DNA of 64,000 nt from assembly GCA_919902665.1 (NCBI GenBank), contig CAKKRK010000103.1, forward strand, positions 1 to 64,000, given 5' to 3'. This DNA comes from Nitrospiraceae bacterium. GTDB taxonomy: Bacteria; Nitrospirota; Nitrospiria; Nitrospirales; Nitrospiraceae. Below the pieces are notes generated by a model. It was not told the DNA's origin, did no database searches, and saw nothing but the letters and a program-made list of their open reading frames with translations. This document shows, piece after piece, positions 1 through 64,000 of the stretch. The translations under genes were made by a program, and so were the position numbers. Position 1 is the first letter of the stretch. Each line of letters opens with the position of its first letter.

Positions 1-178
1 AACCGGACAGATCCTGTGCTCCATACACCGGACAACTTAACTTGCTATCTACACCCTGCTTCGCCACGCCGTAGACCGGCACGCTTGGACAACATAGAAT
101 AGCCTGTCTTCTTTATCCGGCCGGGACTGTTGCGGTTCGGCGCTTCCGCGCTTGTGCTGACGGGGGCACTCCCCACGG

Positions 179-1201
179 TTGAATGGTAAGACATTCTCGC
201 AGGCCATGAACTACGTCATTGGATGTGTCGTCACCCTGCTGGCTCTAGCAGGATGGGTGTCTGCGCGATATGAGTCCGATCATGCTGAGGTCACCGCAAG
301 GCTGGCCAGAGACAGTCACGTTGCAACGACGGCCTGCGGCCCCATCGAGTATTCGGAGGTCGGATCGGGCCCGGCCGTGCTCGCTATCCATGGAGCCGGT
401 GGTGGCTATCCGCAAATGGCGGAGTTTGGCGATACGCTGGCTCCTGCCGGGTTTCGGGTGGTCGCTGTCTCCCGGTTTGGCTATCTCCGGACACCATCGC
501 CTATCCATGCCGGTGTGAAAGAGCAGGCGGCGGCGCATGCGTGCCTGTTGGATAGCTTGGGGATCGCGACTGCCGCTGTGTTTGGGGTGTCCGCCGGCGC
601 GCCATCATCCATAGAGTTCTGCCTGGACTTTCCGGCCCGTTGCTCCGCCTTAGTCCTGCTCGTCCCAGCGGCCTTTCCCCCGGGCACCACCACGAAGGAC
701 ACCACCCCTCCGTCACCCTACATGTCGTTTGTGCTCGACCATGTGCTGGGGTCAGACTTCTTGATCTGGACAGTGACGCGAGTGGCTCCCCACATGCTGA
801 TTGAAACGGTCCTGGCGACACCGATCGCGGTGTATCGGAATGCCGATTCCAGCGAACAAGCACGAGCCCTCCGCATCATCCAAGACATCTTTCCGGTTAG
901 CCAGCGGATTGAAGGCTTACGCATCGATGCCCGGATGGCCGCCCCCCTGAGTGCGGAGGAACTCCAGACGATCTCGGTGCCAACACTTGCCATGAGCTGT
1001 GCAGACGATCTGTACCGGACGCTTGCGGGCGCTTCGTACGCCGCTACGCACATTCCGGGCGCTCGCTTGGTCACGTTTCAGAGTGGCGGTCACGGCTGGC
1101 TTGGCCACGATGCGGAGGTGAAACGTGAGATCGTGCAATTTCTCCGAGCGGTGACATTGTCCAACGTAACAGGCAAGGGGCGGAACCGCACGAAGGACTG
1201 A
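179..1201 (+). CDS. membrane-anchored alpha/beta hydrolase
   Basis: A 340-residue alpha/beta-hydrolase-fold protein. Residues 11-29 form a hydrophobic N-terminal segment, so it is probably anchored in the inner membrane with the enzyme domain in the periplasm. The oxyanion-loop motif HGAGGG lies near residue 71, the nucleophile elbow GVSAG places Ser at about 138, and an acidic pair (CADD, about 276-277) and the GGHGW His (about 305) complete a plausible triad. The start given is a TTG without a clear Shine-Dalgarno; an in-frame ATG at 206 still keeps the hydrophobic segment and is a good alternative. Substrate is not predictable. It stands alone, upstream of the toxin-antitoxin pair. Confidence 0.8.
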   Translation: MNGKTFSQAMNYVIGCVVTLLALAGWVSARYESDHAEVTARLARDSHVATTACGPIEYSEVGSGPAVLAIHGAGGGYPQMAEFGDTLAPAGFRVVAVSRFGYLRTPSPIHAGVKEQAAAHACLLDSLGIATAAVFGVSAGAPSSIEFCLDFPARCSALVLLVPAAFPPGTTTKDTTPPSPYMSFVLDHVLGSDFLIWTVTRVAPHMLIETVLATPIAVYRNADSSEQARALRIIQDIFPVSQRIEGLRIDARMAAPLSAEELQTISVPTLAMSCADDLYRTLAGASYAATHIPGARLVTFQSGGHGWLGHDAEVKREIVQFLRAVTLSNVTGKGRNRTKD

Positions 1202-1298
1202 GTTGTGAGGGCTGAGTCTGCGGGGAGCTGGTTGAGAACTGAGGACCAAGGACTGAGTGCTAAATCCTCAGTCTGAATGCTGGGCGGAGTGGCCCGAG

Positions 1299-1327
1299 TT
1301 GACAGGTGTCATGCACCACATTACACT
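1299..1327 (+). promoter_or_regulatory. sigma70 promoter with operator-like palindrome for higBA
   Basis: TTGACA (1299-1304), a 17-base spacer and TACACT (1322-1327) form a near-consensus promoter. The spacer contains GGTG-TCATG-CACC (1305-1317), an inverted repeat where a HigA-type autorepressor could bind. Transcription would begin about at the GTG start codon (1334), which predicts a leaderless or nearly leaderless higB message. Confidence 0.6.
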
Positions 1328-1333
1328 TAGGCC

Positions 1334-1615
1334 GTGATCAAGACCTTTGCCGACAAGCGTACAAGGGACCTGTACGAGAACGGCAAATCTAAGCGGTTTC
1401 CACCTGATATGTGGGAGCGGGCCTTACGTAAGCTGGAGTATCTTGATCTGGCGACCAGCGTGGCGGACTTAAAAATCCCTCCGAGTAACCGACTCCATAA
1501 GCTGGAGCGCGACCGGATGGGTCAGCACTCGATTTCCATTAATGACCAATGGCGCATCTGCTTTCGCTTTAAGAACGGAGATGCGTACGATGTGGAGATT
1601 ACAGATTATCATTGA
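1334..1615 (+). CDS. higB: HigB-like toxin (RelE superfamily mRNA interferase)
   Basis: A 93-residue protein with the size and layout of the HigB/RelE 'plasmid maintenance killer' family, whose members cleave mRNA at the ribosome. The C-terminal stretch QWRICFRFKNGDAYDVEITDYH-like pattern (WRI-F, then V-ITDYH at the end) is typical of the family, as is the short N-terminal MIKTF start. Start codon is GTG with no Shine-Dalgarno, sitting at the predicted transcription start. The antitoxin gene follows after 12 bases, the usual HigBA order with toxin first. Confidence 0.9.
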   Translation: MIKTFADKRTRDLYENGKSKRFPPDMWERALRKLEYLDLATSVADLKIPPSNRLHKLERDRMGQHSISINDQWRICFRFKNGDAYDVEITDYH

Positions 1616-1627
1616 GCGAGGTGGCTA

Positions 1628-1942
1628 ATGAGTCTCCCCAATAAACGCGTGCGAAACGTTCGGCCAACTCATCCGGGTGTGATGCTGCGAGAGGACTTCC
1701 TGCCTGAATATGGATTGACGGTGTCCGGCTTTGCCAGATCGCTCCGGGTGTCCAGGCAAACCGTCAACGACCTGCTGCGGGAACGACGCGCGGTCAGTCC
1801 CGAGATGGCGTTGCGGCTCTCGCGGTTATTCGGCAACAGCCCCGAATTCTGGTTGAATGCCCAGCGTGCAGTTGATTTGTGGGAAGCCGCACGGACTATC
1901 AAGAAGACGATCAATCATATCGCTCCGCTGTCTGCCGCCTAA
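1628..1942 (+). CDS. higA: HigA-like antitoxin, HTH regulator
   Basis: A 104-residue helix-turn-helix protein of the HigA/VapI (XRE) family. The signature HPGVMLREDFLPE-type opening (about residues 15-27), the HTH around residues 35-65 (VSRQTVNDLLRERRAVSPEMALRLS) and the LFGNSPEFWLNAQRAVDLW ending are all present. It should neutralise the preceding toxin and repress the shared promoter at 1299-1327. A GAGG Shine-Dalgarno lies just before its ATG. The pair stands between unrelated genes, as mobile toxin-antitoxin modules often do. Confidence 0.92.
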   Translation: MSLPNKRVRNVRPTHPGVMLREDFLPEYGLTVSGFARSLRVSRQTVNDLLRERRAVSPEMALRLSRLFGNSPEFWLNAQRAVDLWEAARTIKKTINHIAPLSAA

Positions 1943-1994
1943 ATCTGCGCATGAGCACTGAGGTGCTACGGTTTCTAGACGATTGGGGCATCCC

Positions 1995-3314
1995 TCATAA
2001 TCTCTCCGCCTCTGCGTGACACTCTGTCCCTGGTGCAGTCTTGCCGACATCAAGCAGAATAGCCACGAGCATGTCGCTCATGACGTTCACGCCGGAGCGG
2101 GCACGGGCGATGATCCAATCCACAGTCATGATGAGGGGGATGGCGGCGAGGATGACCTGATCCGGCAAACCGGCAGCGGCAAGGACAAGTGGGAGCACGA
2201 TCATGCCCGCTTCGGGAATGCCGGCCACACCGGCGCCGGCGATGATGGAGGCTACGACGATCACGATTTGCTTCGAGATTGGCAGGTCATAGCCGAGCGC
2301 GTGGGCGAGAAACAGCGCCGCCATCGCTTCATAGAGGGTGATGCCGTCGTTGTTGAGGTTGGTGCCAACACAGGCCGCGAGGCGCGCCGATTGTGCCGAG
2401 ACACCCATGCGTTCGAGACAGCGGAGCGTCAGGGGCACGGTGGCGAGACTGCTGTTACAGGAGAGGCCAGTCATGATGGCATCGGCTCCCTGTCCGATGT
2501 ACACCCTGGGTGGTTTCTTCCCGATTACCCACGCCACCAGTGGATAGTAGAGCAGCGCATGGATCGCTAGACCAAGGAGCATGGCGACGAGAAAGATCCA
2601 GAGCGTTGAGAAGACGCCGACTCCCGACCGGCCGACAACGCTCGCCACGACACCAAACACAGCAAACGGAATGACCATGATGACCCACCAAAGGATCCTC
2701 ACAAGCCACCCATAGACCCACTCAATCACCCAGGCGATGCGATCAAGGACTCCGCCAGCCTGACCGCCCGTCGTTCTGGTCCACCGCAAGAGAAGCCCAA
2801 TCCCAAGCGCCAGCAGCACAACGCCGATGATGTTATTGCTCCCAAACGGATCAGCGATCGTCCGAGGAATATAGGCCATCAAGTCTTCGAGTGGATGCTC
2901 TGATGGGGTGATGGCCGGCTTGAGCGTCGTGCCCGGTATCACATGAAGTAACTCCTCCACATGGCCTTGCCAGGATTTCCCGGGCTGCCAGAGGTTCATG
3001 ATGGTCAACCCGATCACCATGGCCACGGAGACATTGACGAGGCAAATCGCGATGAGCTTCGCTCCCTGGCGCAGCGGTAAACTGGCACGGATCAGCGAAT
3101 CCATAATCGCGAAGAAAATGAGCGGAACGGCAAGTGTCTTCAGTAGCCAGACCACCCACAGCCCAAGTTTCCCCAGTTGTTCATTGCGCAGCCCGTTGAA
3201 GTAAGGCTCCTGGCCAAAGACCACGCCAAGCGTTGTGCCGCAGATCACGGCGACAAGTACCTGCGCATAGAGTGGAAACGGACTACGTCCTGACGTCTCA
3301 TGCATCGTGATCAT
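1995..3314 (-). CDS. dicarboxylate/amino acid:cation symporter (DAACS family)
   Basis: A 439-residue polytopic inner-membrane protein of the sodium/proton:dicarboxylate (glutamate/C4-dicarboxylate) symporter family. Multiple hydrophobic segments span the protein. The re-entrant-loop serine motif appears as CNSSLATVPLTL (about residue 285) and the substrate/cation helix as NLNNDGITLYEAM (about 317), both hallmarks of the family. The substrate is probably a small acid, but which one cannot be told. It converges with higA and diverges from the beta-propeller gene; no operon partner. Confidence 0.9.
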   Translation of the reverse strand: MITMHETSGRSPFPLYAQVLVAVICGTTLGVVFGQEPYFNGLRNEQLGKLGLWVVWLLKTLAVPLIFFAIMDSLIRASLPLRQGAKLIAICLVNVSVAMVIGLTIMNLWQPGKSWQGHVEELLHVIPGTTLKPAITPSEHPLEDLMAYIPRTIADPFGSNNIIGVVLLALGIGLLLRWTRTTGGQAGGVLDRIAWVIEWVYGWLVRILWWVIMVIPFAVFGVVASVVGRSGVGVFSTLWIFLVAMLLGLAIHALLYYPLVAWVIGKKPPRVYIGQGADAIMTGLSCNSSLATVPLTLRCLERMGVSAQSARLAACVGTNLNNDGITLYEAMAALFLAHALGYDLPISKQIVIVVASIIAGAGVAGIPEAGMIVLPLVLAAAGLPDQVILAAIPLIMTVDWIIARARSGVNVMSDMLVAILLDVGKTAPGTECHAEAERL

Positions 3315-3463
3315 GGGGGCCGCGGCAGCTTACTCGGTTTCGTTCAAAGAAACCATGTCCGCACTCACCTCCCTTACTGATTTCGTCCAGTTGCATCTCT
3401 ATTTTTGGAGGCGTAGGTTCCTAGGCTCATCACGTCTCGGGTGTATCTGAAACGGAGGAATCC

Positions 3464-4636
3464 ATGAATCGGTTTCGACTTATGGCTTCGACTGTCACGC
3501 TGTTACTTTCGATCACATCGATCGCATCGGCGGAACTTTTGGCGCTGCTCAACTATGAGAGTAAGCCGGGTCAAACGGTCAGGCGGGAAGGCATTGCCAT
3601 CATGGAGGTCGATCCGAAGTCGGTAGACTTCGGAAAGATTCTCATGGATATTCCACTACCCGCCGACTTCGTTGCCCACCATATTTTCTTCAATCGCGAT
3701 CGGACCAAGGCCTATATCACGTCCTTGGGCAAAAGCGAATTGTACGTGATCGATCTCACGCGCTTCCCCTACCGGCTGCGTACCATTGCCGTGCCAGACT
3801 GTCAGGTCGGGGAAGATCTGGTCGTCTCCGAAGACAACAAGACCTGGTACCTCACCTGCATGGGCTCGAGTACTGTCATCATGGGCGACGCAGTCCAGGA
3901 TCGCCCGATCAAGACTGTGCGGGCATCGGATCCGACTGCGCAGATTCTCTACCCGCATGGGATCGCGATCCATAATGGGATCGATCGCGTGTTGGTTACC
4001 AGCACAGCCAAGCCCGACATGTCGGAGATGGGAGAGTCCGTCACGGTTCTGGAGGCGAGCACCGGCAAGGTCTTGTCCACGCACAAGGTGTCCCTGAAGC
4101 CTTCTCCCTCGAAGGCCGCCCCCGTGGAAGTCATGTTTGCCCCAAATGCGAATCCCCCAGTGGTCCATATCACGAATATGATGGAAGGGACCCTGTGGGC
4201 CGGCCTGTGGGATCCCAGCAGCAAATCGTTTTCGTTTACACAAGTCGATGATTTTGGACCACGGCAACAAGGAGTCCCGCTAGAGATGTTGTATAACGCG
4301 AAGGGCGACCGACTCTACATCACCACCGCCAAACCAGGCTTCGTCAATCTCTACGATAACAGCAATCCGCGTCAGCCGAAGTTTCTCAAGGCCCTTCCCG
4401 CAGCGGAAGGCGCCCATCACACGGTGTTGTCGCCGGATGAACGGTACCTGTTCGTTCAGAACAGTCTCCTTAACCTGGAGGGCATGAGCGACGGGTCCAT
4501 CACGGTCATCGATTTGCAAGAAGACAAGGTGCTCGGGAGCATTGATACCCTGAAGGCCGCTGGGTTCAACCCCAACTGCATTATGCTGTTACCCAACCAT
4601 TTTCAAAAGGGCGGGATACGTGAGAGCATGCAGTAA
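3464..4636 (+). CDS. secreted beta-propeller (YncE-like) protein
   Basis: A 390-residue protein with a signal peptide (residues 1-23, ending SIASA) followed by repeated beta-propeller blades of the YVTN/YncE/lactonase type. Recurrent phrases such as ELYVIDL, YLTCMGSS, VTVLEASTGKV, LYDNSN and ITVIDLQEDKV mark the blades. Likely periplasmic. No catalytic residues can be assigned; proteins of this fold bind metals, act as lactonases or serve in envelope assembly. A GGAGG Shine-Dalgarno lies about 7 bases before the ATG, which supports the start. Confidence 0.75.
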   Translation: MNRFRLMASTVTLLLSITSIASAELLALLNYESKPGQTVRREGIAIMEVDPKSVDFGKILMDIPLPADFVAHHIFFNRDRTKAYITSLGKSELYVIDLTRFPYRLRTIAVPDCQVGEDLVVSEDNKTWYLTCMGSSTVIMGDAVQDRPIKTVRASDPTAQILYPHGIAIHNGIDRVLVTSTAKPDMSEMGESVTVLEASTGKVLSTHKVSLKPSPSKAAPVEVMFAPNANPPVVHITNMMEGTLWAGLWDPSSKSFSFTQVDDFGPRQQGVPLEMLYNAKGDRLYITTAKPGFVNLYDNSNPRQPKFLKALPAAEGAHHTVLSPDERYLFVQNSLLNLEGMSDGSITVIDLQEDKVLGSIDTLKAAGFNPNCIMLLPNHFQKGGIRESMQ

Positions 4637-4688
4637 CCGCACTGTCAGCGATTCTTGCCGAGAGAACGGAGGCAGGGCTAGTAGCCTG

Positions 4689-4967
4689 CTAGGTGGGGAT
4701 GTCGCGTGTGCCGTCGTAGGATGTGCGGGATTGGAAGGACAGTTTGACGACGTCGCCGTCGCGCACTGGTGAATCGTCCGACCCGATCTTCTTGTTGATG
4801 GTGATGAGCGCTTCTCGGTTCTTGATATAGTGCAGCAATGGGCCCAGTTGGATGGGGTGTGCTTCTATCAGTTGTTTCACGGTCGTTGGACCTATCACCT
4901 GGACCTCCAGCTCACTCTCTTCGACCACCGCACGGAGGGTCTGTCCAAAAATCTGCACCGACACCAT
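4689..4967 (-). CDS. MoaD/ThiS-like ubiquitin-fold protein
   Basis: A small protein (92 residues from the internal ATG at 4967) with a beta-grasp pattern: MVSVQIFG start, the VKQLIEAH helix, and the ITINKK then VRDGDVVKLSF motif typical of MoaD/ThiS proteins. It lacks the terminal Gly-Gly needed for adenylation, ending instead SYDGTRDIPT, so it may not work as a sulfur carrier. A longer reading from a GTG at 5039 exists but adds a non-conserved stretch. It is 88 bases downstream of, and in the same direction as, the FAD/Fe-S oxidoreductase gene and is probably cotranscribed with it. Confidence 0.6.
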   Translation of the reverse strand: MVSVQIFGQTLRAVVEESELEVQVIGPTTVKQLIEAHPIQLGPLLHYIKNREALITINKKIGSDDSPVRDGDVVKLSFQSRTSYDGTRDIPT

Positions 4968-5055
4968 CAGCGATTCACCAGTCCTATCATCCACATGATT
5001 CCCATATTTATGCGAGACTATTATGGGGCTACTATACACGATCCAGAAGAGTGAC

Positions 5056-7893
5056 TCAGCTCTTCTCGCCCTCGGCCGCTCGATAGGCCTCTTGAAGCAG
5101 TTGAGCGACGTGTTTGACCTCTACGGTTTCATCTAATCCGTTTTTGAGCTGAATCATGCAGGCTGGACAACTAGTCGCGACCACGTTTGCGCCGCTCTGA
5201 TTGATGGCACGGGCTTTTCGCTCAAAGATCTTCTTCGACGTGTCATAGTCTTTGACGACGTAGGTGCCTGCGCCTCCGGCGCAACGATCGGCGTCCTGCA
5301 TCTCGACGAAATTGACCCCAGGCAATGAGGACAGGACTTGTCGCGGTTCCTTGGTCACCCCGGCTGCCCGAAGATGGCAGGATGAATGGTAGGTGACGCG
5401 TTTCGTGGTCCCTCCAGTATTGGCCATCGGAGGGTGCTCCGACGAGCGGGCGACGAATTCCGAAATATGCACGACCTTCTTGGCCAATGATTCGGCCTGC
5501 TGCCGCTCCTCTCCTTCCGGGAACAGCGTGGGATAGTCTTTCAGCATCAGCGTGCAGGAGGCACAACCGGTCACGATGGTTTCGTAGGGTGCGAATGACC
5601 GAAGATTGAATCGGGCTCCATCACGCACCAGATCGACATGCCCATAGGTTTGAATCGGGGTTCCTGAACAACGTTGCGGAGGCAAGGCCGGCTCTACTCC
5701 ATGCTTCTTCAAGACCTCGATCACGGCGTCACCGACTCCATCATCGAAATAGTTGGCCGCACAACCGTGGAAATAGGCGACAGTCCGCGTTGGCGACTCC
5801 TCTATTTCTCTCGTGGCCAAATGCGCATATCGCTCGCGCAAGTGGCGTCGAGCCAGCTTCGGTAACACAAGATCATGTGGCAAACGAGCGGTTGGAGCCA
5901 ATGCCTTCATGATCGGCCCGGTGATTCGTTCCAACAGCTTCCTCACAAAAGGACGGTCCCACAGTCGTTGTGTGCTCGCCAGTACGTGCACGAATGCGTC
6001 AAAGTTGAGTCCTTTTGCTTGCTGTCGAAATATCCAGCCTGCCAACCGGTTGGGATGTTCTGCCCGCTTCTGAAGAATCAGGTCTGACACATCCACGCCG
6101 GCGGGACAGATCGTCCGGCACGATTTGCAGTTGAGGCACGCCTCTACCACGCGCTTTGAATTGAGATAGCTGTAGTCCTTCGCCGTGACAATTTCAAACC
6201 AGCCGCGTGCACTCATGTCCTCGGACTGAAAGACGTCATACACCGGACAGACCGAATTGCACTTCGCGCAGGTGGCGCAGGATTTTGAGAGTCTGGTGTA
6301 GTCGATGTGGTCTGTAAACGACGCGTCGCTCAGCTTGATCCCTGGGTTCAGGATGTTGTCCGGATCGAACGATTTCTTGACCTGCACAAAAAGGCCGTAG
6401 AGTTCTTCCCCGAACATGCGTTGAACGAGTTCGGCCCGGATGCGACCGTCGCCATGCTCGCCGCAAATCGATCCGCCAAACTGATTCAGCACGGTCGAAT
6501 GGACATCCTGATAGGCCTGCACCATTTTTTCAAAATCGCCACGATCGTTCACGTCCAATAATGGGACGATGTGCGCGTTCCCATTTCCAATATGGCCGAA
6601 GATGGCCACCGGGACGTGCTGGCTTCCAAAGAAGCCCTCGAGATAGCGGATCAACTCGCTGATGCGGTCAGCTGGCACAACGACATCGTCAACAAAGTTG
6701 ATCGGTTTCTTCTTTGGGTCGAATCGATAGAGGGTCGGGTACAACGCCTTGCGGGCCTTCCACAGTTGTTCTCTTCGTTCAGCATCGAATGCGAGTGTGG
6801 GCTCCGAGGCCAGCTTGTAGGGTCGACAGATGCTACGAAGGGCATCGGCCTGCTCTTGGAGATCGATCTCAGTCGAATCGGCATCCAACTCAAGCAAGAG
6901 GGTGGCTGCCGCATCAGCGGGAATGCCATGCTTTGCCCGCCCGATTAAGTTGAGCGTATTGGCATCCATGACCTCCAAGGCACTTGGCTGGAGCGTCAGA
7001 ATCTGCGGCACCGCGTGACCCACCTCTTCCAAGTTTTTGAAATGCAGCAGTGCCGTCAATGTGGACGTCGGTCTGTTCACCAGCCTCAACGTCGCTTCAC
7101 TCATGATACCCAGTGTCCCCTCGCTGCCGACGAACAATTTGGGTAAGTCAAACACTCCCTGTGCCAATCCATCGGCCACTCCAAAAAGATTGTACCCGCA
7201 GCTATTCTTGCTGACGGTCGGTCGCTTCGCTGCGATGAGGTCAGCGTGGGCCTGCGTCAGCACCAGCACATCGCGCAGGGCCGGCACCATCGTCAACAAA
7301 CGTTCAAGCGTTGGATCAGTCAGCGGATAGGCTCGCGCCTCGATCCAGGAGGATGAGGTGAGGCACAACCGGAGGCTCTGCACATTGTCTTTGACCGAGC
7401 CGTAGCGGAGCGTATGGGGGCCTGAAGAATTGTTGGCGACCATACCGCCCAGTTTGCACATGTCGCCGCTTGAAGGGTCTGGCCCAAACATCAGTCCGCG
7501 AGCACTGAGCTGTTTGTTCAATTCTGCCAGGACGATTCCCGGTTGGACTCGCGCCCATTGCTCCTCTTGATTCACCTCAAGGATTCGATTGAGATGTGAG
7601 ACGTCAAGGATGATCCCTGAACCGATCGCGGAACCAGTGAGATTGGTGCCGGCTGCCCGAGGGGTCAGCGGAATGCCTCGCGACCGGGCATAGCCAATGG
7701 TCGTGGCAATGTCATCTTCCGACTCAACGAGGACGACTGCCTGTGGAGGAATGCGATAGATGCTAGCGTCCACCGCATAGGCGGTGAGCGTCGGTCCATC
7801 GTCTTTGACTTTTTCCCAGCCTAACAGGGTGCGAAGGTCATTCCCAATCGCACGAGATTTTGTCGGTTGGATCAATGGAGAAGAGGTGGCCAT
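5056..7893 (-). CDS. fused FAD-binding/Fe-S dehydrogenase (GlcD-GlpC type; glycolate or D-lactate oxidation)
   Basis: A 945-residue single-chain fusion of a PCMH-type FAD-binding domain (about 20-230), an FAD-linked oxidase C-terminal domain (about 260-510), a twin [4Fe-4S] segment (CATCAKCNSVCP and CLNCKSCRTICP, about 535-610) and two cysteine-rich CCG domains in the C-terminal third (ending in the CAGGAG and TSCPACM motifs). This is the arrangement of single-polypeptide D-2-hydroxyacid dehydrogenases that pass electrons to the quinone pool. Glycolate and D-lactate are both likely substrates. An AGGAGA Shine-Dalgarno precedes the ATG. It is divergent from the hydroxyacid reductase at 7981, which suggests linked 2-hydroxyacid metabolism. 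Confidence 0.88.
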   Translation of the reverse strand: MATSSPLIQPTKSRAIGNDLRTLLGWEKVKDDGPTLTAYAVDASIYRIPPQAVVLVESEDDIATTIGYARSRGIPLTPRAAGTNLTGSAIGSGIILDVSHLNRILEVNQEEQWARVQPGIVLAELNKQLSARGLMFGPDPSSGDMCKLGGMVANNSSGPHTLRYGSVKDNVQSLRLCLTSSSWIEARAYPLTDPTLERLLTMVPALRDVLVLTQAHADLIAAKRPTVSKNSCGYNLFGVADGLAQGVFDLPKLFVGSEGTLGIMSEATLRLVNRPTSTLTALLHFKNLEEVGHAVPQILTLQPSALEVMDANTLNLIGRAKHGIPADAAATLLLELDADSTEIDLQEQADALRSICRPYKLASEPTLAFDAERREQLWKARKALYPTLYRFDPKKKPINFVDDVVVPADRISELIRYLEGFFGSQHVPVAIFGHIGNGNAHIVPLLDVNDRGDFEKMVQAYQDVHSTVLNQFGGSICGEHGDGRIRAELVQRMFGEELYGLFVQVKKSFDPDNILNPGIKLSDASFTDHIDYTRLSKSCATCAKCNSVCPVYDVFQSEDMSARGWFEIVTAKDYSYLNSKRVVEACLNCKSCRTICPAGVDVSDLILQKRAEHPNRLAGWIFRQQAKGLNFDAFVHVLASTQRLWDRPFVRKLLERITGPIMKALAPTARLPHDLVLPKLARRHLRERYAHLATREIEESPTRTVAYFHGCAANYFDDGVGDAVIEVLKKHGVEPALPPQRCSGTPIQTYGHVDLVRDGARFNLRSFAPYETIVTGCASCTLMLKDYPTLFPEGEERQQAESLAKKVVHISEFVARSSEHPPMANTGGTTKRVTYHSSCHLRAAGVTKEPRQVLSSLPGVNFVEMQDADRCAGGAGTYVVKDYDTSKKIFERKARAINQSGANVVATSCPACMIQLKNGLDETVEVKHVAQLLQEAYRAAEGEKS

Positions 7894-7941
7894 GGATCGT
7901 GATGTCTCCTACTCAGTGAATTCTTCAGACACCCTCAGTCG

Positions 7942-7970
7942 TTGTCCTTGTGGTCAATTTCTCCTACAAT
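7942..7970 (+). promoter_or_regulatory. sigma70 promoter for the hydroxyacid reductase gene
   Basis: TTGTCC (7942-7947), 17-base spacer, TACAAT (7965-7970). The expected transcription start near 7977 leaves only about 4 bases before the ATG at 7981, and no Shine-Dalgarno is visible, so the message looks leaderless. Confidence 0.55.
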
Positions 7971-7980
7971 AGATCGCCCA

Positions 7981-8937
7981 ATGGATCGCCCGGCCTTATA
8001 TATCACCCGCCAGTTACCACAGCCAGTGTTGGACGCAATTCCCCGATACTACCACGTGTCTGCCACACCAGCAGATCGGCCACCAACGCTGGAGGAACTC
8101 CACCAAGGTGTTGCACAAGCAGATGCGGTGATTTGCACACTGACTGATCGCATCGACGCCTCATTATTGTCCCATGCACCAAGGCTGAAAATCATCGCCA
8201 ACTATGCAGTCGGCTACAACAACATCGACGTGCCTGCCGCAACCCAACGTGGTATCACCGTTACCAATACCCCGGACGTGCTCACCGATGCTACTGCCGA
8301 TTTGACGTGGGCGGTGTTGCTGGCGCTGGCACGGCATATCGTGAAGGGAGACACCTGGATCCGGACCGGCGACTGGCCTGGGTGGACGCCAACTCAACTG
8401 TTGGGCGCCGATGTCTCTGGCAAGACACTGGGCATTGTTGGCATGGGACGCATTGGCCAGGCTGTCGCGCAACGAGCGTCCGGATTTCGGATGCCCGTGA
8501 TCTATGCAGGCCGTCATCGCGTCCCTGCCCCATCGGGTGTCATATGGGAATGGCAACCCCTTGATGCGGTCCTTGCGAAATCCGATTTTCTTTCGCTCCA
8601 CGTCCCTCTCACCGATACGACTCGTCACCTGATCGGCCGACGCGAGCTGACCCTGATGAAACCAACCGCCTACCTGATCAACACATCCCGTGGACCGGTG
8701 ATTGATGAGGTGGCGTTGGTGTCGGCGCTTGAGGCGCAAACGATCGCGGGCACTGGGCTGGATGTCTACGAACACGAACCGATGGTTTCTGCTAATTTGA
8801 GAGCTCTGCCGAATGTGGTTCTTCTTCCTCACCTCGGGTCGGCTACACTTGAGACGCGTGTAGGTATGGGGCTCATCTGCCTCGACAACATTGCAGCCGT
8901 GTTGGGAGGACGCCAGGCACCGAATCGAGTGAATTGA
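7981..8937 (+). CDS. gyaR: D-isomer-specific 2-hydroxyacid dehydrogenase (glyoxylate/hydroxypyruvate reductase-like)
   Basis: A 318-residue NAD(P)H-dependent reductase. The Rossmann motif VGMGRIGQA is near residue 160; the catalytic trio is visible as Arg in NTSRGP, Glu in the VYEHEP segment and His in LLPHLGSAT. This matches the glyoxylate reductase/D-glycerate dehydrogenase subgroup. I chose the ATG at 7981 because family members begin at this point and a longer reading from 7942 would run through the promoter. It is divergent from the FAD/Fe-S dehydrogenase, so one gene may oxidise glycolate while the other reduces glyoxylate. The gene symbol is by family only. Confidence 0.85.
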   Translation: MDRPALYITRQLPQPVLDAIPRYYHVSATPADRPPTLEELHQGVAQADAVICTLTDRIDASLLSHAPRLKIIANYAVGYNNIDVPAATQRGITVTNTPDVLTDATADLTWAVLLALARHIVKGDTWIRTGDWPGWTPTQLLGADVSGKTLGIVGMGRIGQAVAQRASGFRMPVIYAGRHRVPAPSGVIWEWQPLDAVLAKSDFLSLHVPLTDTTRHLIGRRELTLMKPTAYLINTSRGPVIDEVALVSALEAQTIAGTGLDVYEHEPMVSANLRALPNVVLLPHLGSATLETRVGMGLICLDNIAAVLGGRQAPNRVN

Positions 8938-8964
8938 GGTGTGATTGAGAACGAGGATTGGACC

Positions 8965-11091
8965 CTACGAGGCGTACCGAAAGGCGATGTTCCCTCCCCT
9001 GTGTTTCCCCTTCAAGGCCACCAGTCGCTGTGGGACATCATGGAATGACGGAATCGACTCGAATGCGTGAGCGGCCTTCTCCCACAGTTCCTCTGTTTCA
9101 TAGAGTAACCCCAACTCATAGCGAATGGCTTGCCCCTTAGCCCCTTGGCAACGAGGATCAGCCAAGACCGTTTCCAATCCAAGAATTGCCTGAGTGGGCT
9201 GATGCTCTTCCTTGAGACAGACCGCCGTCATGAGTGCCGAATCAAGATAGTAGGAGTCGCTGTTCATCGATACGTGAAATTCCTCCTTGGCTTCCTCATA
9301 CAACCCCATGTTCTTGTACGCGACACCTAACGCATAGTGCGTCTCGTAGTCAGAAGCCGCCATCGGTTCCTTTACGGTCGCTGGTGGAGCCACGGCTGGT
9401 TTACTAGGAGCAGCTGATTCCACAGATGTTTGAACCGAGACGAGCTTGGGCGGCTGCGGAACAGGTGCCTGCGGGACTTCGGCCTTGCGCACTTCGCTCT
9501 TTTGTGCAGCGACTGGCTTTGCGACTGCTGGAGCTCCTGCCGGTTTGTTCTGCGGCGGATGCGAAGCCATCGGGGCTTCTGGTGCTACGTGTGGAGCTGG
9601 TGGAGTCTTGGCACTCGACCCAGGTGAGGCAGTGACCGATGGATGCCGAATATCTTGTCCATTAGGAGCTGCTTTCGACTCACTGGGGGTTTTCTGCGAT
9701 CCACTGTCCTTGGCAAGAGGGTTGACGTCGTCGGGCTCCGTACCTGCCACCGAAAAGTGTTGGTCTTCCTTCATCCGACCGTTTGGACGGACTGCCTGAA
9801 CACTGTCTGAATCAGCTCTCAGTGATTCACCCTCGGTTCGTAGGGACTCGACGTGGTTCAACGGTGCGCTCACAACAGACGCAGTCTGAACGGATTCACT
9901 CCGTTCGTCAGAGACCCCTCTCTTCATCTTTGTCGTCAGTCGATTCACGAACGCGTCATCGCTGGATAGCGATCGCACTTTTTCGAAGAGCTCCTCATGC
10001 AAACTTTCCATGCCGGGCTCTGGATGTTCAAGTAAGAGTTCGATGGCTTTTGCATACTGGATGGCGGCTCCCCCACCATTGCCTTGTTCTTCGAGGAGTT
10101 CTCCATTCAGCTCCAGTAACGGAACGGAGTTCGGGTCTGCGGACAAGAACTCCTGAATCAACGATTCGGCAAGTGTGAGGTCATGGGCCCGCAACGCGGC
10201 CCCAGCCAAGAAACGATACTCTCCCAGCGCCACTTGGACATCCCCGCGTTGCAAGTGCAACCGAGCCAGGAGTTGACAGACTTGGGGGTTCCCTGGTTCT
10301 CGTGTGAGCATTTGGTTCAGAATCGCTTCAGCGCCAGCATACTGTTTTTCGTCAATGCGACGAACGACCTCAGCCAAAAGGTCGACTGGTTCCGACGGTT
10401 TCTGTACCAGCACAGTGGATCCTGGTTTGACTGCCTTGGTCGATCCGGTTCCACCTTTCTTCAGGCTCTCCACGAATTGGGATGCCTCGTTGTTCGCAGG
10501 ATCAATCCTAAGGACAGCGAGATACGCGTCTTTGGCCTCATCGTATCGTCCATGCGCTGATCGCTCACGGCCCAGCTGAAGATACACGGTGGTCGCTTCA
10601 TCTTGCTGGTTTTCCTGGACACAGAGTTCGGCGACGCGCTGTTGTGCGTTGAGATTCGATGGATCGTGGAGGACGATCTTCCTGTACACTTCGAGCGCGT
10701 CTTTTCCGCGACGTTCTTTTAGGTAGTACTTTCCCAGCGTGAGGTAATCCTGGACCGCGCTGCTGATGAGTCCACGTTCAACATTCAAGTCGCCAAGGTG
10801 GCGATAGACCTCATATCGAGCCGGATCGTATTTCAGGACTTTTTTAAAGGCGGCAATGGCCTTGAGGGTCGCGCCTTCGGCTCGGAAAGCCGAGGCCGCC
10901 TGCAAGAATGTAGTAGCGGCTTCCCCTGAAGCGTTTCGTTTCAGTTGCAAATCACCGATCGTATTATGAATGGTGCCGTCGCCGGGGGAATCTGCGGCCA
11001 GTTTTTTCCATTCGGCTATGGCCGCTTCGTACTGTCCGCGGGATGCGAGGAGCTGTGCTTGTTGAAGAACTCGACTTCGATCCGGGGGCAC
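8965..11091 (-). CDS. long TPR-repeat protein with a low-complexity middle
   Basis: A 708-residue protein made of two tetratricopeptide repeat blocks (about residues 1-370 and 585-690) joined by a proline/alanine/serine/lysine-rich segment (about 430-580) that is probably disordered. The repeats carry the usual A-G-A pattern (for example GQYEAAIAEWKKLA, GKDALEVYRKIV). No signal peptide or enzyme domain is seen, so a cytoplasmic scaffold role is likely. I chose the GTG at 11091, because GGAGG lies 7 bases upstream; the longer ATG at 11136 has no such site. It lies downstream of the cold-shock gene, separated by a strong hairpin. Confidence 0.8.
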   Translation of the reverse strand: MPPDRSRVLQQAQLLASRGQYEAAIAEWKKLAADSPGDGTIHNTIGDLQLKRNASGEAATTFLQAASAFRAEGATLKAIAAFKKVLKYDPARYEVYRHLGDLNVERGLISSAVQDYLTLGKYYLKERRGKDALEVYRKIVLHDPSNLNAQQRVAELCVQENQQDEATTVYLQLGRERSAHGRYDEAKDAYLAVLRIDPANNEASQFVESLKKGGTGSTKAVKPGSTVLVQKPSEPVDLLAEVVRRIDEKQYAGAEAILNQMLTREPGNPQVCQLLARLHLQRGDVQVALGEYRFLAGAALRAHDLTLAESLIQEFLSADPNSVPLLELNGELLEEQGNGGGAAIQYAKAIELLLEHPEPGMESLHEELFEKVRSLSSDDAFVNRLTTKMKRGVSDERSESVQTASVVSAPLNHVESLRTEGESLRADSDSVQAVRPNGRMKEDQHFSVAGTEPDDVNPLAKDSGSQKTPSESKAAPNGQDIRHPSVTASPGSSAKTPPAPHVAPEAPMASHPPQNKPAGAPAVAKPVAAQKSEVRKAEVPQAPVPQPPKLVSVQTSVESAAPSKPAVAPPATVKEPMAASDYETHYALGVAYKNMGLYEEAKEEFHVSMNSDSYYLDSALMTAVCLKEEHQPTQAILGLETVLADPRCQGAKGQAIRYELGLLYETEELWEKAAHAFESIPSFHDVPQRLVALKGKHRGGNIAFRYAS

Positions 11092-11180
11092 AATAATACC
11101 TCCACGATCAGAACAACCAAACGCTAACAGTCGCAAGGAATTTTGTCTAGGAAATGGAAGAATCAGGCAGCACTTACTCG

Positions 11181-11225
11181 AGTAAAGGAGCTGGTCCTCC
11201 GATTTGGAGGACCAGCTCCTTTACT
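11181..11225 (-). terminator. perfect 20-bp inverted repeat, probable cold-shock gene terminator
   Basis: Bases 11181-11200 and 11206-11225 are exact inverted repeats around a 5-base loop. The hairpin lies 25 bases past the csp stop codon and ahead of the TPR gene. It lacks a long T-tract beyond the stem (A3/T3 runs are inside it), so it may be a processing or attenuation signal as well as a terminator; it can fold on either strand. Confidence 0.75.
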
Positions 11226-11249
11226 GAACAAAACGGAAGACGTGACGAC

Positions 11250-11468
11250 TTATGATGCGGCGATCTCCGCCTTGAGCACATTGGACGCTTGAGGCCCCTT
11301 GGCTCCCTGCACGATCTCAAACTCAACGTTTTCACCTTCCTTGAGGGTCTTAAAGCCGTCTCCTTGTAATGCAGAGTAGTGGACAAAGACGTCTTCTCCG
11401 CTATCCAGCCGGATAAAGCCAAACCCTTTTCGATCGTTGAACCACTTGACCGTGCCTTTTGTCTTCAC
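11250..11468 (-). CDS. csp: cold-shock domain protein (CspA family)
   Basis: A 72-residue single cold-shock domain with both RNA-binding motifs: KGFGFI (RNP1) and VFVHYSA (RNP2), followed by the [11 protein letters not shown] and GPQASNV strands. It should act as an RNA chaperone or antiterminator in the cytoplasm. The GTG start at 11468 follows AGGAGG with 6-base spacing and gives the canonical [11 protein letters not shown] opening; an upstream ATG would add eight non-conserved residues. A long AT-rich leader (11469-11560) is usual for cold-inducible csp genes. Confidence 0.95.
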
Positions 11469-11702
11469 AGAATCCCTCCTTTTTTTCAACAACTACGACT
11501 GGTTACGTAGCGGCCCCACTCAACTAGGCGCATCAAAACTAACAATAAATTGTGTAAGAATTCGGTTGGTAGAAGGGACGGGAACCTGAAGGAGTGGTGC
11601 ATCGCTCACGGAACCCATCTTGTGAGTGGAAAGTCGCGCTGCATGTAACATAGGCTTCAGGACCTGTCAAGCGAATCTTTGTGGAGGAGACTTTCTCCTG
11701 TG

Positions 11703-11731
11703 TTTACAGGCGAGAAGGACTTCCCTATAGT
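11703..11731 (+). promoter_or_regulatory. sigma70 promoter for the LPS gene block
   Basis: TTTACA (11703-11708), 17-base spacer, TATAGT (11726-11731). It lies about 30 bases before the lptF start and could drive lptF-lptG and perhaps the downstream genes. Confidence 0.55.
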
Positions 11732-11760
11732 GATCACAACTTTTCCCATCCAGACATTCT

Positions 11761-12852
11761 GTGATCTTACGAACACTGCTCGATCGCTACATCTTTACGG
11801 AACTGCTCTCTCCGTTTGGTCTCAGTCTCGGTGCGCTGTGCTTTGTCATGTTGACCAGGGAGCTGTTGCGCCTTGTCGAACTGTTGGTGTCCAAGGGGGT
11901 CGGGTTCTGGGCGGTCCTCAAAGTGATTGCCATGCTGCTTCCATCCGGTCTCGTACTCACACTTCCGATTGCAGGGCTGATCGCCTCGGTGACGGCATTC
12001 GGCCGGTTGTCCTTTGACAAGGAATTGGTTGCCATGCGTGCGACCGGACTCAGTCTATTTCGGCTCTCGCAACCGGTCCTTCTGTTCTCCGTGTGTGTCT
12101 TTACGTTGACCTTGATCTTATCTCAATGGGGACAGCCGTGGAGCTCATTGAATCTCAAAAAGGTGGCGCTCAACCTGCTCAAAGATCAGCTTGTTCTGGC
12201 GTTGGAGCGAGGCACCTTCAATGAGCCGATTCCACGCATGATGATCTATGTTCCAGAAGGTGAGCCAGGCCGGCCGGCAGAGGGCATCTTTATCTCGGAT
12301 GAACGTATGCCCGAAGAGCCTCGCGTCATCGTGGCGGAACAATACCACGTGTTTATGGATGCCGCCCATGCGCAGGTCGCACTTCAGCTGGTGAATGGAG
12401 TCATCCATAGCCGGCCGCGTCAGGTGGACCAGTATCAGCAGATTGCGTTTGCCCGTTACGATCTCAAGATCGATCTGAACCTCAGCAGCTATTCGGCGAG
12501 TGAAGAGCGCCCGTCTTATGAACAGATCATGGCTCGGCTAGCCGAGTCCGGCGGGAAGGATGCCGGCTCGCTTCGTCGTCTGATGGAATACTATAAAGAT
12601 TTGGCTTTTCCGACCGCATCGCTTGTATTCTGTCTGCTCGGCGTGCCAGTCGGAATCGTCTCGAAGCGGTCCGGACGGGTCGGCGGGTTTGCTGTCGGTG
12701 TGGGTATCATCATCGCATTTTACATCCTGAATGTCGGGTGCGATTTTTTGGTGACGGCTCTGATTCTGCATCCCTTTGCGGGTGCGTGGCTGCCTAATAT
12801 TATTTTCATCATCATTACGGTCGCACTGTTTTTACGGATGAGCAGGCAATAG
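11761..12852 (+). CDS. lptF: LPS export ABC transporter permease LptF
   Basis: A 363-residue LptF/LptG (YjgP/YjgQ) family permease. Hydrophobic segments cluster at the N-terminus (about 10-120) and C-terminus (about 275-360), flanking a periplasmic beta-jellyroll domain (about 125-265). With LptG and LptB it extracts LPS from the inner membrane. The opening DRYIFTELLSPFGLSLGAL and the LVFCLLGVPVGI helix are family features. The start is GTG with little Shine-Dalgarno. The lptG start lies 4 bases after its stop; the order F then G supports the assignment. Confidence 0.9.
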   Translation: MILRTLLDRYIFTELLSPFGLSLGALCFVMLTRELLRLVELLVSKGVGFWAVLKVIAMLLPSGLVLTLPIAGLIASVTAFGRLSFDKELVAMRATGLSLFRLSQPVLLFSVCVFTLTLILSQWGQPWSSLNLKKVALNLLKDQLVLALERGTFNEPIPRMMIYVPEGEPGRPAEGIFISDERMPEEPRVIVAEQYHVFMDAAHAQVALQLVNGVIHSRPRQVDQYQQIAFARYDLKIDLNLSSYSASEERPSYEQIMARLAESGGKDAGSLRRLMEYYKDLAFPTASLVFCLLGVPVGIVSKRSGRVGGFAVGVGIIIAFYILNVGCDFLVTALILHPFAGAWLPNIIFIIITVALFLRMSRQ

Positions 12853-12856
12853 CAGC

Positions 12857-13948
12857 ATGACGATTCTTTTCCGGTACATCCTCCGCGAATACGCGAAAAT
12901 CTTCGGGATGTGCTTTTCCGGTTTGGTGACCATCTATCTCGTGATCGACTTTTTCGAGAAGGTCCGCCGGTTCTTACGATATGAATCGGGAATCGTTCCA
13001 ATCCTCACGTACTTTGCGCTGAAGATCCCCTCAATTTCGTTCCAAGTCGCGCCGTTCGCGATTTTGGTGGCAACCTTGTTGACACTTGGTCTGTTTGCGC
13101 GCAGTAATGAAATCACCGCCATGCGCAGCTGTGGGGTCAGTTTATTGTGGATGACTTCGCCTTTTTTCTTGTTTGCCACTGGCGTGTCTATGATTCTCTT
13201 TCTCTTCAGCTCGACCGTCATTCCGCTCGCGTCGGAAAAAGCCGAAGAAATCCGTGCGGTCCAGATCGAACAACGACCGGCTCCAGTCACCGTCAAAGCC
13301 ACCCAACCATGGGCCCGTATCAGCTCCGACAGCCTCATTGAAGTCAATGAGATCGATGTCGCAGGAAAGACCGTTCGAGGAGTTCGAATCTTTCATTTTC
13401 GTCCGCCATTTGCACTCGATCGCATTACGGAAGCGGCTGAAGCCCGCTATACACCTCAAGGCTGGACCCTACTGAACGGGAACCATCGCAGGTTTCAATC
13501 GGACGAGACCGTAGAGCTGGCTCTATTTACGGAACACGCGATCAGCATGCCCTTGATTCCCGATGATTTCTCCTCCTCACTGGTGGGGAACTCAGAAACC
13601 ATGACGTTTGGGGAAATCCAAAATTACCTCGCGCGTTTTCGGCATGAAGGATTCTCATTCGCCCGTCTGTTGACGGACTACTACAGCCGTGTGGCCTCCC
13701 CATTGGTCACGGTCGTGATGGTGCTCGTCGGTATTGCGTTGAGTTTGCGCCGGAGCGGGGTCCGAGGGGGCAGCATGGCCGTGGGTATCGGACAAGCGTT
13801 CATCATTGGGTTTTGCTATTGGACGACACATTCCGTCGCTATCGCACTCGGGCGAGGTGGCGCGTTGGCTCCCATGCTTGCTGGCTGGATGGCCAATACG
13901 CTGTTTCTCAGCTTCGGCCTCTATCTGTTACTCAAAGTTAGGCACTAA
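12857..13948 (+). CDS. lptG: LPS export ABC transporter permease LptG
   Basis: A 363-residue partner of LptF with the same plan: N-terminal membrane segments starting FRYILREYAKIF, a periplasmic domain (about 130-265) and C-terminal helices (SPLVTVVMVLVGIALSLRR, then FIIGFCYWTTHS). It completes the inner-membrane part of the Lpt bridge; lptB is not in the window. It is 4 bases downstream of lptF, so the two are cotranscribed. The following KAS gene begins 78 bases later, and a small GGCGC/GCGCC hairpin lies between them. Confidence 0.9.
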   Translation: MTILFRYILREYAKIFGMCFSGLVTIYLVIDFFEKVRRFLRYESGIVPILTYFALKIPSISFQVAPFAILVATLLTLGLFARSNEITAMRSCGVSLLWMTSPFFLFATGVSMILFLFSSTVIPLASEKAEEIRAVQIEQRPAPVTVKATQPWARISSDSLIEVNEIDVAGKTVRGVRIFHFRPPFALDRITEAAEARYTPQGWTLLNGNHRRFQSDETVELALFTEHAISMPLIPDDFSSSLVGNSETMTFGEIQNYLARFRHEGFSFARLLTDYYSRVASPLVTVVMVLVGIALSLRRSGVRGGSMAVGIGQAFIIGFCYWTTHSVAIALGRGGALAPMLAGWMANTLFLSFGLYLLLKVRH

Positions 13949-14025
13949 AGAGAGGTTTCCTAGTTGACTGTCCATCGGTCTTCCGGTAAGAAAGGCGCCG
14001 TGTGCGCCCATAAGGAGGGAGAAAC

Positions 14026-15282
14026 ATGGCCTCGCGCGTAGTCATTACCGGTCTCGGGGTGATTTCTCCCATCGGGATCGGCGTCAGTGAGTTCTGGAAG
14101 TCAGCCCTTGCGGGTCGCTCGGGGATTACTGCAATCCCTTCCCTGGGGTGGTTTCCGATGTCCGATTATCGTTCGCGGGTCGCCGGGCAGATCCACAATT
14201 TCTCACCAGAACAGTATTTAACAACGATGCAGGCAAGTCGCGTGGATCGGTACGCGCAATTCGCTTTAGTCTCCTCAAAAGAGGCACTCGCCGATGCCGA
14301 TTTGAATATGGCCAAGGAGTCTCCCCATCGCGTTGGTGTCATTGTTGGAGCTGGCATGGGTGGGATGGTGATGGGCGAGCGTGAAATCTCACAGCTCTTT
14401 AAAACGCAACGACCGCATCGCGTCCACCCAAACTTTATTCCAACGATCACCCTCAATTCGGCGTCGGGTATCGTCGCAATGGCACACGGTGCCAAAGGCC
14501 CAAATTTGACGATCTCCACAGCCTGTTCCTCCAGTGCCCATGCCCTTGGCCAAGCCCTGCAAAGCATTCGTAGTGGCCAGGCCGATGTGATTATTGCCGT
14601 CGGAGCTGACGCGAGCATTACGCCCCTGGTGTTTGCCGGGTTCTGTTCCTTGCGTGCTCTCTCCAGTGAGTTTAACGATGCTCCAGAGCGAGCCTCACGT
14701 CCCTTTGATCGACTCCGGGACGGATTCGTCATGGGCGAAGGAGCTGCCACATTAGTGGTCGAGTCATGGGCCCATGCCAAGAAGCGGAAAGCGAGAGTCT
14801 ATGCTGAACTCGTCGGCTATGCGGCCACCAGCGAAGCCTATCACATGGTCATCCCTCAGGAGGATGGTCAGGAAATCGCCACGACCATGAAGATCGGGCT
14901 CGACTCGGCCGGGATCAGGCCGGATCAGGTCGACTACATCAACGCGCACGCGACCTCTACGACGATCGGCGATGCCGTTGAGACCAAAGCTGTCAGGAGT
15001 CTATTTAAGAATCGCGCAGACAAAATTGCCATCAGTGCAACAAAATCGCTCATCGGCCATACCTTGGGAGCAGCTGGAGCGATCGGCGCGGTGGCCACGA
15101 CTCTTTCAATCCATACCGGGCAAATCCATCCCACAGCGAACTACGAGGAACCGGACCCAGCCTGCCGCTTGGATGGGATCTCACGTGCTGTTCAAGAACG
15201 AAAGGTTCGGTACGCCCTCTTGAATGCCTTCGGATTCGGCAGTAACAATGCCACGGTCGTCTTTAAGAAATTTGTGGCATAA
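14026..15282 (+). CDS. fabF: beta-ketoacyl-ACP synthase II (FabF-like)
   Basis: A 418-residue condensing enzyme of the KAS II type. The catalytic Cys is at 167 (STACSSS), and the two His are in NAHATST (about 307) and the IGHTLGAAG motif (about 344). The ITGLGVISPIG opening is typical. A strong AAGGAGG site precedes the ATG. It sits between lptFG and a dedicated ACP plus lpxD, so it may supply acyl chains for lipid A or another specialised lipid and need not be the main FabF of fatty acid synthesis. Confidence 0.88.
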   Translation: MASRVVITGLGVISPIGIGVSEFWKSALAGRSGITAIPSLGWFPMSDYRSRVAGQIHNFSPEQYLTTMQASRVDRYAQFALVSSKEALADADLNMAKESPHRVGVIVGAGMGGMVMGEREISQLFKTQRPHRVHPNFIPTITLNSASGIVAMAHGAKGPNLTISTACSSSAHALGQALQSIRSGQADVIIAVGADASITPLVFAGFCSLRALSSEFNDAPERASRPFDRLRDGFVMGEGAATLVVESWAHAKKRKARVYAELVGYAATSEAYHMVIPQEDGQEIATTMKIGLDSAGIRPDQVDYINAHATSTTIGDAVETKAVRSLFKNRADKIAISATKSLIGHTLGAAGAIGAVATTLSIHTGQIHPTANYEEPDPACRLDGISRAVQERKVRYALLNAFGFGSNNATVVFKKFVA

Positions 15283-15361
15283 CAACAGTTGAACGATATC
15301 GAGGGTCCCGTCGCAGCCGTCACATGCGAAGAGCCTCATTCCACTTGAAGGAGCACCTATA

Positions 15362-15838
15362 ATGACTGAACGGATCGATCCTGCGGTTACCGCTAAAATC
15401 ATTCAGGCCTTGGCCAGCTATCTCAAACGAGACCCCGCGTCGATTACTGAAGCTCATCATCTTCGTGATGACCTCGGCCTCGATTCGGTGGCGATCATCG
15501 AACTGCTGTTCGAGATCGAGGAACGATTCAAGCTCCAAATTCCAGACCAAGACCTTCCGGGTTTGAGTACCGTTGGTACCGTAGCGGCCTATGTCCAGCA
15601 ACGGCTCGCTGAGTCGAAAACGGAGTCCAAGCCTGCATCGCCCAAGCCTGTGGCTGCTGCCAGCAAGTCGAAAGCAGCCAAGTCGACCAAGACCAAGATC
15701 AAGGCCAAGTCGACCAAGACAACCTCAGCCAAGTCCCCGTCTACTAAGAAAGCAGCTGCGGCAAAGTCCGTTATGGCCAGTAAATCGAAGAAGATCTCTT
15801 CCGGTAAATCTGGAAAGAAGAAAGTCACGGCCCGATGA
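15362..15838 (+). CDS. acyl carrier protein with a long Lys/Ala/Ser-rich C-terminal tail
   Basis: Residues 1-84 are a clear acyl carrier protein: DDLGLDSVAIIELLFEIEE places the phosphopantetheine Ser at 42. Residues 85-158 are low-complexity, with 22 lysines in 74 residues and many Ala, Ser and Thr, like a histone H1 tail. A normal ACP is about 80 residues and acidic, so this tail reverses the charge of one end of the molecule. It lies between a KAS II gene and lpxD, and its stop overlaps the lpxD start (ATGA), which suggests it delivers acyl groups to these enzymes. An AAGGAGC site precedes the ATG. Confidence 0.85.
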   Translation: MTERIDPAVTAKIIQALASYLKRDPASITEAHHLRDDLGLDSVAIIELLFEIEERFKLQIPDQDLPGLSTVGTVAAYVQQRLAESKTESKPASPKPVAAASKSKAAKSTKTKIKAKSTKTTSAKSPSTKKAAAAKSVMASKSKKISSGKSGKKKVTAR

Positions 15839-16935
15839 GCAAACCACAACTACCCTCCCCAATCACATTGGCTCAAGTCCACGAGGTTGTTGGAGGGGTG
15901 ATTCACGGAGACGACCAGACACCGATTTCCAGCTTAACAAGCCTCGGCGAAGCCGATCCACACGCCCTATCGTTTGTTGCCAACGAGAAAATGTCGAAGA
16001 CAGTGGCCACTCTTCGCGTCGCGGCACTCCTGGTCCATCGGCATTTGCCCGATCTCGCCCTACCGCAAATCGTCGTTGATAATCCGCTGTTGGCCTTCGC
16101 ACGCGTCGCACAGAAATTTTTCGTTCGCGTTCCTACGCCCCGTGGTATCGCTGAGTCTGTTACGCAAGGATCGGATGTGCAGATCGGAAGTGATCCTTCT
16201 CTCTGGCCATGCGTCACGCTGGGCGACCGCGTCATAATCGGCAATCGCGTCACGCTCTATCCGGGGGTCTTTATCGGATCGGATTCAAGGATTGGGGACG
16301 ATTCCGTTCTCTATCCCAATGTCGTTGTTCGCGAGGGCTGCTCACTTGGGGCGCGAGTGATCGTGCACAGTGGAACCGTGATTGGAGCCGACGGGTTCGG
16401 ATACGTCCAGCATCAAGGCCGACACCATAAGATCCCTCAACTCGGTGGTGTCGTCATTGAAGATGACGTTGAGCTGGGAGCGAATGTAACGGTTGACCGT
16501 GCGACATTCGGGTGGACCCTCATCAAGCAGGGCACCAAAGTCGACAATCTCGTCCAGATTGCCCACAATGTGACTGTGGGAGAGCACTGCATTCTGGTGG
16601 CGCAGGCTGGCATCGCAGGTAGTACCACCATCGGTCGTCACGTGATGATCGGTGGGCAAGCCGGGCTTTCCGACCATATTACCATCGGCGACCAGGTCAT
16701 GATCGCCGCGCAATCAGGCGTCAATCGTAGCGTGGAATCGAACCAGATCGTCGGAGGCAGTCCTGCGATGGTACGTGAAAAAGCCCTGAGGGTTCAGGGC
16801 GTGATCTCCCACTTACCTGAGTTGAATCACCTCGTGCGAGAGTTGGAACAGCGCGTGGTCACGCTTGAAAATCAGCCCAAGAAGTCGGTGCGTCGGCCTG
16901 CACGATCAAAGGCGAGGCAGCCCAAGAAGAAATAG
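15835..16935 (+). CDS. lpxD: UDP-3-O-acylglucosamine N-acyltransferase LpxD
   Basis: A 366-residue enzyme of lipid A synthesis that transfers a 3-hydroxyacyl chain from ACP to UDP-3-O-acylglucosamine. After an N-terminal uridine-binding domain (about 1-105) come many hexapeptide repeats of the left-handed beta-helix (for example IGSDSRIGDDSVLYPNV), with the catalytic His in VQIAHNVTVG. The C-terminus carries about 22 extra residues very rich in Lys and Arg (ending ARQPKKK), an odd match to the basic tail of the preceding ACP. Its ATG overlaps the ACP stop by 4 bases. Confidence 0.92.
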   Translation: MSKPQLPSPITLAQVHEVVGGVIHGDDQTPISSLTSLGEADPHALSFVANEKMSKTVATLRVAALLVHRHLPDLALPQIVVDNPLLAFARVAQKFFVRVPTPRGIAESVTQGSDVQIGSDPSLWPCVTLGDRVIIGNRVTLYPGVFIGSDSRIGDDSVLYPNVVVREGCSLGARVIVHSGTVIGADGFGYVQHQGRHHKIPQLGGVVIEDDVELGANVTVDRATFGWTLIKQGTKVDNLVQIAHNVTVGEHCILVAQAGIAGSTTIGRHVMIGGQAGLSDHITIGDQVMIAAQSGVNRSVESNQIVGGSPAMVREKALRVQGVISHLPELNHLVRELEQRVVTLENQPKKSVRRPARSKARQPKKK

Positions 16936-16948
16936 GTTCTTATTTCTT
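16927..16948. terminator. weak AT-rich hairpin between convergent genes
   Basis: AAGAAATA (16927-16934) and TATTTCTT (16941-16948) pair around a 6-base loop that spans the lpxD stop and the end of the facing gene. It has A- and T-rich arms, so it could serve both strands, but the stem is weak. Confidence 0.3.
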
Positions 16949-17479
16949 TACCTTGCCTAGCTTGATCACTCTTCTCCATAAGAACATCCTTGCCCAATAG
17001 TATCCCGCCCAGGGCATCAAGATCGCCGGCACGATGCTCACTCGTTCATAGGCAAATGCTGCAATGGTCCCTCCTATCAAGAGGAGGCCCCCAAGCAAAT
17101 AGGCGAATGGAACGAACTGGCGTCCCGGATGCTCAATCGTTGTCGCGTCCGACCTCTTCTTGAGCGTTCCTCGTTGCCGACTTAAGCCTTCCCTCATGCG
17201 AGCAGCCAGAACTTCTGGAAACTCCCGTAAGAGATAGCGTTGGTAGAGTGTCTGCACCACCCCTAAGCCTATGCCTGACATGAACAATGCTGAACTTTGA
17301 TAGAAGGTATCCCAGGAATAGCTGTCGGTGGCGAGCCATTGGTATCCCAGACCTCCAACTGCCCCGATCACACAGATCAGCCCGAGCAAACCGGATGGCA
17401 TGAGGATGTAAGTTTTTACATACTCCTGGGCTTCCTGCATTGTTTGCTGCGGATGTTGAACGTTGATGAGTTTCGGCAC
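16940..17479 (-). CDS. small multi-pass membrane protein, unknown function
   Basis: A 179-residue protein with about four hydrophobic segments (about 30-50, 60-85, 122-145 and 150-168) and a basic loop (about 88-115). I do not recognise the family and assign no function. The GTG start follows AAGGGAA with good spacing. A promoter with a perfect TATAAT lies upstream (17526-17553). It converges with lpxD with only four bases between the stops. Confidence 0.65.
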   Translation of the reverse strand: MPKLINVQHPQQTMQEAQEYVKTYILMPSGLLGLICVIGAVGGLGYQWLATDSYSWDTFYQSSALFMSGIGLGVVQTLYQRYLLREFPEVLAARMREGLSRQRGTLKKRSDATTIEHPGRQFVPFAYLLGGLLLIGGTIAAFAYERVSIVPAILMPWAGYYWARMFLWRRVIKLGKVKK

Positions 17480-17525
17480 GTGATTCCCTTCGCAATTGCC
17501 AATCTACCCAGAAGTCAGCGTATGC

Positions 17526-17553
17526 ATTATAACCATCTAGATCTCCACAGCAA
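17526..17553 (-). promoter_or_regulatory. sigma70 promoter for the small membrane protein gene
   Basis: Reading the minus strand: TTGCTG (17553-17548), 16-base spacer (17 if the -35 is taken as TTTGCT), then consensus TATAAT (17531-17526). The start codon is about 45 bases downstream. Confidence 0.55.
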
Positions 17554-17559
17554 AGGGGA

Positions 17560-17938
17560 GAACGCAGGGGTGGCTCATTGATTTTAATCTGATGAACAGC
17601 GAGTAGACCACTCGTTCTTCCAGTAAAACTGTGTATCTTGTTGGCATTTCTGTGAATTACCCATACAAGGCCATCGAATGACCATCGTGAGCAATGTACT
17701 GTGATATTAAGTTGAGCCTTGCACAGGCAGGAAAGGGATGTCCGCTTGAAATATAAGACGGAACCGATTGTTCTTTCGAGCTGGATCGTGTCGGCAAGAA
17801 CGAACGTTGCGGCTAGGAGGTAAAGCTCTGTTTGATGGAGGCCGGTCTCGAGTTCTCCTTAAAGCTTTACATATGCTGGTGAGATGGTCAATCACCGTTG
17901 GTAATCGTACTGCAAACAGGACCAAGACCTGGGTGTTT
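17560..17938. other. non-coding stretch downstream of the HD-GYP gene
   Basis: Apart from the promoter just to the left, I see no RNA gene, long repeat or convincing ORF here. A 72-codon minus-strand reading (17707-17925) has no recognisable domain or ribosome binding site. Confidence 0.4.
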
Positions 17939-18955
17939 TCAGGATGTCCTCTTGGAGTTCACCACCCCTTGCAGTGTCAAGACAACCGCGTCGAGACTTT
18001 CGAGCAGCGACGTGAAGGAATCAGACGCAGCAATCGGCACAGCAGACATTGCCGGTTTCGGTGGTGGTCCTGAAAATGTGATCCGCCCGACTTCGGGTGG
18101 ATTAAGAGTCTCCGCGATCGATACTAATGGCACGCTGGTCAAATCAATCTCACAAGAACCACTTCCCGTATGGTCTTGCTCATCATCCAGCCGTATAACT
18201 GGGCGAAGGGGATAGCTGCTATTCACTTTGGCCACGGTTCCTATTTCTCCGGTCGTCAATCGCACGGTAGTCCCAAGTGGGTATACCGAAAGTTGCTCGA
18301 CGAGTGCCTTCAGAATTTCTCGAGGAAAGGCTCTTCGTTCAGCAACGAGAAGCTCCTTGACTGCCTCGTGGGGGAGCAGGCGACGGCGATAGGGACGCTC
18401 GCTCACCAATGCATCGAATACGTCGACCACTCCGACGATCAGAGCCATTTCACTAATCTCTCTTCCTGTCAGCCGATGAGGGTACCCTTGCCCATTGAAG
18501 CGTTCGTGAGCCTGACGGGTCAATTGCCCCAACCAGTGATACGCTGGCCCGCACTTCTCAACCACCTGATAGCCAAGCTCAGGATGCCCTTCGATTAGTG
18601 CCCGCTCTTCCTGAGTCAAACGGCCGGGCTTCGTGATCAAGGATTTCGGGACGGCAAATAGTCCAATATCATGAACAAAGCCCGCGAGTGCCAACCTGTG
18701 CAGCTCTTCCCCATAGTACCCGAGACCGATCCCGACCTTCGTTCCGAGTATGGCCACATTGATCAGATTCGTGATGAGTGGTGGCCCGGCCGGTCCTGCA
18801 AGTGCTTCCACCACGAGCTCATCGTTGCGCTGCAGCGATGACACGACATGTCCCGCAAGAGCTTCAAGTCGTTCGAGTGATATAGATCGATGCTCCTGAA
18901 CAGCGGTCGCTATCTCCCCCACCGCCTGTCCTGCCTCGTGATACCAGTTTGTCAC
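17939..18955 (-). CDS. HD-GYP domain protein (probable cyclic-di-GMP phosphodiesterase)
   Basis: A 338-residue protein with an HD-GYP domain (about residues 60-225): FVHDIG gives HD at 95-96, GHPE gives His 124, and ERFNGQGYP gives GYP at 157-159, followed by VDVFDAL and RPYR. Such proteins hydrolyse cyclic-di-GMP. The usual His-His pair before the GYP loop is Ala-His here (149-150), so one metal ligand seems lost and activity may be reduced. No N-terminal receiver or membrane segment is present. The GTG start follows GAGGTGAG. It is the last gene of the chemosensory run. Confidence 0.85.
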   Translation of the reverse strand: MTNWYHEAGQAVGEIATAVQEHRSISLERLEALAGHVVSSLQRNDELVVEALAGPAGPPLITNLINVAILGTKVGIGLGYYGEELHRLALAGFVHDIGLFAVPKSLITKPGRLTQEERALIEGHPELGYQVVEKCGPAYHWLGQLTRQAHERFNGQGYPHRLTGREISEMALIVGVVDVFDALVSERPYRRRLLPHEAVKELLVAERRAFPREILKALVEQLSVYPLGTTVRLTTGEIGTVAKVNSSYPLRPVIRLDDEQDHTGSGSCEIDLTSVPLVSIAETLNPPEVGRITFSGPPPKPAMSAVPIAASDSFTSLLESLDAVVLTLQGVVNSKRTS

Positions 18956-19026
18956 GACTCACCTCTGTGTCGTCATGGGTTTGCCGATGCAACAACTCGC
19001 CTGCGAAGCTTTCGACCATGCGTTCA

Positions 19027-19883
19027 TCAAGGCAACGCCTCATGTGCGATTGTTTCGACTAATGAGCGTCCAATCTGAGGCGCTTCCGAAACACACCCGA
19101 AGTAGAGATATAAGTCTCAAAGCGAGTTGATCAATCGACATACACCGCGGTGCAATGGTAAATGGAGGAAATCGCACTCGGTGAAAATATCGGCGACTCG
19201 CCCCCAGCCGCAGCAAGACGCGCGAGGATATAGGCCTTTGTCTCGGCCCGATCCAAATAGTCAATATGGTGTTGAACGGCCACTCGCTGAGCAAGCTGAG
19301 GAATGCGCGCGATAGGCTCCCGCAGCTCCGGTTGTCCTACGAGCACGAGAGTGATGAGAAACCGGTCATTGAGTTGAAAGTTGTTGAGGAGGTGTAGTTC
19401 TTCAAACGAGCGGTCATGTTCGATCGCCAGGGCTTCATCCACCACCACAATCGTGTCGATGTTTCGATGGTAGTTGGCAAGTAGTTGATCGTTCAGACGA
19501 CGCAACTGCTCCACACGTGTCCCGTGGGGATCTACTCCGAGCTGGAACAAGATCTCGCCGAGAAATTCATTCCCTGGGATAGTCGGACTCGAGACGAGTC
19601 CGATCTCATACCGAGATCGAGGAAGCTTGAGTATTACGGCACGACTGAGGAGTGTTTTCCCGCTTCCAATCTTCCCGGTCAGCATCACGATCCCTTTTCG
19701 GGCATGAATCCCATACAGCATTCGCTCCATGGCCGCTTCATGTTTGACCAATGGGACATAAAACTTTGGATCTGGCACATTTGCAAATGGGCGCAGACGC
19801 ACCCCCCGATGAAGCTCGTAGACAGAATTCAGCGTCTCATCATGACTGTGTACCGCATCGGCAAGTGGCACTAGGAGGTCCAT
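19027..19883 (-). pseudogene. ExeA/GspA-like AAA ATPase with decayed 3' end
   Basis: The first 245 or so residues form an ExeA-type AAA ATPase: Walker A GKIGSGKT (70-77), Walker B TIVVVDE (144-150), and the VGQPELRE sensor region. The open frame stops at 19131 after a non-conserved ending. In another minus-strand frame the expected ExeA motif continues as RGVCRLINSL, so one base appears lost near 19150. That frame then meets TGA at 19117-19119, where family members carry Cys, and goes on as DLYLYFGCVSEAPQIG to a stop at 19027. The truncated protein may still be made. ExeA-like proteins help assemble secretion or pilus systems, which fits the neighbours. Confidence 0.75.
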
Positions 19884-19914
19884 TTTATTTCAGTACTCCA
19901 GTCAGCATGGGGCT

Positions 19915-20859
19915 TTATGAAGCGCATGGCAAGACACGCTGTATTGCTACGCGCTCCATCCGTCCGTTGGCCGCCCATTCCTCAATCCCTTTTAGGCTCT
20001 GGTCCAACCGTGATTGGATGGCGTCATAGCGTGTGGCTCCCACGACCACGTGGTGCTGCGTGACGATTGTGAGGAAACTATGCAGCCCCATGAAAAACAG
20101 CATCGCATGGGAGGCATTGACCTGCTGAGCGGCAGACCATAACTGCGCGACACGTTCAACAGTGTTCTGCAAATCTGAGGACGGCGCACTAAGGGCGTTG
20201 CCACTAGTTTTAAGGGTCTGAATGATGGCCATCAGATGTGGAAGTTCTTGTTGAACGACATCCAGAAAGCCTTGCTCTTCCTCAGCAGACCGCTCAAGAA
20301 ACTCATGGATGGACGACATATTGCATTGTTCAACCCCTCGCTCCATCAGCCCTTCCGCCTGGGCCAGCATCGTCTGAAGCAAATTACGATGGAATGCGTT
20401 GGACGAGATGTATTGATCTTGGAGTCCACGTAGTAATGTCAAAAACTCCTTCGTGGGGATCATCGTTGGCGGATCTTCGGAGGACGCTGAGACGTCGTCT
20501 GCCTCAAAGGTCACACCTGTTGCTCGGGTGAGGGCTCCATGAATGTGCCCCAGCTGTTTGCAGAGCGCGATGAAGTCATCCGTGGAGATTTGCGCGGAAG
20601 GGTCTTGAACCGCTTCCACAAAAGGAAGGGCTGAGAAACTCGCGCGCTCGACATCACTCAGATTGAGCGTGGCCGCAGACCCACCGAGGTTTGTGACACC
20701 AACCTTGATCGTCTGAGCCAAAGCATGATGGCGTTCGGAAGGGGGAGATTGCTGCAGCTCATCGAGGGCAACGTGAATTTGCTGAAGCCATTCCTGTGCC
20801 TCTTGAACGAACAGTTCAACTAGTTCTTTCTGGAACGCATCTTCAGTTTCAACGGACAT
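19915..20859 (-). CDS. degenerate Hpt-like protein of the chemosensory cluster
   Basis: A 314-residue, mostly helical soluble protein. Residues 8-75 resemble a histidine phosphotransfer domain (FVQEAQEWLQQIHVALDEL helix, then TNLGGSAATLNLSDVE), but the phospho-accepting His of the HxLxGSA motif is Thr 56 here. The rest has no recognised domain. It may bind phosphorelay partners without taking phosphate. It lies between the REC-coiled-coil gene and the ATPase in the same direction with short gaps, so it belongs to the operon. Confidence 0.6.
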   Translation of the reverse strand: MSVETEDAFQKELVELFVQEAQEWLQQIHVALDELQQSPPSERHHALAQTIKVGVTNLGGSAATLNLSDVERASFSALPFVEAVQDPSAQISTDDFIALCKQLGHIHGALTRATGVTFEADDVSASSEDPPTMIPTKEFLTLLRGLQDQYISSNAFHRNLLQTMLAQAEGLMERGVEQCNMSSIHEFLERSAEEEQGFLDVVQQELPHLMAIIQTLKTSGNALSAPSSDLQNTVERVAQLWSAAQQVNASHAMLFFMGLHSFLTIVTQHHVVVGATRYDAIQSRLDQSLKGIEEWAANGRMERVAIQRVLPCAS

Positions 20860-20913
20860 CGGCGTTGGCCCTTTAGCAAGAATACGACCATGTAACCACT
20901 CCGGCTACCTGGA

Positions 20914-22296
20914 TCAGGATTGCCCCCTCCCGCTTCCAAGTTGGGAGGCCAAGCTCGCAATCTCACCTAACTTGCGTGCCATTTCCTCGAGCCGTTTTGT
21001 GGCACTCTCGGCAGCTTGTTCGGCTTCGGTCACTCGTCGAGTGAGGGTTCCATTGCGATCTCGTTCTACGGTTAGAAGCCCTTCCATTTCCTGAACATTC
21101 ATCGCAACTCGCTCTAATTCTTGAAGGTGTCCAACTGTCTCTGCCCCTTTTCGCCGTTCGGTCAACAGTTCAGCCTCGAGGTTCTGAAGTTTCTGATGAA
21201 GTTCAGTTGTCAGCTGTTCTGCAGCTGCAAGTCTTGCTTCTGCCTCTCGTGTCCTGGTCGATATCTGCTCTAATTCAGCCAATTGTTCCACGAGTTGCTC
21301 TGCAGCGGTCCGTTCAGCATGCAGAGTAGATTCCAGTTCCGCAATTCGAGCAGAAGATTTCTGCCAGAGCATGGCTTCCTCTTTGAATGCACCAACTGCA
21401 TCCTGTTCCGCTTTCAGTGCTGCTTCCAGCTCGGGAATTGTAGATACTTGTTGCTCAACCTTGGCGAGTGTCTCCTGAAGCTCGTTGAGACGTGTGCGCT
21501 CGGCTGCCAACTGCACTTCACTAGTCTTGGCCTTGGCAAGGTGCTCCGAGGACTCGGACAGTCGTTTGCTGAGCTCTTCCGAGCGAGCCCGTTCCGCTTT
21601 CAGTGCTGCTTCTAGCTCAGGAATTCTTGATACTTGATGCTCGACCTTGGCGAGTGTCCCCTGAAGCTCGTTGAGACGTGCGCGCTCGGCTACCAACTGC
21701 ACTTCACTAGTCTTGGCCCTGGCGAGCTGTTCCGAGGACTCGGACAGCCGTTTGGCGAGTTCTTCGGAACGAGCCCGTTCCATCCGTAACTGTTCTTCAA
21801 TCTCTCTAGGTTTATGGACCTCCTGGTGCAGTCCCTGTGGCTGTTGCGTTGCCATCTGCATCGTCGATTCACCAACGGCCGCTACAGGGGCAGAAACGAG
21901 CCCAGCGGCGGAGGCTGGTGCTGCGTCCTGTCGTTTTGCTATTAACTCGAGGACTCGATCCTTGAGGGATGTACCTTGAAAAGGCTTCTTTAATACGCCA
22001 TCGGCGCGGCAAGATTCGGCTTGTTTGGTCACTTCGTGGTTGACGATTCCAGAAATGAGCAGTACAGGCGTCGAGGCGAGGGTTGCATGTCCACGGACAA
22101 ATGCGCACACTTCATACCCACTCTTATCCGGCATGATGACATCGGACACGACAACATCCGGCCGTTCCTTTGCTAAATAGGCCAGCGCTTCCTCTCCGTT
22201 TGCCGCAAGCGTGACGCCGAATCCAGCCTCGGTCAATAGTCGTTCAGCCACCTTACGAACTGCGATACTATCATCGGCTACTAAGATCTTCGGCAT
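20914..22296 (-). CDS. CheY-like receiver fused to a long coiled coil
   Basis: Residues 1-120 form a complete receiver: Asp 8-9, phospho-acceptor Asp 52 (VVVSDVIMPDKSG), Ser 82 and Lys 104 (LKKPF). After a linker comes a coiled coil from about 165 to the end, rich in Glu, Ala, Leu and Arg. It contains a near-exact tandem duplication of 62 residues (173-234 and 235-296). The plan resembles FrzS of Myxococcus, a polarity and pilus regulator, though that is analogy only. It is probably the output of the hybrid CheA upstream. Confidence 0.8.
   Translation of the reverse strand: MPKILVADDSIAVRKVAERLLTEAGFGVTLAANGEEALAYLAKERPDVVVSDVIMPDKSGYEVCAFVRGHATLASTPVLLISGIVNHEVTKQAESCRADGVLKKPFQGTSLKDRVLELIAKRQDAAPASAAGLVSAPVAAVGESTMQMATQQPQGLHQEVHKPREIEEQLRMERARSEELAKRLSESSEQLARAKTSEVQLVAERARLNELQGTLAKVEHQVSRIPELEAALKAERARSEELSKRLSESSEHLAKAKTSEVQLAAERTRLNELQETLAKVEQQVSTIPELEAALKAEQDAVGAFKEEAMLWQKSSARIAELESTLHAERTAAEQLVEQLAELEQISTRTREAEARLAAAEQLTTELHQKLQNLEAELLTERRKGAETVGHLQELERVAMNVQEMEGLLTVERDRNGTLTRRVTEAEQAAESATKRLEEMARKLGEIASLASQLGSGRGQS
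21409..21780 (-). repeat. tandem 186-bp repeat inside the REC-coiled-coil gene
   Basis: Two head-to-tail copies, each encoding 62 residues beginning ERARSEEL and ending IPELEAALKA. Protein copies differ at about ten positions. The repeat keeps the frame and is not a whole number of heptads (62), so it shifts the coiled-coil register by one residue per copy unless a skip is present. Confidence 0.8.
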
Positions 22297-22334
22297 GCCT
22301 GCACCTTTCGCTCATCCCTGGATACAAGGAATCA

Positions 22335-22781
22335 TCACTCAGTCGACCCTAGTTGTGATACCGAGAGAATCGGGATCTCATCCAGGCCATTGGTATAACT
22401 GCCGTCGGCCGGCAAATCTTTGCCGTGGTATGTTTGAAGCATGGCAGGGTCCAAAGTATGAAGGACTGGAATCTCTTCATCGATGCACATTGCCATCTCT
22501 CCGAGAGAATGCTTCACTCTCAGGCACAAGGGACTGCTCCCTTGCACCGTAAGACGAAGAGATGCGGCCAGGTCAAATACCGGTAACACCGTCTGTCCCT
22601 GACGAACGACTGATGTGATAAAGGGGGTTCGACCAGCGACCGGAATAGGTTCAGCCCACTGGGAAATGCCCGATACATCCACTGCCTTCACCGCCAATCG
22701 CCTCCCTCCCACAAAAAATACCAACAGCTGATATGATTGACGCGCCGTCCCCCGATGATGATTTTGACCAGTCCTCAGCAT
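22335..22781 (-). CDS. CheW-like coupling protein
   Basis: A 148-residue CheW-domain protein: YQLLVFFVGGRRLAVKAVDV opens the fold, followed by TPFITSVVRQGQTVLPVFDLAASL, the usual beta-rich core. It would link a receptor to the CheA kinase or act as a scaffold. Its ATG overlaps the stop of the upstream CheW-like gene by 7 bases (ATGCTGA), so the two are translationally coupled. Confidence 0.75.
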   Translation of the reverse strand: MLRTGQNHHRGTARQSYQLLVFFVGGRRLAVKAVDVSGISQWAEPIPVAGRTPFITSVVRQGQTVLPVFDLAASLRLTVQGSSPLCLRVKHSLGEMAMCIDEEIPVLHTLDPAMLQTYHGKDLPADGSYTNGLDEIPILSVSQLGSTE

Positions 22782-23287
22782 ACCTGGCTATTCTTCACGG
22801 ACATCTTCGGGGCCGCTACGAGTCGAGGAATGCCTCCTTGTCCCCCACTGTCCTCTACGCTCGCCACCTGCTCATCGAGAACCCAGCTTGTATTAAGCAC
22901 CAACGCAATACTTTTTTCGAATAGGATCATGCCTCGGTACCAACGTCGCTCTGGTCCACAGAACTGCGGGGAAAGCGGCAGGACTTGAGAGGGATGGAGT
23001 TCTAGCCACCCCTGCACCGTGGTGACTCGAATGCTCCCCTGCACACCTCGCTCAGAAAGCAGCACAATACGGCTATGCGCTGAACCTTGATTATCCAATA
23101 TTCTCAATCGATCAGCCAGATTGATGGCTCTATACACCAGGCCGTGAATCGTTGGATCGTCAGGGGATCCAACCTCTTCGAGCGTTAATACCCCCTGTAT
23201 CGACTCGGCATCCAACGCTAGATACCGTGCGCCCAATAACACGATGAGAAATCGCGATGGAGCAGCTGGCGACGAAATTCTTGTCAT
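22775..23287 (-). CDS. CheW-like coupling protein
   Basis: A 170-residue divergent CheW-fold protein. It begins with SRFLIVLLGARYLALDAESIQGVL, continues with an HGLVYRAINLADRLRI segment where CheW proteins have the RG-IP-DL strand, and ends with a helical tail. It sits between the CheA hybrid and the other small CheW, with an 88-base gap after the kinase. The operon therefore has three CheW-type proteins, which suggests a layered array or separate roles. Confidence 0.65.
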   Translation of the reverse strand: MTRISSPAAPSRFLIVLLGARYLALDAESIQGVLTLEEVGSPDDPTIHGLVYRAINLADRLRILDNQGSAHSRIVLLSERGVQGSIRVTTVQGWLELHPSQVLPLSPQFCGPERRWYRGMILFEKSIALVLNTSWVLDEQVASVEDSGGQGGIPRLVAAPKMSVKNSQVC

Positions 23288-23375
23288 TGGTTACTGGACG
23301 TCCAAGCCAAGACCGTTTTACTCATTCTCTGTAACAAGCCTCATTTCGTCAATCGATACGAGTATTTCCGCAAGG

Positions 23376-26300
23376 TTACTTGCGCAGCACGGGAGCCTTT
23401 CCAAACCATCGTGCCACCTCCTGCAACAACATCCGTTCTTCTACCGGCTTGGCGATGTACGAATTAGCACCGAGGTTGATCGCCATCTGCCGATGCTTGT
23501 CTCGTGCCCTCGTTGTCATGATGACCACCGGCGTTTGTCTGGTTTCCGGGCGGCTTCTGAGAGCTTGAATGACTTCAAATCCGTTGAGCTTTGGCATTTC
23601 AAGATCGGTGAGGATCATCCGATAATTAGTCGTTGCTGCCTTTCGAAGTCCATCTTCTCCGTCAACTGCCGTATCAAAGGGATATCCGGCCAACTCCAAC
23701 ATCCTTCCTACGAACTTGCGAATGCTCAATGAATCGTCTATCAAGAGCAGGCGGGCCTCTTGCGGCTCATTCGACAATTGCTCTTGTGGTGGAGACTGCT
23801 TCGACAGCGGCGTGGTTTTGAAAAAGAGAGTGTGGGCAGCCGATTCCTTCAGCTCTCTCGTCGTCAACCGGTTTGGATCGAGAACAAGAACAACCCGTCC
23901 TTCTGGATCGATAGTCGCGCCTCCAAAACACGAATGCTCCAATACTTTCAGTGATCCAAGGCTCTTAATGACGATTTCTTGGCGGCCCAACAGTTCGTCG
24001 ACGGCTAATCCCATGGTCGTCCCCGCTGTCTGAACGATCACCACGGGCATGGTCCAATCAACAACTCCCGGTTGTCGACGAAGGATGTTATGGAGAGAGT
24101 GTATTTCAATCATTTGTTCGTTGATCTGTAAGACTGTGCGATTACCTTCCTCGCGCACAGAGAAAGGTGTCGGCATCATGACTTCCTGGATGCTCGCGAG
24201 TGGAATCGCATATTTTTCAGTGCCGACTCGCACGAGCAACGCAGTTGCGATCAGGAGGGTGAGCGGAAGATGTAAGGTAAATTTGGTGCCAATACCGGGC
24301 TCAGATTCCACATCGATATGCCCGTTCATGCCTTCAACCACTCGTTTGACCACATCGAGTCCGACGCCTCGACCTGCTTGATCCCCCACCTTGTCGGCCG
24401 TGGAAAAGCCTGGCATGAAAATCAACTGCAGGACGTCCGTATCCGACATTGTTTGGATTTGGCGTAATTGCGCGCCTCCCATCTTGCCGGCTTTGGCTCG
24501 TATTTTCCACAAATCCAACCCTGCTCCATCGTCTTCCACTTCAATGATGACTGAATTCCCACGATGAGCCGCATGGAGGTAGACGGTTCCGACGGCCGGT
24601 TTACCCTTCGCGATTCGATCCGCTGCCGGCTCGATACCGTGATAGACAGCGTTCCTGACCAAATGTACCAATGGATCCACCAATCGTTCCACGATTCCAG
24701 TATCCACTTCGGTCTGCTCGCCCGATGTGACCAAGGACACTTCCTTGTTTGATGCTCTGGCGATTTCTCTGACCGCTCGACGAAACCTGGTGAAGGGTGT
24801 CCCAATCGGCACCATGCGGGCATGGGCGATTTCGTCTCGCATCACCAGCGTCAACTGTTGTAGTTGACTCATCTCGTCATGGGATCTTTGAATGGACTCA
24901 TCCAGCTGCGACATCGATTCAGTGATATCGGCGGTGACTTCTCCAATACGCCGAGCCAAAATATTGAAATCGTCGTATTTGTCCAGCTCAAGGTTACCAA
25001 AATCGCTGAACGCGGGAAGGCCTTGACCAGCATGTGTAGTCGAACTACTCGGCGCCTCCTGATAGGTAAAGGTGTGTTTGTCGGCAAAGGATTGGACGGA
25101 ATCCACCAAACGACTCTTGAATGTTAAGACTTGCTGTGATAGTTGCTCCAAGACGCGCAGTCGTTGTTCCAATCGGCCTCGTCCGATGACGAGCTCTCCG
25201 ACGAGGTTCATCAGTCGCTCGAGTCGTACATAACTGACACGGATGACCTCACGTTCCTCTCCTGATTTCTCGTTTGGAAGGCTCTCTTCCTGCTGATGCG
25301 ACTCGTCACTTCCGGACTGGTTTGTAGTCGTCGAACCAGTGGTGTCATGGAGTGCATGTGCCGCCGCCGTCTCGTTGGCGCTCCCCTGGTCCAATCGTCT
25401 GAGCTCAGTTCGCGCCGCATCGAAGCGGTGCCTCGTATCATCCACCTTAGTGAGATCTCTGCGCATGAGTACTCGTACGACATCAATGGCGCGAAGTATC
25501 AGATCAGTATGCCCCGGCAACACTTGGAGACTACCGTCTCGTACCGCTCCCATGAAGTCTTCGACATGATGGACAAGATCGCCAATTGACTGAAATCCAA
25601 CGGTATAGGCGGATCCCTTCAAGGTGTGTGCGCTTCTAAATAGCTGATTGATCAGTTCCTGGTTGTGCGGGTCTCCATCTAGTCGTAGAAGATTGGCTTC
25701 CAATAGCTCCAGATATTCTTGCGCCTCAGGGATAAAGTAGGAGAGCACTTCGGGATCCAAATCTGGAATGACGTACCGGTCAGATAAATGTGCGATTGGG
25801 GCTTCTAGGTTAACAACGGGCTCAGGCTGGAGGGAATGCGAGCTAGGCATTTGGGTGTCGTAGGAGTGAGTGGCTGGTGGAGGCTGAGTAGCAGTACCTT
25901 CAAACACCTGGGTGAGGCGATTGAGAAGCAGTGGTATACCCTGCTGGAGTTGCGGCAGGCTCGCTGGTTCACGTTGGAGAATAAGCCGAATCAATTCAGC
26001 GGCCTTCGCCATCAGGTCAAGAATGTTATGACTGAGAGGAAGGTGTTTTTCGTGAACCTCAACCAAGTAATCTTCTATTGGACGAGCAATATCCCCAATG
26101 ACTTGATAGCCCACGGTGTAAGCCGACCCCTTCAGGGTGTGTGCCGCACGAAAGAGCCGATAGATCGAGTCTTCCGCATCCCGTTTCGATCGAAGCGCGA
26201 GAATCAACTCATCTATGGTACTGAGATACTCCTCAGCTTCGGGAATGAAGTAGGATAAGATTTCAGCATCGAGTTCAGGGAGCACGTAATTCTCATTGGC

Positions 26301-26732
26301 TGTTGTCACAGAGGACAGGGATGCTGTCGCGTTGCCTATTCCTTCTTCGTGTTGTTTGATCGAAGTCCAACAACGGGCTACGGCTTCTACATCCTCAGCG
26401 CCGCCTTGCCCGATCTTTCGAACGATTCCCTGAAGGCTCTGCGTAATGTTCCGCATCAAGTCAACGGTTTGATCCCATTGAGCCATCGGAGTCGGCGTCA
26501 CTTGCTCAAGGAGTGTTTCCATATGTTCAGCGAGCTGAGCGACTCCACTGAAGCCGTAGAGGGCAGCCGCTCCGCAAATACGGTGGGCGATAATGTATTG
26601 GTCGGTAAGTTCCTGAGGGCCAGGAACTCGACCGTCAGAAGGATGTAAGGCTTTGGTCAGGGCATCCAACCCATCCGATGCTTCAAGCACAAAGATGCTG
26701 ATGAGGTTCTGCCTATCAAACTCCGAGCTCAT
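23376..26732 (-). CDS. CheA-type hybrid histidine kinase with three Hpt domains and a receiver (ChpA/PilL-like)
   Basis: An 1118-residue chemosensory kinase. Three Hpt domains lie at the N-terminus with phospho-His at about 50 (AHRICGAAALYG), 198 and 369 (both AHTLKGSAYTVG). Then come a dimerisation region (about 510-650), an HATPase domain (N-box LVRNAVYHGIEP; G-boxes VEDDGAGLD and GRGVGLDVV), a CheW-like domain (about 840-970) and a C-terminal receiver (LLLIDDSLSIRKF, acceptor in LTDLEMP). The many Hpts and fused receiver are typical of the Pil-Chp class that controls type IV pili. Hpt2 and Hpt3 look like a recent duplication. No P2 CheY-binding domain is evident. Confidence 0.92.
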   Translation of the reverse strand: MSSEFDRQNLISIFVLEASDGLDALTKALHPSDGRVPGPQELTDQYIIAHRICGAAALYGFSGVAQLAEHMETLLEQVTPTPMAQWDQTVDLMRNITQSLQGIVRKIGQGGAEDVEAVARCWTSIKQHEEGIGNATASLSSVTTANENYVLPELDAEILSYFIPEAEEYLSTIDELILALRSKRDAEDSIYRLFRAAHTLKGSAYTVGYQVIGDIARPIEDYLVEVHEKHLPLSHNILDLMAKAAELIRLILQREPASLPQLQQGIPLLLNRLTQVFEGTATQPPPATHSYDTQMPSSHSLQPEPVVNLEAPIAHLSDRYVIPDLDPEVLSYFIPEAQEYLELLEANLLRLDGDPHNQELINQLFRSAHTLKGSAYTVGFQSIGDLVHHVEDFMGAVRDGSLQVLPGHTDLILRAIDVVRVLMRRDLTKVDDTRHRFDAARTELRRLDQGSANETAAAHALHDTTGSTTTNQSGSDESHQQEESLPNEKSGEEREVIRVSYVRLERLMNLVGELVIGRGRLEQRLRVLEQLSQQVLTFKSRLVDSVQSFADKHTFTYQEAPSSSTTHAGQGLPAFSDFGNLELDKYDDFNILARRIGEVTADITESMSQLDESIQRSHDEMSQLQQLTLVMRDEIAHARMVPIGTPFTRFRRAVREIARASNKEVSLVTSGEQTEVDTGIVERLVDPLVHLVRNAVYHGIEPAADRIAKGKPAVGTVYLHAAHRGNSVIIEVEDDGAGLDLWKIRAKAGKMGGAQLRQIQTMSDTDVLQLIFMPGFSTADKVGDQAGRGVGLDVVKRVVEGMNGHIDVESEPGIGTKFTLHLPLTLLIATALLVRVGTEKYAIPLASIQEVMMPTPFSVREEGNRTVLQINEQMIEIHSLHNILRRQPGVVDWTMPVVIVQTAGTTMGLAVDELLGRQEIVIKSLGSLKVLEHSCFGGATIDPEGRVVLVLDPNRLTTRELKESAAHTLFFKTTPLSKQSPPQEQLSNEPQEARLLLIDDSLSIRKFVGRMLELAGYPFDTAVDGEDGLRKAATTNYRMILTDLEMPKLNGFEVIQALRSRPETRQTPVVIMTTRARDKHRQMAINLGANSYIAKPVEERMLLQEVARWFGKAPVLRK

Positions 26733-26785
26733 CGGTCCCTCGCTACACCAAAAGGCTCTCCTCGCCCAGCGGATGAGGGAGATGC

Positions 26786-28675
26786 TCAGGCCAGTTTAAA
26801 CTGCGACACTGACGTCGTCAGACCTTCAGCCAACGTCACCATATCTTCGACCGTTGCACGAGCCGAGTCGGTGGCCTTTTGCGTGGCCACGGCACCTCCG
26901 GTAAAGTCCTTGATCGACCGACCGACTTGATCGGTCGACACCGTTTGGTCTGCCGCTGCTGCCGCAATGCTTTGGGCAAGTTCCGCCGACCGTTGCGCAA
27001 TCGTCGAAATATCCTTAAACACATCGCCTGTGCGCAAGGCCGAAGCCGATCCGGCCTCGACTGTCTGAGTTTCATGTTCCATAGCAACGACCGCATGTTG
27101 CGTTTCGCTCTGGATGACTTTCACCAAGTCCGCGATCTCACGTGTCGCCTGTGTCGAGCTTTCCGCGAGCTTCCGCACTTGATCGGCGACGACTCCGAAG
27201 CGCGCTCCGGCCTCACCGGCACCAGCGGCCTCGATCGCAGCGTTAAGGGCTAGCAAATTGGTCTGATTGGCGATATCTCTGATTGTCGAGACGATTTGCG
27301 AAATTTCTAATGAACGATCGCCAAGCCCTTTGATCTGCTTTGACATTCGTTGAACTGCCAATTGAATGCGTTGCATGTCATTGACAGTTTCTTGCACTGC
27401 GAGCCGGCCGTCTTCAGTAGCCTTTAGGACTTGGCGAGCTGCGTCGGACGAGGCTCCTGCGGTCTCCGTCACTTGACGCATTGAGGACGCCAGCTGTTCG
27501 ACCGCGCCGAGCGCCTTGATCGATTCGTCAGCTTGGTGCCTGGCGGTTCCAGCCATCTGGCCCGCATTGTCTCGCAACTTACTCGCTGAGCTATTGACAC
27601 GTTCAGCTGCCTGACGAACGTGTTTCATCAACTGTGAAAAGCGCTGAATCATGAGATTGAATCCGTCTGCCAGATTTCCAAACATATCGGCCGTCACTTC
27701 ACCGCGCTTGGTCAAATCTCCTTTCCCGACATCGGATACCAACACAAGAAACTGCACCAGTTGTTTTTGCATCTTGTCACGCTCTTCTTCAGTCGAGACC
27801 AGCGCTGTGATTCGATCCAACATGATATTGAACGCTTTGGCCATATGCCCAACTTCATCGTCGCTTTCAAGTCTTGCGCGGGCCAATAAATTCCCAGCGG
27901 CTGCCTGTGTCGCAACATCGGCTACATGAATGATGTCTCTCACAATGCTGCGTGCAAGAAAATAGCCAATTGCGATGGCCAAGAGGAGTGCCACGGCTGC
28001 TCCGCCGAGCATGACCTTAGTAAGGTAAATGGCCAGGCTCTGCCCGCTATCATTTAATTCGCTTGCGAAGTCCCGAATGAGCTGCGCTACACCTTGGAAA
28101 CGCCATGTCGACCTTCCGTGCCATAGCGCCACCTCAGTGGATAACACCATAGCCCCCAGTTCTCTCATCGACTGTCTTTGTTCATCCGTGAGCGAGGAGT
28201 CAAAGCTATCGTTCAATGCTCCCACTGCGCTTTCAGCCGACGCAAAGTATTCTTTCAATGTAAAAATGAGGACATCCAACTCTTGCCCGTCGCGACGGCC
28301 ATCCACCGTCTCGTGTGTTGCGGACGGCCGATACGTCTCAAGCGGCGCCAGGGTGCGCCTCTTCAATTCAGCGAGAGGAATGATGGCCTCATCGAAATCA
28401 CTTTTTTGTCTTTGGTCCACAACGCTCAACAACGCATTGTGATAGAGACTGAGGTTGGTGCTGCTCACGGCAACATGAGAAACCCCCACTGTTGATTCGT
28501 CATAAATGGAACTCAGCTGGCTCTTCATTTGGCGGAGGCCCATCAAACCGATCAGACCAATAGCCATCATGCCGACAATGATGATGGAAAACCCTATCAA
28601 GATCTTGTGCAGAGCTTTCAGGTCTTTAAACCATGCCCGAGGCGACCAGTTCCATGTCTTTCTAGAGTTCGCCAT
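26786..28675 (-). CDS. methyl-accepting chemotaxis protein (PilJ-like)
   Basis: A 629-residue receptor. A membrane helix (about 25-48), a modest periplasmic four-helix region (about 50-210), a second helix (about 215-240), one or two HAMP segments (about 240-380), and the signalling domain with the hairpin tip ([20 protein letters not shown], about 470-490). Two HAMP-like stretches recall PilJ. I took the ATG at 28675 because AGGAGG sits 6 bases upstream; an earlier ATG at 28693 is less well placed. It lies between the PilI-like CheW and the hybrid kinase. Confidence 0.92.
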
Positions 28676-28723
28676 GACGCTCCTCCTGCTCACGATTCAA
28701 GATAGGACATACCTTTTTGGACA

Positions 28724-29254
28724 TCATCGTTCCTCATTATGATGGTAGGGCTTCTGGTCAGTGGCTGTCTCTGCTATGGATGCCACTAACCGGGACAGTT
28801 CTAATATCGCACTCAGCTGATGTTCGGTTTTGAAGAATGCCGAGATCATGGGGCGTCGTGTGGCTTCAGGATGAGTCGAGGGAGCGACTAGATCATCTAA
28901 CTGGATGGTGCGAATTTCTGGTACATCTTCGATCAGGATGCCGACCTGTTGTGTGCCCTGACGAATCAACACTGCATATTTCGGCATCACGGAGCTGGAC
29001 ACGCCTAATGTAGCCCTTACATCTGCAAGGGGAATGATGGTTCCGCGTAGATTGGTAATACCGACCAGCGCAGCAGGCATTCCAGGTACAGGCGTAATCG
29101 ACTCGGGTTCGAAGATCTCGCGAACCTGGCGTAAATCGATAGCGAAGGTTTCGTCTCCCAATGCGACGAGACACACCTTCAAAGACTGGGTGGATTTGGC
29201 CTCTTCCGGGACTGAGTCTGAATGCAGTTGCGGAAACTCACCTATGGGAATCAT
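28724..29254 (-). CDS. CheW coupling protein (PilI-like)
   Basis: A 176-residue CheW protein with the best conserved core of the three: VCLVALGDETFAIDLRQVREI, then GITNLRGTIIPLADVRATLG (the RG-IP-D motif) and VGILIEDVPEI. It should couple the PilJ-like receptor to the hybrid kinase. It lies between the PilH-like regulator and the MCP, the same order as pilH-pilI-pilJ. Confidence 0.9.
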   Translation of the reverse strand: MIPIGEFPQLHSDSVPEEAKSTQSLKVCLVALGDETFAIDLRQVREIFEPESITPVPGMPAALVGITNLRGTIIPLADVRATLGVSSSVMPKYAVLIRQGTQQVGILIEDVPEIRTIQLDDLVAPSTHPEATRRPMISAFFKTEHQLSAILELSRLVASIAETATDQKPYHHNEER

Positions 29255-29283
29255 CGTTTCGAGACCCCGCGCAGTATCGGCTC

Positions 29284-29646
29284 TTAGCTCAGTGCGTGCT
29301 TCACAGCATGCAAGAGCTCCTCTGCTTTGAAGGGTTTCACCACGTGTCCGTTCGCCCCCTGTTGCTGCCCCCAGAACTTATCGCTTTCTTGACCTTTGGA
29401 GGTGCAGAGCACGATCGGAATGTTTTTGAAACGAGCATCGGTTTTAAGATCCCTGCACGCCTGAAATCCATTTCGGCCTGGCATCACCACGTCCAAGACG
29501 ATGAGGTCCGGCTTTTCCGAGACGACCTTGTCCTCTAAACCATCCGCATTGGAGAATGAGACAACGGTGTGTTGAGCAGCCTTCAGATACGACTCGATCA
29601 GTTGCAGTTCCGCGTACGAGTCATCGACAACCATAATTTTGCTCAT
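29284..29646 (-). CDS. single-domain response regulator (CheY/PilH-like)
   Basis: A 120-residue receiver with Asp 8-9 (MVVDDS), phospho-acceptor in VLDVVMPGRNGF (about 52), Thr/Ser in LCTSKG (about 82-84) and Lys in VVKPF (about 104). The SKGQESDKFWGQQQGANGHVVKPF stretch closely matches PilH/PilG-type regulators of twitching motility. It has a GAGAGGAAAT ribosome binding site and is the first gene of the cluster, so the promoter should lie in the adjacent 29647-29760 region. Confidence 0.9.
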   Translation of the reverse strand: MSKIMVVDDSYAELQLIESYLKAAQHTVVSFSNADGLEDKVVSEKPDLIVLDVVMPGRNGFQACRDLKTDARFKNIPIVLCTSKGQESDKFWGQQQGANGHVVKPFKAEELLHAVKHALS

Positions 29647-30032
29647 AAACCATTTCCTCTCTCTTTCAAGAAAGATTCATGCTGTTTTTGATTCGATAAT
29701 CCGGCTTTGGCAATGTGACTTAGCTACCAGTCTTGGAGGACAATATGTCTCTGGCTTGAGTGCCCCAATGAACCGGTCCACGACCTCAGCTTCTTCTCAT
29801 ATCGTGACAGAGGATACGGTTCCTAAGATTACGGCACAGAAACAGCCCCTTCGAAAGGCACCGTTTTCTACCCTTCAAGACCGATTGATACTGCTCTCAT
29901 GGAGTGTAGCGACTTGTTGCTGGTTGGCAAGAAAACGCTGAATATCAACATCCTCGTTGGGTATGGTGGACGTTGATGCGAAGGCCAGAGTCTGTATTGA
30001 GTATGAAGATGACGAATGCTGGAAAGGCTATG
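29647..30032. other. intergenic region between the chemosensory operon and the broken cobyric acid synthase gene
   Basis: About 385 bases without a recognised gene. It should contain the promoter of the chemosensory operon, though I cannot place convincing -35/-10 boxes. A plus-strand reading of up to 100 codons (29639-29941) has no recognisable domain. The left part of the block beyond 30032 is past the remnant described next. Confidence 0.4.
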
Positions 30033-30789
30033 TCATCGGAGAAGACAAGACAGATCGGCGTTGCGGGATAAATGATCAGCCCACCGATCGAGCTCACCCT
30101 GCGAACGAGCGGTAACCGACTTCGAGGTATGACTATCGAGAGGTAGAAGTCTTTCCTCTCACGAGCGCGATTGAGCCAGGTACGACGCAAACCAGGCTCA
30201 TCAAACACTCCATGAATGTACGTTCCCCACACAAGACCGTCGTGCCAAATAGCTCCATCGAACTCTTCTTTTTGCATAGCAGTCGACTGGTGATCGTCCT
30301 CACTCAGGACGGAAGAACGGTGAACTCCACGACAGGCCAATTCACGAGATCCCATTTTCTGAGATTGACCTCGGCTGCACTGCTCGCCCCCTCAATTACC
30401 ATCACCTCATACTGCCTCGACAGCCGTGCATAGTTTTCTTTCAAGATCGACCAGAGACGTGATCGGCTATCGCGATATGTCGAAGCCTCTTGCTTGGCGA
30501 GCACCTTACCGAGAACGACGACCTGAGAACATCGATCGGATTCCGGTTTGAGGAAGACGGGATTCATATCAACATGTGGAGGAAGTCCGCAGGCCTCGGC
30601 TTGCAGCGCTTGCGCCCGTCCGATCTCAAGTCAATCCGGCGTGACGAATGAATTCAGGGACATGCTTTGGGCCTTGAATTGGGCCACGCGAACACCTGTG
30701 CGGTGAAGCCATCGGCAGATCCCGGCCGTGATCAAACTTTTCCCTACGTCCGATCCCGTTCCAAGGACTGCAAATGCCCGTGCCGTCAT
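30033..30789 (-). pseudogene. broken cobyric acid synthase (cobQ/cbiP) remnant
   Basis: The ATG at 30789 overlaps the cbiZ stop and opens a good cobyric acid synthase N-terminus ([13 protein letters not shown], then [14 protein letters not shown]). A TGA at 30631-30633 replaces a Gly codon; the same frame then continues LEIGRAQALQAEACGLPPHV, MNPVFLKPESDR and VIEGASSAAEVNL to NWPVVE near 30335. Most of the middle, roughly half the protein, is missing. A second frame carries the C-terminal GLVWGTYIHGVFDEPG to about 30149, and a third frame carries GELDRWADHLSRN to a TGA at 30033. All three frames are used, so this is a pseudogene. An intact but different cobyric acid synthase is at 43017-44567. 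Confidence 0.93.
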
Positions 30790-31517
30790 TGACACGACTC
30801 CCGCCAAGCCTTCGCTTTCGTTAAGCCGCGAGTCATACAGTTGGTCACGGCGCGTCCAACAAGCGCTCCGATCTCTGTATGGGTTCCGCTATAGATGTGC
30901 GAGGGACCTTGTCCCTGTAGCTGACAAGCGATCACGACCGCATCCGTACCGGTTCCAGTCGCTGCAAGACTGCTCTGGCAACTGGGCACCACATGATCGC
31001 GCAAAACGCCAGTCTTGGCCTCAGTGGCAACTTGCACCACACCGACCATCGCGGCAGAAGAGAGGCTACCGTTTGTGATGAGAATGAGATTGATCGTGCC
31101 TGGCTTGCCCGGTCTGTTACGATGAGAATGTTGAGGTGGCCATTCTCCGGCACAGACGGCATTCGTCACACCAACTGTCGCAAAACATTCCACCCAGAGC
31201 CCATCCAAAGCAGCTCGCGCCATCACTAGCTGTGTCATAGGTACAGCCGTCATGAGTCCAACGGTGCGTGCGCGGATGCCAAGTCGAGAAGCCACCTTTC
31301 GCAGGAAGTGGCCGGGATCTGTGAAGGGTTTAGACTGATCCTCGATCGCCGAGGGATGTGCCTCAACCTGATGATTGAGGACATAGGAAGCCAGCGTGAG
31401 CCCTCCCCCTTGTGGCGCAGAGGAAAGCACCCGTCTCCGACCTTCAAGGTTGATGACCAGTGTCTGCCCCATCACTTGATAGCTGGTGCGGACTCGTGTG
31501 GAAGTGCCTTTCATCAT
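30786..31517 (-). CDS. cbiZ: adenosylcobinamide amidohydrolase CbiZ
   Basis: A 243-residue enzyme that removes the aminopropanol side chain from adenosylcobinamide, giving adenosylcobyric acid that can be rebuilt with the cell's own lower loop. Recognised by [14 protein letters not shown], the [11 protein letters not shown] segment, [11 protein letters not shown] and the [12 protein letters not shown] motif. It lets a cell salvage and remodel foreign corrinoids, which fits the BtuB/BtuFCD uptake genes in this window. It overlaps the cobD gene upstream and the cobyric acid synthase remnant downstream by 4 bases each. Confidence 0.88.
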
Positions 31518-32626
31518 GAGACGCCTTGGAGGAGCAGTCGAGATATGGTCCGAACGATCCGGTCATTGTCTTGAACAGTCCGCACTGCGAGTCTGATGGA
31601 ACGTGAGTTTGTGCCAGGCACGGACGAACAGTCTCGAATCAACAGGCCTGTGCTTCGCAATTGTTTGGTCATGTCACGTGCCTGCCAGCCACGAGGCAAT
31701 TCAACAAGGAAGTAATTTGCGTGTGTCGGCATCACAACGCAGCCGGGCAAGGCCACCAGCAATGCTCGCAACCGTTCACGCTCTCGCGCCATGAATTGCA
31801 AACTCTTGCGCGCATGTGCCGCATCGTTCACGGCAGCGAGCGCGGCTACTTGCCCCATTGCGCTCACTGACCACGGCGGAAGCTGCCATTGTAGTTGTCG
31901 AGCGGTGATACGGGTTGCCACTGCATATCCTACTCGCAGCCCCGGCAGGGCATAGAATTTGGTCATGCTGCGCAAGACTACGACATGCGACCAAGCGGCC
32001 GCATGCGGCAGGACAGATCGCTCTGGACAATAGTCGGCAAATGCTTCGTCGATCACTAGCCAGAGCCCTCGCCGGCGGGTAGCCTTCGCTAACCGTGCAA
32101 CATCGTCGGCTGAGCAGGCTTGTCCCGTCGGACTGTTGGGATGACAGAGCACGACGCCATCAATAGAACGACCATCATGCCGGCCTGCTTCCATGACATG
32201 GCAAAGACGGTCGATTGGGATGGCATACTGATCGCTTCGCTCAGCAAAGAGCGCCATGGCCTGTCCTCCAGCTCGCACCATTGCGGCAGCATATTCGGAA
32301 AAGGTGGGCTGAACGACAAGGAGCCGATGAATCCCCAGTGCGCGAGGGAGCGCCTCAATCAACTCTGTGGAACCGTTACCAACTACGATCTGTTCAGGAT
32401 CAATACGCCAGAATGTGGCCAATGCCTGCCGCAGATCCCAACAGTTGGGATCTGGATAATGACTCAACAGATGTCTGGACGTGGCGATGGCTTTCCAGAC
32501 TTGTGGAGAGGGCCCTAGTGGGTTGATGCTGGCGCTGAAATCAAGAATCTCGGTAGGGTCACGTTTCAGTTCTCGTGCAGCACTGTAGATATCCCCACCA
32601 TGCACGCGTGCCCTCAGACGAGCCAT
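31514..32626 (-). CDS. cobD: threonine-phosphate decarboxylase (CobD/CobC, PLP-dependent)
   Basis: A 370-residue fold-type I PLP enzyme related to histidinol-phosphate aminotransferase. HGGDIYSAARELKRDPTEILDFSASINPLGPS is the typical CobD/CobC opening, and the PLP Lys lies in SMTKFYALPGLRVGY. It makes (R)-1-amino-2-propanol phosphate, the linker between the corrin ring and the lower ligand. It overlaps cbiB by 13 bases and cbiZ by 4. Confidence 0.9.
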   Translation of the reverse strand: MARLRARVHGGDIYSAARELKRDPTEILDFSASINPLGPSPQVWKAIATSRHLLSHYPDPNCWDLRQALATFWRIDPEQIVVGNGSTELIEALPRALGIHRLLVVQPTFSEYAAAMVRAGGQAMALFAERSDQYAIPIDRLCHVMEAGRHDGRSIDGVVLCHPNSPTGQACSADDVARLAKATRRRGLWLVIDEAFADYCPERSVLPHAAAWSHVVVLRSMTKFYALPGLRVGYAVATRITARQLQWQLPPWSVSAMGQVAALAAVNDAAHARKSLQFMARERERLRALLVALPGCVVMPTHANYFLVELPRGWQARDMTKQLRSTGLLIRDCSSVPGTNSRSIRLAVRTVQDNDRIVRTISRLLLQGVS

Positions 32627-33570
32627 TTGATCCCCACCGCCAGAATGACCCCCAGCCCCGAAGCTGCCACCATGATGGTTGCCGCCAACGTCATGTCTCT
32701 TGGCTCTGCGCTCCGCCCCTCTACACCAAGGATAGGACGGTCGTGCGCAATTCCATCGTAGAAGTTGGTGCCTCCCAACCGTATTCCCAAGATCCCGGCC
32801 ATCGCTGCTTCAGGCCTGCCACTATTGGGACTGGGGTGGAGACTTCCATCTCGCTGAAACACTCTCCATCCGTTGCGAATCCGTTCCAGCTCTTGAGTAA
32901 TGAGACCTGCACCCAGGAGAAGCAGCACTGCCGAAAGCCGGGCAGGAATCCAGTTCACCAGATCATCAAGCCGAGCCGATGCCCAGCCAAGATAGGCATA
33001 GCGCTCATCACGATGGCCGATCATGGAATCCAATGTATTGACGGCCTTGTACGCCAAGGCCAATGGGGCCCCTCCGACCGCCAGATACAACAACGGCGCA
33101 ATCACACCGTCTGACACACTTTCTGCGACCGTTTCCACCGTCGCACGAGCTACCTCGGATTCGGAAAGCTCCGCCGTGTCCCTCCCCACGATCATGGCCA
33201 CAGCTCCACGGGCAGCAGGAAGATCACCGGCTTGGAGCGGATCATCCACCGCACGGGCATGATCCCATAGGTCTCGTGCGGCGAGAGTGGTTGAGGCCAA
33301 TCCAATCGACAGGGCTGATCCCAGCCACCCTGCTAAGTGCTCAGCCTCTTGAATTATGACAGCGCCGAGACAATAGGCCATAATCGGGAACCCTCCAGCC
33401 AGACAAATCCCTACCATCCGAAGGCTGGTGTTACTTCGACAGATGTTTCGGACCCGGTGATCGAGCCATGCAATGCACTGGCCCATTATACGGACTGGAT
33501 GAGGCAACCAGCGAGGATCACCACATATCCCGTCAAGTGCAGAAGCGATAAGGAGTTCGCCGCCGGTCAT
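32614..33570 (-). CDS. cbiB: adenosylcobinamide-phosphate synthase CbiB
   Basis: A 318-residue inner-membrane protein with several hydrophobic helices. LDGICGDPRWLPHPVRIMG near the N-terminus, TVETVAESVSDGVIAPLLY and the AYKAVNTLDSMIGHRDERY motif are strongly conserved in CbiB/CobD(Pseudomonas). It joins aminopropanol phosphate to adenosylcobyric acid. Its start overlaps the cobS stop by 4 bases. Confidence 0.93.
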   Translation of the reverse strand: MTGGELLIASALDGICGDPRWLPHPVRIMGQCIAWLDHRVRNICRSNTSLRMVGICLAGGFPIMAYCLGAVIIQEAEHLAGWLGSALSIGLASTTLAARDLWDHARAVDDPLQAGDLPAARGAVAMIVGRDTAELSESEVARATVETVAESVSDGVIAPLLYLAVGGAPLALAYKAVNTLDSMIGHRDERYAYLGWASARLDDLVNWIPARLSAVLLLLGAGLITQELERIRNGWRVFQRDGSLHPSPNSGRPEAAMAGILGIRLGGTNFYDGIAHDRPILGVEGRSAEPRDMTLAATIMVAASGLGVILAVGIKWLV

Positions 33571-34331
33571 GGTAACCGGAGCAAGAGTGGAACGAGTAAC
33601 AGGAAGAGGATTTCAATCACTTCATTCATAGCCCCAAGCGTATCCCCAGTGATCCCACCGAACCAGCTACGGCAGGCTGACCAGCCAACGAGTACGATTG
33701 GAGCGCCAGCGAGGAGGATCAGGCATGCACCAACCGCCCCAAAGCCTCCTGCCAGAGCAATCGTCAAGACTACCGTGGATATGGCCACGTGTCGCCATGA
33801 CAGATGAGTGAGGAACGGCGCTGCCAATCCTCCTTCCGATCTGGCATAGGGCGAAATCCACGCCAGCATGACCATCGCCCAACGTCCCATTGCCGGCATG
33901 CAGAGTACGGCGGGGAGCCGCAACTCAAGCGGCAGAGCCATCAATCCCGCATACCGAAGAATCAGTGAGAGAGAAAGTCCTGTCGCGCCGATCGCACCGA
34001 TACGGGGATCGCGCATGATCGAAAGCCGCTCAGCCGGTGTACGCCCTCCCGCCAATCCATCTAAGGTGTCAGCCAACCCGTCCTGATGAAGCCCTCGCGT
34101 CAACAGCACCAAGAGGATAATCAGCAGCACATTCACGACTGTCGGTGAGAGAATTGCCGTCAATCCAAAGTCCACAACGATGAGCCCACCGCCGATCAGC
34201 AAGCCAATGATGGGATACCAAGCCATCGATGCGGCTAGTTCTGGCGCGGTTGGCTCGTGGTGAGTTCGGCTCAACGGAATCGTCGTCAGAAAGTGCCAGG
34301 CAAAGATAAATGGACGGGCCACAGTTCCCAT
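33567..34331 (-). CDS. cobS: cobalamin synthase CobS (adenosylcobinamide-GDP ribazoletransferase)
   Basis: A 254-residue membrane enzyme that joins adenosylcobinamide-GDP to alpha-ribazole (phosphate). The conserved acidic motif appears as RGLHQDGLADTLDGLAGG (about 85-102), followed by MRDPRIGAIG. About six hydrophobic segments. The next gene in the direction of transcription, cbiB, overlaps by 4 bases; cobT ends 2 bases upstream. Confidence 0.93.
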   Translation of the reverse strand: MGTVARPFIFAWHFLTTIPLSRTHHEPTAPELAASMAWYPIIGLLIGGGLIVVDFGLTAILSPTVVNVLLIILLVLLTRGLHQDGLADTLDGLAGGRTPAERLSIMRDPRIGAIGATGLSLSLILRYAGLMALPLELRLPAVLCMPAMGRWAMVMLAWISPYARSEGGLAAPFLTHLSWRHVAISTVVLTIALAGGFGAVGACLILLAGAPIVLVGWSACRSWFGGITGDTLGAMNEVIEILFLLLVPLLLRLP

Positions 34332-34333
34332 CG

Positions 34334-35386
34334 TTACACCTTGTCAGATACGCCTGCTTCATCAAAGGTTGCCATCTCCGTATAGATCTTGATTGCGGCA
34401 CAGACCAAATCCATTCCCAAACAAGCCCCCGTGCCCTCGCCAAGACGCAAGTCAAGATCCAACAGCGGTTTCAATCTCAGATGGTCCAAGACCACGCGAT
34501 GGCCCTGCTCGACCGAGCGATGGGAGGCGATGAGATACTCACGACACAAGGGCTGAAGCCCGACGGCAATCAATGCCGCCGCCCCAGCAATGAACCCATC
34601 CAGCACGACAGGCACCCGGGCTGCCGCCGTACCAAGTATCACACCCACTAATCCAGCGATCTCCAGCCCGCCAACTTTCCTCAGAACATCGAGTGGATCC
34701 ATCATGTCGGGACGATGCAGTTCGAGTGCCCGCTCAATCACGGCTATCTTATGCTGACGACTGGACTCGTCGATGCCGGTCCCGCATCCGGTTACATCGG
34801 CCACAGGCCGACCGGTCATCGCCGCAGTAATAGCGGCACTGGGTGTCGTATTGCCAATACCCATCTCACCGGTGCCGATCAGGCCAATCCCCTCTCGCAC
34901 GACTTCTGTCGCCAGTTCAACTCCGATCATCACAGCCTGCTCTGCTTGGCTGCGTGTCATCGCCGATTCCACCGCCAGATTGTTCGTACCCTTCATAACT
35001 TTCCGAGCAAGCAGACCGGGCACAGCGTCGAACTCATAATCGACACCGATGTCCACCACTCGCACATCCACGCCGGCATGCCTTGCCAACACATTCACGC
35101 CAGCCCCACCCCGCAGAAAGTTCAAGACCATTTGGGGGGTAACCTCCCGAGGATAGGCACTCACCCCTTCCAAAGTCACTCCGTGATCAGCGGCAAAAGT
35201 AAAGACTACGCCGCGTGGAACATTCGGCTTCACTTCACCGGTGATGGAGACGTAGGACGCCGCCAATTCTTCCAGGCGCCCGAGACTGCCGAGCGGTTTG
35301 GTCAGCCGATCCAATCTGGCTTGTGCCTTTCCACGGAGACTAATATCGACCGGCTGAATACGACGGCACAGGTCCTGTATCGACAT
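34334..35386 (-). CDS. cobT: nicotinate-nucleotide:dimethylbenzimidazole phosphoribosyltransferase CobT
   Basis: A 350-residue enzyme that activates 5,6-dimethylbenzimidazole to alpha-ribazole phosphate. Seen in order: LDRLTKPLGSLGRLEELA, the FAADHGVTLEGVSAYP motif, GEMGIGNTTPSAA, GTGIDESSRQHKI and the catalytic Glu in RLGEGTGACLG near the C-terminus. It works with BluB (which makes the base) and CobS. A long opposite-strand reading across this gene is a shadow. Confidence 0.95.
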   Translation of the reverse strand: MSIQDLCRRIQPVDISLRGKAQARLDRLTKPLGSLGRLEELAASYVSITGEVKPNVPRGVVFTFAADHGVTLEGVSAYPREVTPQMVLNFLRGGAGVNVLARHAGVDVRVVDIGVDYEFDAVPGLLARKVMKGTNNLAVESAMTRSQAEQAVMIGVELATEVVREGIGLIGTGEMGIGNTTPSAAITAAMTGRPVADVTGCGTGIDESSRQHKIAVIERALELHRPDMMDPLDVLRKVGGLEIAGLVGVILGTAAARVPVVLDGFIAGAAALIAVGLQPLCREYLIASHRSVEQGHRVVLDHLRLKPLLDLDLRLGEGTGACLGMDLVCAAIKIYTEMATFDEAGVSDKV

Positions 35387-35400
35387 GACGGCTCCTCTAG

Positions 35401-35961
35401 TTACTTCAAGCGAAGCGATAGTCCGCTCACGATCAGATGCACTTCATCCACTCCAGCGGCAATCTGCTGGTTCACCCGTCCGGCAAGATCGCGAAACGCA
35501 CGTGTTGTAGGCTCAGCCGGAACCAGCCCAAACCCCAACTCATTACTGACGATGACCACTCTAGCCGCTGCAGTCCGCATCCGTTGCACCAGCGTTCCAG
35601 CTCGGGTGAGAATGACTGATTCAGTGAGGCCGGTTCCAACCAAATTACTCAACCACAATGTGACGCAATCGAAGAGAATTGTCTGGTACCGAGGACCCTG
35701 TTTGGCAAACCATGCCTCCACTTCGAGCGGCGCTTCAACGGTCTCCCAATCCGCCGAGCGTGTGGCCTGGTGTCGAGCGATGCGTGCCGCCATTTCACCA
35801 TCCAACCCTTGCCCCGTTGCAACGAATGCGCGCGGCCCTCGGGATCCGGCTAACTTGAGTGCGGCCTCACTTTTCCCAGACGACGCTCCGCCAAGCACAA
35901 GAATAATACGCCCCTTGGCTCGTCGCGTCGGCCGGCGGTTACTTGGCTTTCTTGGCGACAT
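35401..35961 (-). CDS. cobU: adenosylcobinamide kinase/guanylyltransferase CobU
   Basis: A 186-residue bifunctional enzyme that phosphorylates adenosylcobinamide and then forms adenosylcobinamide-GDP. The P-loop is GGASSGKSE, the guanylylated His lies in ARHQATRSADW, and VSNELGFGLVP and FRDLAGRVNQ follow as in the family. I chose the ATG at 35961; it overlaps the end of the adenosyltransferase gene upstream by 23 bases. An earlier ATG at 36033 would extend further into that gene with no conserved residues. Confidence 0.92.
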   Translation of the reverse strand: MSPRKPSNRRPTRRAKGRIILVLGGASSGKSEAALKLAGSRGPRAFVATGQGLDGEMAARIARHQATRSADWETVEAPLEVEAWFAKQGPRYQTILFDCVTLWLSNLVGTGLTESVILTRAGTLVQRMRTAAARVVIVSNELGFGLVPAEPTTRAFRDLAGRVNQQIAAGVDEVHLIVSGLSLRLK

Positions 35962-36535
35962 CACGTTCCCATAAGAATTCAGGCTCGTCCTGCGTCTTGG
36001 AAACCCACCGAGCCAGCACGAACAACGCATCACTCAACCGATTGACGAACTTGATGATCGTCGAATCGACTGGCTCCGCTTTTGAGAGCGCCACACACAA
36101 CCGTTCAGCGCGGCGACAAACCGTCCGAGCCTGGTGCAAAAACCCTGAAACTTTTCCGCCTCCCGGCAGGATGAATTCTTTCAGCGGCTCCAAATCTTTT
36201 TGGCACCGATCCATCAGTTTTTCTAACCGTGTGACGTCCTTCGCCGCGACCTGTGGCATATTCTTGAAGGTTTGTCCCGGGGCCGTCGCCAGAATGCTGC
36301 CCACATCGAATAATTTGTTCTGTACCCAACGTAGCTCGTCTTCAAGTGCTGCGGCAGCTGAATACTCGTCCACAACATCGGTATTCATCACCCTCACCAC
36401 ACCGATCGACGCATTCAACTCATCAATCGTGCCGTAGGCTTCAACCCGCAGACTGTCTTTCCACACCTGTTGTCCGCCGGCCAGTCTGGTTTTTCCCGCG
36501 TCCCCTGTTCTTGTGTAGACCTTGGTGATGCGCAT
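35939..36535 (-). CDS. PduO-type ATP:cob(I)alamin adenosyltransferase
   Basis: About 198 residues from the ATG at 36535 (AGAGGGG upstream). ITKVYTRTGDAGKTRLAGG at the start, YGTIDELNA, and FILPGGGKVSGFLHQARTVCRRAER near residue 135 are the hallmarks of the PduO/MMAB family, which attaches the adenosyl group to cobalt. A second adenosyltransferase of the unrelated BtuR type is 1 kb upstream. The bluB reading frame runs about 95-115 bases into the start of this gene. Confidence 0.92.
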   Translation of the reverse strand: MRITKVYTRTGDAGKTRLAGGQQVWKDSLRVEAYGTIDELNASIGVVRVMNTDVVDEYSAAAALEDELRWVQNKLFDVGSILATAPGQTFKNMPQVAAKDVTRLEKLMDRCQKDLEPLKEFILPGGGKVSGFLHQARTVCRRAERLCVALSKAEPVDSTIIKFVNRLSDALFVLARWVSKTQDEPEFLWERDVAKKAK

Positions 36536-37217
36536 CCCCATCCCCTCTCTTGTCATGAATCCGATTGCCCCATGACTCGTCGTGAATTAATTGGCCAACT
36601 GGAATCCGACTCCGCCATCCGGCTGCTTCTAGATCCGGTCGGTCTTCAAACTTGGATACATAGCCGAGGCAGAGATAGGCAAGGATCGTCACCGAGTGAG
36701 GTACGCCGATCACTTGTTTGAGCTTCTTGTGATCTAAAATACTGACCCAACCGACGCCAATGCCCTCGGCCCTCGCGGCTAACCAGAGATTCTGAACGGC
36801 GCAACAGGTGCTGTACAAGTCTGTTGCGCGCACCGTGGAGCGGCCAAGCACGTTCGGCCCCCCGCGCTTCCGGCTACAGGTAATGCATAGATTGATCGGC
36901 GCTTCTTCGATGCCCTCCAGCTTCAACTGCCGGTACAATGCCCCCTTGGTGCCTGCATACCGGACAGACGCTTTGGTATTCGCCTCGACGAAGAGGTCCT
37001 TCACCGTGCGCTTCGTGGCACGATTGCGGATGACCACGAAATCCCACGGCTGCATAAATCCCACCGATCCTGCATGATGTGCCGCCGTCAGCAGCCTCAT
37101 CATCACCGCATCTGGAATCGGCGTCGGCGTAAAATTCCGGCGCACATCTCGCCGTTCAAAAATCGCACGATAGACCGCTTCCCGCTCAGCGTTGGAGAAT
37201 CGGCCATTGGTTCGCAT
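36441..37217 (-). CDS. bluB: 5,6-dimethylbenzimidazole synthase BluB
   Basis: A 258-residue flavin-destructase of the nitroreductase fold, making the cobalamin lower ligand from FMN with oxygen. RAIFERRDVRRNF, GFMQPWDFVVI, and the GVGWVSILDHKKL and AYLCLGYV segments mark BluB. Family members end close to the HDESWG stretch (about residue 218); here the frame continues about 40 more residues, very basic and unconserved, across the start of the adenosyltransferase gene. The extra tail is probably a lost stop codon. Oxygen dependence implies an organism that meets oxygen. Confidence 0.9.
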   Translation of the reverse strand: MRTNGRFSNAEREAVYRAIFERRDVRRNFTPTPIPDAVMMRLLTAAHHAGSVGFMQPWDFVVIRNRATKRTVKDLFVEANTKASVRYAGTKGALYRQLKLEGIEEAPINLCITCSRKRGGPNVLGRSTVRATDLYSTCCAVQNLWLAARAEGIGVGWVSILDHKKLKQVIGVPHSVTILAYLCLGYVSKFEDRPDLEAAGWRSRIPVGQLIHDESWGNRIHDKRGDGDAHHQGLHKNRGRGKNQTGRRTTGVERQSAG

Positions 37218-37447
37218 TAATGCCTCGCTCGATCGCCCTGGTTATGGTTAGTCAAATTGCGCTGAGGCTTCAGCTCACCTGCTGCGATTTTTTCTAAACA
37301 ATGAGAACAGAGACAATCCTCATACCGCGCCCCAATCCAATCCATTTGTGCCTCGGTAATGCCGAGCTTGCCACACCAGCACTGGTATCCGCCACACTCG
37401 AAGTCGTGCCCGCAGCGCTCGCAGGTCTTCTGAACCGGCCCTCTCAA
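37217..37447 (-). CDS. small cysteine-rich CWC-type protein
   Basis: A 76-residue protein with Cys pairs CERCGHDFECGG, QCWCGK and CLCSHCLEKI, a likely zinc-binding pattern of the 'cysteine-rich CWC' family. Function is not established. Its ATG overlaps the btuR stop (ATGA) and its stop overlaps the bluB start by one base, so it is embedded in the cobalamin operon. Confidence 0.75.
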   Translation of the reverse strand: MRGPVQKTCERCGHDFECGGYQCWCGKLGITEAQMDWIGARYEDCLCSHCLEKIAAGELKPQRNLTNHNQGDRARH

Positions 37448-38043
37448 AATTCCACTCCCGGTTGCGCCTTAATGCCATTTCGGAAGGGATGCTTCACTTG
37501 TTTCATTTCCGTTACAAGGTCGGCTTCTTCCAAAAGCTCCGCTGGCCCCCCTCTGCCGGTGATCACCGCATGCTGCATCGGTGGACGGTTGCGCAGTACC
37601 GGCAGTACATCATCCAGCTGGACATAGCCGTGCTTCAGCGCGATATTGAACTCGTCGAGGACCACCATGGCATAGGAGGGATCGCTGAGAAACTCACAGA
37701 CCTTTGCCCAAGCTTGTTGAGCAAAGTGCGTGTCCCGCTCCCGATCCTGCGTCTCCCAGGTATAGCCTTCACCCATTCGGAGAAATGTTACCTGATCACC
37801 AAACGACTTCAACGCCCGCTCTTCCGCGGTGTCAATAGCTCCTTTGATAAATTGGACCACTGCGACCTTCCAGCCATGCCCGATGCAGCGCAACACCATC
37901 CCCAGCGCGGCGGTCGTCTTGCCCTTGCCGGCACCGGTGTAGACAATCAAGAGCCCCTTCTCCTGTTTCGCTTCTGCAATGCGCCGATCAACCGAGGCCT
38001 TGAGACGCTCCATCTTTGCTGTATGCTCGTTCGGTTCAACCAT
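37444..38043 (-). CDS. btuR: corrinoid adenosyltransferase BtuR/CobA type
   Basis: A 199-residue P-loop enzyme: LLIVYTGAGKGKTTAALGM near residue 25, VVQFIKGA, and the FNIALKHGYVQLDDVLPVLRNRP stretch identify BtuR/CobO, which adenosylates cobyrinic acid diamide or cobalamin. I chose the ATG at 38043 because an AAAGG-type site precedes it and the 35 residues of the longer reading are unconserved. It starts the aerobic-looking end of the operon and may have its own promoter (38114-38143). Confidence 0.93.
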   Translation of the reverse strand: MVEPNEHTAKMERLKASVDRRIAEAKQEKGLLIVYTGAGKGKTTAALGMVLRCIGHGWKVAVVQFIKGAIDTAEERALKSFGDQVTFLRMGEGYTWETQDRERDTHFAQQAWAKVCEFLSDPSYAMVVLDEFNIALKHGYVQLDDVLPVLRNRPPMQHAVITGRGGPAELLEEADLVTEMKQVKHPFRNGIKAQPGVEF

Positions 38044-38113
38044 CACACACCTTTGATGTTCACAGCAAAGCCAAGCAAGATCACGGCCTTCTGTGCGTGA
38101 AAAAATCTTTGTG

Positions 38114-38143
38114 AGTATAGAGCGTGCCTCTGAACACCCACAA
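38114..38143 (-). promoter_or_regulatory. possible internal promoter upstream of btuR
   Basis: On the minus strand TTGTGG (38143-38138), 18-base spacer, TATACT (38119-38114). It lies in the 139-base gap between the PepSY gene and btuR, so the late cob genes may be expressed partly without riboswitch 4. Confidence 0.4.
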
Positions 38144-38181
38144 CCCATCCGTGAGACTCACTGGGGCTCTAGGTTGTACCA

Positions 38182-39711
38182 CTAAACCAGAGGTTTCTGC
38201 CTTCGTGGCTCCATGCAATTCCGTGCGCTACCGGATAACCAAGGACTTCGGCGACTCATAGTGACGAGCCTGGCAATCCCCAGATACACACCGGACAAGC
38301 TAAACAGGAATCCAGCTCCGCAGAGCCCTAAAAGTACCATTCTCCGCTGCCGGTCATGTTCCAAGAAAAATGGAACATCCCAGCTATGCAGACCATGAAA
38401 TAGCCATCGATATATTCTTCCGCTAGAGTTCATGAGCTCCATCAGCCGGCCTGTGTTCATATCGATGTGAATCCACGTCTGTTCCGGGTCATCCAAGACA
38501 ATTCGCAATCCTGAAAGTGGACGAGGATTATGAATTGTACTGTAATAATAGAGATCCCCTTGGGGGATATCGCTTCGATCTAACTGTTGAGCTGACATCA
38601 CCAGCTTTGCCGCTTCAGCTAGTGTATCGAGCGTAAATTTCGACGCAGGGGCCCGAACCCAGTCGGCGCTCATTACCACTTGCTGCTCGGAATCTGAGCG
38701 GAAGACATAGTAGCTCGCACCTCCGACTTTACTGAGCAGGATCTCTTTGACTGGAGCATCAAGCTGGAGATGCCGCATGGCATCTCCTAGCGGAACGCCA
38801 ATATCTTCAGGCACCAACATTCCACCCATGAAGCGTTGCCGCTGCTCCATTGTTGGCTCACTACGCGAGAACCATCGGCCGTGATCCATCGAGAGTAGGC
38901 CACTGAAAAGCCATAGACACACCACAGCTCCAATGGCCATCCCCCCCAGGTGATGCCACCGTTTAATTCCTATAAATTGGCTATGCAGACGTTGTCCTTG
39001 ACTGTGAAGAACATGCTGAATGCCTAGGACAAGCCCGGAGACAGCCGTGATGAGACCAGCAGCAGCCAACCACCAAACTGTTTGATCCCACAGGACCCAA
39101 TGCCGTCGGAGCATTGGTAAATAGAGCCAGTGAGTGATAGCCCCAAGAGTACTCCACTGCCGTTCGAACGCCGTCGTATCCATGACCAGTTCCCCGGTTG
39201 TTGAGGACAGATACAACTCTGTTCCCTTCGCATCATGCAGCTGGACCTTCCTCAGCGGTCGATGTGGATCGAATCGCTGGTGAACCGTCCATCGGTCGTC
39301 TCGTAACATTTCAACCGTTGAATCAACACCAAACGTGTGTCCATGTTGCATAGTCTGGACTGCGTCATGTTGCGTGATCTCTGATAGCGGCTCACCCTGA
39401 TCTGCCCACAGTCCCTTCAGCGTACCGTCTAGGAAATGGATCACGTAGACCGGTCGACCGGAGGCCATGAACAGACGTACCTGCTCGACCGCTTGAGGCA
39501 GCTCAACCTGATTCCAGATTAACTCCAGCGGCACACAGCAGTGATCCAACTGGAGTGGCTCCAGCCATTGAAAGCGCTCTTCTTCGTTCAGGTTTGGATA
39601 GGGAACAAAGAGCAACACCGCACCTGATCCGAACCATATCGTGACGAGTAACGCGAGGCACGTCCCAAGTACTCGATGAACACTTCTGATGCCGGCACGA
39701 ATCCACATCAT
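38182..39711 (-). CDS. PepSY-type inner-membrane protein (putative reductase partner)
   Basis: A 509-residue protein of the PepSY-associated transmembrane family. Hydrophobic helices lie at about 10-32, 210-230, 255-275 and 455-480, with two PepSY-like periplasmic domains between them. Conserved His in RSVHRVLGT and KRWHHLGGM and in LFHGLHSWDVP (heme- or metal-ligand positions in the family) suggest electron transfer across the membrane. Related proteins accompany siderophore receptors and reduce the bound metal. Here it follows a TonB receptor under a cobalamin riboswitch, so a corrinoid or cobalt role is possible. The upstream gene is only 12 bases away. Confidence 0.75.
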   Translation of the reverse strand: MMWIRAGIRSVHRVLGTCLALLVTIWFGSGAVLLFVPYPNLNEEERFQWLEPLQLDHCCVPLELIWNQVELPQAVEQVRLFMASGRPVYVIHFLDGTLKGLWADQGEPLSEITQHDAVQTMQHGHTFGVDSTVEMLRDDRWTVHQRFDPHRPLRKVQLHDAKGTELYLSSTTGELVMDTTAFERQWSTLGAITHWLYLPMLRRHWVLWDQTVWWLAAAGLITAVSGLVLGIQHVLHSQGQRLHSQFIGIKRWHHLGGMAIGAVVCLWLFSGLLSMDHGRWFSRSEPTMEQRQRFMGGMLVPEDIGVPLGDAMRHLQLDAPVKEILLSKVGGASYYVFRSDSEQQVVMSADWVRAPASKFTLDTLAEAAKLVMSAQQLDRSDIPQGDLYYYSTIHNPRPLSGLRIVLDDPEQTWIHIDMNTGRLMELMNSSGRIYRWLFHGLHSWDVPFFLEHDRQRRMVLLGLCGAGFLFSLSGVYLGIARLVTMSRRSPWLSGSARNCMEPRRQKPLV

Positions 39712-39723
39712 TTCATGCTCAAC

Positions 39724-41937
39724 TTAGAAGCGCGCGGTGAGCATGACTTCCATCGTCCGAGGGGCGCCGAGCAAGACCTGGCTGGGATAGAACGGATCGG
39801 CCCAGAGCGCATAGGTCTTGTCTGCCAGGTTTCGCCCCCGGATGGTGAGTGCGAACTGCTTATACGGAATCGTGACCCAGACATCCGCTGTGGTGTAGCT
39901 GTGCAGACGCACCGCATTGGCATTGTCCGCAAAGCGTGGGCCCACATAGCGGAACGAAGCGCCTAGGTCGAATGGCATGACGAACGGCACCCGGTACTGA
40001 CTCCACAGATTGGCTACCGTCTGCGGCACGTTCGGCGGCCGATTGCCATCGTGCGAAACCACATTCCCGCCAGTCTGCTCGGCGAAGTCCTCAAACTCTG
40101 CTGACAGAAACATCAGGTTCCCTTGGATCCGCCACGCGTCCGTCGGGCGCACGGCCGCACTCAGCTCAAAGCCCTTGGAGGTCTGCCGTCCCGCGTTCTC
40201 TGCCGTGGTCAAAGTGGTTTGGGTCAAGATGTTCTTCCGGAAGATATCGAAGTAGGCCACAGTCCATTCCGCCCGATTATTCCAGAGACTCTGCTTCAGG
40301 CCGACCTCCCACTGCGCGCCGGTGGCCAGGTCGAAGTTCTCCGCCGCCCGCACGAGGAATATGTTCGTACCGACAGGATCCGCCGCTGTCGCATAGTGCC
40401 CATACAGCGTCAGAGTCGGAAGCAGGTCATACACAGCGCCGACGCGCCAGGTGACCGGTTGAAAGTCTCGCTCAAAACTGGCCGCCGTATTGAACACCCC
40501 CGCGTTGTTGAACAGCTTCCGGTTGAGGTCGATATGGTCAAACCGCATCCCGCCGACCAGTTTCAACGAATCGGTCACGCTGAATTGGTTCTCCGCGAAG
40601 ATGGCGGTCGTGGTGATGGTGGACCGCTGTTCTGCCGAGACGATTGGCCCGAAGGAGCCGGTGGGAATCCCCAAGGGGTCCACGCTGTCTCCTCCGCTGA
40701 AGAAGCTTGGGCGATTCAGGTGGAGGTGGCTGAAATCCACGCCGACGACGAATCGATTCTTATGGGCGAAGAGCGATTCATTGACCTGCATCTCCAGCCG
40801 GTCTCCCAGGATGTATTGATCATGCTGGACGAAGAACCGATCCCGGTCGATCAACAGGGTCCCAGGGTTGAATTGGTAGGTCTCGGCATTCTGCCAGTCC
40901 CGTCCGGCCCAATAGTAGTAGCCCTGATTGCGAATCTGGATGGTGTCGGTTGGCTGCCAGTTCGCTTTGAGTTTGGCCCAGTAGGTCGTGGAACTCATGT
41001 TGGCATCGACGACGTTGAAGTTCTGACGGAGGATGCGCGCATCGAGGGTCCGCCCATCCCGTGTCGAGACAACATCGGGGACGGCGGAGGCCCCGGCGAA
41101 ACTCCCAGGAACCAGCGGGGTGCCCCAGTAGGGGACGCTGCGGTCATGGCTGACGTCGAACGACAGTTCGAAATTCAAGCGTGACGTCGCGTCATAGAGC
41201 AAGGCGCTGGTCATGTTCCAATAGGTGTAGGGCGTGCGTTGGACGCCGCTGAAGCTGTCGGACGTCTGATAGCTTAGATCGACGCGATAGTGGAGGTTAT
41301 CCCAGCGCAGAGGGCCGCCACTCCCAGCTGCCGCACGCAGGGTGTTGAAGGTCCCGTATGACAACAGCGCATCCACAGTGACCTGATCACTCCGCACCGG
41401 CCGCTTGGTGACGAAGTTGATGGCCCCGCCGAGCGCGCCTTCGCCATAGAGGACGGAGGCGGGGCCCTTGAGGATTTCGATGCGCTCCAGGTTCCAGGTG
41501 TCTCGAGGCCGGGAGGTCATCGAGGCGGGTCCGATCATCAGCCCGTCGTAGAGCAACCGGAGTTGATTGTTGGTGAAGCCTCGCATGGAGAAGTTGGCGG
41601 GATTGCCCGGGGAGTCGCCCACGGTCACGCCGGTGGCCCCTTCCACGGCTTCGGAGATCGTCCGTAGTCCTCGCTCCTGCAACAACGTCTGATCCACGAT
41701 TTCGACGCTGGCGGGAATCTCCCGTATCGAGAGCCCCAGCCGACTCGCCGAGGGATTCGGCTGGCCCAGATGCAACGTGCCCGTGTCTTGAGGTTTAATC
41801 GACGATCCGATCACGGTCACTTGCGGAACTTGTACGACTTCATGACTCTCAATTTCACGATCTTGAGCACTGACGGCAGAAGGCATAACACTCAAAACAA
41901 TTGCGAGTGCGTAAATAAGGCCACGACACATGGGCAT
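39724..41937 (-). CDS. TonB-dependent outer-membrane receptor (siderophore-receptor type) under a B12 riboswitch
   Basis: A 737-residue receptor: signal peptide (1-24, ending SAVSA), a TonB box region (QVPQVTVIGS, about 37-46), a plug domain (ISEAVEGATGVTVGDSPG, then MRGFTNNQLRLLYDG) and a 22-strand barrel ending in a C-terminal aromatic (TARF). Sequence style is that of FhuE/FecA siderophore receptors, not BtuB. The leader has a cobalamin riboswitch (41970-42118), so the cargo may be a corrinoid or a cobalt chelate. Two ATGs (41937, 41931) share one GGGGA site. Confidence 0.88.
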   Translation of the reverse strand: MPMCRGLIYALAIVLSVMPSAVSAQDREIESHEVVQVPQVTVIGSSIKPQDTGTLHLGQPNPSASRLGLSIREIPASVEIVDQTLLQERGLRTISEAVEGATGVTVGDSPGNPANFSMRGFTNNQLRLLYDGLMIGPASMTSRPRDTWNLERIEILKGPASVLYGEGALGGAINFVTKRPVRSDQVTVDALLSYGTFNTLRAAAGSGGPLRWDNLHYRVDLSYQTSDSFSGVQRTPYTYWNMTSALLYDATSRLNFELSFDVSHDRSVPYWGTPLVPGSFAGASAVPDVVSTRDGRTLDARILRQNFNVVDANMSSTTYWAKLKANWQPTDTIQIRNQGYYYWAGRDWQNAETYQFNPGTLLIDRDRFFVQHDQYILGDRLEMQVNESLFAHKNRFVVGVDFSHLHLNRPSFFSGGDSVDPLGIPTGSFGPIVSAEQRSTITTTAIFAENQFSVTDSLKLVGGMRFDHIDLNRKLFNNAGVFNTAASFERDFQPVTWRVGAVYDLLPTLTLYGHYATAADPVGTNIFLVRAAENFDLATGAQWEVGLKQSLWNNRAEWTVAYFDIFRKNILTQTTLTTAENAGRQTSKGFELSAAVRPTDAWRIQGNLMFLSAEFEDFAEQTGGNVVSHDGNRPPNVPQTVANLWSQYRVPFVMPFDLGASFRYVGPRFADNANAVRLHSYTTADVWVTIPYKQFALTIRGRNLADKTYALWADPFYPSQVLLGAPRTMEVMLTARF

Positions 41938-41969
41938 TCCCCTTTTGTTCTCGAAAGGTTGGTCGGAAT

Positions 41970-42118
41970 GTTCCCGTACCCAGGTCTCCTGACTCTCGGC
42001 TCCCCCTACTCTCTGCGCCTTCCCATCCGTATAGACAGTGGCTGAGTGCAGATTTCGTCCCCGATTACAGTTGCGGACCAGTGGCGGACTTTCACCGCGC
42101 TTCCCTTGAGTACGTGGA
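41970..42118 (-). promoter_or_regulatory. cobalamin riboswitch 4 (upstream of the TonB receptor-PepSY genes)
   Basis: On the minus strand the leader has GGGAAGCGCGGTGAAAGTCC at its 5' end, GCAACTGTAAT, CAGCCACTG, GGGAAGGCGC and the B12 box AGTCAGGAGACCTGG at the 3' end (about 41995-41978). No T-tract hairpin lies between it and the start codon 30 bases on, so control is probably at translation. Confidence 0.93.
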
Positions 42119-42166
42119 CGATCAATTCACTGATATAGAGTTTCCGTTATGAAATCCTCCTTTTCG

Positions 42167-42967
42167 TTATGCTATCCGGATCTTGGCCTTCACCAAGGCC
42201 GACACAAAGGCTAACAAGACCGCGCCGAGCACAAGAATTGTGAGACCAAGATCGCTAATGGGCAGTGCAAACGATGTCGGTTGGAGCAGTTTGATGATCC
42301 CAACGAAGTAGGCCAACCCCACAACAGTCAGCGTTATCATCCGATTGCCCTGGATGGCCATCGTAGTGGCAGCCAGATACATCCGCCTGACGATCAGTCC
42401 ATTAATCGAGTCTGTGACGACCATTCCCATGCTGAAGGCCACTCCGATGAGCAGTGCGCCGAACAGGCCATAGCCCATCGTGCCCGCAAGAGCCCAGGCC
42501 GACATCTGACTGGCAGTCTCAAACCCCAGTCCGAACAACGCACCAATCGGCACCGCGCTCATCGGATGTGTGACATTGAAGAAACGCCTGGGCAACAAAT
42601 GGCCGATGACGCCGTGGCTCAGCACCGCTGATCCAGTCGGCACCGTAAGCACTCGCGCCAAATTCAACGACCCGATGACAAATAGGAGGCCGGCCGACAA
42701 GACCCCGCTGACCTGCAACACAGAGTCATTAAAGGATTGCAAATAGTCGGCCGCGAGAGCGATCGCCGTTGCAATCAATAAGACTGTCACTGCGTGCCCA
42801 AACGCGAACCACGTGCCCACCCACCGGCTCAGCTTTGGATGTCGATCCACCGACGCCCTCGTCATACCGTCGATGGCGGTGAGGTGGTCGGGATCGGCCC
42901 CATGGCTTAACCCCAATGCGCAGGCGAGACCGAGTAAGGGCCAGAGAGTACCGTCAGCTGGATTCAT
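42167..42967 (-). CDS. NiCoT-like nickel/cobalt transporter
   Basis: A 266-residue inner-membrane protein with about seven hydrophobic segments. The signature HGADPDHLTAIDG (the H-x3-D-x-D-H metal motif on an early helix) and LGFETASQ match the nickel/cobalt transporter family. It lies 50 bases after cobyric acid synthase in the cbi operon, which argues for cobalt as the substrate, feeding the CbiX chelatase. The ATG at 42967 is preferred to a TTG at 42982 because AAGAG lies just upstream. Confidence 0.8.
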   Translation of the reverse strand: MNPADGTLWPLLGLACALGLSHGADPDHLTAIDGMTRASVDRHPKLSRWVGTWFAFGHAVTVLLIATAIALAADYLQSFNDSVLQVSGVLSAGLLFVIGSLNLARVLTVPTGSAVLSHGVIGHLLPRRFFNVTHPMSAVPIGALFGLGFETASQMSAWALAGTMGYGLFGALLIGVAFSMGMVVTDSINGLIVRRMYLAATTMAIQGNRMITLTVVGLAYFVGIIKLLQPTSFALPISDLGLTILVLGAVLLAFVSALVKAKIRIA

Positions 42968-43016
42968 AGGACTCTTTGGCAATTGCCCATTTCAAAGGAA
43001 AGTCATGCTGCATGGT

Positions 43017-44567
43017 TCACATAGGAGAAACTGGAGAGAGGCCCGTGAGACGCCCGAGCATTTCGCAATCGAGATGCTCACGCACCACGGCTTCTAGCCG
43101 GTCATACTCAGCCTGCTTCGTGGGGATGCGTGGAATCGTGGTACATGTAGGGAGACCTTTACGGGTACGCAGAAACGAAAGAGTCCGGTCCCTGATCACC
43201 TCATTCTCAAACAGGCCATGCAACATAGTGCCGACCACCATCCCGTCGCCGCTGAGGGCTCCATCCCCGCGCCGCTCCACACGGCCATTTCGCAACCGTA
43301 TGTCAAACAAGCTCGTCCGTTCGTTCCTCAGCTCCACCATGCCCATATGGATTTCATATCCCTGAATCTCTTCTTCGACCACCGTTCCATTGGTGAGAAA
43401 CGAGGGCTGCGCCACGCGAGCACGAACTTGTGCGGTAACCTTTTCGCGTTCGAAGTGCGTCTGCAAGGCAAGCAGCCCCAACCCACGTACGTGGGCTTCC
43501 ATCGATTCGACCCCATGGGGATCACTGATGCTTTCCCCAAGCATTTGACAGCCGCCACAAATCCCAACGATCGGTTTCCCTTCACGAGCGCGGGCCTCGA
43601 TCGCGTTTGCGATACCAGATGTGCGAAGCCAGGACAGGTCAGACGCGGTATTTTTTGACCCTGGCAGGATCACCAGATCTGCCTCTTGTATCGTGTCAGG
43701 CTGATTGACGAATCGAACAACGACGCCTGGCTCGTGTTCCAGAGCTTCAACATCGTCGTAGTTGGAAATGCGAGGCAACCGCACCACCACGATATCTAGT
43801 TCCTTCTGCGATGGTTTGGGACGAGCCATGCGGTCTTCAAGTGAGACGGAATCTTCATCAGCAATACGAAGGTCTTGAATAAACGGCAGGACGCCCAACA
43901 CGGGTTTGCCAGTGCGTGCGGTGAGAAAATCGAGCCCCGGCGTAAGCAGCGTCTGATCTCCGCGGAACTTATTCACGACAAACGCCGCAATTCTGGCTCG
44001 TTCGTCTGGATCAAGCAGTTCCATCGTTCCGACAAATGCCGCAAATACCCCGCCGCGATCGATATCCCCCACGAGCAGCACTGGCGCATCCGCCAACTTG
44101 GCCACGTGCATATTCACGATGTCGCGAGACTTCAAATTGATCTCAGCCGGACTCCCTGCCCCTTCGATCACGACCAGGTCATAGTCGGTACGGAGTCGCG
44201 TGAGTGAATTTGCGATCACGTCTGACAGACGGGGCTTGTACTCGTGATACTCGGCGGCTGTCATGCTGCCGATCAATTTGCCGAGCACCACCACCTGGCT
44301 TCGCCGATCACCTTCCGGCTTAAGAAGGATCGGATTCATATCGACCGTAGCCACGATCCCTGAGGCCTCGGCCTGTACGGCTTGCGCCCGACCGATCTCC
44401 AGACCGTCGGCTGTGACCGCTGAGTTGAGCGCCATGTTCTGCGACTTGAATGGAGCGACCCTGAGCCCCTCACGGCGGAAGAATCGACAGAGGGCTGTGA
44501 CCAGGAGACTTTTCCCAGCCGAAGAGGTGGTCCCCTGAACCATGATCGTGGGTGCAAGACCTTTCAC
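43017..44567 (-). CDS. cbiP: cobyric acid synthase (CbiP/CobQ)
   Basis: A 516-residue glutamine-dependent amidase that amidates side chains b, d, e and g of adenosylcobyrinic acid diamide. N-terminal dethiobiotin-synthase-like ATPase (VQGTTSSAGKSLL; FKSQNMALNSAVTADGLEIGRAQA) and a class I glutaminase domain (catalytic Cys in VGICGGCQMLGE, His in GTMLHGLFEN). The GTG at 44567 overlaps the cbiA stop by 4 bases (GTGA) with GAGGAGA upstream, which settles the start. It differs clearly from the broken copy at 30033-30789, so the two are not recent duplicates. Confidence 0.95.
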   Translation of the reverse strand: MKGLAPTIMVQGTTSSAGKSLLVTALCRFFRREGLRVAPFKSQNMALNSAVTADGLEIGRAQAVQAEASGIVATVDMNPILLKPEGDRRSQVVVLGKLIGSMTAAEYHEYKPRLSDVIANSLTRLRTDYDLVVIEGAGSPAEINLKSRDIVNMHVAKLADAPVLLVGDIDRGGVFAAFVGTMELLDPDERARIAAFVVNKFRGDQTLLTPGLDFLTARTGKPVLGVLPFIQDLRIADEDSVSLEDRMARPKPSQKELDIVVVRLPRISNYDDVEALEHEPGVVVRFVNQPDTIQEADLVILPGSKNTASDLSWLRTSGIANAIEARAREGKPIVGICGGCQMLGESISDPHGVESMEAHVRGLGLLALQTHFEREKVTAQVRARVAQPSFLTNGTVVEEEIQGYEIHMGMVELRNERTSLFDIRLRNGRVERRGDGALSGDGMVVGTMLHGLFENEVIRDRTLSFLRTRKGLPTCTTIPRIPTKQAEYDRLEAVVREHLDCEMLGRLTGLSPVSPM

Positions 44568-45943
44568 CGAACTCTCCTCGCATGCGTAGTACAGGCTTGC
44601 ACGAACCCCTGAACCAGGAGAGGATTTGAAGCCCAATGGGCATGGATATAGGAACCCAGCGTATTGCCACGGCGATAGCCCTCCCCAAAGGGCTCCCCGC
44701 CACGTCGACGACACACGTTGTAGGTGCGCTCGACGTCCGGCGAAAGGTGAAAGTCTGAATAGCGAAATTGATGGCCGCGAAATCGCAGACCTGCTGGACC
44801 AAGCAGCGTGTTTTCCTTCGTCTCGACCTCGACATATCCCAGCGCCTGCAGGCGATCTTTCATCTCTGCTTCACCAGGAATGAGCCCCACCATCGGATAC
44901 AGCGTGCGATCGAGCGTTCGAATGCCGCTGGATAAATACATGAGACCGCCACATTCGCCATAGATAGGTCCTTGCATCTCTGCAAACGATGCCACGTCTG
45001 TGCGCATGCTCTGGTTCCGAGACAGACCTTCGGCATGGACCTCCGGATACCCGCCTCCGAAATAGAGACCATCCACATCGGGCAAATGCGCATCATGAAT
45101 GGGGGAGAATCGAACAAGCTCCGCGCCAAGACTCTCAAGACGGCGGAGGTTGTCGTCGTAATAGAAGTGAAAGGCTTCGTCAAAGGCGAGGCCGATTCGG
45201 CACCGTACCCCTTCCGTAACAGTTTGTTCCATCGCGTGAGTTTCGGGGAGAGCCGGCGCGGCATGAGCCAGTGCTATGATGGCATCGATATCGCACCACT
45301 CGCTCACTCGATCGCCCCAGGCTACGAAGACGTTTTCCGACACCGTTATACGATCGGCGCTATGCAGTCCCAGATGCCGATCTGCAAAAGCCAAGGAGGA
45401 TTCCTTGGGAAGTCCACCCATAACGGGAGGTGAACCCTCCGTCGCTTTGCGGAGTAAATCCAGATGCCCACGGCTGCCGACTCGATTGCAGATCAGTCCC
45501 GCAACCTGAAGATCGACATCGAAAGTTGAAAACCCTCGGGCCAATGCTGCAACACTGCGGGCCATACCCCCTGTGTCGCAGACAAGCAGTACCGGTGCCT
45601 GTAGCCACTTCGCGATCTCAGCGGTTGACCCTTCGTCACTCGTCGGTGACGCGCCATCAAAAAGACCCATCACGCCTTCGAGGAGTGCGATATCAGCCCC
45701 TTGCGTTGCACGTGTGAACGTCGAGAGAACCGCATCACGCCCCATCATCCATCCATCCAGATTGTGACATGGCGCATCGGCTGCACGAACGTGATAGGTC
45801 GGGTCGAGGTAGTCCGGACCACATTTGAAGACAGCCACGCGCAGTCCCCTTGCACGCAATGCCCGAACAAGACCAACCATGACTGTCGTCTTGCCGACAT
45901 TACTAGACGTCCCTGCAATAACAAGTCGTGGGATCTTCAGCAT
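44564..45943 (-). CDS. cbiA: cobyrinic acid a,c-diamide synthase (CbiA/CobB)
   Basis: A 459-residue glutamine-dependent amidase. P-loop AGTSSNVGKTTV, then FKCGPDYLDPTYH and LLEGVMGLFDG in the N-terminal ATPase; the glutaminase Cys in YGECGGLMYL and the C-terminal GNTLGSYIHAHW complete the picture. It amidates the a and c acetate groups. It follows cobA-hemD after a 109-base gap in which I see no riboswitch or clear promoter. Confidence 0.95.
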   Translation of the reverse strand: MLKIPRLVIAGTSSNVGKTTVMVGLVRALRARGLRVAVFKCGPDYLDPTYHVRAADAPCHNLDGWMMGRDAVLSTFTRATQGADIALLEGVMGLFDGASPTSDEGSTAEIAKWLQAPVLLVCDTGGMARSVAALARGFSTFDVDLQVAGLICNRVGSRGHLDLLRKATEGSPPVMGGLPKESSLAFADRHLGLHSADRITVSENVFVAWGDRVSEWCDIDAIIALAHAAPALPETHAMEQTVTEGVRCRIGLAFDEAFHFYYDDNLRRLESLGAELVRFSPIHDAHLPDVDGLYFGGGYPEVHAEGLSRNQSMRTDVASFAEMQGPIYGECGGLMYLSSGIRTLDRTLYPMVGLIPGEAEMKDRLQALGYVEVETKENTLLGPAGLRFRGHQFRYSDFHLSPDVERTYNVCRRRGGEPFGEGYRRGNTLGSYIHAHWASNPLLVQGFVQACTTHARRVR

Positions 45944-46052
45944 TCCATATCCTTATGAGTCGAGAACGGACCTAGCAATGGATCTCACATTCAATTCTGG
46001 CTTTACGAAGGAATATCGTCGTAGTTCAAAGACCCAGGAACATCATGATCCG

Positions 46053-47528
46053 TCACAATCTCTTCATCATCGTCACAACAAGAGATACCAACGATGCGAC
46101 GCTGTCTTCCTCAGCCCGAACCACAGACTGAGCCCCACATTGACGCGCCGCGGCTTCGGTCTGTGGCCCAATAGCCGCCATCGGCACCCTCAATAGAGCC
46201 TGACCGAAATCACCTGACAGGACAGTGCGAGCCGCAGAGGAGCTGGGCAGCACCACAAGATCGATCGGCGGCAACGATGCAGTGGGCATCCGGTGAACAT
46301 AACGGTAGACAGCGATCGTCTCGACTTCTGCACCAATTTTCATGAGTTCGTGCTGCAAGTTCGGCCGGCCACCCTCTGCTGTCACCAAAAGAAATTGTCC
46401 CTTCTGAAGAAACATCCCATGCTCGACGAGCGCCTCTTGACAGGCACCACGCACAACAAGCGTGACTGGAATGCCATGTCGGGACAGGGCCTGCGCAGCC
46501 GCCATCCCCACTGCGATCACCGGCACGTTGAACGTGGGTGTGTGCGAGACCACCGTGTCGACACCGGTGGCACATCCAAAGACAATGCCGTTGAATTCCT
46601 GGAGACGCGCAAGGGTCGCTTCGATGGGAGCACGTCCCTCGGAGGGCACTACCTCGACCTCGGGCATTTCCAAGACCTCGGCTCCGAGCGTACGAAGGTC
46701 TGCGGCCAGTGGAGATCGGCCTGGACGTGCACGCGCAACCAGCAGCCGCCGACCAGCCAGCGGACTTTGTTCAAGCCAGGCGATCCGCTCACGCAGCGCG
46801 ACAACTTCACCCACGATGACGAGCGCTGGAATCGTCAGGTCGACATGTTGTGTCTTGTCCGCGAGAGACGACAACGTACCAACAATGACATGTTGATGTG
46901 GCGTGGTGGCGGACGCGATATAGGCTGCGGGAGTGTCGGCCGAGCGGCCTGCTTGAATCAGACGCTGAAGACTTGCGGATAGCTTTCTCGCTGCCATAAA
47001 CAAGACCAACGTACCTGTGCCGGAGGCAGCCTTGGACCAGTCGGTGAAACTGTCCCGATTCCCATCGACATCATGGCCACTCATGAAGGTCACATCGGAG
47101 GCATGGAGTCGATGCGTCAGCGGGATGCCGGCATAGGCCGCCGCACCGAGCGCGGCTGACACACCAGGGACGATCGTACAGGGGATGCCGGCTTCTGCCA
47201 GTTCCTCTGCCTCTTCCCCACCTCTTCCGAAAATGAATGGATCGCCTGCCTTCAAGCGCACCACCGTACGACCCGCTTTGGCGCGAGCCATCACCTCAGG
47301 ATGGAGTCGATAGGAGGTCACTCCTGTACCATGGCGTCGTCCAACCGGTAGTAACTCTGTTTCTGGTCTAACAAGTGAAAGGATGGCCGGAGAGACCAGT
47401 TTGTCGTAAGCCACCACGTCAGCGGCGCGCAGCAATTCCAGCGCTCGGACAGTGAGCAGCCCAGGATCGCCTGGTCCTGCCCCAACCAGATAGACCATGC
47501 CTCTTTGAAGTCTTGGCTCAGTCGACAC
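46053..47528 (-). CDS. cobA-hemD: uroporphyrinogen-III methyltransferase/synthase fusion (CobA-HemD)
   Basis: A 491-residue fusion. Residues about 11-250 are the SAM-dependent CobA part (VYLVGAGPGDPGLLT, VVRLKAGDPFIFGRGGEE, VPGVSAALGAAAYAGIPLTHR), which makes precorrin-2. Residues about 260-490 are HemD, which closes uroporphyrinogen III (RLLVARARPGRSPLA; VFGCATGVDTV). The two steps are thus coupled and feed both siroheme and cobalamin. I took the GTG at 47528, since AGGA lies 7 bases upstream; an ATG at 47498 is possible. It overlaps the cbiF stop by 11 bases. Confidence 0.92.
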   Translation of the reverse strand: MSTEPRLQRGMVYLVGAGPGDPGLLTVRALELLRAADVVAYDKLVSPAILSLVRPETELLPVGRRHGTGVTSYRLHPEVMARAKAGRTVVRLKAGDPFIFGRGGEEAEELAEAGIPCTIVPGVSAALGAAAYAGIPLTHRLHASDVTFMSGHDVDGNRDSFTDWSKAASGTGTLVLFMAARKLSASLQRLIQAGRSADTPAAYIASATTPHQHVIVGTLSSLADKTQHVDLTIPALVIVGEVVALRERIAWLEQSPLAGRRLLVARARPGRSPLAADLRTLGAEVLEMPEVEVVPSEGRAPIEATLARLQEFNGIVFGCATGVDTVVSHTPTFNVPVIAVGMAAAQALSRHGIPVTLVVRGACQEALVEHGMFLQKGQFLLVTAEGGRPNLQHELMKIGAEVETIAVYRYVHRMPTASLPPIDLVVLPSSSAARTVLSGDFGQALLRVPMAAIGPQTEAAARQCGAQSVVRAEEDSVASLVSLVVTMMKRL

Positions 47529-48309
47529 GCGGATTTCCTGGTTTCTTCGCGGCAGGTTCACCCTTTCTGAACCGGTGGGTAAACTCCGGATCGTACAACC
47601 GCGAATTCGCAAACTCGGTTGCCGTCAGCACACGCCCCACCAACACCATCGAAGTCGAGTTGAGCTTGGCCGCCTTGGCCTTGTCGGCGATATCCGCCAG
47701 GGTCCCGGTCACGATCACCTGATCGGGCCAGGAGGCTTTATGGACGATGGCCACAGGACAATCGGCTCCATACGACGGAGTCAGATCACGGACAACATCC
47801 TTGAGCAGGGTGATGCTCAGGAACAAGGCCAAGGTCGCGTGATGCTTTGCGAGGTCTTCCAGTTTTTCCCCAGCTGGCATTGAGGTCCGTCCCTCTGCCC
47901 TGGTCAGGATCACTGTCTGAGACAATTCTGGGAGGGTCAGTTCACGGCCCAGCGCTGCCGCTGCCGCAGTGAAGGACGAGACACCGGGAATAATCTCATA
48001 GCCAATCCCCAGCTCCATCAGCCGGCGCATCTGTTCTGCGGTGGACCCAAAGATCATCGGATCGCCGGTATGGACTCGCGCCACATCCTGGTCCGCATCG
48101 CGGGCTGCCACGATCACCTCGACAATCTGTTCGAGCGTCATCCCTGATGAATTCATCACCGTGGCATCCGGCCTGGCATGGGCAATGACTTCTTTGGGGA
48201 CCAGCGAGCCTGTGTAGAGCACCACGGGACAGGAGGCGATCAACTCCGCTCCGCGCAGCGTGAGAAGTTTTGGGTCACCCGGACCTGCCCCAATAATATA
48301 GACACGCAT
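47518..48309 (-). CDS. cbiF: cobalt-precorrin-4 C11-methyltransferase (CbiF/CobM)
   Basis: A 263-residue SAM methyltransferase of the tetrapyrrole methylase fold. VYIIGAGPGDPKLLTLRG at the start, HTGDPMIFGSTAEQM and the VPGVSSFTAAAAALG motif identify CbiF. AAAGGAG precedes the ATG at good spacing. It lies 10 bases downstream of a small unknown gene, inside the cbi run. Confidence 0.95.
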   Translation of the reverse strand: MRVYIIGAGPGDPKLLTLRGAELIASCPVVLYTGSLVPKEVIAHARPDATVMNSSGMTLEQIVEVIVAARDADQDVARVHTGDPMIFGSTAEQMRRLMELGIGYEIIPGVSSFTAAAAALGRELTLPELSQTVILTRAEGRTSMPAGEKLEDLAKHHATLALFLSITLLKDVVRDLTPSYGADCPVAIVHKASWPDQVIVTGTLADIADKAKAAKLNSTSMVLVGRVLTATEFANSRLYDPEFTHRFRKGEPAAKKPGNPRVD

Positions 48310-48319
48310 CAGAACTCCT

Positions 48320-48733
48320 TTACGTACACTTCAACACGGTCTCTCGCACAATGTGCCAAATCTCTGCCGGGATCTCTCCCAGCCACTGCGCATTGATTGT
48401 GCCACCTGATACAGCGCGATCCTCCTGTTTGGGGTCGGTCACTAGCCGCCAGAGACGATCGCTCACTGAGCCATTCCGCTGAATCACGAAGCGATCGACC
48501 AGTAGTCGAGCCAGGGCTTCTCCCTCGACAGTCATCCTTAGGGATGGTTGCGGTATCTGAACCGGGCGAAGAGGCGAGAGCCTAATAAAGGGCCGTTCCA
48601 TAGCGTTGATCACGCCAGGACTCTCGAACCCCACTGCGACGAAATCGCACGGTTCCTTGGGATTGCCCACCAGAAAGAACTGTCCTCCAGTCTCAGCCAA
48701 AATGGCTCCGGCTAACCGTCCGACCAGCGCCAT
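48320..48733 (-). CDS. unknown 137-residue protein in the cbi operon
   Basis: I do not recognise this protein. It has an N-terminal helix, a segment VAVGFESPGVINAMERPF and a C-terminal IPAEIWHIVRE, with no signal peptide, membrane helix or cysteine cluster. Its start codon shares one base with the cbiH stop and its stop is 10 bases before cbiF, so expression is tied to corrin ring synthesis. Too short to be CbiJ. A regulatory or accessory role is only a guess. Confidence 0.65.
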   Translation of the reverse strand: MALVGRLAGAILAETGGQFFLVGNPKEPCDFVAVGFESPGVINAMERPFIRLSPLRPVQIPQPSLRMTVEGEALARLLVDRFVIQRNGSVSDRLWRLVTDPKQEDRAVSGGTINAQWLGEIPAEIWHIVRETVLKCT

Positions 48734-49569
48734 CAGTCCATCTCCGAGACAGGAGGCACAACCAGCGAGAACCCCGGCCTCTGACCAGGAAGAACGGCGC
48801 CATCAAAACTGTACTTGTTCGTATAGCCGCGCGGAGTCACCATGTATCCCTCGAACATGAAGGTATTGCTCGACCCGATGATGACGGTAGTCAACATCCC
48901 GATCTCGTAATCTAGAAATGTATCCAGATTGGTCAGAACGACCTGTTCCATATCGCGATACGCGCTCTTTACGAGGGCTACCGGCGTCTTCCCCTCGCGG
49001 TGACGCCGAATAATCGCCTGAGCATCCACAATCTGTCTCGTGCGCCGGCCGCTGGCCGGGTTATAGAGACCAATCACAAAATCCGCACTGGCCGCTGCTT
49101 CGATCCGCTTCTCGATGACAGACCAGGGGGTCAGCAGATCCGACAGCGAGATCGAGCACGAATCGTGGACCAACGGTGCACCGACTAGGGACGCGCAAGA
49201 GTTAAGCGCAGTCATCCCTGGAATGAGTCGCAACTCCGGTGAGTCGCCCTTCTTCCAACCCATTTCTTTTAGAACCTGAAAGACCAAGCCGGCCATCCCA
49301 TAAACCCCCGCGTCCCCGGAGGAGATTAACGACACCGTTGCACCGTCTCTCGCCCGTTCAATGGCGGCCCGTGCACGACCGATTTCCTCTGTCATTCCGG
49401 TCTTGACGATCTCTTTTCCTTCAAGAAGATGACGGACGAGCTTGATATAGGTGGTATAGCCGACTACGAGCTGTGACTCGGCGATGGCCTTCAAGGCGGC
49501 AGGAGTCGCATGGTCTTGCGCACCTGGCCCGATGCCCACCACGTAGAGAATTCCTTTTGAATCGTTCAT
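48733..49569 (-). CDS. cbiH: cobalt-precorrin-3 C17-methyltransferase (CbiH/CobJ)
   Basis: A 278-residue SAM methyltransferase that contracts the ring at C20 in the anaerobic route. LYVVGIGPGAQDHATPAAL at the start, SSGDAGVYGMAGLV, and the NPASGRRTRQI motif mark CbiH/CobJ. It overlaps cbiG by 4 bases, and pairing with CbiG is typical of the cobalt-early pathway. The C-terminus extends about 25 residues past the usual end (MVTPRGYTNKYSFDG). Confidence 0.94.
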   Translation of the reverse strand: MNDSKGILYVVGIGPGAQDHATPAALKAIAESQLVVGYTTYIKLVRHLLEGKEIVKTGMTEEIGRARAAIERARDGATVSLISSGDAGVYGMAGLVFQVLKEMGWKKGDSPELRLIPGMTALNSCASLVGAPLVHDSCSISLSDLLTPWSVIEKRIEAAASADFVIGLYNPASGRRTRQIVDAQAIIRRHREGKTPVALVKSAYRDMEQVVLTNLDTFLDYEIGMLTTVIIGSSNTFMFEGYMVTPRGYTNKYSFDGAVLPGQRPGFSLVVPPVSEMD

Positions 49570-50717
49570 AGACTGACCACCTCCACTTGCCGTTTTGCAA
49601 AGGTCCGCCGCGCCACAGCCAGGGTCATTGATCGTCCCGCTCCTGGTTCCGTATAAATCTGTTTGGGCACGAGGAGTTCATCCGCCCCTGCCGCAAGCAA
49701 TGCAGCCGGCTCCGACACCCCGCGCGAACCGACATGCTGTTTCACCTTCTCGGATGGATTTTGAATGCCCGGCACCACGTCCAGTTGTTCCGGCGAATAG
49801 GTGCGCAAAGGCCAGCCATATTTCTCGCTCAAGGCCAGCAAGGCAACCTCGTCCTTCTTTACGTCGATGGTCGCCAGCTCTTTGACCGACTTGGGGGAAA
49901 GGCCCTGCTTCGCTAAAATGGTCAGGACTCCCCGATCCACCAGATCGGAAGCCGTGCCCCTGTCACAACCGATCCCGAGTACGAGACTCTTCGGACGATA
50001 GATGACAGCGTTCTTCCAATGGGCCGGATGAGACAAGCCGATCTCACGGTCCGTCGCGACCAAGAGGATTTCAAACGCCTCCGGGTCCACTCCCTCCAGC
50101 GAGGTGACGTAACGGACTCCCTCTGGCAAGGGCTTCCCGGCAGGCCACCAGTCAGGCTCTCCCGTTTCTTGTACAAACAGCACCTTGGTCGCATTCACCA
50201 CTGCAGCACAACCTCTCGTCACATTGCGATCCATGTCATCGAGAGTCCAGCCCAGGTCGCGTCCTAGGATATCCACGGTCAGGGTCCCGATCGCATCAGA
50301 CGCGGTCGTCACCACCGACTGCGCGCCCAACGCGGCCGCAATCCGATCGGTAAAGCTATTCCCGCGGCCAACGTGACCGGAGAGCACACAGATTGAGAAC
50401 CGGGCCGCGTCATCGATGCAGACCACCGCTGGATCAACCTTCTTACTCTTCAAGAGAGGCGCAATCATGCGAACGACCGCTCCAATACTGATGATAAAGA
50501 CATGGCAATCATAGGCCGTAAACGTCTCGATTAAGGTCGGGCCCATCGGAAGCGGCAAGCGTCGTGCACCGGCCGGTGCCGAGGCGATCAGCTTCTCTGA
50601 CACAAAGAGGTCGGCGCCTATGTCGGTGCCTATAAGGTGCGGCAGCAAACGAGACGCGATCGCAATCCCGTGCTTCGTAATGGCATAGACGGCGAACGTC
50701 TTGCGATCAACGGTCAT
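49566..50717 (-). CDS. cbiG: cobalt-precorrin-5A hydrolase CbiG
   Basis: A 383-residue protein with an N-terminal CbiG domain (AIYAITKHGIAIASRL, then LSGHVGRGNSFTDRIAAALGA near 115) and a C-terminal CobE-like domain (LGIGCDRGTASD, then EPAALLAAG). It opens the delta-lactone and releases acetaldehyde in the anaerobic pathway, so its presence marks that route. It overlaps cbiL and cbiH by 4 bases. Confidence 0.93.
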   Translation of the reverse strand: MTVDRKTFAVYAITKHGIAIASRLLPHLIGTDIGADLFVSEKLIASAPAGARRLPLPMGPTLIETFTAYDCHVFIISIGAVVRMIAPLLKSKKVDPAVVCIDDAARFSICVLSGHVGRGNSFTDRIAAALGAQSVVTTASDAIGTLTVDILGRDLGWTLDDMDRNVTRGCAAVVNATKVLFVQETGEPDWWPAGKPLPEGVRYVTSLEGVDPEAFEILLVATDREIGLSHPAHWKNAVIYRPKSLVLGIGCDRGTASDLVDRGVLTILAKQGLSPKSVKELATIDVKKDEVALLALSEKYGWPLRTYSPEQLDVVPGIQNPSEKVKQHVGSRGVSEPAALLAAGADELLVPKQIYTEPGAGRSMTLAVARRTFAKRQVEVVSL

Positions 50718-51496
50718 GCCTCAGACCCTCTCGTCGCTAATTTCGACATCGCCGGTACCAAGCCGGCAAGGAGCCCACTACGCTCCTTGCGCGACACGAT
50801 AATCATCGCGAAACAATCGCCCCGCTCGGTCTGAATCGTGCGGATATCCTGGACGACCCGCTGTTCCGCCATCGTGGCCTTCGACACATAAACCGCCCGA
50901 TCGGTCAAGCCCTGTTGGTCCAATGCTTCGACCACCTTGGGAATCTCTGTCCCCATCTTCATCAAGACGACGGTGTCGAACATCTCCAGGACCTGGCTCA
51001 GATCTTCTACTCCATAACTAGCAGGGAGGATGGCAATCCGTTCTTGTCCATCTGCCAAGGGAATGCCAGTCACGGAAGGCACGGCCATGATCGACGAGAC
51101 GCCTGGAACGACTTCGATGCGGATCCCCGGCCAGCGCAGTGGGGCTTCTCGACGCAGATAAATGAACGTACTAAAGAGCGAGGGATCTCCTTCTGTCGCA
51201 AACGCCACCGACAAGCCCTTCTCCAGACGTTCCCCGATGGCGGTAAAGGCGACATCCCACGCCGGACGAAGGCGCTCAGGATCCTTGTTCATCGGAAACG
51301 TCAAAAAGATGCGTTCTTGTCCTGGAACGTCACCCAACGTCGGCTTGAGAATCTTCCAGGCCATCGACTCTCCGTAATCGGAGCTGCGAGGTAGCGCGAG
51401 AACCTGCGCCTGTTTCAACACGTTCAGCGCGCGCAGCGTAATCAGATCCGGTGCGCCTGGACCGACGCCGACTCCATATAACGTTCCGTAATTCAT
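50714..51496 (-). CDS. cbiL: cobalt-precorrin-2 C20-methyltransferase (CbiL/CobI)
   Basis: A 260-residue tetrapyrrole methylase: GTLYGVGVGPGAPDLITLRA opens it, with TEGDPSLFSTFIYL and VPGVSSIMAVPSVTG following. It adds the C20 methyl group after cobalt insertion. Overlaps cbiET and cbiG by 4 bases, continuing the coupled operon. Confidence 0.94.
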   Translation of the reverse strand: MNYGTLYGVGVGPGAPDLITLRALNVLKQAQVLALPRSSDYGESMAWKILKPTLGDVPGQERIFLTFPMNKDPERLRPAWDVAFTAIGERLEKGLSVAFATEGDPSLFSTFIYLRREAPLRWPGIRIEVVPGVSSIMAVPSVTGIPLADGQERIAILPASYGVEDLSQVLEMFDTVVLMKMGTEIPKVVEALDQQGLTDRAVYVSKATMAEQRVVQDIRTIQTERGDCFAMIIVSRKERSGLLAGLVPAMSKLATRGSEA

Positions 51497-52749
51497 GAGA
51501 CCACTCCTGCCTGGCTGGGCTTCTCGACCGCAAAAATTTGAATAGGATTCAGAGATTCGTACCGCAGATAATGGGCCAAAGGTTCAGCACGCGAGATTTG
51601 GAGCAAGGTGACATCCGGCACCAATCCCCGCTTACGAAATGTCTGATACGTCTCCGCGACATTCTCCAAGGTAATGGCATTGACGACGAGACGTCCACCT
51701 GGTTGCAGGCGCTCCATGACGACATCAATGATCTCCTCCATACTTCCCTTGCTGCCACCGATAAAGACCGCATCCGGTGCCTCCAGACCAGTCAGCGCCT
51801 CCGGCGCTCGACCGGCGATGACTCGCACATTGTCGACCGCATGGGTCAAGAGATTTTCCCGGCAGATCTGAACACCTTCAGGATCAACCTCGATCGCATA
51901 GACCACCCCCTTGGGTGCGAGTAAGGCCGCCTCAATTGCTACAGAACCAGAACCAGCCCCAATGTCCCAGACCACACTGTCCGGCCTGATTCCCATCGCA
52001 GCCAACGACAAGAGCCGCACTTCGCGCTTTGTAATGAGACCTTTCTTCGGCATCCGCTTCGCGAACTGATCTTCGTGAAAAAACGGAATGGTGCAGGGCA
52101 TGCGCCAAGACGAATTGGAACGGACAAGTAAGAGCACATTGAGTGGGCCGATGTCCTGGCAGAGGGCCAGATCTTTCACGTCGAATCGCCGCACCCGTTC
52201 ATCCGGTCCAGCAAGATTTTCACAGACCCACGCCTCCCAGGCCGTCTCTCCATGCTCGACCATGCGCTGGGCTAAGACCGATGGGGAGTTCTTGTCATCG
52301 GTGAAGATCGCCACCTTGGTTTGCCCCTTGAGCTTGGTGAGAAATCCCTCGGATGAGCGGCCATGCAAGGAGAAAAACGCGGCGTCATCCCACTTCAAGC
52401 CGGCTCGAGCAAAGGCCCATTGCATCGAACTGGGCTGAGGCAGCACCTCGACATGCTCGGCGCCCAGCCGTGCGATCACCAGACTGCCGATGCCAAAAAA
52501 TAAGGGATCGCCGGACGCCACCACACAGACATTCTGTTCCTCTGCCAGTTCCGCCACCCGATCAAGCACCGACGACACACCACCCTTGAGGACGATCCTC
52601 TCGCCCTGAAATTGCGGAAAGAACTCAAGATGGCGATCGCCACCGACAAGTACCCCCGCCTTCATCACCGCGTTCACTGCACGGCTCGTCAGACTCGCAC
52701 AGCCGTCATCCCCAATCCCGACCAAGGTAATGGTCCGCCGAAGACTCAT
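51493..52749 (-). CDS. cbiET: cobalt-precorrin-7 C5-methyltransferase/C15-methyltransferase-decarboxylase (CbiE-CbiT fusion)
   Basis: A 418-residue fusion (CobL-like). The N-terminal part (about 1-210) is CbiE (ITLVGIGDDGCASLTSRA; ASGDPLFFGIGS); the C-terminal part (about 220-410) is CbiT, a Rossmann SAM enzyme (ITKREVRLLSLA; VWDIGAGSGSVAIEAAL; VFIGGSKGS). It adds the last two methyl groups and removes the C12 acetate carboxyl. Overlaps cbiC and cbiL by 4 bases. Confidence 0.95.
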   Translation of the reverse strand: MSLRRTITLVGIGDDGCASLTSRAVNAVMKAGVLVGGDRHLEFFPQFQGERIVLKGGVSSVLDRVAELAEEQNVCVVASGDPLFFGIGSLVIARLGAEHVEVLPQPSSMQWAFARAGLKWDDAAFFSLHGRSSEGFLTKLKGQTKVAIFTDDKNSPSVLAQRMVEHGETAWEAWVCENLAGPDERVRRFDVKDLALCQDIGPLNVLLLVRSNSSWRMPCTIPFFHEDQFAKRMPKKGLITKREVRLLSLAAMGIRPDSVVWDIGAGSGSVAIEAALLAPKGVVYAIEVDPEGVQICRENLLTHAVDNVRVIAGRAPEALTGLEAPDAVFIGGSKGSMEEIIDVVMERLQPGGRLVVNAITLENVAETYQTFRKRGLVPDVTLLQISRAEPLAHYLRYESLNPIQIFAVEKPSQAGVVS

Positions 52750-53396
52750 GCTGGCGCCTTTGCCGAGAGGAGCAGCAACGCATGAATGATCGCGACGGCA
52801 ATGGGACTGCCCCCCTTTCGGCCACGGGCCACGATAGAGGGAGTCGAGAGTTCCAGCGTGACCTCTTTCGACTCAGCCGCCGACACGAATCCAACTGGGA
52901 CGCCAATGATGAGCGCCGGCTTCGCTCCCTCCTCACGAATCAAGCGAGCCACCTCCAGCAATGCGGTAGGGGCATTGCCGATGGCCACCACTGCGCCATC
53001 GAGGACATTCAGGCGATGCGCTTTTCTCATGGCTTCAATCGCGCGTGTCGAATTGTTGGTCTTGGCCGTGAGGATGACATCGTCGTCCGAAATGAACGAA
53101 TGGACCTTGCAGCCGTAAGAAGAGAGTCGCTCCTCGTTCAGGCCGGCAGAAATCATCTTCACATCGACCAGGAGCGGACAGCCCCCTTGAAGTGCCGTCA
53201 CACCAGCTCGCACCGCCTCAGAGTGGAACCGCATGAGCGTCTTAAACTCGAAGTCCGCCGTGGCATGAATTACTCGACGCACCACTTCCCATTCGTCCGA
53301 GCTGAACTCGTGCGGACCTGCCTCCTGGTCGATGATGGCGAAGCTTCCATCCTCAATGCTCCGTCCGAGTGCCGTCATCTGTCTCATATCATTCAT
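52746..53396 (-). CDS. cbiC: cobalt-precorrin-8 methylmutase (CbiC/CobH)
   Basis: A 216-residue methylmutase that moves the C11 methyl to C12. The catalytic His lies in VRRVIHATADFEF (about 43), and GCPLLVDVKMI, VAIGNAPTAL and VGVPVGFVSAAESK-like motifs follow. The ATG at 53396 overlaps the cbiD stop (ATGA); longer readings upstream lie in cbiD. Confidence 0.95.
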   Translation of the reverse strand: MNDMRQMTALGRSIEDGSFAIIDQEAGPHEFSSDEWEVVRRVIHATADFEFKTLMRFHSEAVRAGVTALQGGCPLLVDVKMISAGLNEERLSSYGCKVHSFISDDDVILTAKTNNSTRAIEAMRKAHRLNVLDGAVVAIGNAPTALLEVARLIREEGAKPALIIGVPVGFVSAAESKEVTLELSTPSIVARGRKGGSPIAVAIIHALLLLSAKAPA

Positions 53397-54499
53397 GTGT
53401 GAACCTCCGGATAACGACCGAGCAAGGCCCCGCCGAAGTCGACAAGACTGGCCTCCACAAACAACTTCCCACCAGCATGGCGCTGACACTGTTCAGCCAC
53501 TTTTTTGCAAATCAGCGACGTGATGCAGACGAGACCAGCCTCGCGGCACAATTCCAATACATGCCGGGCAGTATTGGCCTGACGGATGGCCGCCACTAAT
53601 TCGTCAGGCGCGGACAGCTCGGCTGCCAGCGACGCTAGAAACTCCATATCCACTTCCGATCCGGCGGCATGTGTCTGCATCTTGCCATTGGCCATCTTTG
53701 AGAGTTTCCCCATCATCCCGACGATGATAGCTCTCGTAACCCCTCGCTTCGCACATTGCTTCACGCCAATACCGATGAAGTCGCCAACCTGAATGAAGGC
53801 CTGTTCAGGCAATCGCGGATAGAGGGCCATCGCATATTGTTCCGACTTGCCACCGGTCGTGAACACCAGTTCGCACAAACCCCCAACCGCTGCGACATCG
53901 ATCTCCTGCATCACGCTCGCTTTGAACGCCGCCGTGGAATAGGGCCTCACGATGCCCGTCGTGCCAAGGATCGAGATACCGCCCAAGAGTCCAAGACGGG
54001 CGTTGGTCGTCTTCTTCGCCATCTCCTCGCCATCCGGCACCGTGATCGTGACGATGGCGCCGGCATAGGGACTGCCGACGAGCTCTTCTTCAACCATCTC
54101 TGTAATATTTCGACTTGGGACCGGGTTAATCGCAGGCCCATCAATCTTCAGTCCCAACCCGGCCTTGGTGACTCTGGCCACACCAGAGCCTCCTCTGAGC
54201 TCGATACCAGGTTCGGTACGGAGCTCGACTTCTGCAATCAGTTCGGCGCCATGTGTGCAATCAGGATCGTCGCCAGCATCCTTAATGACGCTGCAGATTG
54301 CGCGCTCGTCCAGACGCTCGCAGCGTGCAAGCGCGAACGTGACATGCGACCGATTCGGCAATGTTGTTTCAATCTCAGACAGCATGGAGCCCTGCACCAA
54401 ACAACGGGTCGCAGCCTTAGCCGCAGCCGCCGCGCAGGCGCCGGTGGTAAACCCAGTGCGCAGGCCCTTTCGATCTTTTGGCGGTGCGCTCTTGTCCAT
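53393..54499 (-). CDS. cbiD: cobalt-precorrin-5B C1-methyltransferase CbiD
   Basis: A 368-residue enzyme that methylates C1 in the cobalt-early pathway. LRTGFTTGACAAAAAKAA near the start, the DAGDDPDCTHGAE stretch and NPVPSRNITEMV are diagnostic of CbiD. It lies after a small unknown gene and before cbiC. A 288-codon reading on the other strand is a shadow of this gene. Confidence 0.95.
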   Translation of the reverse strand: MDKSAPPKDRKGLRTGFTTGACAAAAAKAATRCLVQGSMLSEIETTLPNRSHVTFALARCERLDERAICSVIKDAGDDPDCTHGAELIAEVELRTEPGIELRGGSGVARVTKAGLGLKIDGPAINPVPSRNITEMVEEELVGSPYAGAIVTITVPDGEEMAKKTTNARLGLLGGISILGTTGIVRPYSTAAFKASVMQEIDVAAVGGLCELVFTTGGKSEQYAMALYPRLPEQAFIQVGDFIGIGVKQCAKRGVTRAIIVGMMGKLSKMANGKMQTHAAGSEVDMEFLASLAAELSAPDELVAAIRQANTARHVLELCREAGLVCITSLICKKVAEQCQRHAGGKLFVEASLVDFGGALLGRYPEVHT

Positions 54500-54502
54500 C
54501 GG

Positions 54503-54880
54503 TCATGTCCCCGCACACTCCGCCAGACATCCAAATCGTTCACAGATCTGTGTCGCACGGTCAGGGCTATAATTCTCAGCTCGCGCCGGGTTCGTGCCTC
54601 TGAACGTCACACGGCAGAATAGAACCCCACCTGGTCCTACGAGCTCAAGCGCCGCATTGGCTTCGTCTTCGTGCCGGTATGTCAACTTGCTCCCCTCTTC
54701 GATCTTGAGATGTACATGGGTCTTCCCCTCTTCGCCAAGCGTGACCCACTCGGCCCCCTGTCGCAGAGTTACGAGACCATGAACCTCAGCAATTGCACCG
54801 GACGAACGGACGATGACGCTCGTATCCCCGTACGCAAGCGCTGCTTCCAGCGCTGAGAGAATCTGCTCCTGTCCGGTCAT
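54503..54880 (-). CDS. unknown 125-residue protein, possibly HutX/ChuX-like
   Basis: A small soluble protein with a strand-rich centre (EVHGLVTLRQGAEWVTLG; KTHVHLKIEEGSKL; GGVLFCRVTFRGTNP). The order of strands and the HVHLKI segment resemble heme-handling HutX/ChuX proteins, but the match is weak and by eye. Its start overlaps the flavoprotein gene stop by 4 bases and cbiD follows after 3 bases, so it is cotranscribed with ring synthesis. It could bind a tetrapyrrole intermediate; that is inference only. Confidence 0.55.
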   Translation of the reverse strand: MTGQEQILSALEAALAYGDTSVIVRSSGAIAEVHGLVTLRQGAEWVTLGEEGKTHVHLKIEEGSKLTYRHEDEANAALELVGPGGVLFCRVTFRGTNPARAENYSPDRATQICERFGCLAECAGT

Positions 54881-55608
54881 GCGGATTTCTTCGGCATATT
54901 AAAAAACGATTCGACCTGGTCCTTCCCCACGGCTACTCCGGCAATGACCAGATCATCGAACAACACCTGATTGACGGCTCCATCGCCTGCGATAAAGATC
55001 TGTCCAAGATCGCCGCGCAATTGCTCCTCACGGAGAATGGCTCTGGCTTCTGGAATCCGGTCTGGATGACCGACCTCAGGAATCGCTGCAATTCTCACCT
55101 CGCCACAGGCTGCGGGAATCTGATTCTTCACGAACTCTTCCGGAAGGAAATACTCTGCTGAGGCTCGCAGCCAGATGAGTACCGTCTGAGGCAGCAGCGG
55201 CGCAAAGCGAGTGGCGCGCACAAGCCCCAGTGCGGCGGTAATCCCTGTATCCGTTGCCAGAATCAACGTCCTCCCAGAGGTCTCCTCTCTCGGAACAAAC
55301 TTCCCCCAGGGTCCGCTGAACGAAACATCTGTTCCTACTGCAAGCCCATGTACAAAGGCGGATCCCAGTCCATCGGGAATGCGTTTCACTGCAAGCTGGA
55401 AGCGACGTTGTTCCGCATCACTGGTCAGGAGCGAGTACGCGCGCTTGACGGCCTTGCCGCTCGGCAAGACCATTCGACTATCGAGGATCAGATACTGTCC
55501 GCCGACAAATCCCAACGGTTCGGTTGCCAACAGATCGAGCAGCAGGGTATCGGGCCCCAGCCTCTCGGTGTTCATCACTTGGGCAGTCTTCGCAACAGCC
55601 ATCGCCAC
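54877..55608 (-). CDS. ferredoxin-NADP reductase-like flavoprotein in the cbi operon
   Basis: A 243-residue FNR-fold enzyme. The FAD-binding motif appears as KRAYSLL (about 55-61), the nicotinamide-domain loop as LATDTGITAALGLVR (about 118-132) and a C-terminal GDGAVNQVLFDDL segment. It should shuttle electrons from NAD(P)H. Cobalt-precorrin-6A reductase (CbiJ) is missing from this otherwise full set, which makes this gene a candidate for that step or for keeping cobalt reduced. Its ATG shares one base with the stop of the DUF3209-like gene. Confidence 0.75.
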   Translation of the reverse strand: MAMAVAKTAQVMNTERLGPDTLLLDLLATEPLGFVGGQYLILDSRMVLPSGKAVKRAYSLLTSDAEQRRFQLAVKRIPDGLGSAFVHGLAVGTDVSFSGPWGKFVPREETSGRTLILATDTGITAALGLVRATRFAPLLPQTVLIWLRASAEYFLPEEFVKNQIPAACGEVRIAAIPEVGHPDRIPEARAILREEQLRGDLGQIFIAGDGAVNQVLFDDLVIAGVAVGKDQVESFFNMPKKSA

Positions 55609-55982
55609 TACTCCGCCGGATAGATCTCGTGGACAAAATCATGCATTTCATCAAGGTCACGGTAGAACTGTGTCAGGCTCCCGATCTGATGGGTCAGATC
55701 GAGATCGACCTTTTTCGTGAGGACCACGAGCGTGCGTAGGTACGGAAGCTTGGGGTCATCAGCGCGCGTTGCCGACACACGTTGCTCAAGTGCGGCAACC
55801 GCACCTTCATAATACTGTTTGAGCGATGCCAGATCCCTCGCCACACACATGGAACGAATCGGGCCTGGCTGATCGGCCCCGACACCGAGTTCAGCCAGCT
55901 CATGCTGCCGCTCAGCTTCGTTCTTCACCCCTAATACTTCCATCAAGCCCAGCCGAAGCCCTGCGATTTCATGACAGGCCAT
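55608..55982 (-). CDS. DUF3209-family protein
   Basis: A 124-residue, mainly helical protein opening MACHEIAGLRLGLMEVLG, which I recognise as DUF3209; as I recall, members sit beside cbiX in other B12 clusters, including haloarchaea. A conserved Cys/His pair (residues 3-4) and helices LASLKQYYEGAVAAL and LTQFYRDLDEMHDFVHEIY follow. Function unknown. GGAGG lies 7 bases before the ATG at 55982, which fixes the start; it slightly overlaps the cbiX end (15 bases or so upstream reading). Confidence 0.7.
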   Translation of the reverse strand: MACHEIAGLRLGLMEVLGVKNEAERQHELAELGVGADQPGPIRSMCVARDLASLKQYYEGAVAALEQRVSATRADDPKLPYLRTLVVLTKKVDLDLTHQIGSLTQFYRDLDEMHDFVHEIYPAE

Positions 55983-55995
55983 TGTGAATCCTCCG

Positions 55996-57177
55996 TTACT
56001 GCATGATGTTGTCAACTAGGCGACTGACGAGCCGATCACTGAGTAGATGCTCATCGATCAATTCTTTCGCATCCGTTTCTTTCACACCGCGATACCACAC
56101 ACCATCCGGGTACACCGCGACCGTGGGGCCCTCTCCACACCGGCCCATACAGGAGGTCTTCGTCACTCGAATCTCTTTCTCGCGGCCGGTTGCCTTCAGG
56201 AGGCGACGTAATATCGCAATCAACGTAATACTCCCCGCGTCAGCACAATCAGCGTTTCCACAGATCAACACATGCTTACTCAGCGGCCGATGGGCATGCA
56301 CATGTGGCATGGCCTGCGTATGGGTGAACCCATGTCGCAGACTCCAGAGCAGCGCCGTAAGGCCGCCCACCTGCTTAGTCACGGCGGACACCGGCACACG
56401 ATATTGGCAGGTATCACAGGGGAGCGGACGTGCTCCTTCCATGGCCTGTGAGAGACGCTCGTCCATCACACTGAACAAGAGCTCATGACTTCCCAGATGT
56501 GGCATCAGCTCGGTCTTGATCCAAGGATACCGAGCTTGAAATGAATCCACCTGCTCACGAATCTTCGCAATCAACCGTCCGCCAAAGAGCAGGTATGGAA
56601 TGACAACAATCCGTTTGGGACGCGCACGCGCAATCAGCTCGACCGTCTCTTCCAAGCGTGGTCGCGCGATACCGATGAAGCAGGGCATGACCCACCCGAA
56701 CTCACGCCCTTCGGCAAGGAGACGAACGACTTTACAGAAGTCACCGTTCGCATCAGGGTCGCTTGCACCACGGCCCACAACCACAACGGCCGTGTTCGCA
56801 GCTTCAGCGGCACCTTCCAGTGCCGTTTGTGCACGTAGGAAGGCCAGCTCGATAAGATTGGGATGGACGCCCAGAGCATTGGTGACGGTAAACCGGACCG
56901 TAGGAAAATCCTCCCGTACCTGAGAGAGCGCAAGAGGAATATCGTTCTTGACATGTCCTGCCGCAAAAAGGAACAGGGGCAGCACAACCACGGAATCGAC
57001 TCGCTGAGCCAATTCACGAAGAGCGGTGACTAACGACGGACTGGCCAGCTCCACATAGCCGTGCACCACGTGAAGATCGGGATGCGTCGCACGATAGGTC
57101 GCGACGACCGATTCGAACTCCATATTTGCACTGGGATCGCGGCTTCCGTGCCCGACGATGAGTAACCCTGTACTCAT
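55996..57177 (-). CDS. cbiX: sirohydrochlorin cobaltochelatase CbiX fused to a [2Fe-2S] ferredoxin domain
   Basis: A 393-residue long-form CbiX. The two chelatase halves span about 1-245, with active-site His in VGHGSRDP (10) and AAGHVKNDIP (about 77). A linker carries a CDTC pair and a His-rich run (GFTHTQAMPHVHAHRP) that could hold cobalt. The C-terminal part (about 300-385) is a thioredoxin-like [2Fe-2S] domain (CGNADC and CMGRCGEGP). It inserts Co(II) into sirohydrochlorin, the first committed step of the anaerobic route, and heads the cbi operon below riboswitch 3. Confidence 0.92.
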   Translation of the reverse strand: MSTGLLIVGHGSRDPSANMEFESVVATYRATHPDLHVVHGYVELASPSLVTALRELAQRVDSVVVLPLFLFAAGHVKNDIPLALSQVREDFPTVRFTVTNALGVHPNLIELAFLRAQTALEGAAEAANTAVVVVGRGASDPDANGDFCKVVRLLAEGREFGWVMPCFIGIARPRLEETVELIARARPKRIVVIPYLLFGGRLIAKIREQVDSFQARYPWIKTELMPHLGSHELLFSVMDERLSQAMEGARPLPCDTCQYRVPVSAVTKQVGGLTALLWSLRHGFTHTQAMPHVHAHRPLSKHVLICGNADCADAGSITLIAILRRLLKATGREKEIRVTKTSCMGRCGEGPTVAVYPDGVWYRGVKETDAKELIDEHLLSDRLVSRLVDNIMQ

Positions 57178-57261
57178 GCCGGTTCTCTCGAGTTATGTGA
57201 TGTGAAGAGGACAATATCGCTGGAATCAGTCGCCCGCTGATCCCATAACGTCGAGGGCATA

Positions 57262-57297
57262 AAAAAACCTCCGTTCCCATGCGTGGAACAAGAGGTC
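57262..57297 (-). terminator. intrinsic terminator of the cbiX leader
   Basis: On the minus strand ACCTC-tt-GTTCC pairs with GGAAC-g-GAGGT across a short loop and is followed by seven T. It lies between riboswitch 3 and the cbiX start, so premature termination when B12 binds is the likely control. Confidence 0.85.
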
Positions 57298-57354
57298 ACA
57301 TGCCAAATTAGGCAGGAGAGCTCCTCCGTTACCACGCGGAGAAACAGTTATGTA

Positions 57355-57515
57355 GCACCTCGGATAGGTCTCCTGGCTCATGGGTTCAGAAGGTTGGACC
57401 TTCACCGCGTCCCCTGGCCTTCCCCAACGAGTTCGTTGAGTGGCGTACATCGGGGTCGCTTCCCACTTACAGTGGCGGGACCGCGCCGGTTTTTCACCGG
57501 ACTTCCCTGTTATGC
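57355..57515 (-). promoter_or_regulatory. cobalamin riboswitch 3 (upstream of cbiX and the cbi operon)
   Basis: Minus-strand leader with GGGAAGTCCGGTGAAAAACC, GCCACTGTAAGTGGG, GGGAAGGCCAGGG and the B12 box GAGCCAGGAGACCTATCC (about 57382-57363). All the conserved cores of the cobalamin riboswitch class are present, and a T-tract terminator follows. Confidence 0.95.
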
Positions 57516-57556
57516 CCTTTCGGGCATCCGAGAGGCTATGCAGTTATGTTGTGCGC

Positions 57557-57585
57557 TACTTACGCTAGCGTAGCTGCTCTGTCAA
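57557..57585 (-). promoter_or_regulatory. promoter of the cbi operon with a palindrome in the spacer
   Basis: Minus strand: perfect TTGACA (57585-57580), 17-base spacer, weak TAAGTA (57562-57557). The 12-base palindrome TACGCTAGCGTA (57561-57572) overlaps the -10 side and may be a protein-binding site. The start would be about 35 bases before riboswitch 3. Confidence 0.45.
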
Positions 57586-57680
57586 TCTTTAAATCACGGT
57601 GTCTATAGCGATCGTAGTCTTTCCAATCAGCTGTGCGCCCCAATGATCAGAAATTACAGTAGATGTGAACTCATCGGATG

Positions 57681-59681
57681 TTACAACGGCAGCTCGTAAT
57701 TTGCCTTAATGCCACCAAAGATCGATAAACTCGGCGTCCCAAAATTGAGCAATTCTTCATATCGCGCATTGAATGCGTTCTCAATCCGCCCATAGACCTG
57801 GATCTGCTTGATCACATCATATGAGAGCGATCCACTTACTACATGAAACGAATCCATCTCTGCCAGAGGGAAGGCATTGGTTCGAGACCCCACATAGCGA
57901 TAATCCAGCGTCAAGCGCAATGGGTCGATAGGTTGCAGCGTGAATCCTGCACTTGCCGAATCCACCGGCCACTGCGGAAGACGCGCCCCAACATTTTGCG
58001 ACAAGTCACGGGTCATCGTTCGTGTGTACTGACCGTGTATCTCCAACCATTTCAACACCTGTGCGCTGATCGAAACCTCATAGCCTTTACTCTGGGCTTG
58101 GCCAATATTGGTAAGCCCGATAACAGGCGGGGCGAATACAAATTGAATTAGATTGGTATAGTGATTCCAGAAGTATCCCCCACTGAGCTTGATTCTCCCG
58201 TCAAAAAAACTTTGATCGATGCCGATATCCATGCTTTTGCTCTTCTCTGGTTTCAAGTCAGGCATCGGCGTCGGAAATGACGGGTCAACGAAGAACAGCT
58301 GATTCATCGTTGGCGTTCGAAACCCTGTCGCATAACTCGCACGTATCTTTGTGCCAGTTTCTTTGATCAAATAACCGCCGGTCACTCGATACGTTGTCGC
58401 ATCGCCAAATGCATTGTAACTATCATGGCGCCCTCCTGCGGTGAGGAATAGCCTGTCCTTGATGTTGAGCTGCGCTTGCGCAAACCCCGCGTGGGAGGAA
58501 AGAATCTTGTTGCTTGGGTTGAAAAAATTATTCGGATTCTCTCCTTGCTCCTCACGGAATTGGTAACCAACCGTAATCAATAAAGGATCCCAGAACTTGA
58601 AATTGTTCTGCCATTCCAACCTTCGGTTCACAACCTCTAACTGAAATCGAAACGGGAAAAAGCAATTGGCCGAAAAGCAATTTGGGTCCGGCACCATTGC
58701 TTCTCCGGTGACAAGATTTCGTCCGACCGGCCCACTGTTCTGAAGGCTTTTGGACGTATTCTGAGACAAGGTCAGTTTCTGAGTCCACCAACTGGTAAGA
58801 GGTTGTTCATAGCTCCCACTGAGCATGAGATTCCGAGAACGGGCATGCGAGCCAAAAATGTCAGCGGGGGAAGCCGCTGCGTCTCCAGCGAGCCCATCGA
58901 ATGCTGTACTTGCATCCCACCAACGGAGACTGAAATCCAATCGCCCGTCTTTGGGAAGTTGCACACCAATCCTGGTTGAAACCTGCATATTGTGATGGCC
59001 ATCTCGTTCCGTTGCCCCACGCCGATAGTTGATGGCGGAAAAACTGCTCGTATCCCAACGGGAAATAGACAATGAGAAATCGACAGGCCCCTTGGCACCG
59101 GTGACACTCCCTCCTTCTCTGAAGGACGCGTAGGATCCATATTCCATAAAGCCGCTGACGGCTGGTCGGCCTCGACCTTTCTTGGTCGTAATATGGACGA
59201 CTCCACCGATCGCATCAGCACCCCAGAGCATGCTTTGCGCTCCGCGAAGGATTTCGATCTGTTCGATGTTCTCTGTTGTCAGATTGGCAAAATCGAAAGC
59301 ACCCGTGGCAGGATCATTGACAATGGCTCCATCAATCAGCACTAACGTATGCTCGGCCTTACCTCCACGAATCCGCACATTGGCACTCGTCCCTGGCCCA
59401 CCATTAGAAAAGACAGCCACGCCTTGAGCCAACCTAAGCGCATCCACCACCGTCTTAATGTTCCTTTTCTCAAGCTCTTCCCCTTTAATCACTTCCACAG
59501 CACTCGTAACCTGCTTGGCTGATATCGGAGTTTTGGTTGCGCTGACGATGACGTCAGGAGCTTCAAGGTCAGGCTTGTCGGCCATGACAACTTCTTGAGC
59601 CAAGGAGGGATCGGCAAGAAGAGCGATCGAGAGAATGACGGCACATGCAGACAGAACACAACGAACTGAGAACCGCGACAT
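57681..59681 (-). CDS. btuB: TonB-dependent vitamin B12 receptor BtuB-like
   Basis: A 666-residue outer-membrane receptor: signal peptide (1-28), TonB-box-like DVIVSATKTP (about 43-52), plug domain (VVDALRLAQGVAVF; RIRGGKAEHTLVLIDG; EQIEILRGAQSMLWG) and a barrel. The plug pattern is that of BtuB. I chose the ATG at 59681 with GGGAGG upstream; a longer reading runs back into the riboswitch. Riboswitch 2 lies about 37 bases before the start, with no terminator seen between. It stands between the btuFCD operon and the cbi operon. Confidence 0.9.
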   Translation of the reverse strand: MSRFSVRCVLSACAVILSIALLADPSLAQEVVMADKPDLEAPDVIVSATKTPISAKQVTSAVEVIKGEELEKRNIKTVVDALRLAQGVAVFSNGGPGTSANVRIRGGKAEHTLVLIDGAIVNDPATGAFDFANLTTENIEQIEILRGAQSMLWGADAIGGVVHITTKKGRGRPAVSGFMEYGSYASFREGGSVTGAKGPVDFSLSISRWDTSSFSAINYRRGATERDGHHNMQVSTRIGVQLPKDGRLDFSLRWWDASTAFDGLAGDAAASPADIFGSHARSRNLMLSGSYEQPLTSWWTQKLTLSQNTSKSLQNSGPVGRNLVTGEAMVPDPNCFSANCFFPFRFQLEVVNRRLEWQNNFKFWDPLLITVGYQFREEQGENPNNFFNPSNKILSSHAGFAQAQLNIKDRLFLTAGGRHDSYNAFGDATTYRVTGGYLIKETGTKIRASYATGFRTPTMNQLFFVDPSFPTPMPDLKPEKSKSMDIGIDQSFFDGRIKLSGGYFWNHYTNLIQFVFAPPVIGLTNIGQAQSKGYEVSISAQVLKWLEIHGQYTRTMTRDLSQNVGARLPQWPVDSASAGFTLQPIDPLRLTLDYRYVGSRTNAFPLAEMDSFHVVSGSLSYDVIKQIQVYGRIENAFNARYEELLNFGTPSLSIFGGIKANYELPL

Positions 59682-59717
59682 GAAAACCTCCCTTTGACTC
59701 GAAGGGTGTCTATCGTC

Positions 59718-59858
59718 CCGGCAGTTGGGTTTCCTGACTTGCGGATCACAGCTTCTCTGCGCCTTCCCATGTGCCGAGGCACACAGTGGCATCCGGCAGA
59801 GTCACTCCCCGCTTACAGTGGCGGCACCGTGATGGAGTTGCACCATCTTCCCCGTCGC
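59718..59858 (-). promoter_or_regulatory. cobalamin riboswitch 2 (upstream of btuB)
   Basis: Minus-strand leader with GGGGAAGATGGTGCAACTCC, GCCGCCACTGTAAGCGGGG, GGGAAGGCGCAGAG and a slightly altered B12 box AAGTCAGGAAACCCAACTG (59742-59723; the usual AGGAGACC is AGGAAACC). The ribosome binding site of btuB follows closely, pointing to translational control. Confidence 0.9.
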
Positions 59859-60006
59859 TGACGGTATGACCTAACGAATCCCTCTCGAATGATTATTCTG
59901 CACCAGACGACTTCTGCAGGAGAGCGGTACATTCTCATCCTGCTCACTTCAGATTGCCTTGGCCACTCCTCTTGGTGGCTCACCATCATCATAATCAGCC
60001 GGTGTG

Positions 60007-60198
60007 CTAATTCCGGATAGAGTCGATCGAGTATCGTGAAGAGCGCGGTACCATGCGATCCAAATGTGAGTCGAACGTGAGAACAGCAGCGCGCTCGGAC
60101 GTATGTGCGAGCAATCGCACACCGTCCTTCACAACTAAGCTCAGCGCCTTCCAGAAGTCCAACGTCATTTCTGTGCCGGTTCGGTTACAGACAATCAA
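60007..60198 (-). CDS. small unknown ORF at the end of the btuFCD operon
   Basis: A possible 63-residue protein (TTG start at 60198; an internal ATG at 60168). I do not recognise it firmly: the run ERAAVLTFDSHLDRMV is loosely like a fragment of a von Willebrand A domain, so it may be the remnant of a larger gene. Its start overlaps the btuD stop by 4 bases. Low certainty that it is a real gene. Confidence 0.3.
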   Translation of the reverse strand: MIVCNRTGTEMTLDFWKALSLVVKDGVRLLAHTSERAAVLTFDSHLDRMVPRSSRYSIDSIRN

Positions 60199-61097
60199 TG
60201 GGAGCTCTGCAACGGGCGACCAGGGAGCGTGATCCGAGGTAATCCGGAACTCGGATGTCGATCAACTAACACACGACATCGGTACACGGATTCCAACACC
60301 TCCGGCTCAATGACCTCACCCGGGCCACCAAGTCGTACGATCTGTCCACGATCCAGCAACAGAATTCTGTCGCAGTACTGGCTCACCAGATTCAAATCAT
60401 GGGACACCAGGACAACCGTTAAACCACCCTCATCTCGTAACCGGCGTAACACCGAGCAGATTTCAACCTGATGTTGCAGATCGAGAAATGCGGTCGGTTC
60501 GTCCAACAGCAAGACTTTTGGAGTCTGGGCAAGTGCTCGAGCAATCACGGTCCGCTGCCGTTCACCACCAGAAAGGTCAGTCACCGACCGGTGAGCCAAA
60601 TGGACAATATCCATCGTCATCATCGCCTGTTCCGCGATCGCCAGATCGTCTCGACTTTCCCATCCGAATCCGCCAATCCATCGGTTTCGAGACTGATGGG
60701 GGAACCGCCCCATCAGTACGCTTTCAGCCACAGTAAAGGGAAAGAGCATCTGTGAATCTTGTGGAACAACTCCAACGACGCAGGCGACTTCCCGTTGAGC
60801 CTTCGCCGAGAGATCCTGTCCGAATAGGGAGATATAGCCTTGCTGAGGAGTCATCAGTCGCGCCAGTACTTTCAGTAAGGAGGTTTTCCCGGATCCGTTC
60901 GGGCCAACCACACCCAGCACCTCGCCTTCTTGCACGTGAAAGGAAATGTTATCCAGAATCCATCTGCTCGCCGGTGACTCGTTCGACTGATAACGGAACC
61001 GAACAGACTGAATATCGTACGCATGAGCTTGTGCTAGGAGAGGAATTGAGTCACTGCTCATCATTCCTATAGCTCGATGTTGACTCGTCCCACTCAT
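60195..61097 (-). CDS. btuD: cobalamin ABC transporter ATPase BtuD-like
   Basis: A 300-residue ABC ATPase: Walker A GPNGSGKT (65-72), signature LSGGERQR, Walker B VLLLDEPT and the switch His in LVSHDLN. Belongs to the FecE/BtuD group that powers uptake of metal chelates and vitamin B12. Its ATG overlaps the permease stop (ATGA). The gene order F-C-D below a B12 riboswitch argues for corrinoid import. Confidence 0.92.
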   Translation of the reverse strand: MSGTSQHRAIGMMSSDSIPLLAQAHAYDIQSVRFRYQSNESPASRWILDNISFHVQEGEVLGVVGPNGSGKTSLLKVLARLMTPQQGYISLFGQDLSAKAQREVACVVGVVPQDSQMLFPFTVAESVLMGRFPHQSRNRWIGGFGWESRDDLAIAEQAMMTMDIVHLAHRSVTDLSGGERQRTVIARALAQTPKVLLLDEPTAFLDLQHQVEICSVLRRLRDEGGLTVVLVSHDLNLVSQYCDRILLLDRGQIVRLGGPGEVIEPEVLESVYRCRVLVDRHPSSGLPRITLPGRPLQSSH

Positions 61098-62248
61098 GCC
61101 AAGCGATCCTTTCGCCAGAGCAAGATATAGACAAAGAACGGTCCGCCAGCCAGAGCGGTGATAATACCGACCGGAATCTCCGTCGGTGCGATTAGTGTCC
61201 GGGCTACCGTATCGGCACCCATCAGGAAGGTGCCTCCAACTAGCGCTGATGCGGGAAGCAGTAGTCGATGATCGGCACCGATGACCAACCGCACGGCGTG
61301 GGGAACGACCATCCCGATAAAGCCGATCATTCCGCTGACAGACACCACCGCTCCCGTCACCAATGCCGACAAGACAAACAGGGACCGCTTCGCCTGCTCT
61401 GTATCGATACCGAGTGTGCGGGCAGACTCTTCTCCCAAGGCTAAGATGTTGAGGACGCGCATTTGACTGAAGAGTAGGAAGAGGCCAATCGATAGATAGA
61501 TCATGAGCCCAACCAAGCTACCGTAGGTGGGAGCGGTGAGTGTTCCCATCAACCAGGCCATCATTCCATACGACCGATTTGGATCGAGGATCGATGTAAT
61601 AAACATAATCAACGCGGAAAAGATGGCGTTGAGAATCACCCCGGTCAACAACAGACTGTGGATGGGTAACTGTCCATACGTAGTAGCCATTCGATAGATC
61701 ACGGCGAGTGCCACGAGGCCTCCGACAAATCCACAGGCGGGCAGCGCAGTTTCCGCAAGAAAAGTGGTTCCTACCCCGAACAAGATTCCCACCGCAGTTC
61801 CAAGCGCGGCACCGCTGGAGACACCCAGCACATAGGGATCAGCCAACGGATTCCGTAACAGTGCCTGCAAGGCAACTCCCACGGAAGCCAGGGAGCAGCC
61901 CACCAAAAATCCCAGCAAGATGCGTGGCAGTCGCACCTGCAGCAAAATGGTTCTCGCAATATCCGATGTCCCCTCAGTGCGGTCCCTGTCGCTGGCCATG
62001 TCACCCAACACGCGCAAGACCTCCCCATACGCAATCGGTTGGGCACCGAAGTGGAGACAGATCAGGCCCACCGCAATGGCCGTGAGGCTAAGAACTCCAA
62101 GTATCGCCATCCAGCGTGAGTTCGTGAGGATCGAGCCTTGAGAGACCATTCGGCCAGGTTCGTGGGATAAGATCTCCGTACAGGACCCAGGCTCAACCGT
62201 GGTTGAAAGCTGTTTCAAGAAATTCTCACGGATGACGTGCACCATCAT
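61094..62248 (-). CDS. btuC: cobalamin ABC transporter permease BtuC-like
   Basis: A 384-residue FecCD/BtuC-family permease with about nine or ten hydrophobic segments. The LPRILLGFLVGCSLASVGVALQALLRNPLADPYVLG stretch and GMIGFIGMVVPHAVRL are highly conserved. The start given overlaps the end of btuF by 23 bases; internal ATGs at 62147 and 62110 could also be used, since the first 45 residues are not conserved. Confidence 0.92.
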   Translation of the reverse strand: MMVHVIRENFLKQLSTTVEPGSCTEILSHEPGRMVSQGSILTNSRWMAILGVLSLTAIAVGLICLHFGAQPIAYGEVLRVLGDMASDRDRTEGTSDIARTILLQVRLPRILLGFLVGCSLASVGVALQALLRNPLADPYVLGVSSGAALGTAVGILFGVGTTFLAETALPACGFVGGLVALAVIYRMATTYGQLPIHSLLLTGVILNAIFSALIMFITSILDPNRSYGMMAWLMGTLTAPTYGSLVGLMIYLSIGLFLLFSQMRVLNILALGEESARTLGIDTEQAKRSLFVLSALVTGAVVSVSGMIGFIGMVVPHAVRLVIGADHRLLLPASALVGGTFLMGADTVARTLIAPTEIPVGIITALAGGPFFVYILLWRKDRLA

Positions 62249-63230
62249 TGGAACCGAACACTTCCGGATGGATGGCTCGGGCCAGTTGTTCTAACCCATC
62301 AACGACGCGGGGCCCAGGACGATTCAAGAGGCTCGATGAGACCTCATGGAAACGCTCATGTTTCACGGCAGAAAGCGAGTCCCATCGACGCCACTGCTGT
62401 TGCTCGCTGCGTGGCACCGCTTCCACTTCTCCGCTTGGGAAAATCAACACCTCCGGATCTTCCTTGAGCACGGTCTCCATGCTCAGTCTCGGATAGGCGT
62501 CGCTCGCCTGTGTCGCAATGTTCATCCCTCCTGCCACACCGATCATCTGATGGATGAAACTTCCAGGCCCCACGGTAATCAACGGCTGACTATTGAGGAC
62601 GTATAGAACGCGTTTGGCGGGCAAGGTCTCAACCTTGCGTTTGATTGCTGCGAGATGTTCCCGGATGTGCTGATTTACCGCGCTGGCTGCCGAAACCTTC
62701 TCGAACATTTGTCCCAACGTATGAATCTGAAGCGGGATATCCTCCAGGGTGTGCGCATCAAGTACGAACACAGGAATCTTGAATTGCTCAAGCTTCACCT
62801 GCAGGTCTGGACGAAGAAAGTCCCTGGGTGCCAATACTAATTCCGGCCTCAATGCAAGAATGACTTCCACACTGGGATTGGCATACCCGACCTTGGCTTT
62901 AGACTTCGCAGTAGCAGGATAGTCACAAAATTCCGTGACACCAACAACCTGTCCCTCCAATCCGAGCGAGAACAGCATTTCGGTAATACTCGGAGCTAGC
63001 GATACGATACGAGCCGGTGGCTTGGCCAAATAGATTCGATGCCCGGCATCATCTACAAAGGATCGTGACGAGACATGGGCCATGAATGGCATGCCGGTCA
63101 GGATGCCCTGCTGTCGTCGCTTCATCTCACCATACTCTCCTTGCCCACTCTCAGCTGCCAGCGCACAAAACACCGACAGCACCACCGTGAGCACGGGGAT
63201 GACAGGGTGATATCGGTGCCATCGTGTCAA
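62226..63230 (-). CDS. btuF: cobalamin-binding periplasmic protein BtuF-like
   Basis: A 334-residue substrate-binding protein with an N-terminal signal segment (about 1-26) and the typical RIVSLAPSITEMLFSLGL and VGVTEFCDYP motifs of BtuF/FecB. The first codon is TTG at 63230; using it keeps the signal peptide, while the ATG further in (about residue 36) would lose it. The likely ribosome site GGGGA is 10 bases upstream and forms part of the leader terminator. Heads the btuFCD operon below riboswitch 1. Confidence 0.88.
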   Translation of the reverse strand: MTRWHRYHPVIPVLTVVLSVFCALAAESGQGEYGEMKRRQQGILTGMPFMAHVSSRSFVDDAGHRIYLAKPPARIVSLAPSITEMLFSLGLEGQVVGVTEFCDYPATAKSKAKVGYANPSVEVILALRPELVLAPRDFLRPDLQVKLEQFKIPVFVLDAHTLEDIPLQIHTLGQMFEKVSAASAVNQHIREHLAAIKRKVETLPAKRVLYVLNSQPLITVGPGSFIHQMIGVAGGMNIATQASDAYPRLSMETVLKEDPEVLIFPSGEVEAVPRSEQQQWRRWDSLSAVKHERFHEVSSSLLNRPGPRVVDGLEQLARAIHPEVFGSNDGARHP

Positions 63231-63235
63231 AAGAA

Positions 63236-63273
63236 AAAATCCCCAAGGCCTGAACAGACCTTGAGGATTGCAC
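63236..63273 (-). terminator. intrinsic terminator of the btuF leader
   Basis: Minus strand ATCCTCAAGG (about 63268-63259) pairs with CCTTGGGGAT (about 63248-63239), followed by six T. It lies right before the TTG start, downstream of riboswitch 1. The GGGGA in the 3' arm doubles as the likely Shine-Dalgarno. Confidence 0.85.
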
Positions 63274-63327
63274 CCGCTTCTTCATCCTCACACGTTCCCC
63301 AGCCCTCGAGGGAACGACAGTCAATGC

Positions 63328-63526
63328 TCCGAGCAGGTCTTCTGGCTCATGGTTCACCCTACTCCCCGTGCCTTCCCATCTTGTGAAAAGCTCTCCGCGA
63401 CTCGCCTTCAGCTTATAGCGCAATGCTGACGGCTGATACTCGTAGCTTCTCAGACAGTGGCGTCGACGGGTTTCGTCCCCATTTACAGCGGCGGGACCGC
63501 GAGGGAGTTGCACCCTCTTCCCTTAC
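63328..63526 (-). promoter_or_regulatory. cobalamin riboswitch 1 (upstream of btuFCD)
   Basis: Minus-strand leader with AAGGGAAGAGGGTGCAACTC, GCCGCTGTAAATGGGG, GCCACTGTCTGAG, GGGAAGGCACGGGG and the B12 box GAGCCAGAAGACCTGCTC (63349-63332; AGGAGACC is AGAAGACC). It has an enlarged central arm compared with the other three, which makes it about 200 bases long. Confidence 0.93.
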
Positions 63527-63546
63527 TCTGGAGTTATACTGGCAGC

Positions 63547-63576
63547 ACAATAGGAGAGGGCAGCAAAACTTGTCAA
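63547..63576 (-). promoter_or_regulatory. promoter of the btuFCD leader
   Basis: Minus strand: TTGACA (63576-63571), 18-base spacer, TATTGT (63552-63547). The predicted start near 63540 is about 14 bases before riboswitch 1, which fits. Confidence 0.5.
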
Positions 63577-63652
63577 GCTCAGTTAGAGCCGCAGAGGCTC
63601 ATCCCGTTACTCAGGACTATTCTCTTTTTGCTCATGAACGTACACCTCGTGC

Positions 63653-63682
63653 TTGTGACCATTCATGCAGCTGTGGTAATAT
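63653..63682 (+). promoter_or_regulatory. promoter of rpmB
   Basis: TTGTGA (63653-63658), 18-base spacer, TAATAT (63677-63682), about 45 bases before the rpmB start. Confidence 0.45.
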
Positions 63683-63727
63683 CACCCGATTTTCACCAGG
63701 TTCATTTCGTTAAGAAGGAGAACGACC

Positions 63728-63919
63728 GTGGCATGGATGTGTGAGATTTGCCAAAAGAAGCCTGTATCGGGCAACAATGTGAGTCACGCGAACAACAAAA
63801 CCAAGCGAGTGTTCAACCCTAATCTTCAAACTGTTCGTGCAGTGGTGGATGGGAGTCATAAGCGTATCCGCGTCTGTACGCGCTGTTTGCGTTCTGGATT
63901 AGTCCAAAAAGCGGTCTAA
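63728..63919 (+). CDS. rpmB: 50S ribosomal protein L28
   Basis: A 63-residue ribosomal protein L28: [21 protein letters not shown], then [20 protein letters not shown] and [10 protein letters not shown]. The two Cys pairs (CEIC and CTRC) make this the zinc-binding (C+) form. Start is GTG with GAAGGAGA eight or so bases upstream; the ATG three codons in would remove the conserved beginning. It faces away from the B12 genes. Confidence 0.96.
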
Positions 63920-64000
63920 CGGCGCTTCCCTCTTCACGCGCAAATTACGGCGCCCTCCAGAGAATCCGGCCACCGCGCTCAACCAATTTGATGACCGATG

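Follow-up and report, generated by a model that had tools for sequence, protein, structure and literature searches.

What do a TonB-dependent receptor and a PepSY membrane protein import when they lie behind a cobalamin riboswitch, next to B12 synthesis genes? The arrangement was found in a 64,000-nucleotide stretch of Nitrospiraceae DNA (contig CAKKRK010000103.1, positions 1 to 64,000), hereafter the window, from a Nitrospira-like B12 producer. The order on the minus strand is NicO, cobalamin riboswitch, TonB receptor, PepSY protein, CobO, BluB, PduO, CobU, CobT, and CobS (Table 1), and CbiB belongs to the same gene run as the last three. The late B12 genes that a sequence-only reading of the locus had placed after the pair were recovered with specific models. 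Upstream of the riboswitch there is a cbiA-cbiP-nicO run in which nicO is the last gene. The NicO permease, directly upstream of the riboswitch-receptor pair, was absent from the earlier description. It has an HxxxxDH-type motif (HGADPDH, as read from the sequence) and, although it matches PF03824, it scores under the NCBIfam subfamily cutoff.

Table 1. Features of the window, with the evidence used to assign them.
Feature	Position	Strand	Evidence
CobU, CobT, CobS	33567..36033	(-)	PF02283, PF02277, PF02654 above cutoff
PduO-type adenosyltransferase	35939..36556	(-)	TIGR00636 above cutoff
BluB DMB synthase	36441..37217	(-)	TIGR02476 above cutoff
CobO/BtuR corrinoid adenosyltransferase	37444..38148	(-)	TIGR00708 above cutoff
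PepSY_TM/FoxB-like membrane reductase (predicted), 509 aa	38182..39711	(-)	AF2 model and fold match to FoxB
Recombined tract, receptor codon ~46 to stop, from island-type paralogue	39723..41802	(-)	92% DNA identity to G019 island copy
CrtA-like TonB-dependent receptor, 737 aa	39724..41937	(-)	phmmer to CrtA 9RVQ, E 5.5e-103
Expression platform, probable: CCUUU/AAAGG hairpin over Shine-Dalgarno AAAGG	41940..41966	(-)	minimum-energy and centroid folds
Cobalamin riboswitch aptamer core	41982..42106	(-)	RF00174, 80.5 bits
NicO/NiCoT-family Ni2+/Co2+ permease	42167..42982	(-)	PF03824, E 3.9e-22
Corrinoid uptake set: riboswitch, BtuF-, BtuC-, BtuD-like ABC, riboswitch, BtuB-like receptor	57681..63558	(-)	model scores

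The riboswitch match, directly upstream of the receptor, is far above the RF00174 gathering score (31.5; E 3e-18), in agreement with the claim that a clear cobalamin riboswitch controls the receptor and the PepSY protein. The whole 3.56 Mb genome has four cobalamin riboswitches, every one within the window. The outer ends of the model (1-44 and 170-189) are unmatched here and matched in G025, G146, and G058. A comparison of eight loci showed 11 base pairs kept through two-sided changes. The hairpin over the Shine-Dalgarno sequence has equivalents, read by eye, in the other seven loci, and translational control is probable. The fold energy of the whole region was no better than that of shuffled sequence (z 0.53, not significant) and thus lends the riboswitch region no support.

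The receptor has a signal peptide ending in SAVSA, a TonB-box-like VPQVTVIG, and the expected Plug (E 1.9e-24) and TonB barrel (E 1.2e-46) domains. It had been described as a siderophore receptor, not BtuB. The second part of this description stands, since the protein is far under the BtuB equivalog cutoffs (TIGR01779, 81 of 599.7 bits; NF007926, 48 of 836 bits). The first part is too broad. The receptor passes the cutoff of TIGR01783, the TonB-siderophor model (247.7 bits, cutoff 223.5), but this is a broad subfamily in which membership does not fix the metal, and among solved structures the closest relative, by a wide margin, is CrtA, the copper-chelate receptor of Bordetella pertussis (PDB 9RVQ; about 34% identity over 723 residues). 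The second-best structure (E 3e-34) is some 69 orders of magnitude behind, and a plain iron-siderophore receptor was rejected for this reason. In the alignment, the CrtA ligand-site residues Trp265, Glu337, His358, and Arg395 are kept, Tyr130 is replaced by Pro, and Gln356 falls opposite V or is displaced by one residue. That CrtA imports copper, and that its His358, which is essential and was proposed as a copper filter (PMC12914433, PMC13038864), is kept in the window receptor, are observations that count against cobalt.

The PepSY gene starts 12 bp downstream of the receptor gene, and the same order is present in many related loci. The product has about four transmembrane segments by hydropathy. 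Direct searches of Pfam and the PDB with this sequence gave no match; of 36 aligned family members, 35 matched PepSY_TM, with E values up to 0.01. An AF2 model built from those 36 sequences reached a pLDDT of 88.6 (56 from 9 sequences). Its top fold match was FoxB (7ABW; VIA Z 14.9, 273 aligned, rmsd 10.0), which was also the sole Foldseek match under 0.001 (E 1.8e-6). Histidines 12, 194, 253, and 442, of the heme type, are conserved at or near membrane helices, and His277 was listed beside them. The modeled protein has the four histidines that would correspond to the heme ligands of the FoxB-CrpH reductases, where two lie on each membrane face, and is predicted to bind heme. The suggested resemblance to reductases of imported metal chelates is borne out at the level of the predicted fold and of these residues.

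A search of genomes for riboswitch-receptor-PepSY loci found further copies of the unit in Nitrospirota, Nitrospinota, and Nitrosomonas. Of 80 related loci, which are not independent, 17 carry a co-directional riboswitch 37-464 bp before the receptor; the background, estimated roughly, is 0.0003 per gene. Chance proximity is ruled out by this recurrence. In the receptor tree, the link to the riboswitch turns up on branches far apart (8 changes, of which at least 7 are forced). NicO is directly upstream in all Nitrospira copies of the unit and takes this position in G094, G101, G025, G146, G371, and G417; in the last of these, the NicO-riboswitch-receptor-PepSY order is kept with a receptor and a PepSY protein from other subfamilies. 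NicO was present in 6 of 116 relative genomes; five of these have the riboswitch-receptor-PepSY slot, and in the sixth the locus is interrupted by the end of a contig. The slot was seen only in genomes with CbiD, that is, in 5 of 7 B12 producers and in none of the 109 other relatives. Further cobalt genes accompany these loci. CobN is upstream of the unit in Nitrosomonas and Nitrospirales, CobW-like and NicO genes are found with receptor and PepSY in Nitrospirillum, NicO is beside the riboswitch in L122, and a NikA-type Ni/Co binding protein (E 6.9e-115) with permease-like ORFs comes after the riboswitch-controlled receptor of L088. Three riboswitch-controlled relatives (L095, L088, and L122) have no PepSY gene directly after the receptor, an observation that counts against the cobalt-acquisition reading proposed below.

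The CrtA-like receptor and the NicO, CobN, and NikA neighbors favor a cobalt chelate over a corrinoid. Of the two substrates named in the sequence-only reading for uptake coupled to reduction, the cobalt chelate is thus retained and the corrinoid becomes less likely. We propose that the unit probably serves B12-repressed cobalt acquisition by chelate uptake, heme-dependent periplasmic reduction, and import of Co2+ by NicO. At low adenosylcobalamin, the riboswitch would leave the ribosome site free and the outer-membrane receptor would be made, a direction of regulation taken from the known riboswitch class. The receptor, energized by TonB, would import a small cobalt chelate, such as a xenometallophore or a carboxylate complex. 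The FoxB/CrpH-like protein would then use two hemes to deliver electrons to the periplasmic chelate, so that inert Co(III) would be reduced to labile Co(II) and the cobalt freed. NicO may bring the Co2+ to the cytoplasm, where CbiX-type insertion would place it in the corrin ring.

Parts of this arrangement have precedents. The crtA gene is usually followed by the PepSY_TM gene crpH (PMC12914433, PMC13038864), and the window unit shares with CrtA-CrpH the receptor family, the gene order, an invariant ligand-site His, and heme-type His in the partner. It differs in the 34% identity of the receptor, in the Pro at position 130 and the lack of conservation of Gln356, and in having a B12 riboswitch and cobalt/B12 neighbors where CrtA-CrpH is under copper control. 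Since CrpH acts independently of the substrate of CrtA (PMC13038864), adjacency of receptor and PepSY genes need not mean a common substrate. FoxA-FoxB has the PepSY_TM fold, the four heme-type His, and the receptor-reductase pairing; however, the window receptor is closer to CrtA than to FoxA, and sequence similarity of the PepSY protein to FoxB is at profile noise level (E 9.2). A 2021 review (PMC7689651) cites an earlier prediction (Rodionov 2006) of a cobalt TonB receptor in Novosphingobium aromaticivorans that is controlled by a cobalamin riboswitch and accompanied by NiCoT and CobW. That system resembles the present one in the riboswitch before the receptor and in the NiCoT permease; the review mentions no PepSY reductase. 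IcuABC of Methylobacterium extorquens (named in PMC3621897), whose TonB receptor and periplasmic proteins enhance the uptake of cobalt, also ties such a receptor to cobalt supply, and no PepSY partner is mentioned. The route is hence not entirely undescribed, as had been claimed: riboswitch-controlled cobalt receptors were predicted earlier, and the literature searched yielded no case of one coupled to a reductase. The PepSY coupling, the kinship with CrtA, and the spread of the unit look new.

The history of the receptor gene bears on its specificity. The receptor tree conflicts with the PepSY gene tree, and the high identity to the island copy is confined to the recombined tract. By sequence comparison, the window receptor is a mosaic whose mature part came from a paralogous metal island. 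Nearly identical receptors are found in islands with COG0523 GTPases and DUF1826 that lack the riboswitch. No Zur-like box or clear palindrome was found before the island receptors, so the label "zinc island" refers to gene content only. An assembly artefact was rejected as the source of the mosaic: the window has no N, G094 shows the same mosaic, and the genome of the window has no island copy to collapse. A fused locus in RSF12 (L056/L079) is probably a scaffolding join: its B12-type PepSY sits on a different contig, where it adjoins a 29-residue receptor tail that borders a run of N.

This exchange argues against cobalt selectivity of the receptor itself. It is possible, though we hold it with some doubt, that one receptor type takes several divalent metal chelates and that the regulator and the inner-membrane partners set the metal, which at the level of the unit is compatible with cobalt acquisition. 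The mature receptor is about 97% identical between the B12 locus and the COG0523 island, and the copper relative has been described as a possible scavenger of low selectivity; small site differences between receptor types, such as Phe or Trp at position 265, speak against it. An unlikely reading is that the unit handles copper, zinc, or iron chelates, in the manner of CrtA-CrpH or FoxA-FoxB, and is merely placed under B12 control, providing aerobic respiration with a different metal or with reductase activity in the periplasm. CrtA and CrpH do supply copper for heme-copper oxidases (PMC12914433, PMC13038864), and the island receptors do without the riboswitch, but the B12-riboswitch link is repeated on distant branches, the link to cobalt genes is also repeated, and the slot is restricted to B12 producers among the relatives.

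The window holds its own set for corrinoids, in agreement with the claim that the unit is separate from BtuB-BtuFCD. Its receptor and permease scored best with the BtuB and BtuC models, respectively, the models for BtuF and a corrinoid ATPase were among the best for the other two proteins, and all of these matches fall under the equivalog cutoffs. The unit resembles this set in having a TonB receptor under a cobalamin riboswitch and differs in the receptor family. A second corrinoid route, in which an unusual corrinoid (e.g., cobyric acid or cobinamide complexes) is imported and undergoes periplasmic reduction or decyanation by PepSY ahead of adenosylation by CobO/PduO, is improbable: btuB too is regulated by riboswitches of this class, the gene run includes BluB and corrinoid adenosyltransferases, and Bermanella L133 and L134 pair the receptor with BtuC-like genes and a weak riboswitch match, but the receptor clade and conserved site are of the small-chelate type, BtuB-BtuFCD is already present with its own riboswitches (63315-63558 and 59707-59889), the unit has no corrinoid ABC partner, and the partners elsewhere are NicO, NikA, and CobN.

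According to the 2021 review, no cobalt-specific outer-membrane receptor had been confirmed (PMC7689651). The unit described here supplies candidates that can be named and that recur, together with an immediate on/off prediction, repression by B12, and would add a reduction step that the literature searched does not describe for cobalt. As a tentative wider model, B12 makers, with nitrifiers prominent in their number, may practice a reductive cobalt piracy: under B12 feedback throughout, kinetically inert Co(III) chelates would be taken through a CrtA-like TonB receptor, a dedicated heme PepSY reductase would strip the metal, NiCoT or NikABC would import it, and receptors would be swapped between metal regulons by recombination. 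The swap seen here suggests that it may be the regulator and partners, and not the receptor sequence, that decide the metal served by a TonB receptor. Nitrite and ammonia oxidizers (Nitrospira, Nitrospina, and Nitrosomonas) are prominent carriers, and cobalt supply to B12-making nitrifiers thus becomes testable.

The receptor and PepSY genes lie on the minus strand within a run of cobalamin biosynthesis genes (table). As the sequence-only reading had stated, late B12 genes follow: cobO and then, in order and all on the minus strand, bluB, pduO, cobU, cobT, cobS and cbiB. No convincing terminator or promoter was found between the genes of this run and, because nothing of this kind separates them, the receptor, the PepSY protein and the late B12 genes are probably expressed as a single transcript. 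The run also carries two unrelated corrinoid adenosyltransferases, one CobO-type and one PduO-type (35939-38148).

Features of the riboswitch-receptor-PepSY region in the window
Feature	Position	Strand	Placement or score
cbiA	44564-45943	-	upstream run
cbiP	43017-44714	-	after cbiA
NicO-family Ni/Co permease	42167-42982	-	after cbiP, ahead of riboswitch
Cobalamin riboswitch	41982-42106	-	RF00174, 80.5 bits
TonB receptor	39724-41937	-	after riboswitch
PepSY protein	38182-39711	-	12 bp past receptor
cobO		-	33 bp past PepSY gene

The cobalamin riboswitch ahead of the receptor was confirmed. Its core is canonical and conserved across eight loci, with 11 pairs changed on both sides. Both the minimum-energy and the centroid folds place a short hairpin (CCUUU-loop-AAAGG) 3′ of the aptamer, and counterpart hairpins are readable in relatives' loci. 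Since the 3′ arm of the hairpin is the receptor's Shine-Dalgarno sequence, the arrangement points to adenosylcobalamin shutting off receptor translation, as is known for the btuB switch. In fold energy, the region does no better than shuffled sequences; therefore, the evidence is conservation rather than energy. The whole genome contains four cobalamin riboswitches, all within the window, and the other three sit ahead of a CbiX-led biosynthesis run, a BtuB-like receptor and a BtuF-like gene. The proposed separation of the unit from BtuB-BtuFCD was supported, and the BtuB-like receptor and the BtuF-like gene have riboswitches of their own. The CbiX chelatase (55996-57177) contains the CbiX stretch twice and ends in a thioredoxin-like 2Fe-2S ferredoxin domain. 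Between cbiX and cbiD, also under riboswitch control (54503-56015), are genes for a DUF3209 protein, a FAD_binding_6 oxidoreductase-like protein and a 125-aa protein with no Pfam match.

The receptor passes a broad siderophore-receptor model and misses the BtuB models by a wide margin, in agreement with the earlier view that it is not BtuB. Its description as siderophore-type stands only at the level of the broad model, as its nearest solved structure (phmmer; 9RVQ, E 5.5e-103; runner-up 3e-34) is that of Bordetella pertussis CrtA, through which chelated copper is taken up and which seems to have little ligand selectivity (PMC12914433). Four of the six conserved residues in the CrtA ligand site (Trp265, Glu337, His358 and Arg395) are also present in the window receptor, whereas Tyr130 is replaced by Pro and no Gln is aligned with Gln356. 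All 26 receptors in the comparison share the ligand-site His, Glu and Arg. Judged by its sequence, the site is of the small-chelate receptor type, and it would be unusual for a corrinoid to bind there.

The PepSY protein alone has no Pfam match, and the other 35 of the 36 members of its alignment match PepSY_TM. The only significant Foldseek match of a structure model built from the 36 sequences (pLDDT 88.6) was the siderophore reductase FoxB (7ABW). The alignment with FoxB (VIA-align Z 14.9, 273 residues) has a large rmsd, 10.0, and the domains are therefore placed differently. His12, His194, His253 and His442 are positioned at or near membrane helices, which matches what the two FoxB heme pairs and His200/His444 of CrpH, the PepSY_TM partner of CrtA (PMC13038864), would require. 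We infer that the protein binds heme, and its predicted fold supports the likening to metal-chelate reductases.

A genome search for riboswitch-receptor-PepSY loci showed that the arrangement is not confined to the window. Among 80 related loci drawn from species genomes, 17 have a same-strand riboswitch 37-464 bp ahead of the receptor, and nine of these also have a PepSY gene at most tens of bases downstream of the receptor. The 17 belong to Nitrospira and other Nitrospirota, Nitrospinota, Nitrosomonas, Acetobacter, two Proteobacteria and, more weakly, two Bermanella. Many further receptor-PepSY pairs, from Proteobacteria and Acidobacteria, lack a riboswitch (Rfam check in 12 loci). On the receptor tree, riboswitch presence needs eight changes, at least seven of them forced by well-supported branches, so B12 control has been repeatedly gained or lost within one receptor family. 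A third group of receptors (L063-L066, L068-L070), with about 60% identity, lacks a PepSY gene directly downstream; another receptor often lies nearby, and L063 encodes a classical PepSY_TM protein further along.

The neighbouring genes point to cobalt. NicO precedes the riboswitch in every Nitrospira copy and adjoins a riboswitch in locus L122; in Nitrosomonas and Nitrospirales, a cobaltochelatase-type CobN and an ExbB-like protein precede the riboswitch; CobW-like and NicO genes occur at the Nitrospirillum receptor-PepSY locus; and in L088 (4656-10670), the genes behind a riboswitch-controlled CrtA-like receptor include one for a NikA-type binding protein (E 6.9e-115) as well as permease-like ORFs. 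NicO was found in six of 116 relatives, five with the riboswitch-receptor-PepSY slot and the sixth broken by a contig end. The slot is present in five of the seven genomes with CbiD, counting G101 despite its scaffolding damage, and was not seen in the 109 without CbiD, in a search for receptors of this subfamily. Genome G417 (L160, 6489-11351) retains the order NicO-riboswitch-receptor-PepSY with a receptor and a PepSY protein from other subfamilies, which suggests that selection maintains the pairing itself. A second riboswitch follows this run at 11230. The L088 binding protein also resembles the staphylopine-metal protein CntA. Directly upstream of the receptor in L024, L072, L090, L092 and L095 is a CobN-type chelatase with a MotA/TolQ/ExbB-like protein (Pfam-tested in L092) that may serve to energise the TonB receptor.

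The window receptor gene is a mosaic. From about codon 46 to the stop (39723-41802), it shares 92% DNA identity with a receptor of Nitrospira RSF1; outside this tract the window sequence has no match there, and the flanks are of the B12-locus type. In RSF1, G006 and other genomes, the island-type receptor is surrounded by COG0523 GTPases, DUF1826 and TonB, with no riboswitch. The window PepSY protein clusters with those of B12 loci (100/100) and the receptor is nested among island receptors (100/100). This conflict and the tract limits thus indicate that the riboswitch, signal peptide and PepSY gene are native to the B12 locus and that the mature receptor is of outside origin. The same mosaic is present in G094. 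That a receptor from another locus remains intact within the B12 operon suggests that it may recognise the chelate rather than the metal. Besides several COG0523 (CobW-like) GTPases and DUF1826, the Nitrospira islands (L020, L021, L022, L057-L059, L061, L071) encode TonB, a PepSY protein, a CrtA-like receptor and a second, large receptor; they look like a zinc-starvation set, but a search for a Zur box at them found none. In Nitrospira RSF12 (L056/L079, L159), the junction between the B12 locus and the island falls within a receptor gene that is disrupted there; scaffolding probably joined the two at receptor copies of near-identical sequence. The B12-type PepSY gene is on a separate contig beside a run of N.

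In the proposed mechanism, low adenosylcobalamin would allow translation of the receptor and the PepSY protein. For the subsequent steps we infer, by family and neighbourhood, that a cobalt chelate would be imported by the TonB-driven receptor, heme-borne reduction of Co(III) to Co(II) would release the metal, NicO would take up Co2+ and CbiX would insert it. The reductive step is chemically sensible, given that chelates of Co(III) are inert and those of Co(II) labile.

Earlier work had predicted TonB receptors for cobalt under riboswitch control, none of which is confirmed according to a 2021 review (PMC7689651), and IcuA of Methylobacterium is tied to improved cobalt uptake (PMC3621897). CrtA and CrpH were reported in 2026, for copper (PMC12914433, PMC13038864). 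A full-text search of the open-licence literature found no paper joining a cobalamin riboswitch, TonB-dependent and PepSY. The idea of an undescribed corrinoid or cobalt-chelate route was partly right: the cobalt-gene neighbours favour a cobalt chelate and the PepSY coupling was not found in that literature, but a corrinoid would be unusual for this receptor site and cobalt receptors under riboswitch control had been predicted before. Sequence evidence gives good support to a B12-controlled metal-chelate unit, for which the predicted metal is probably cobalt.
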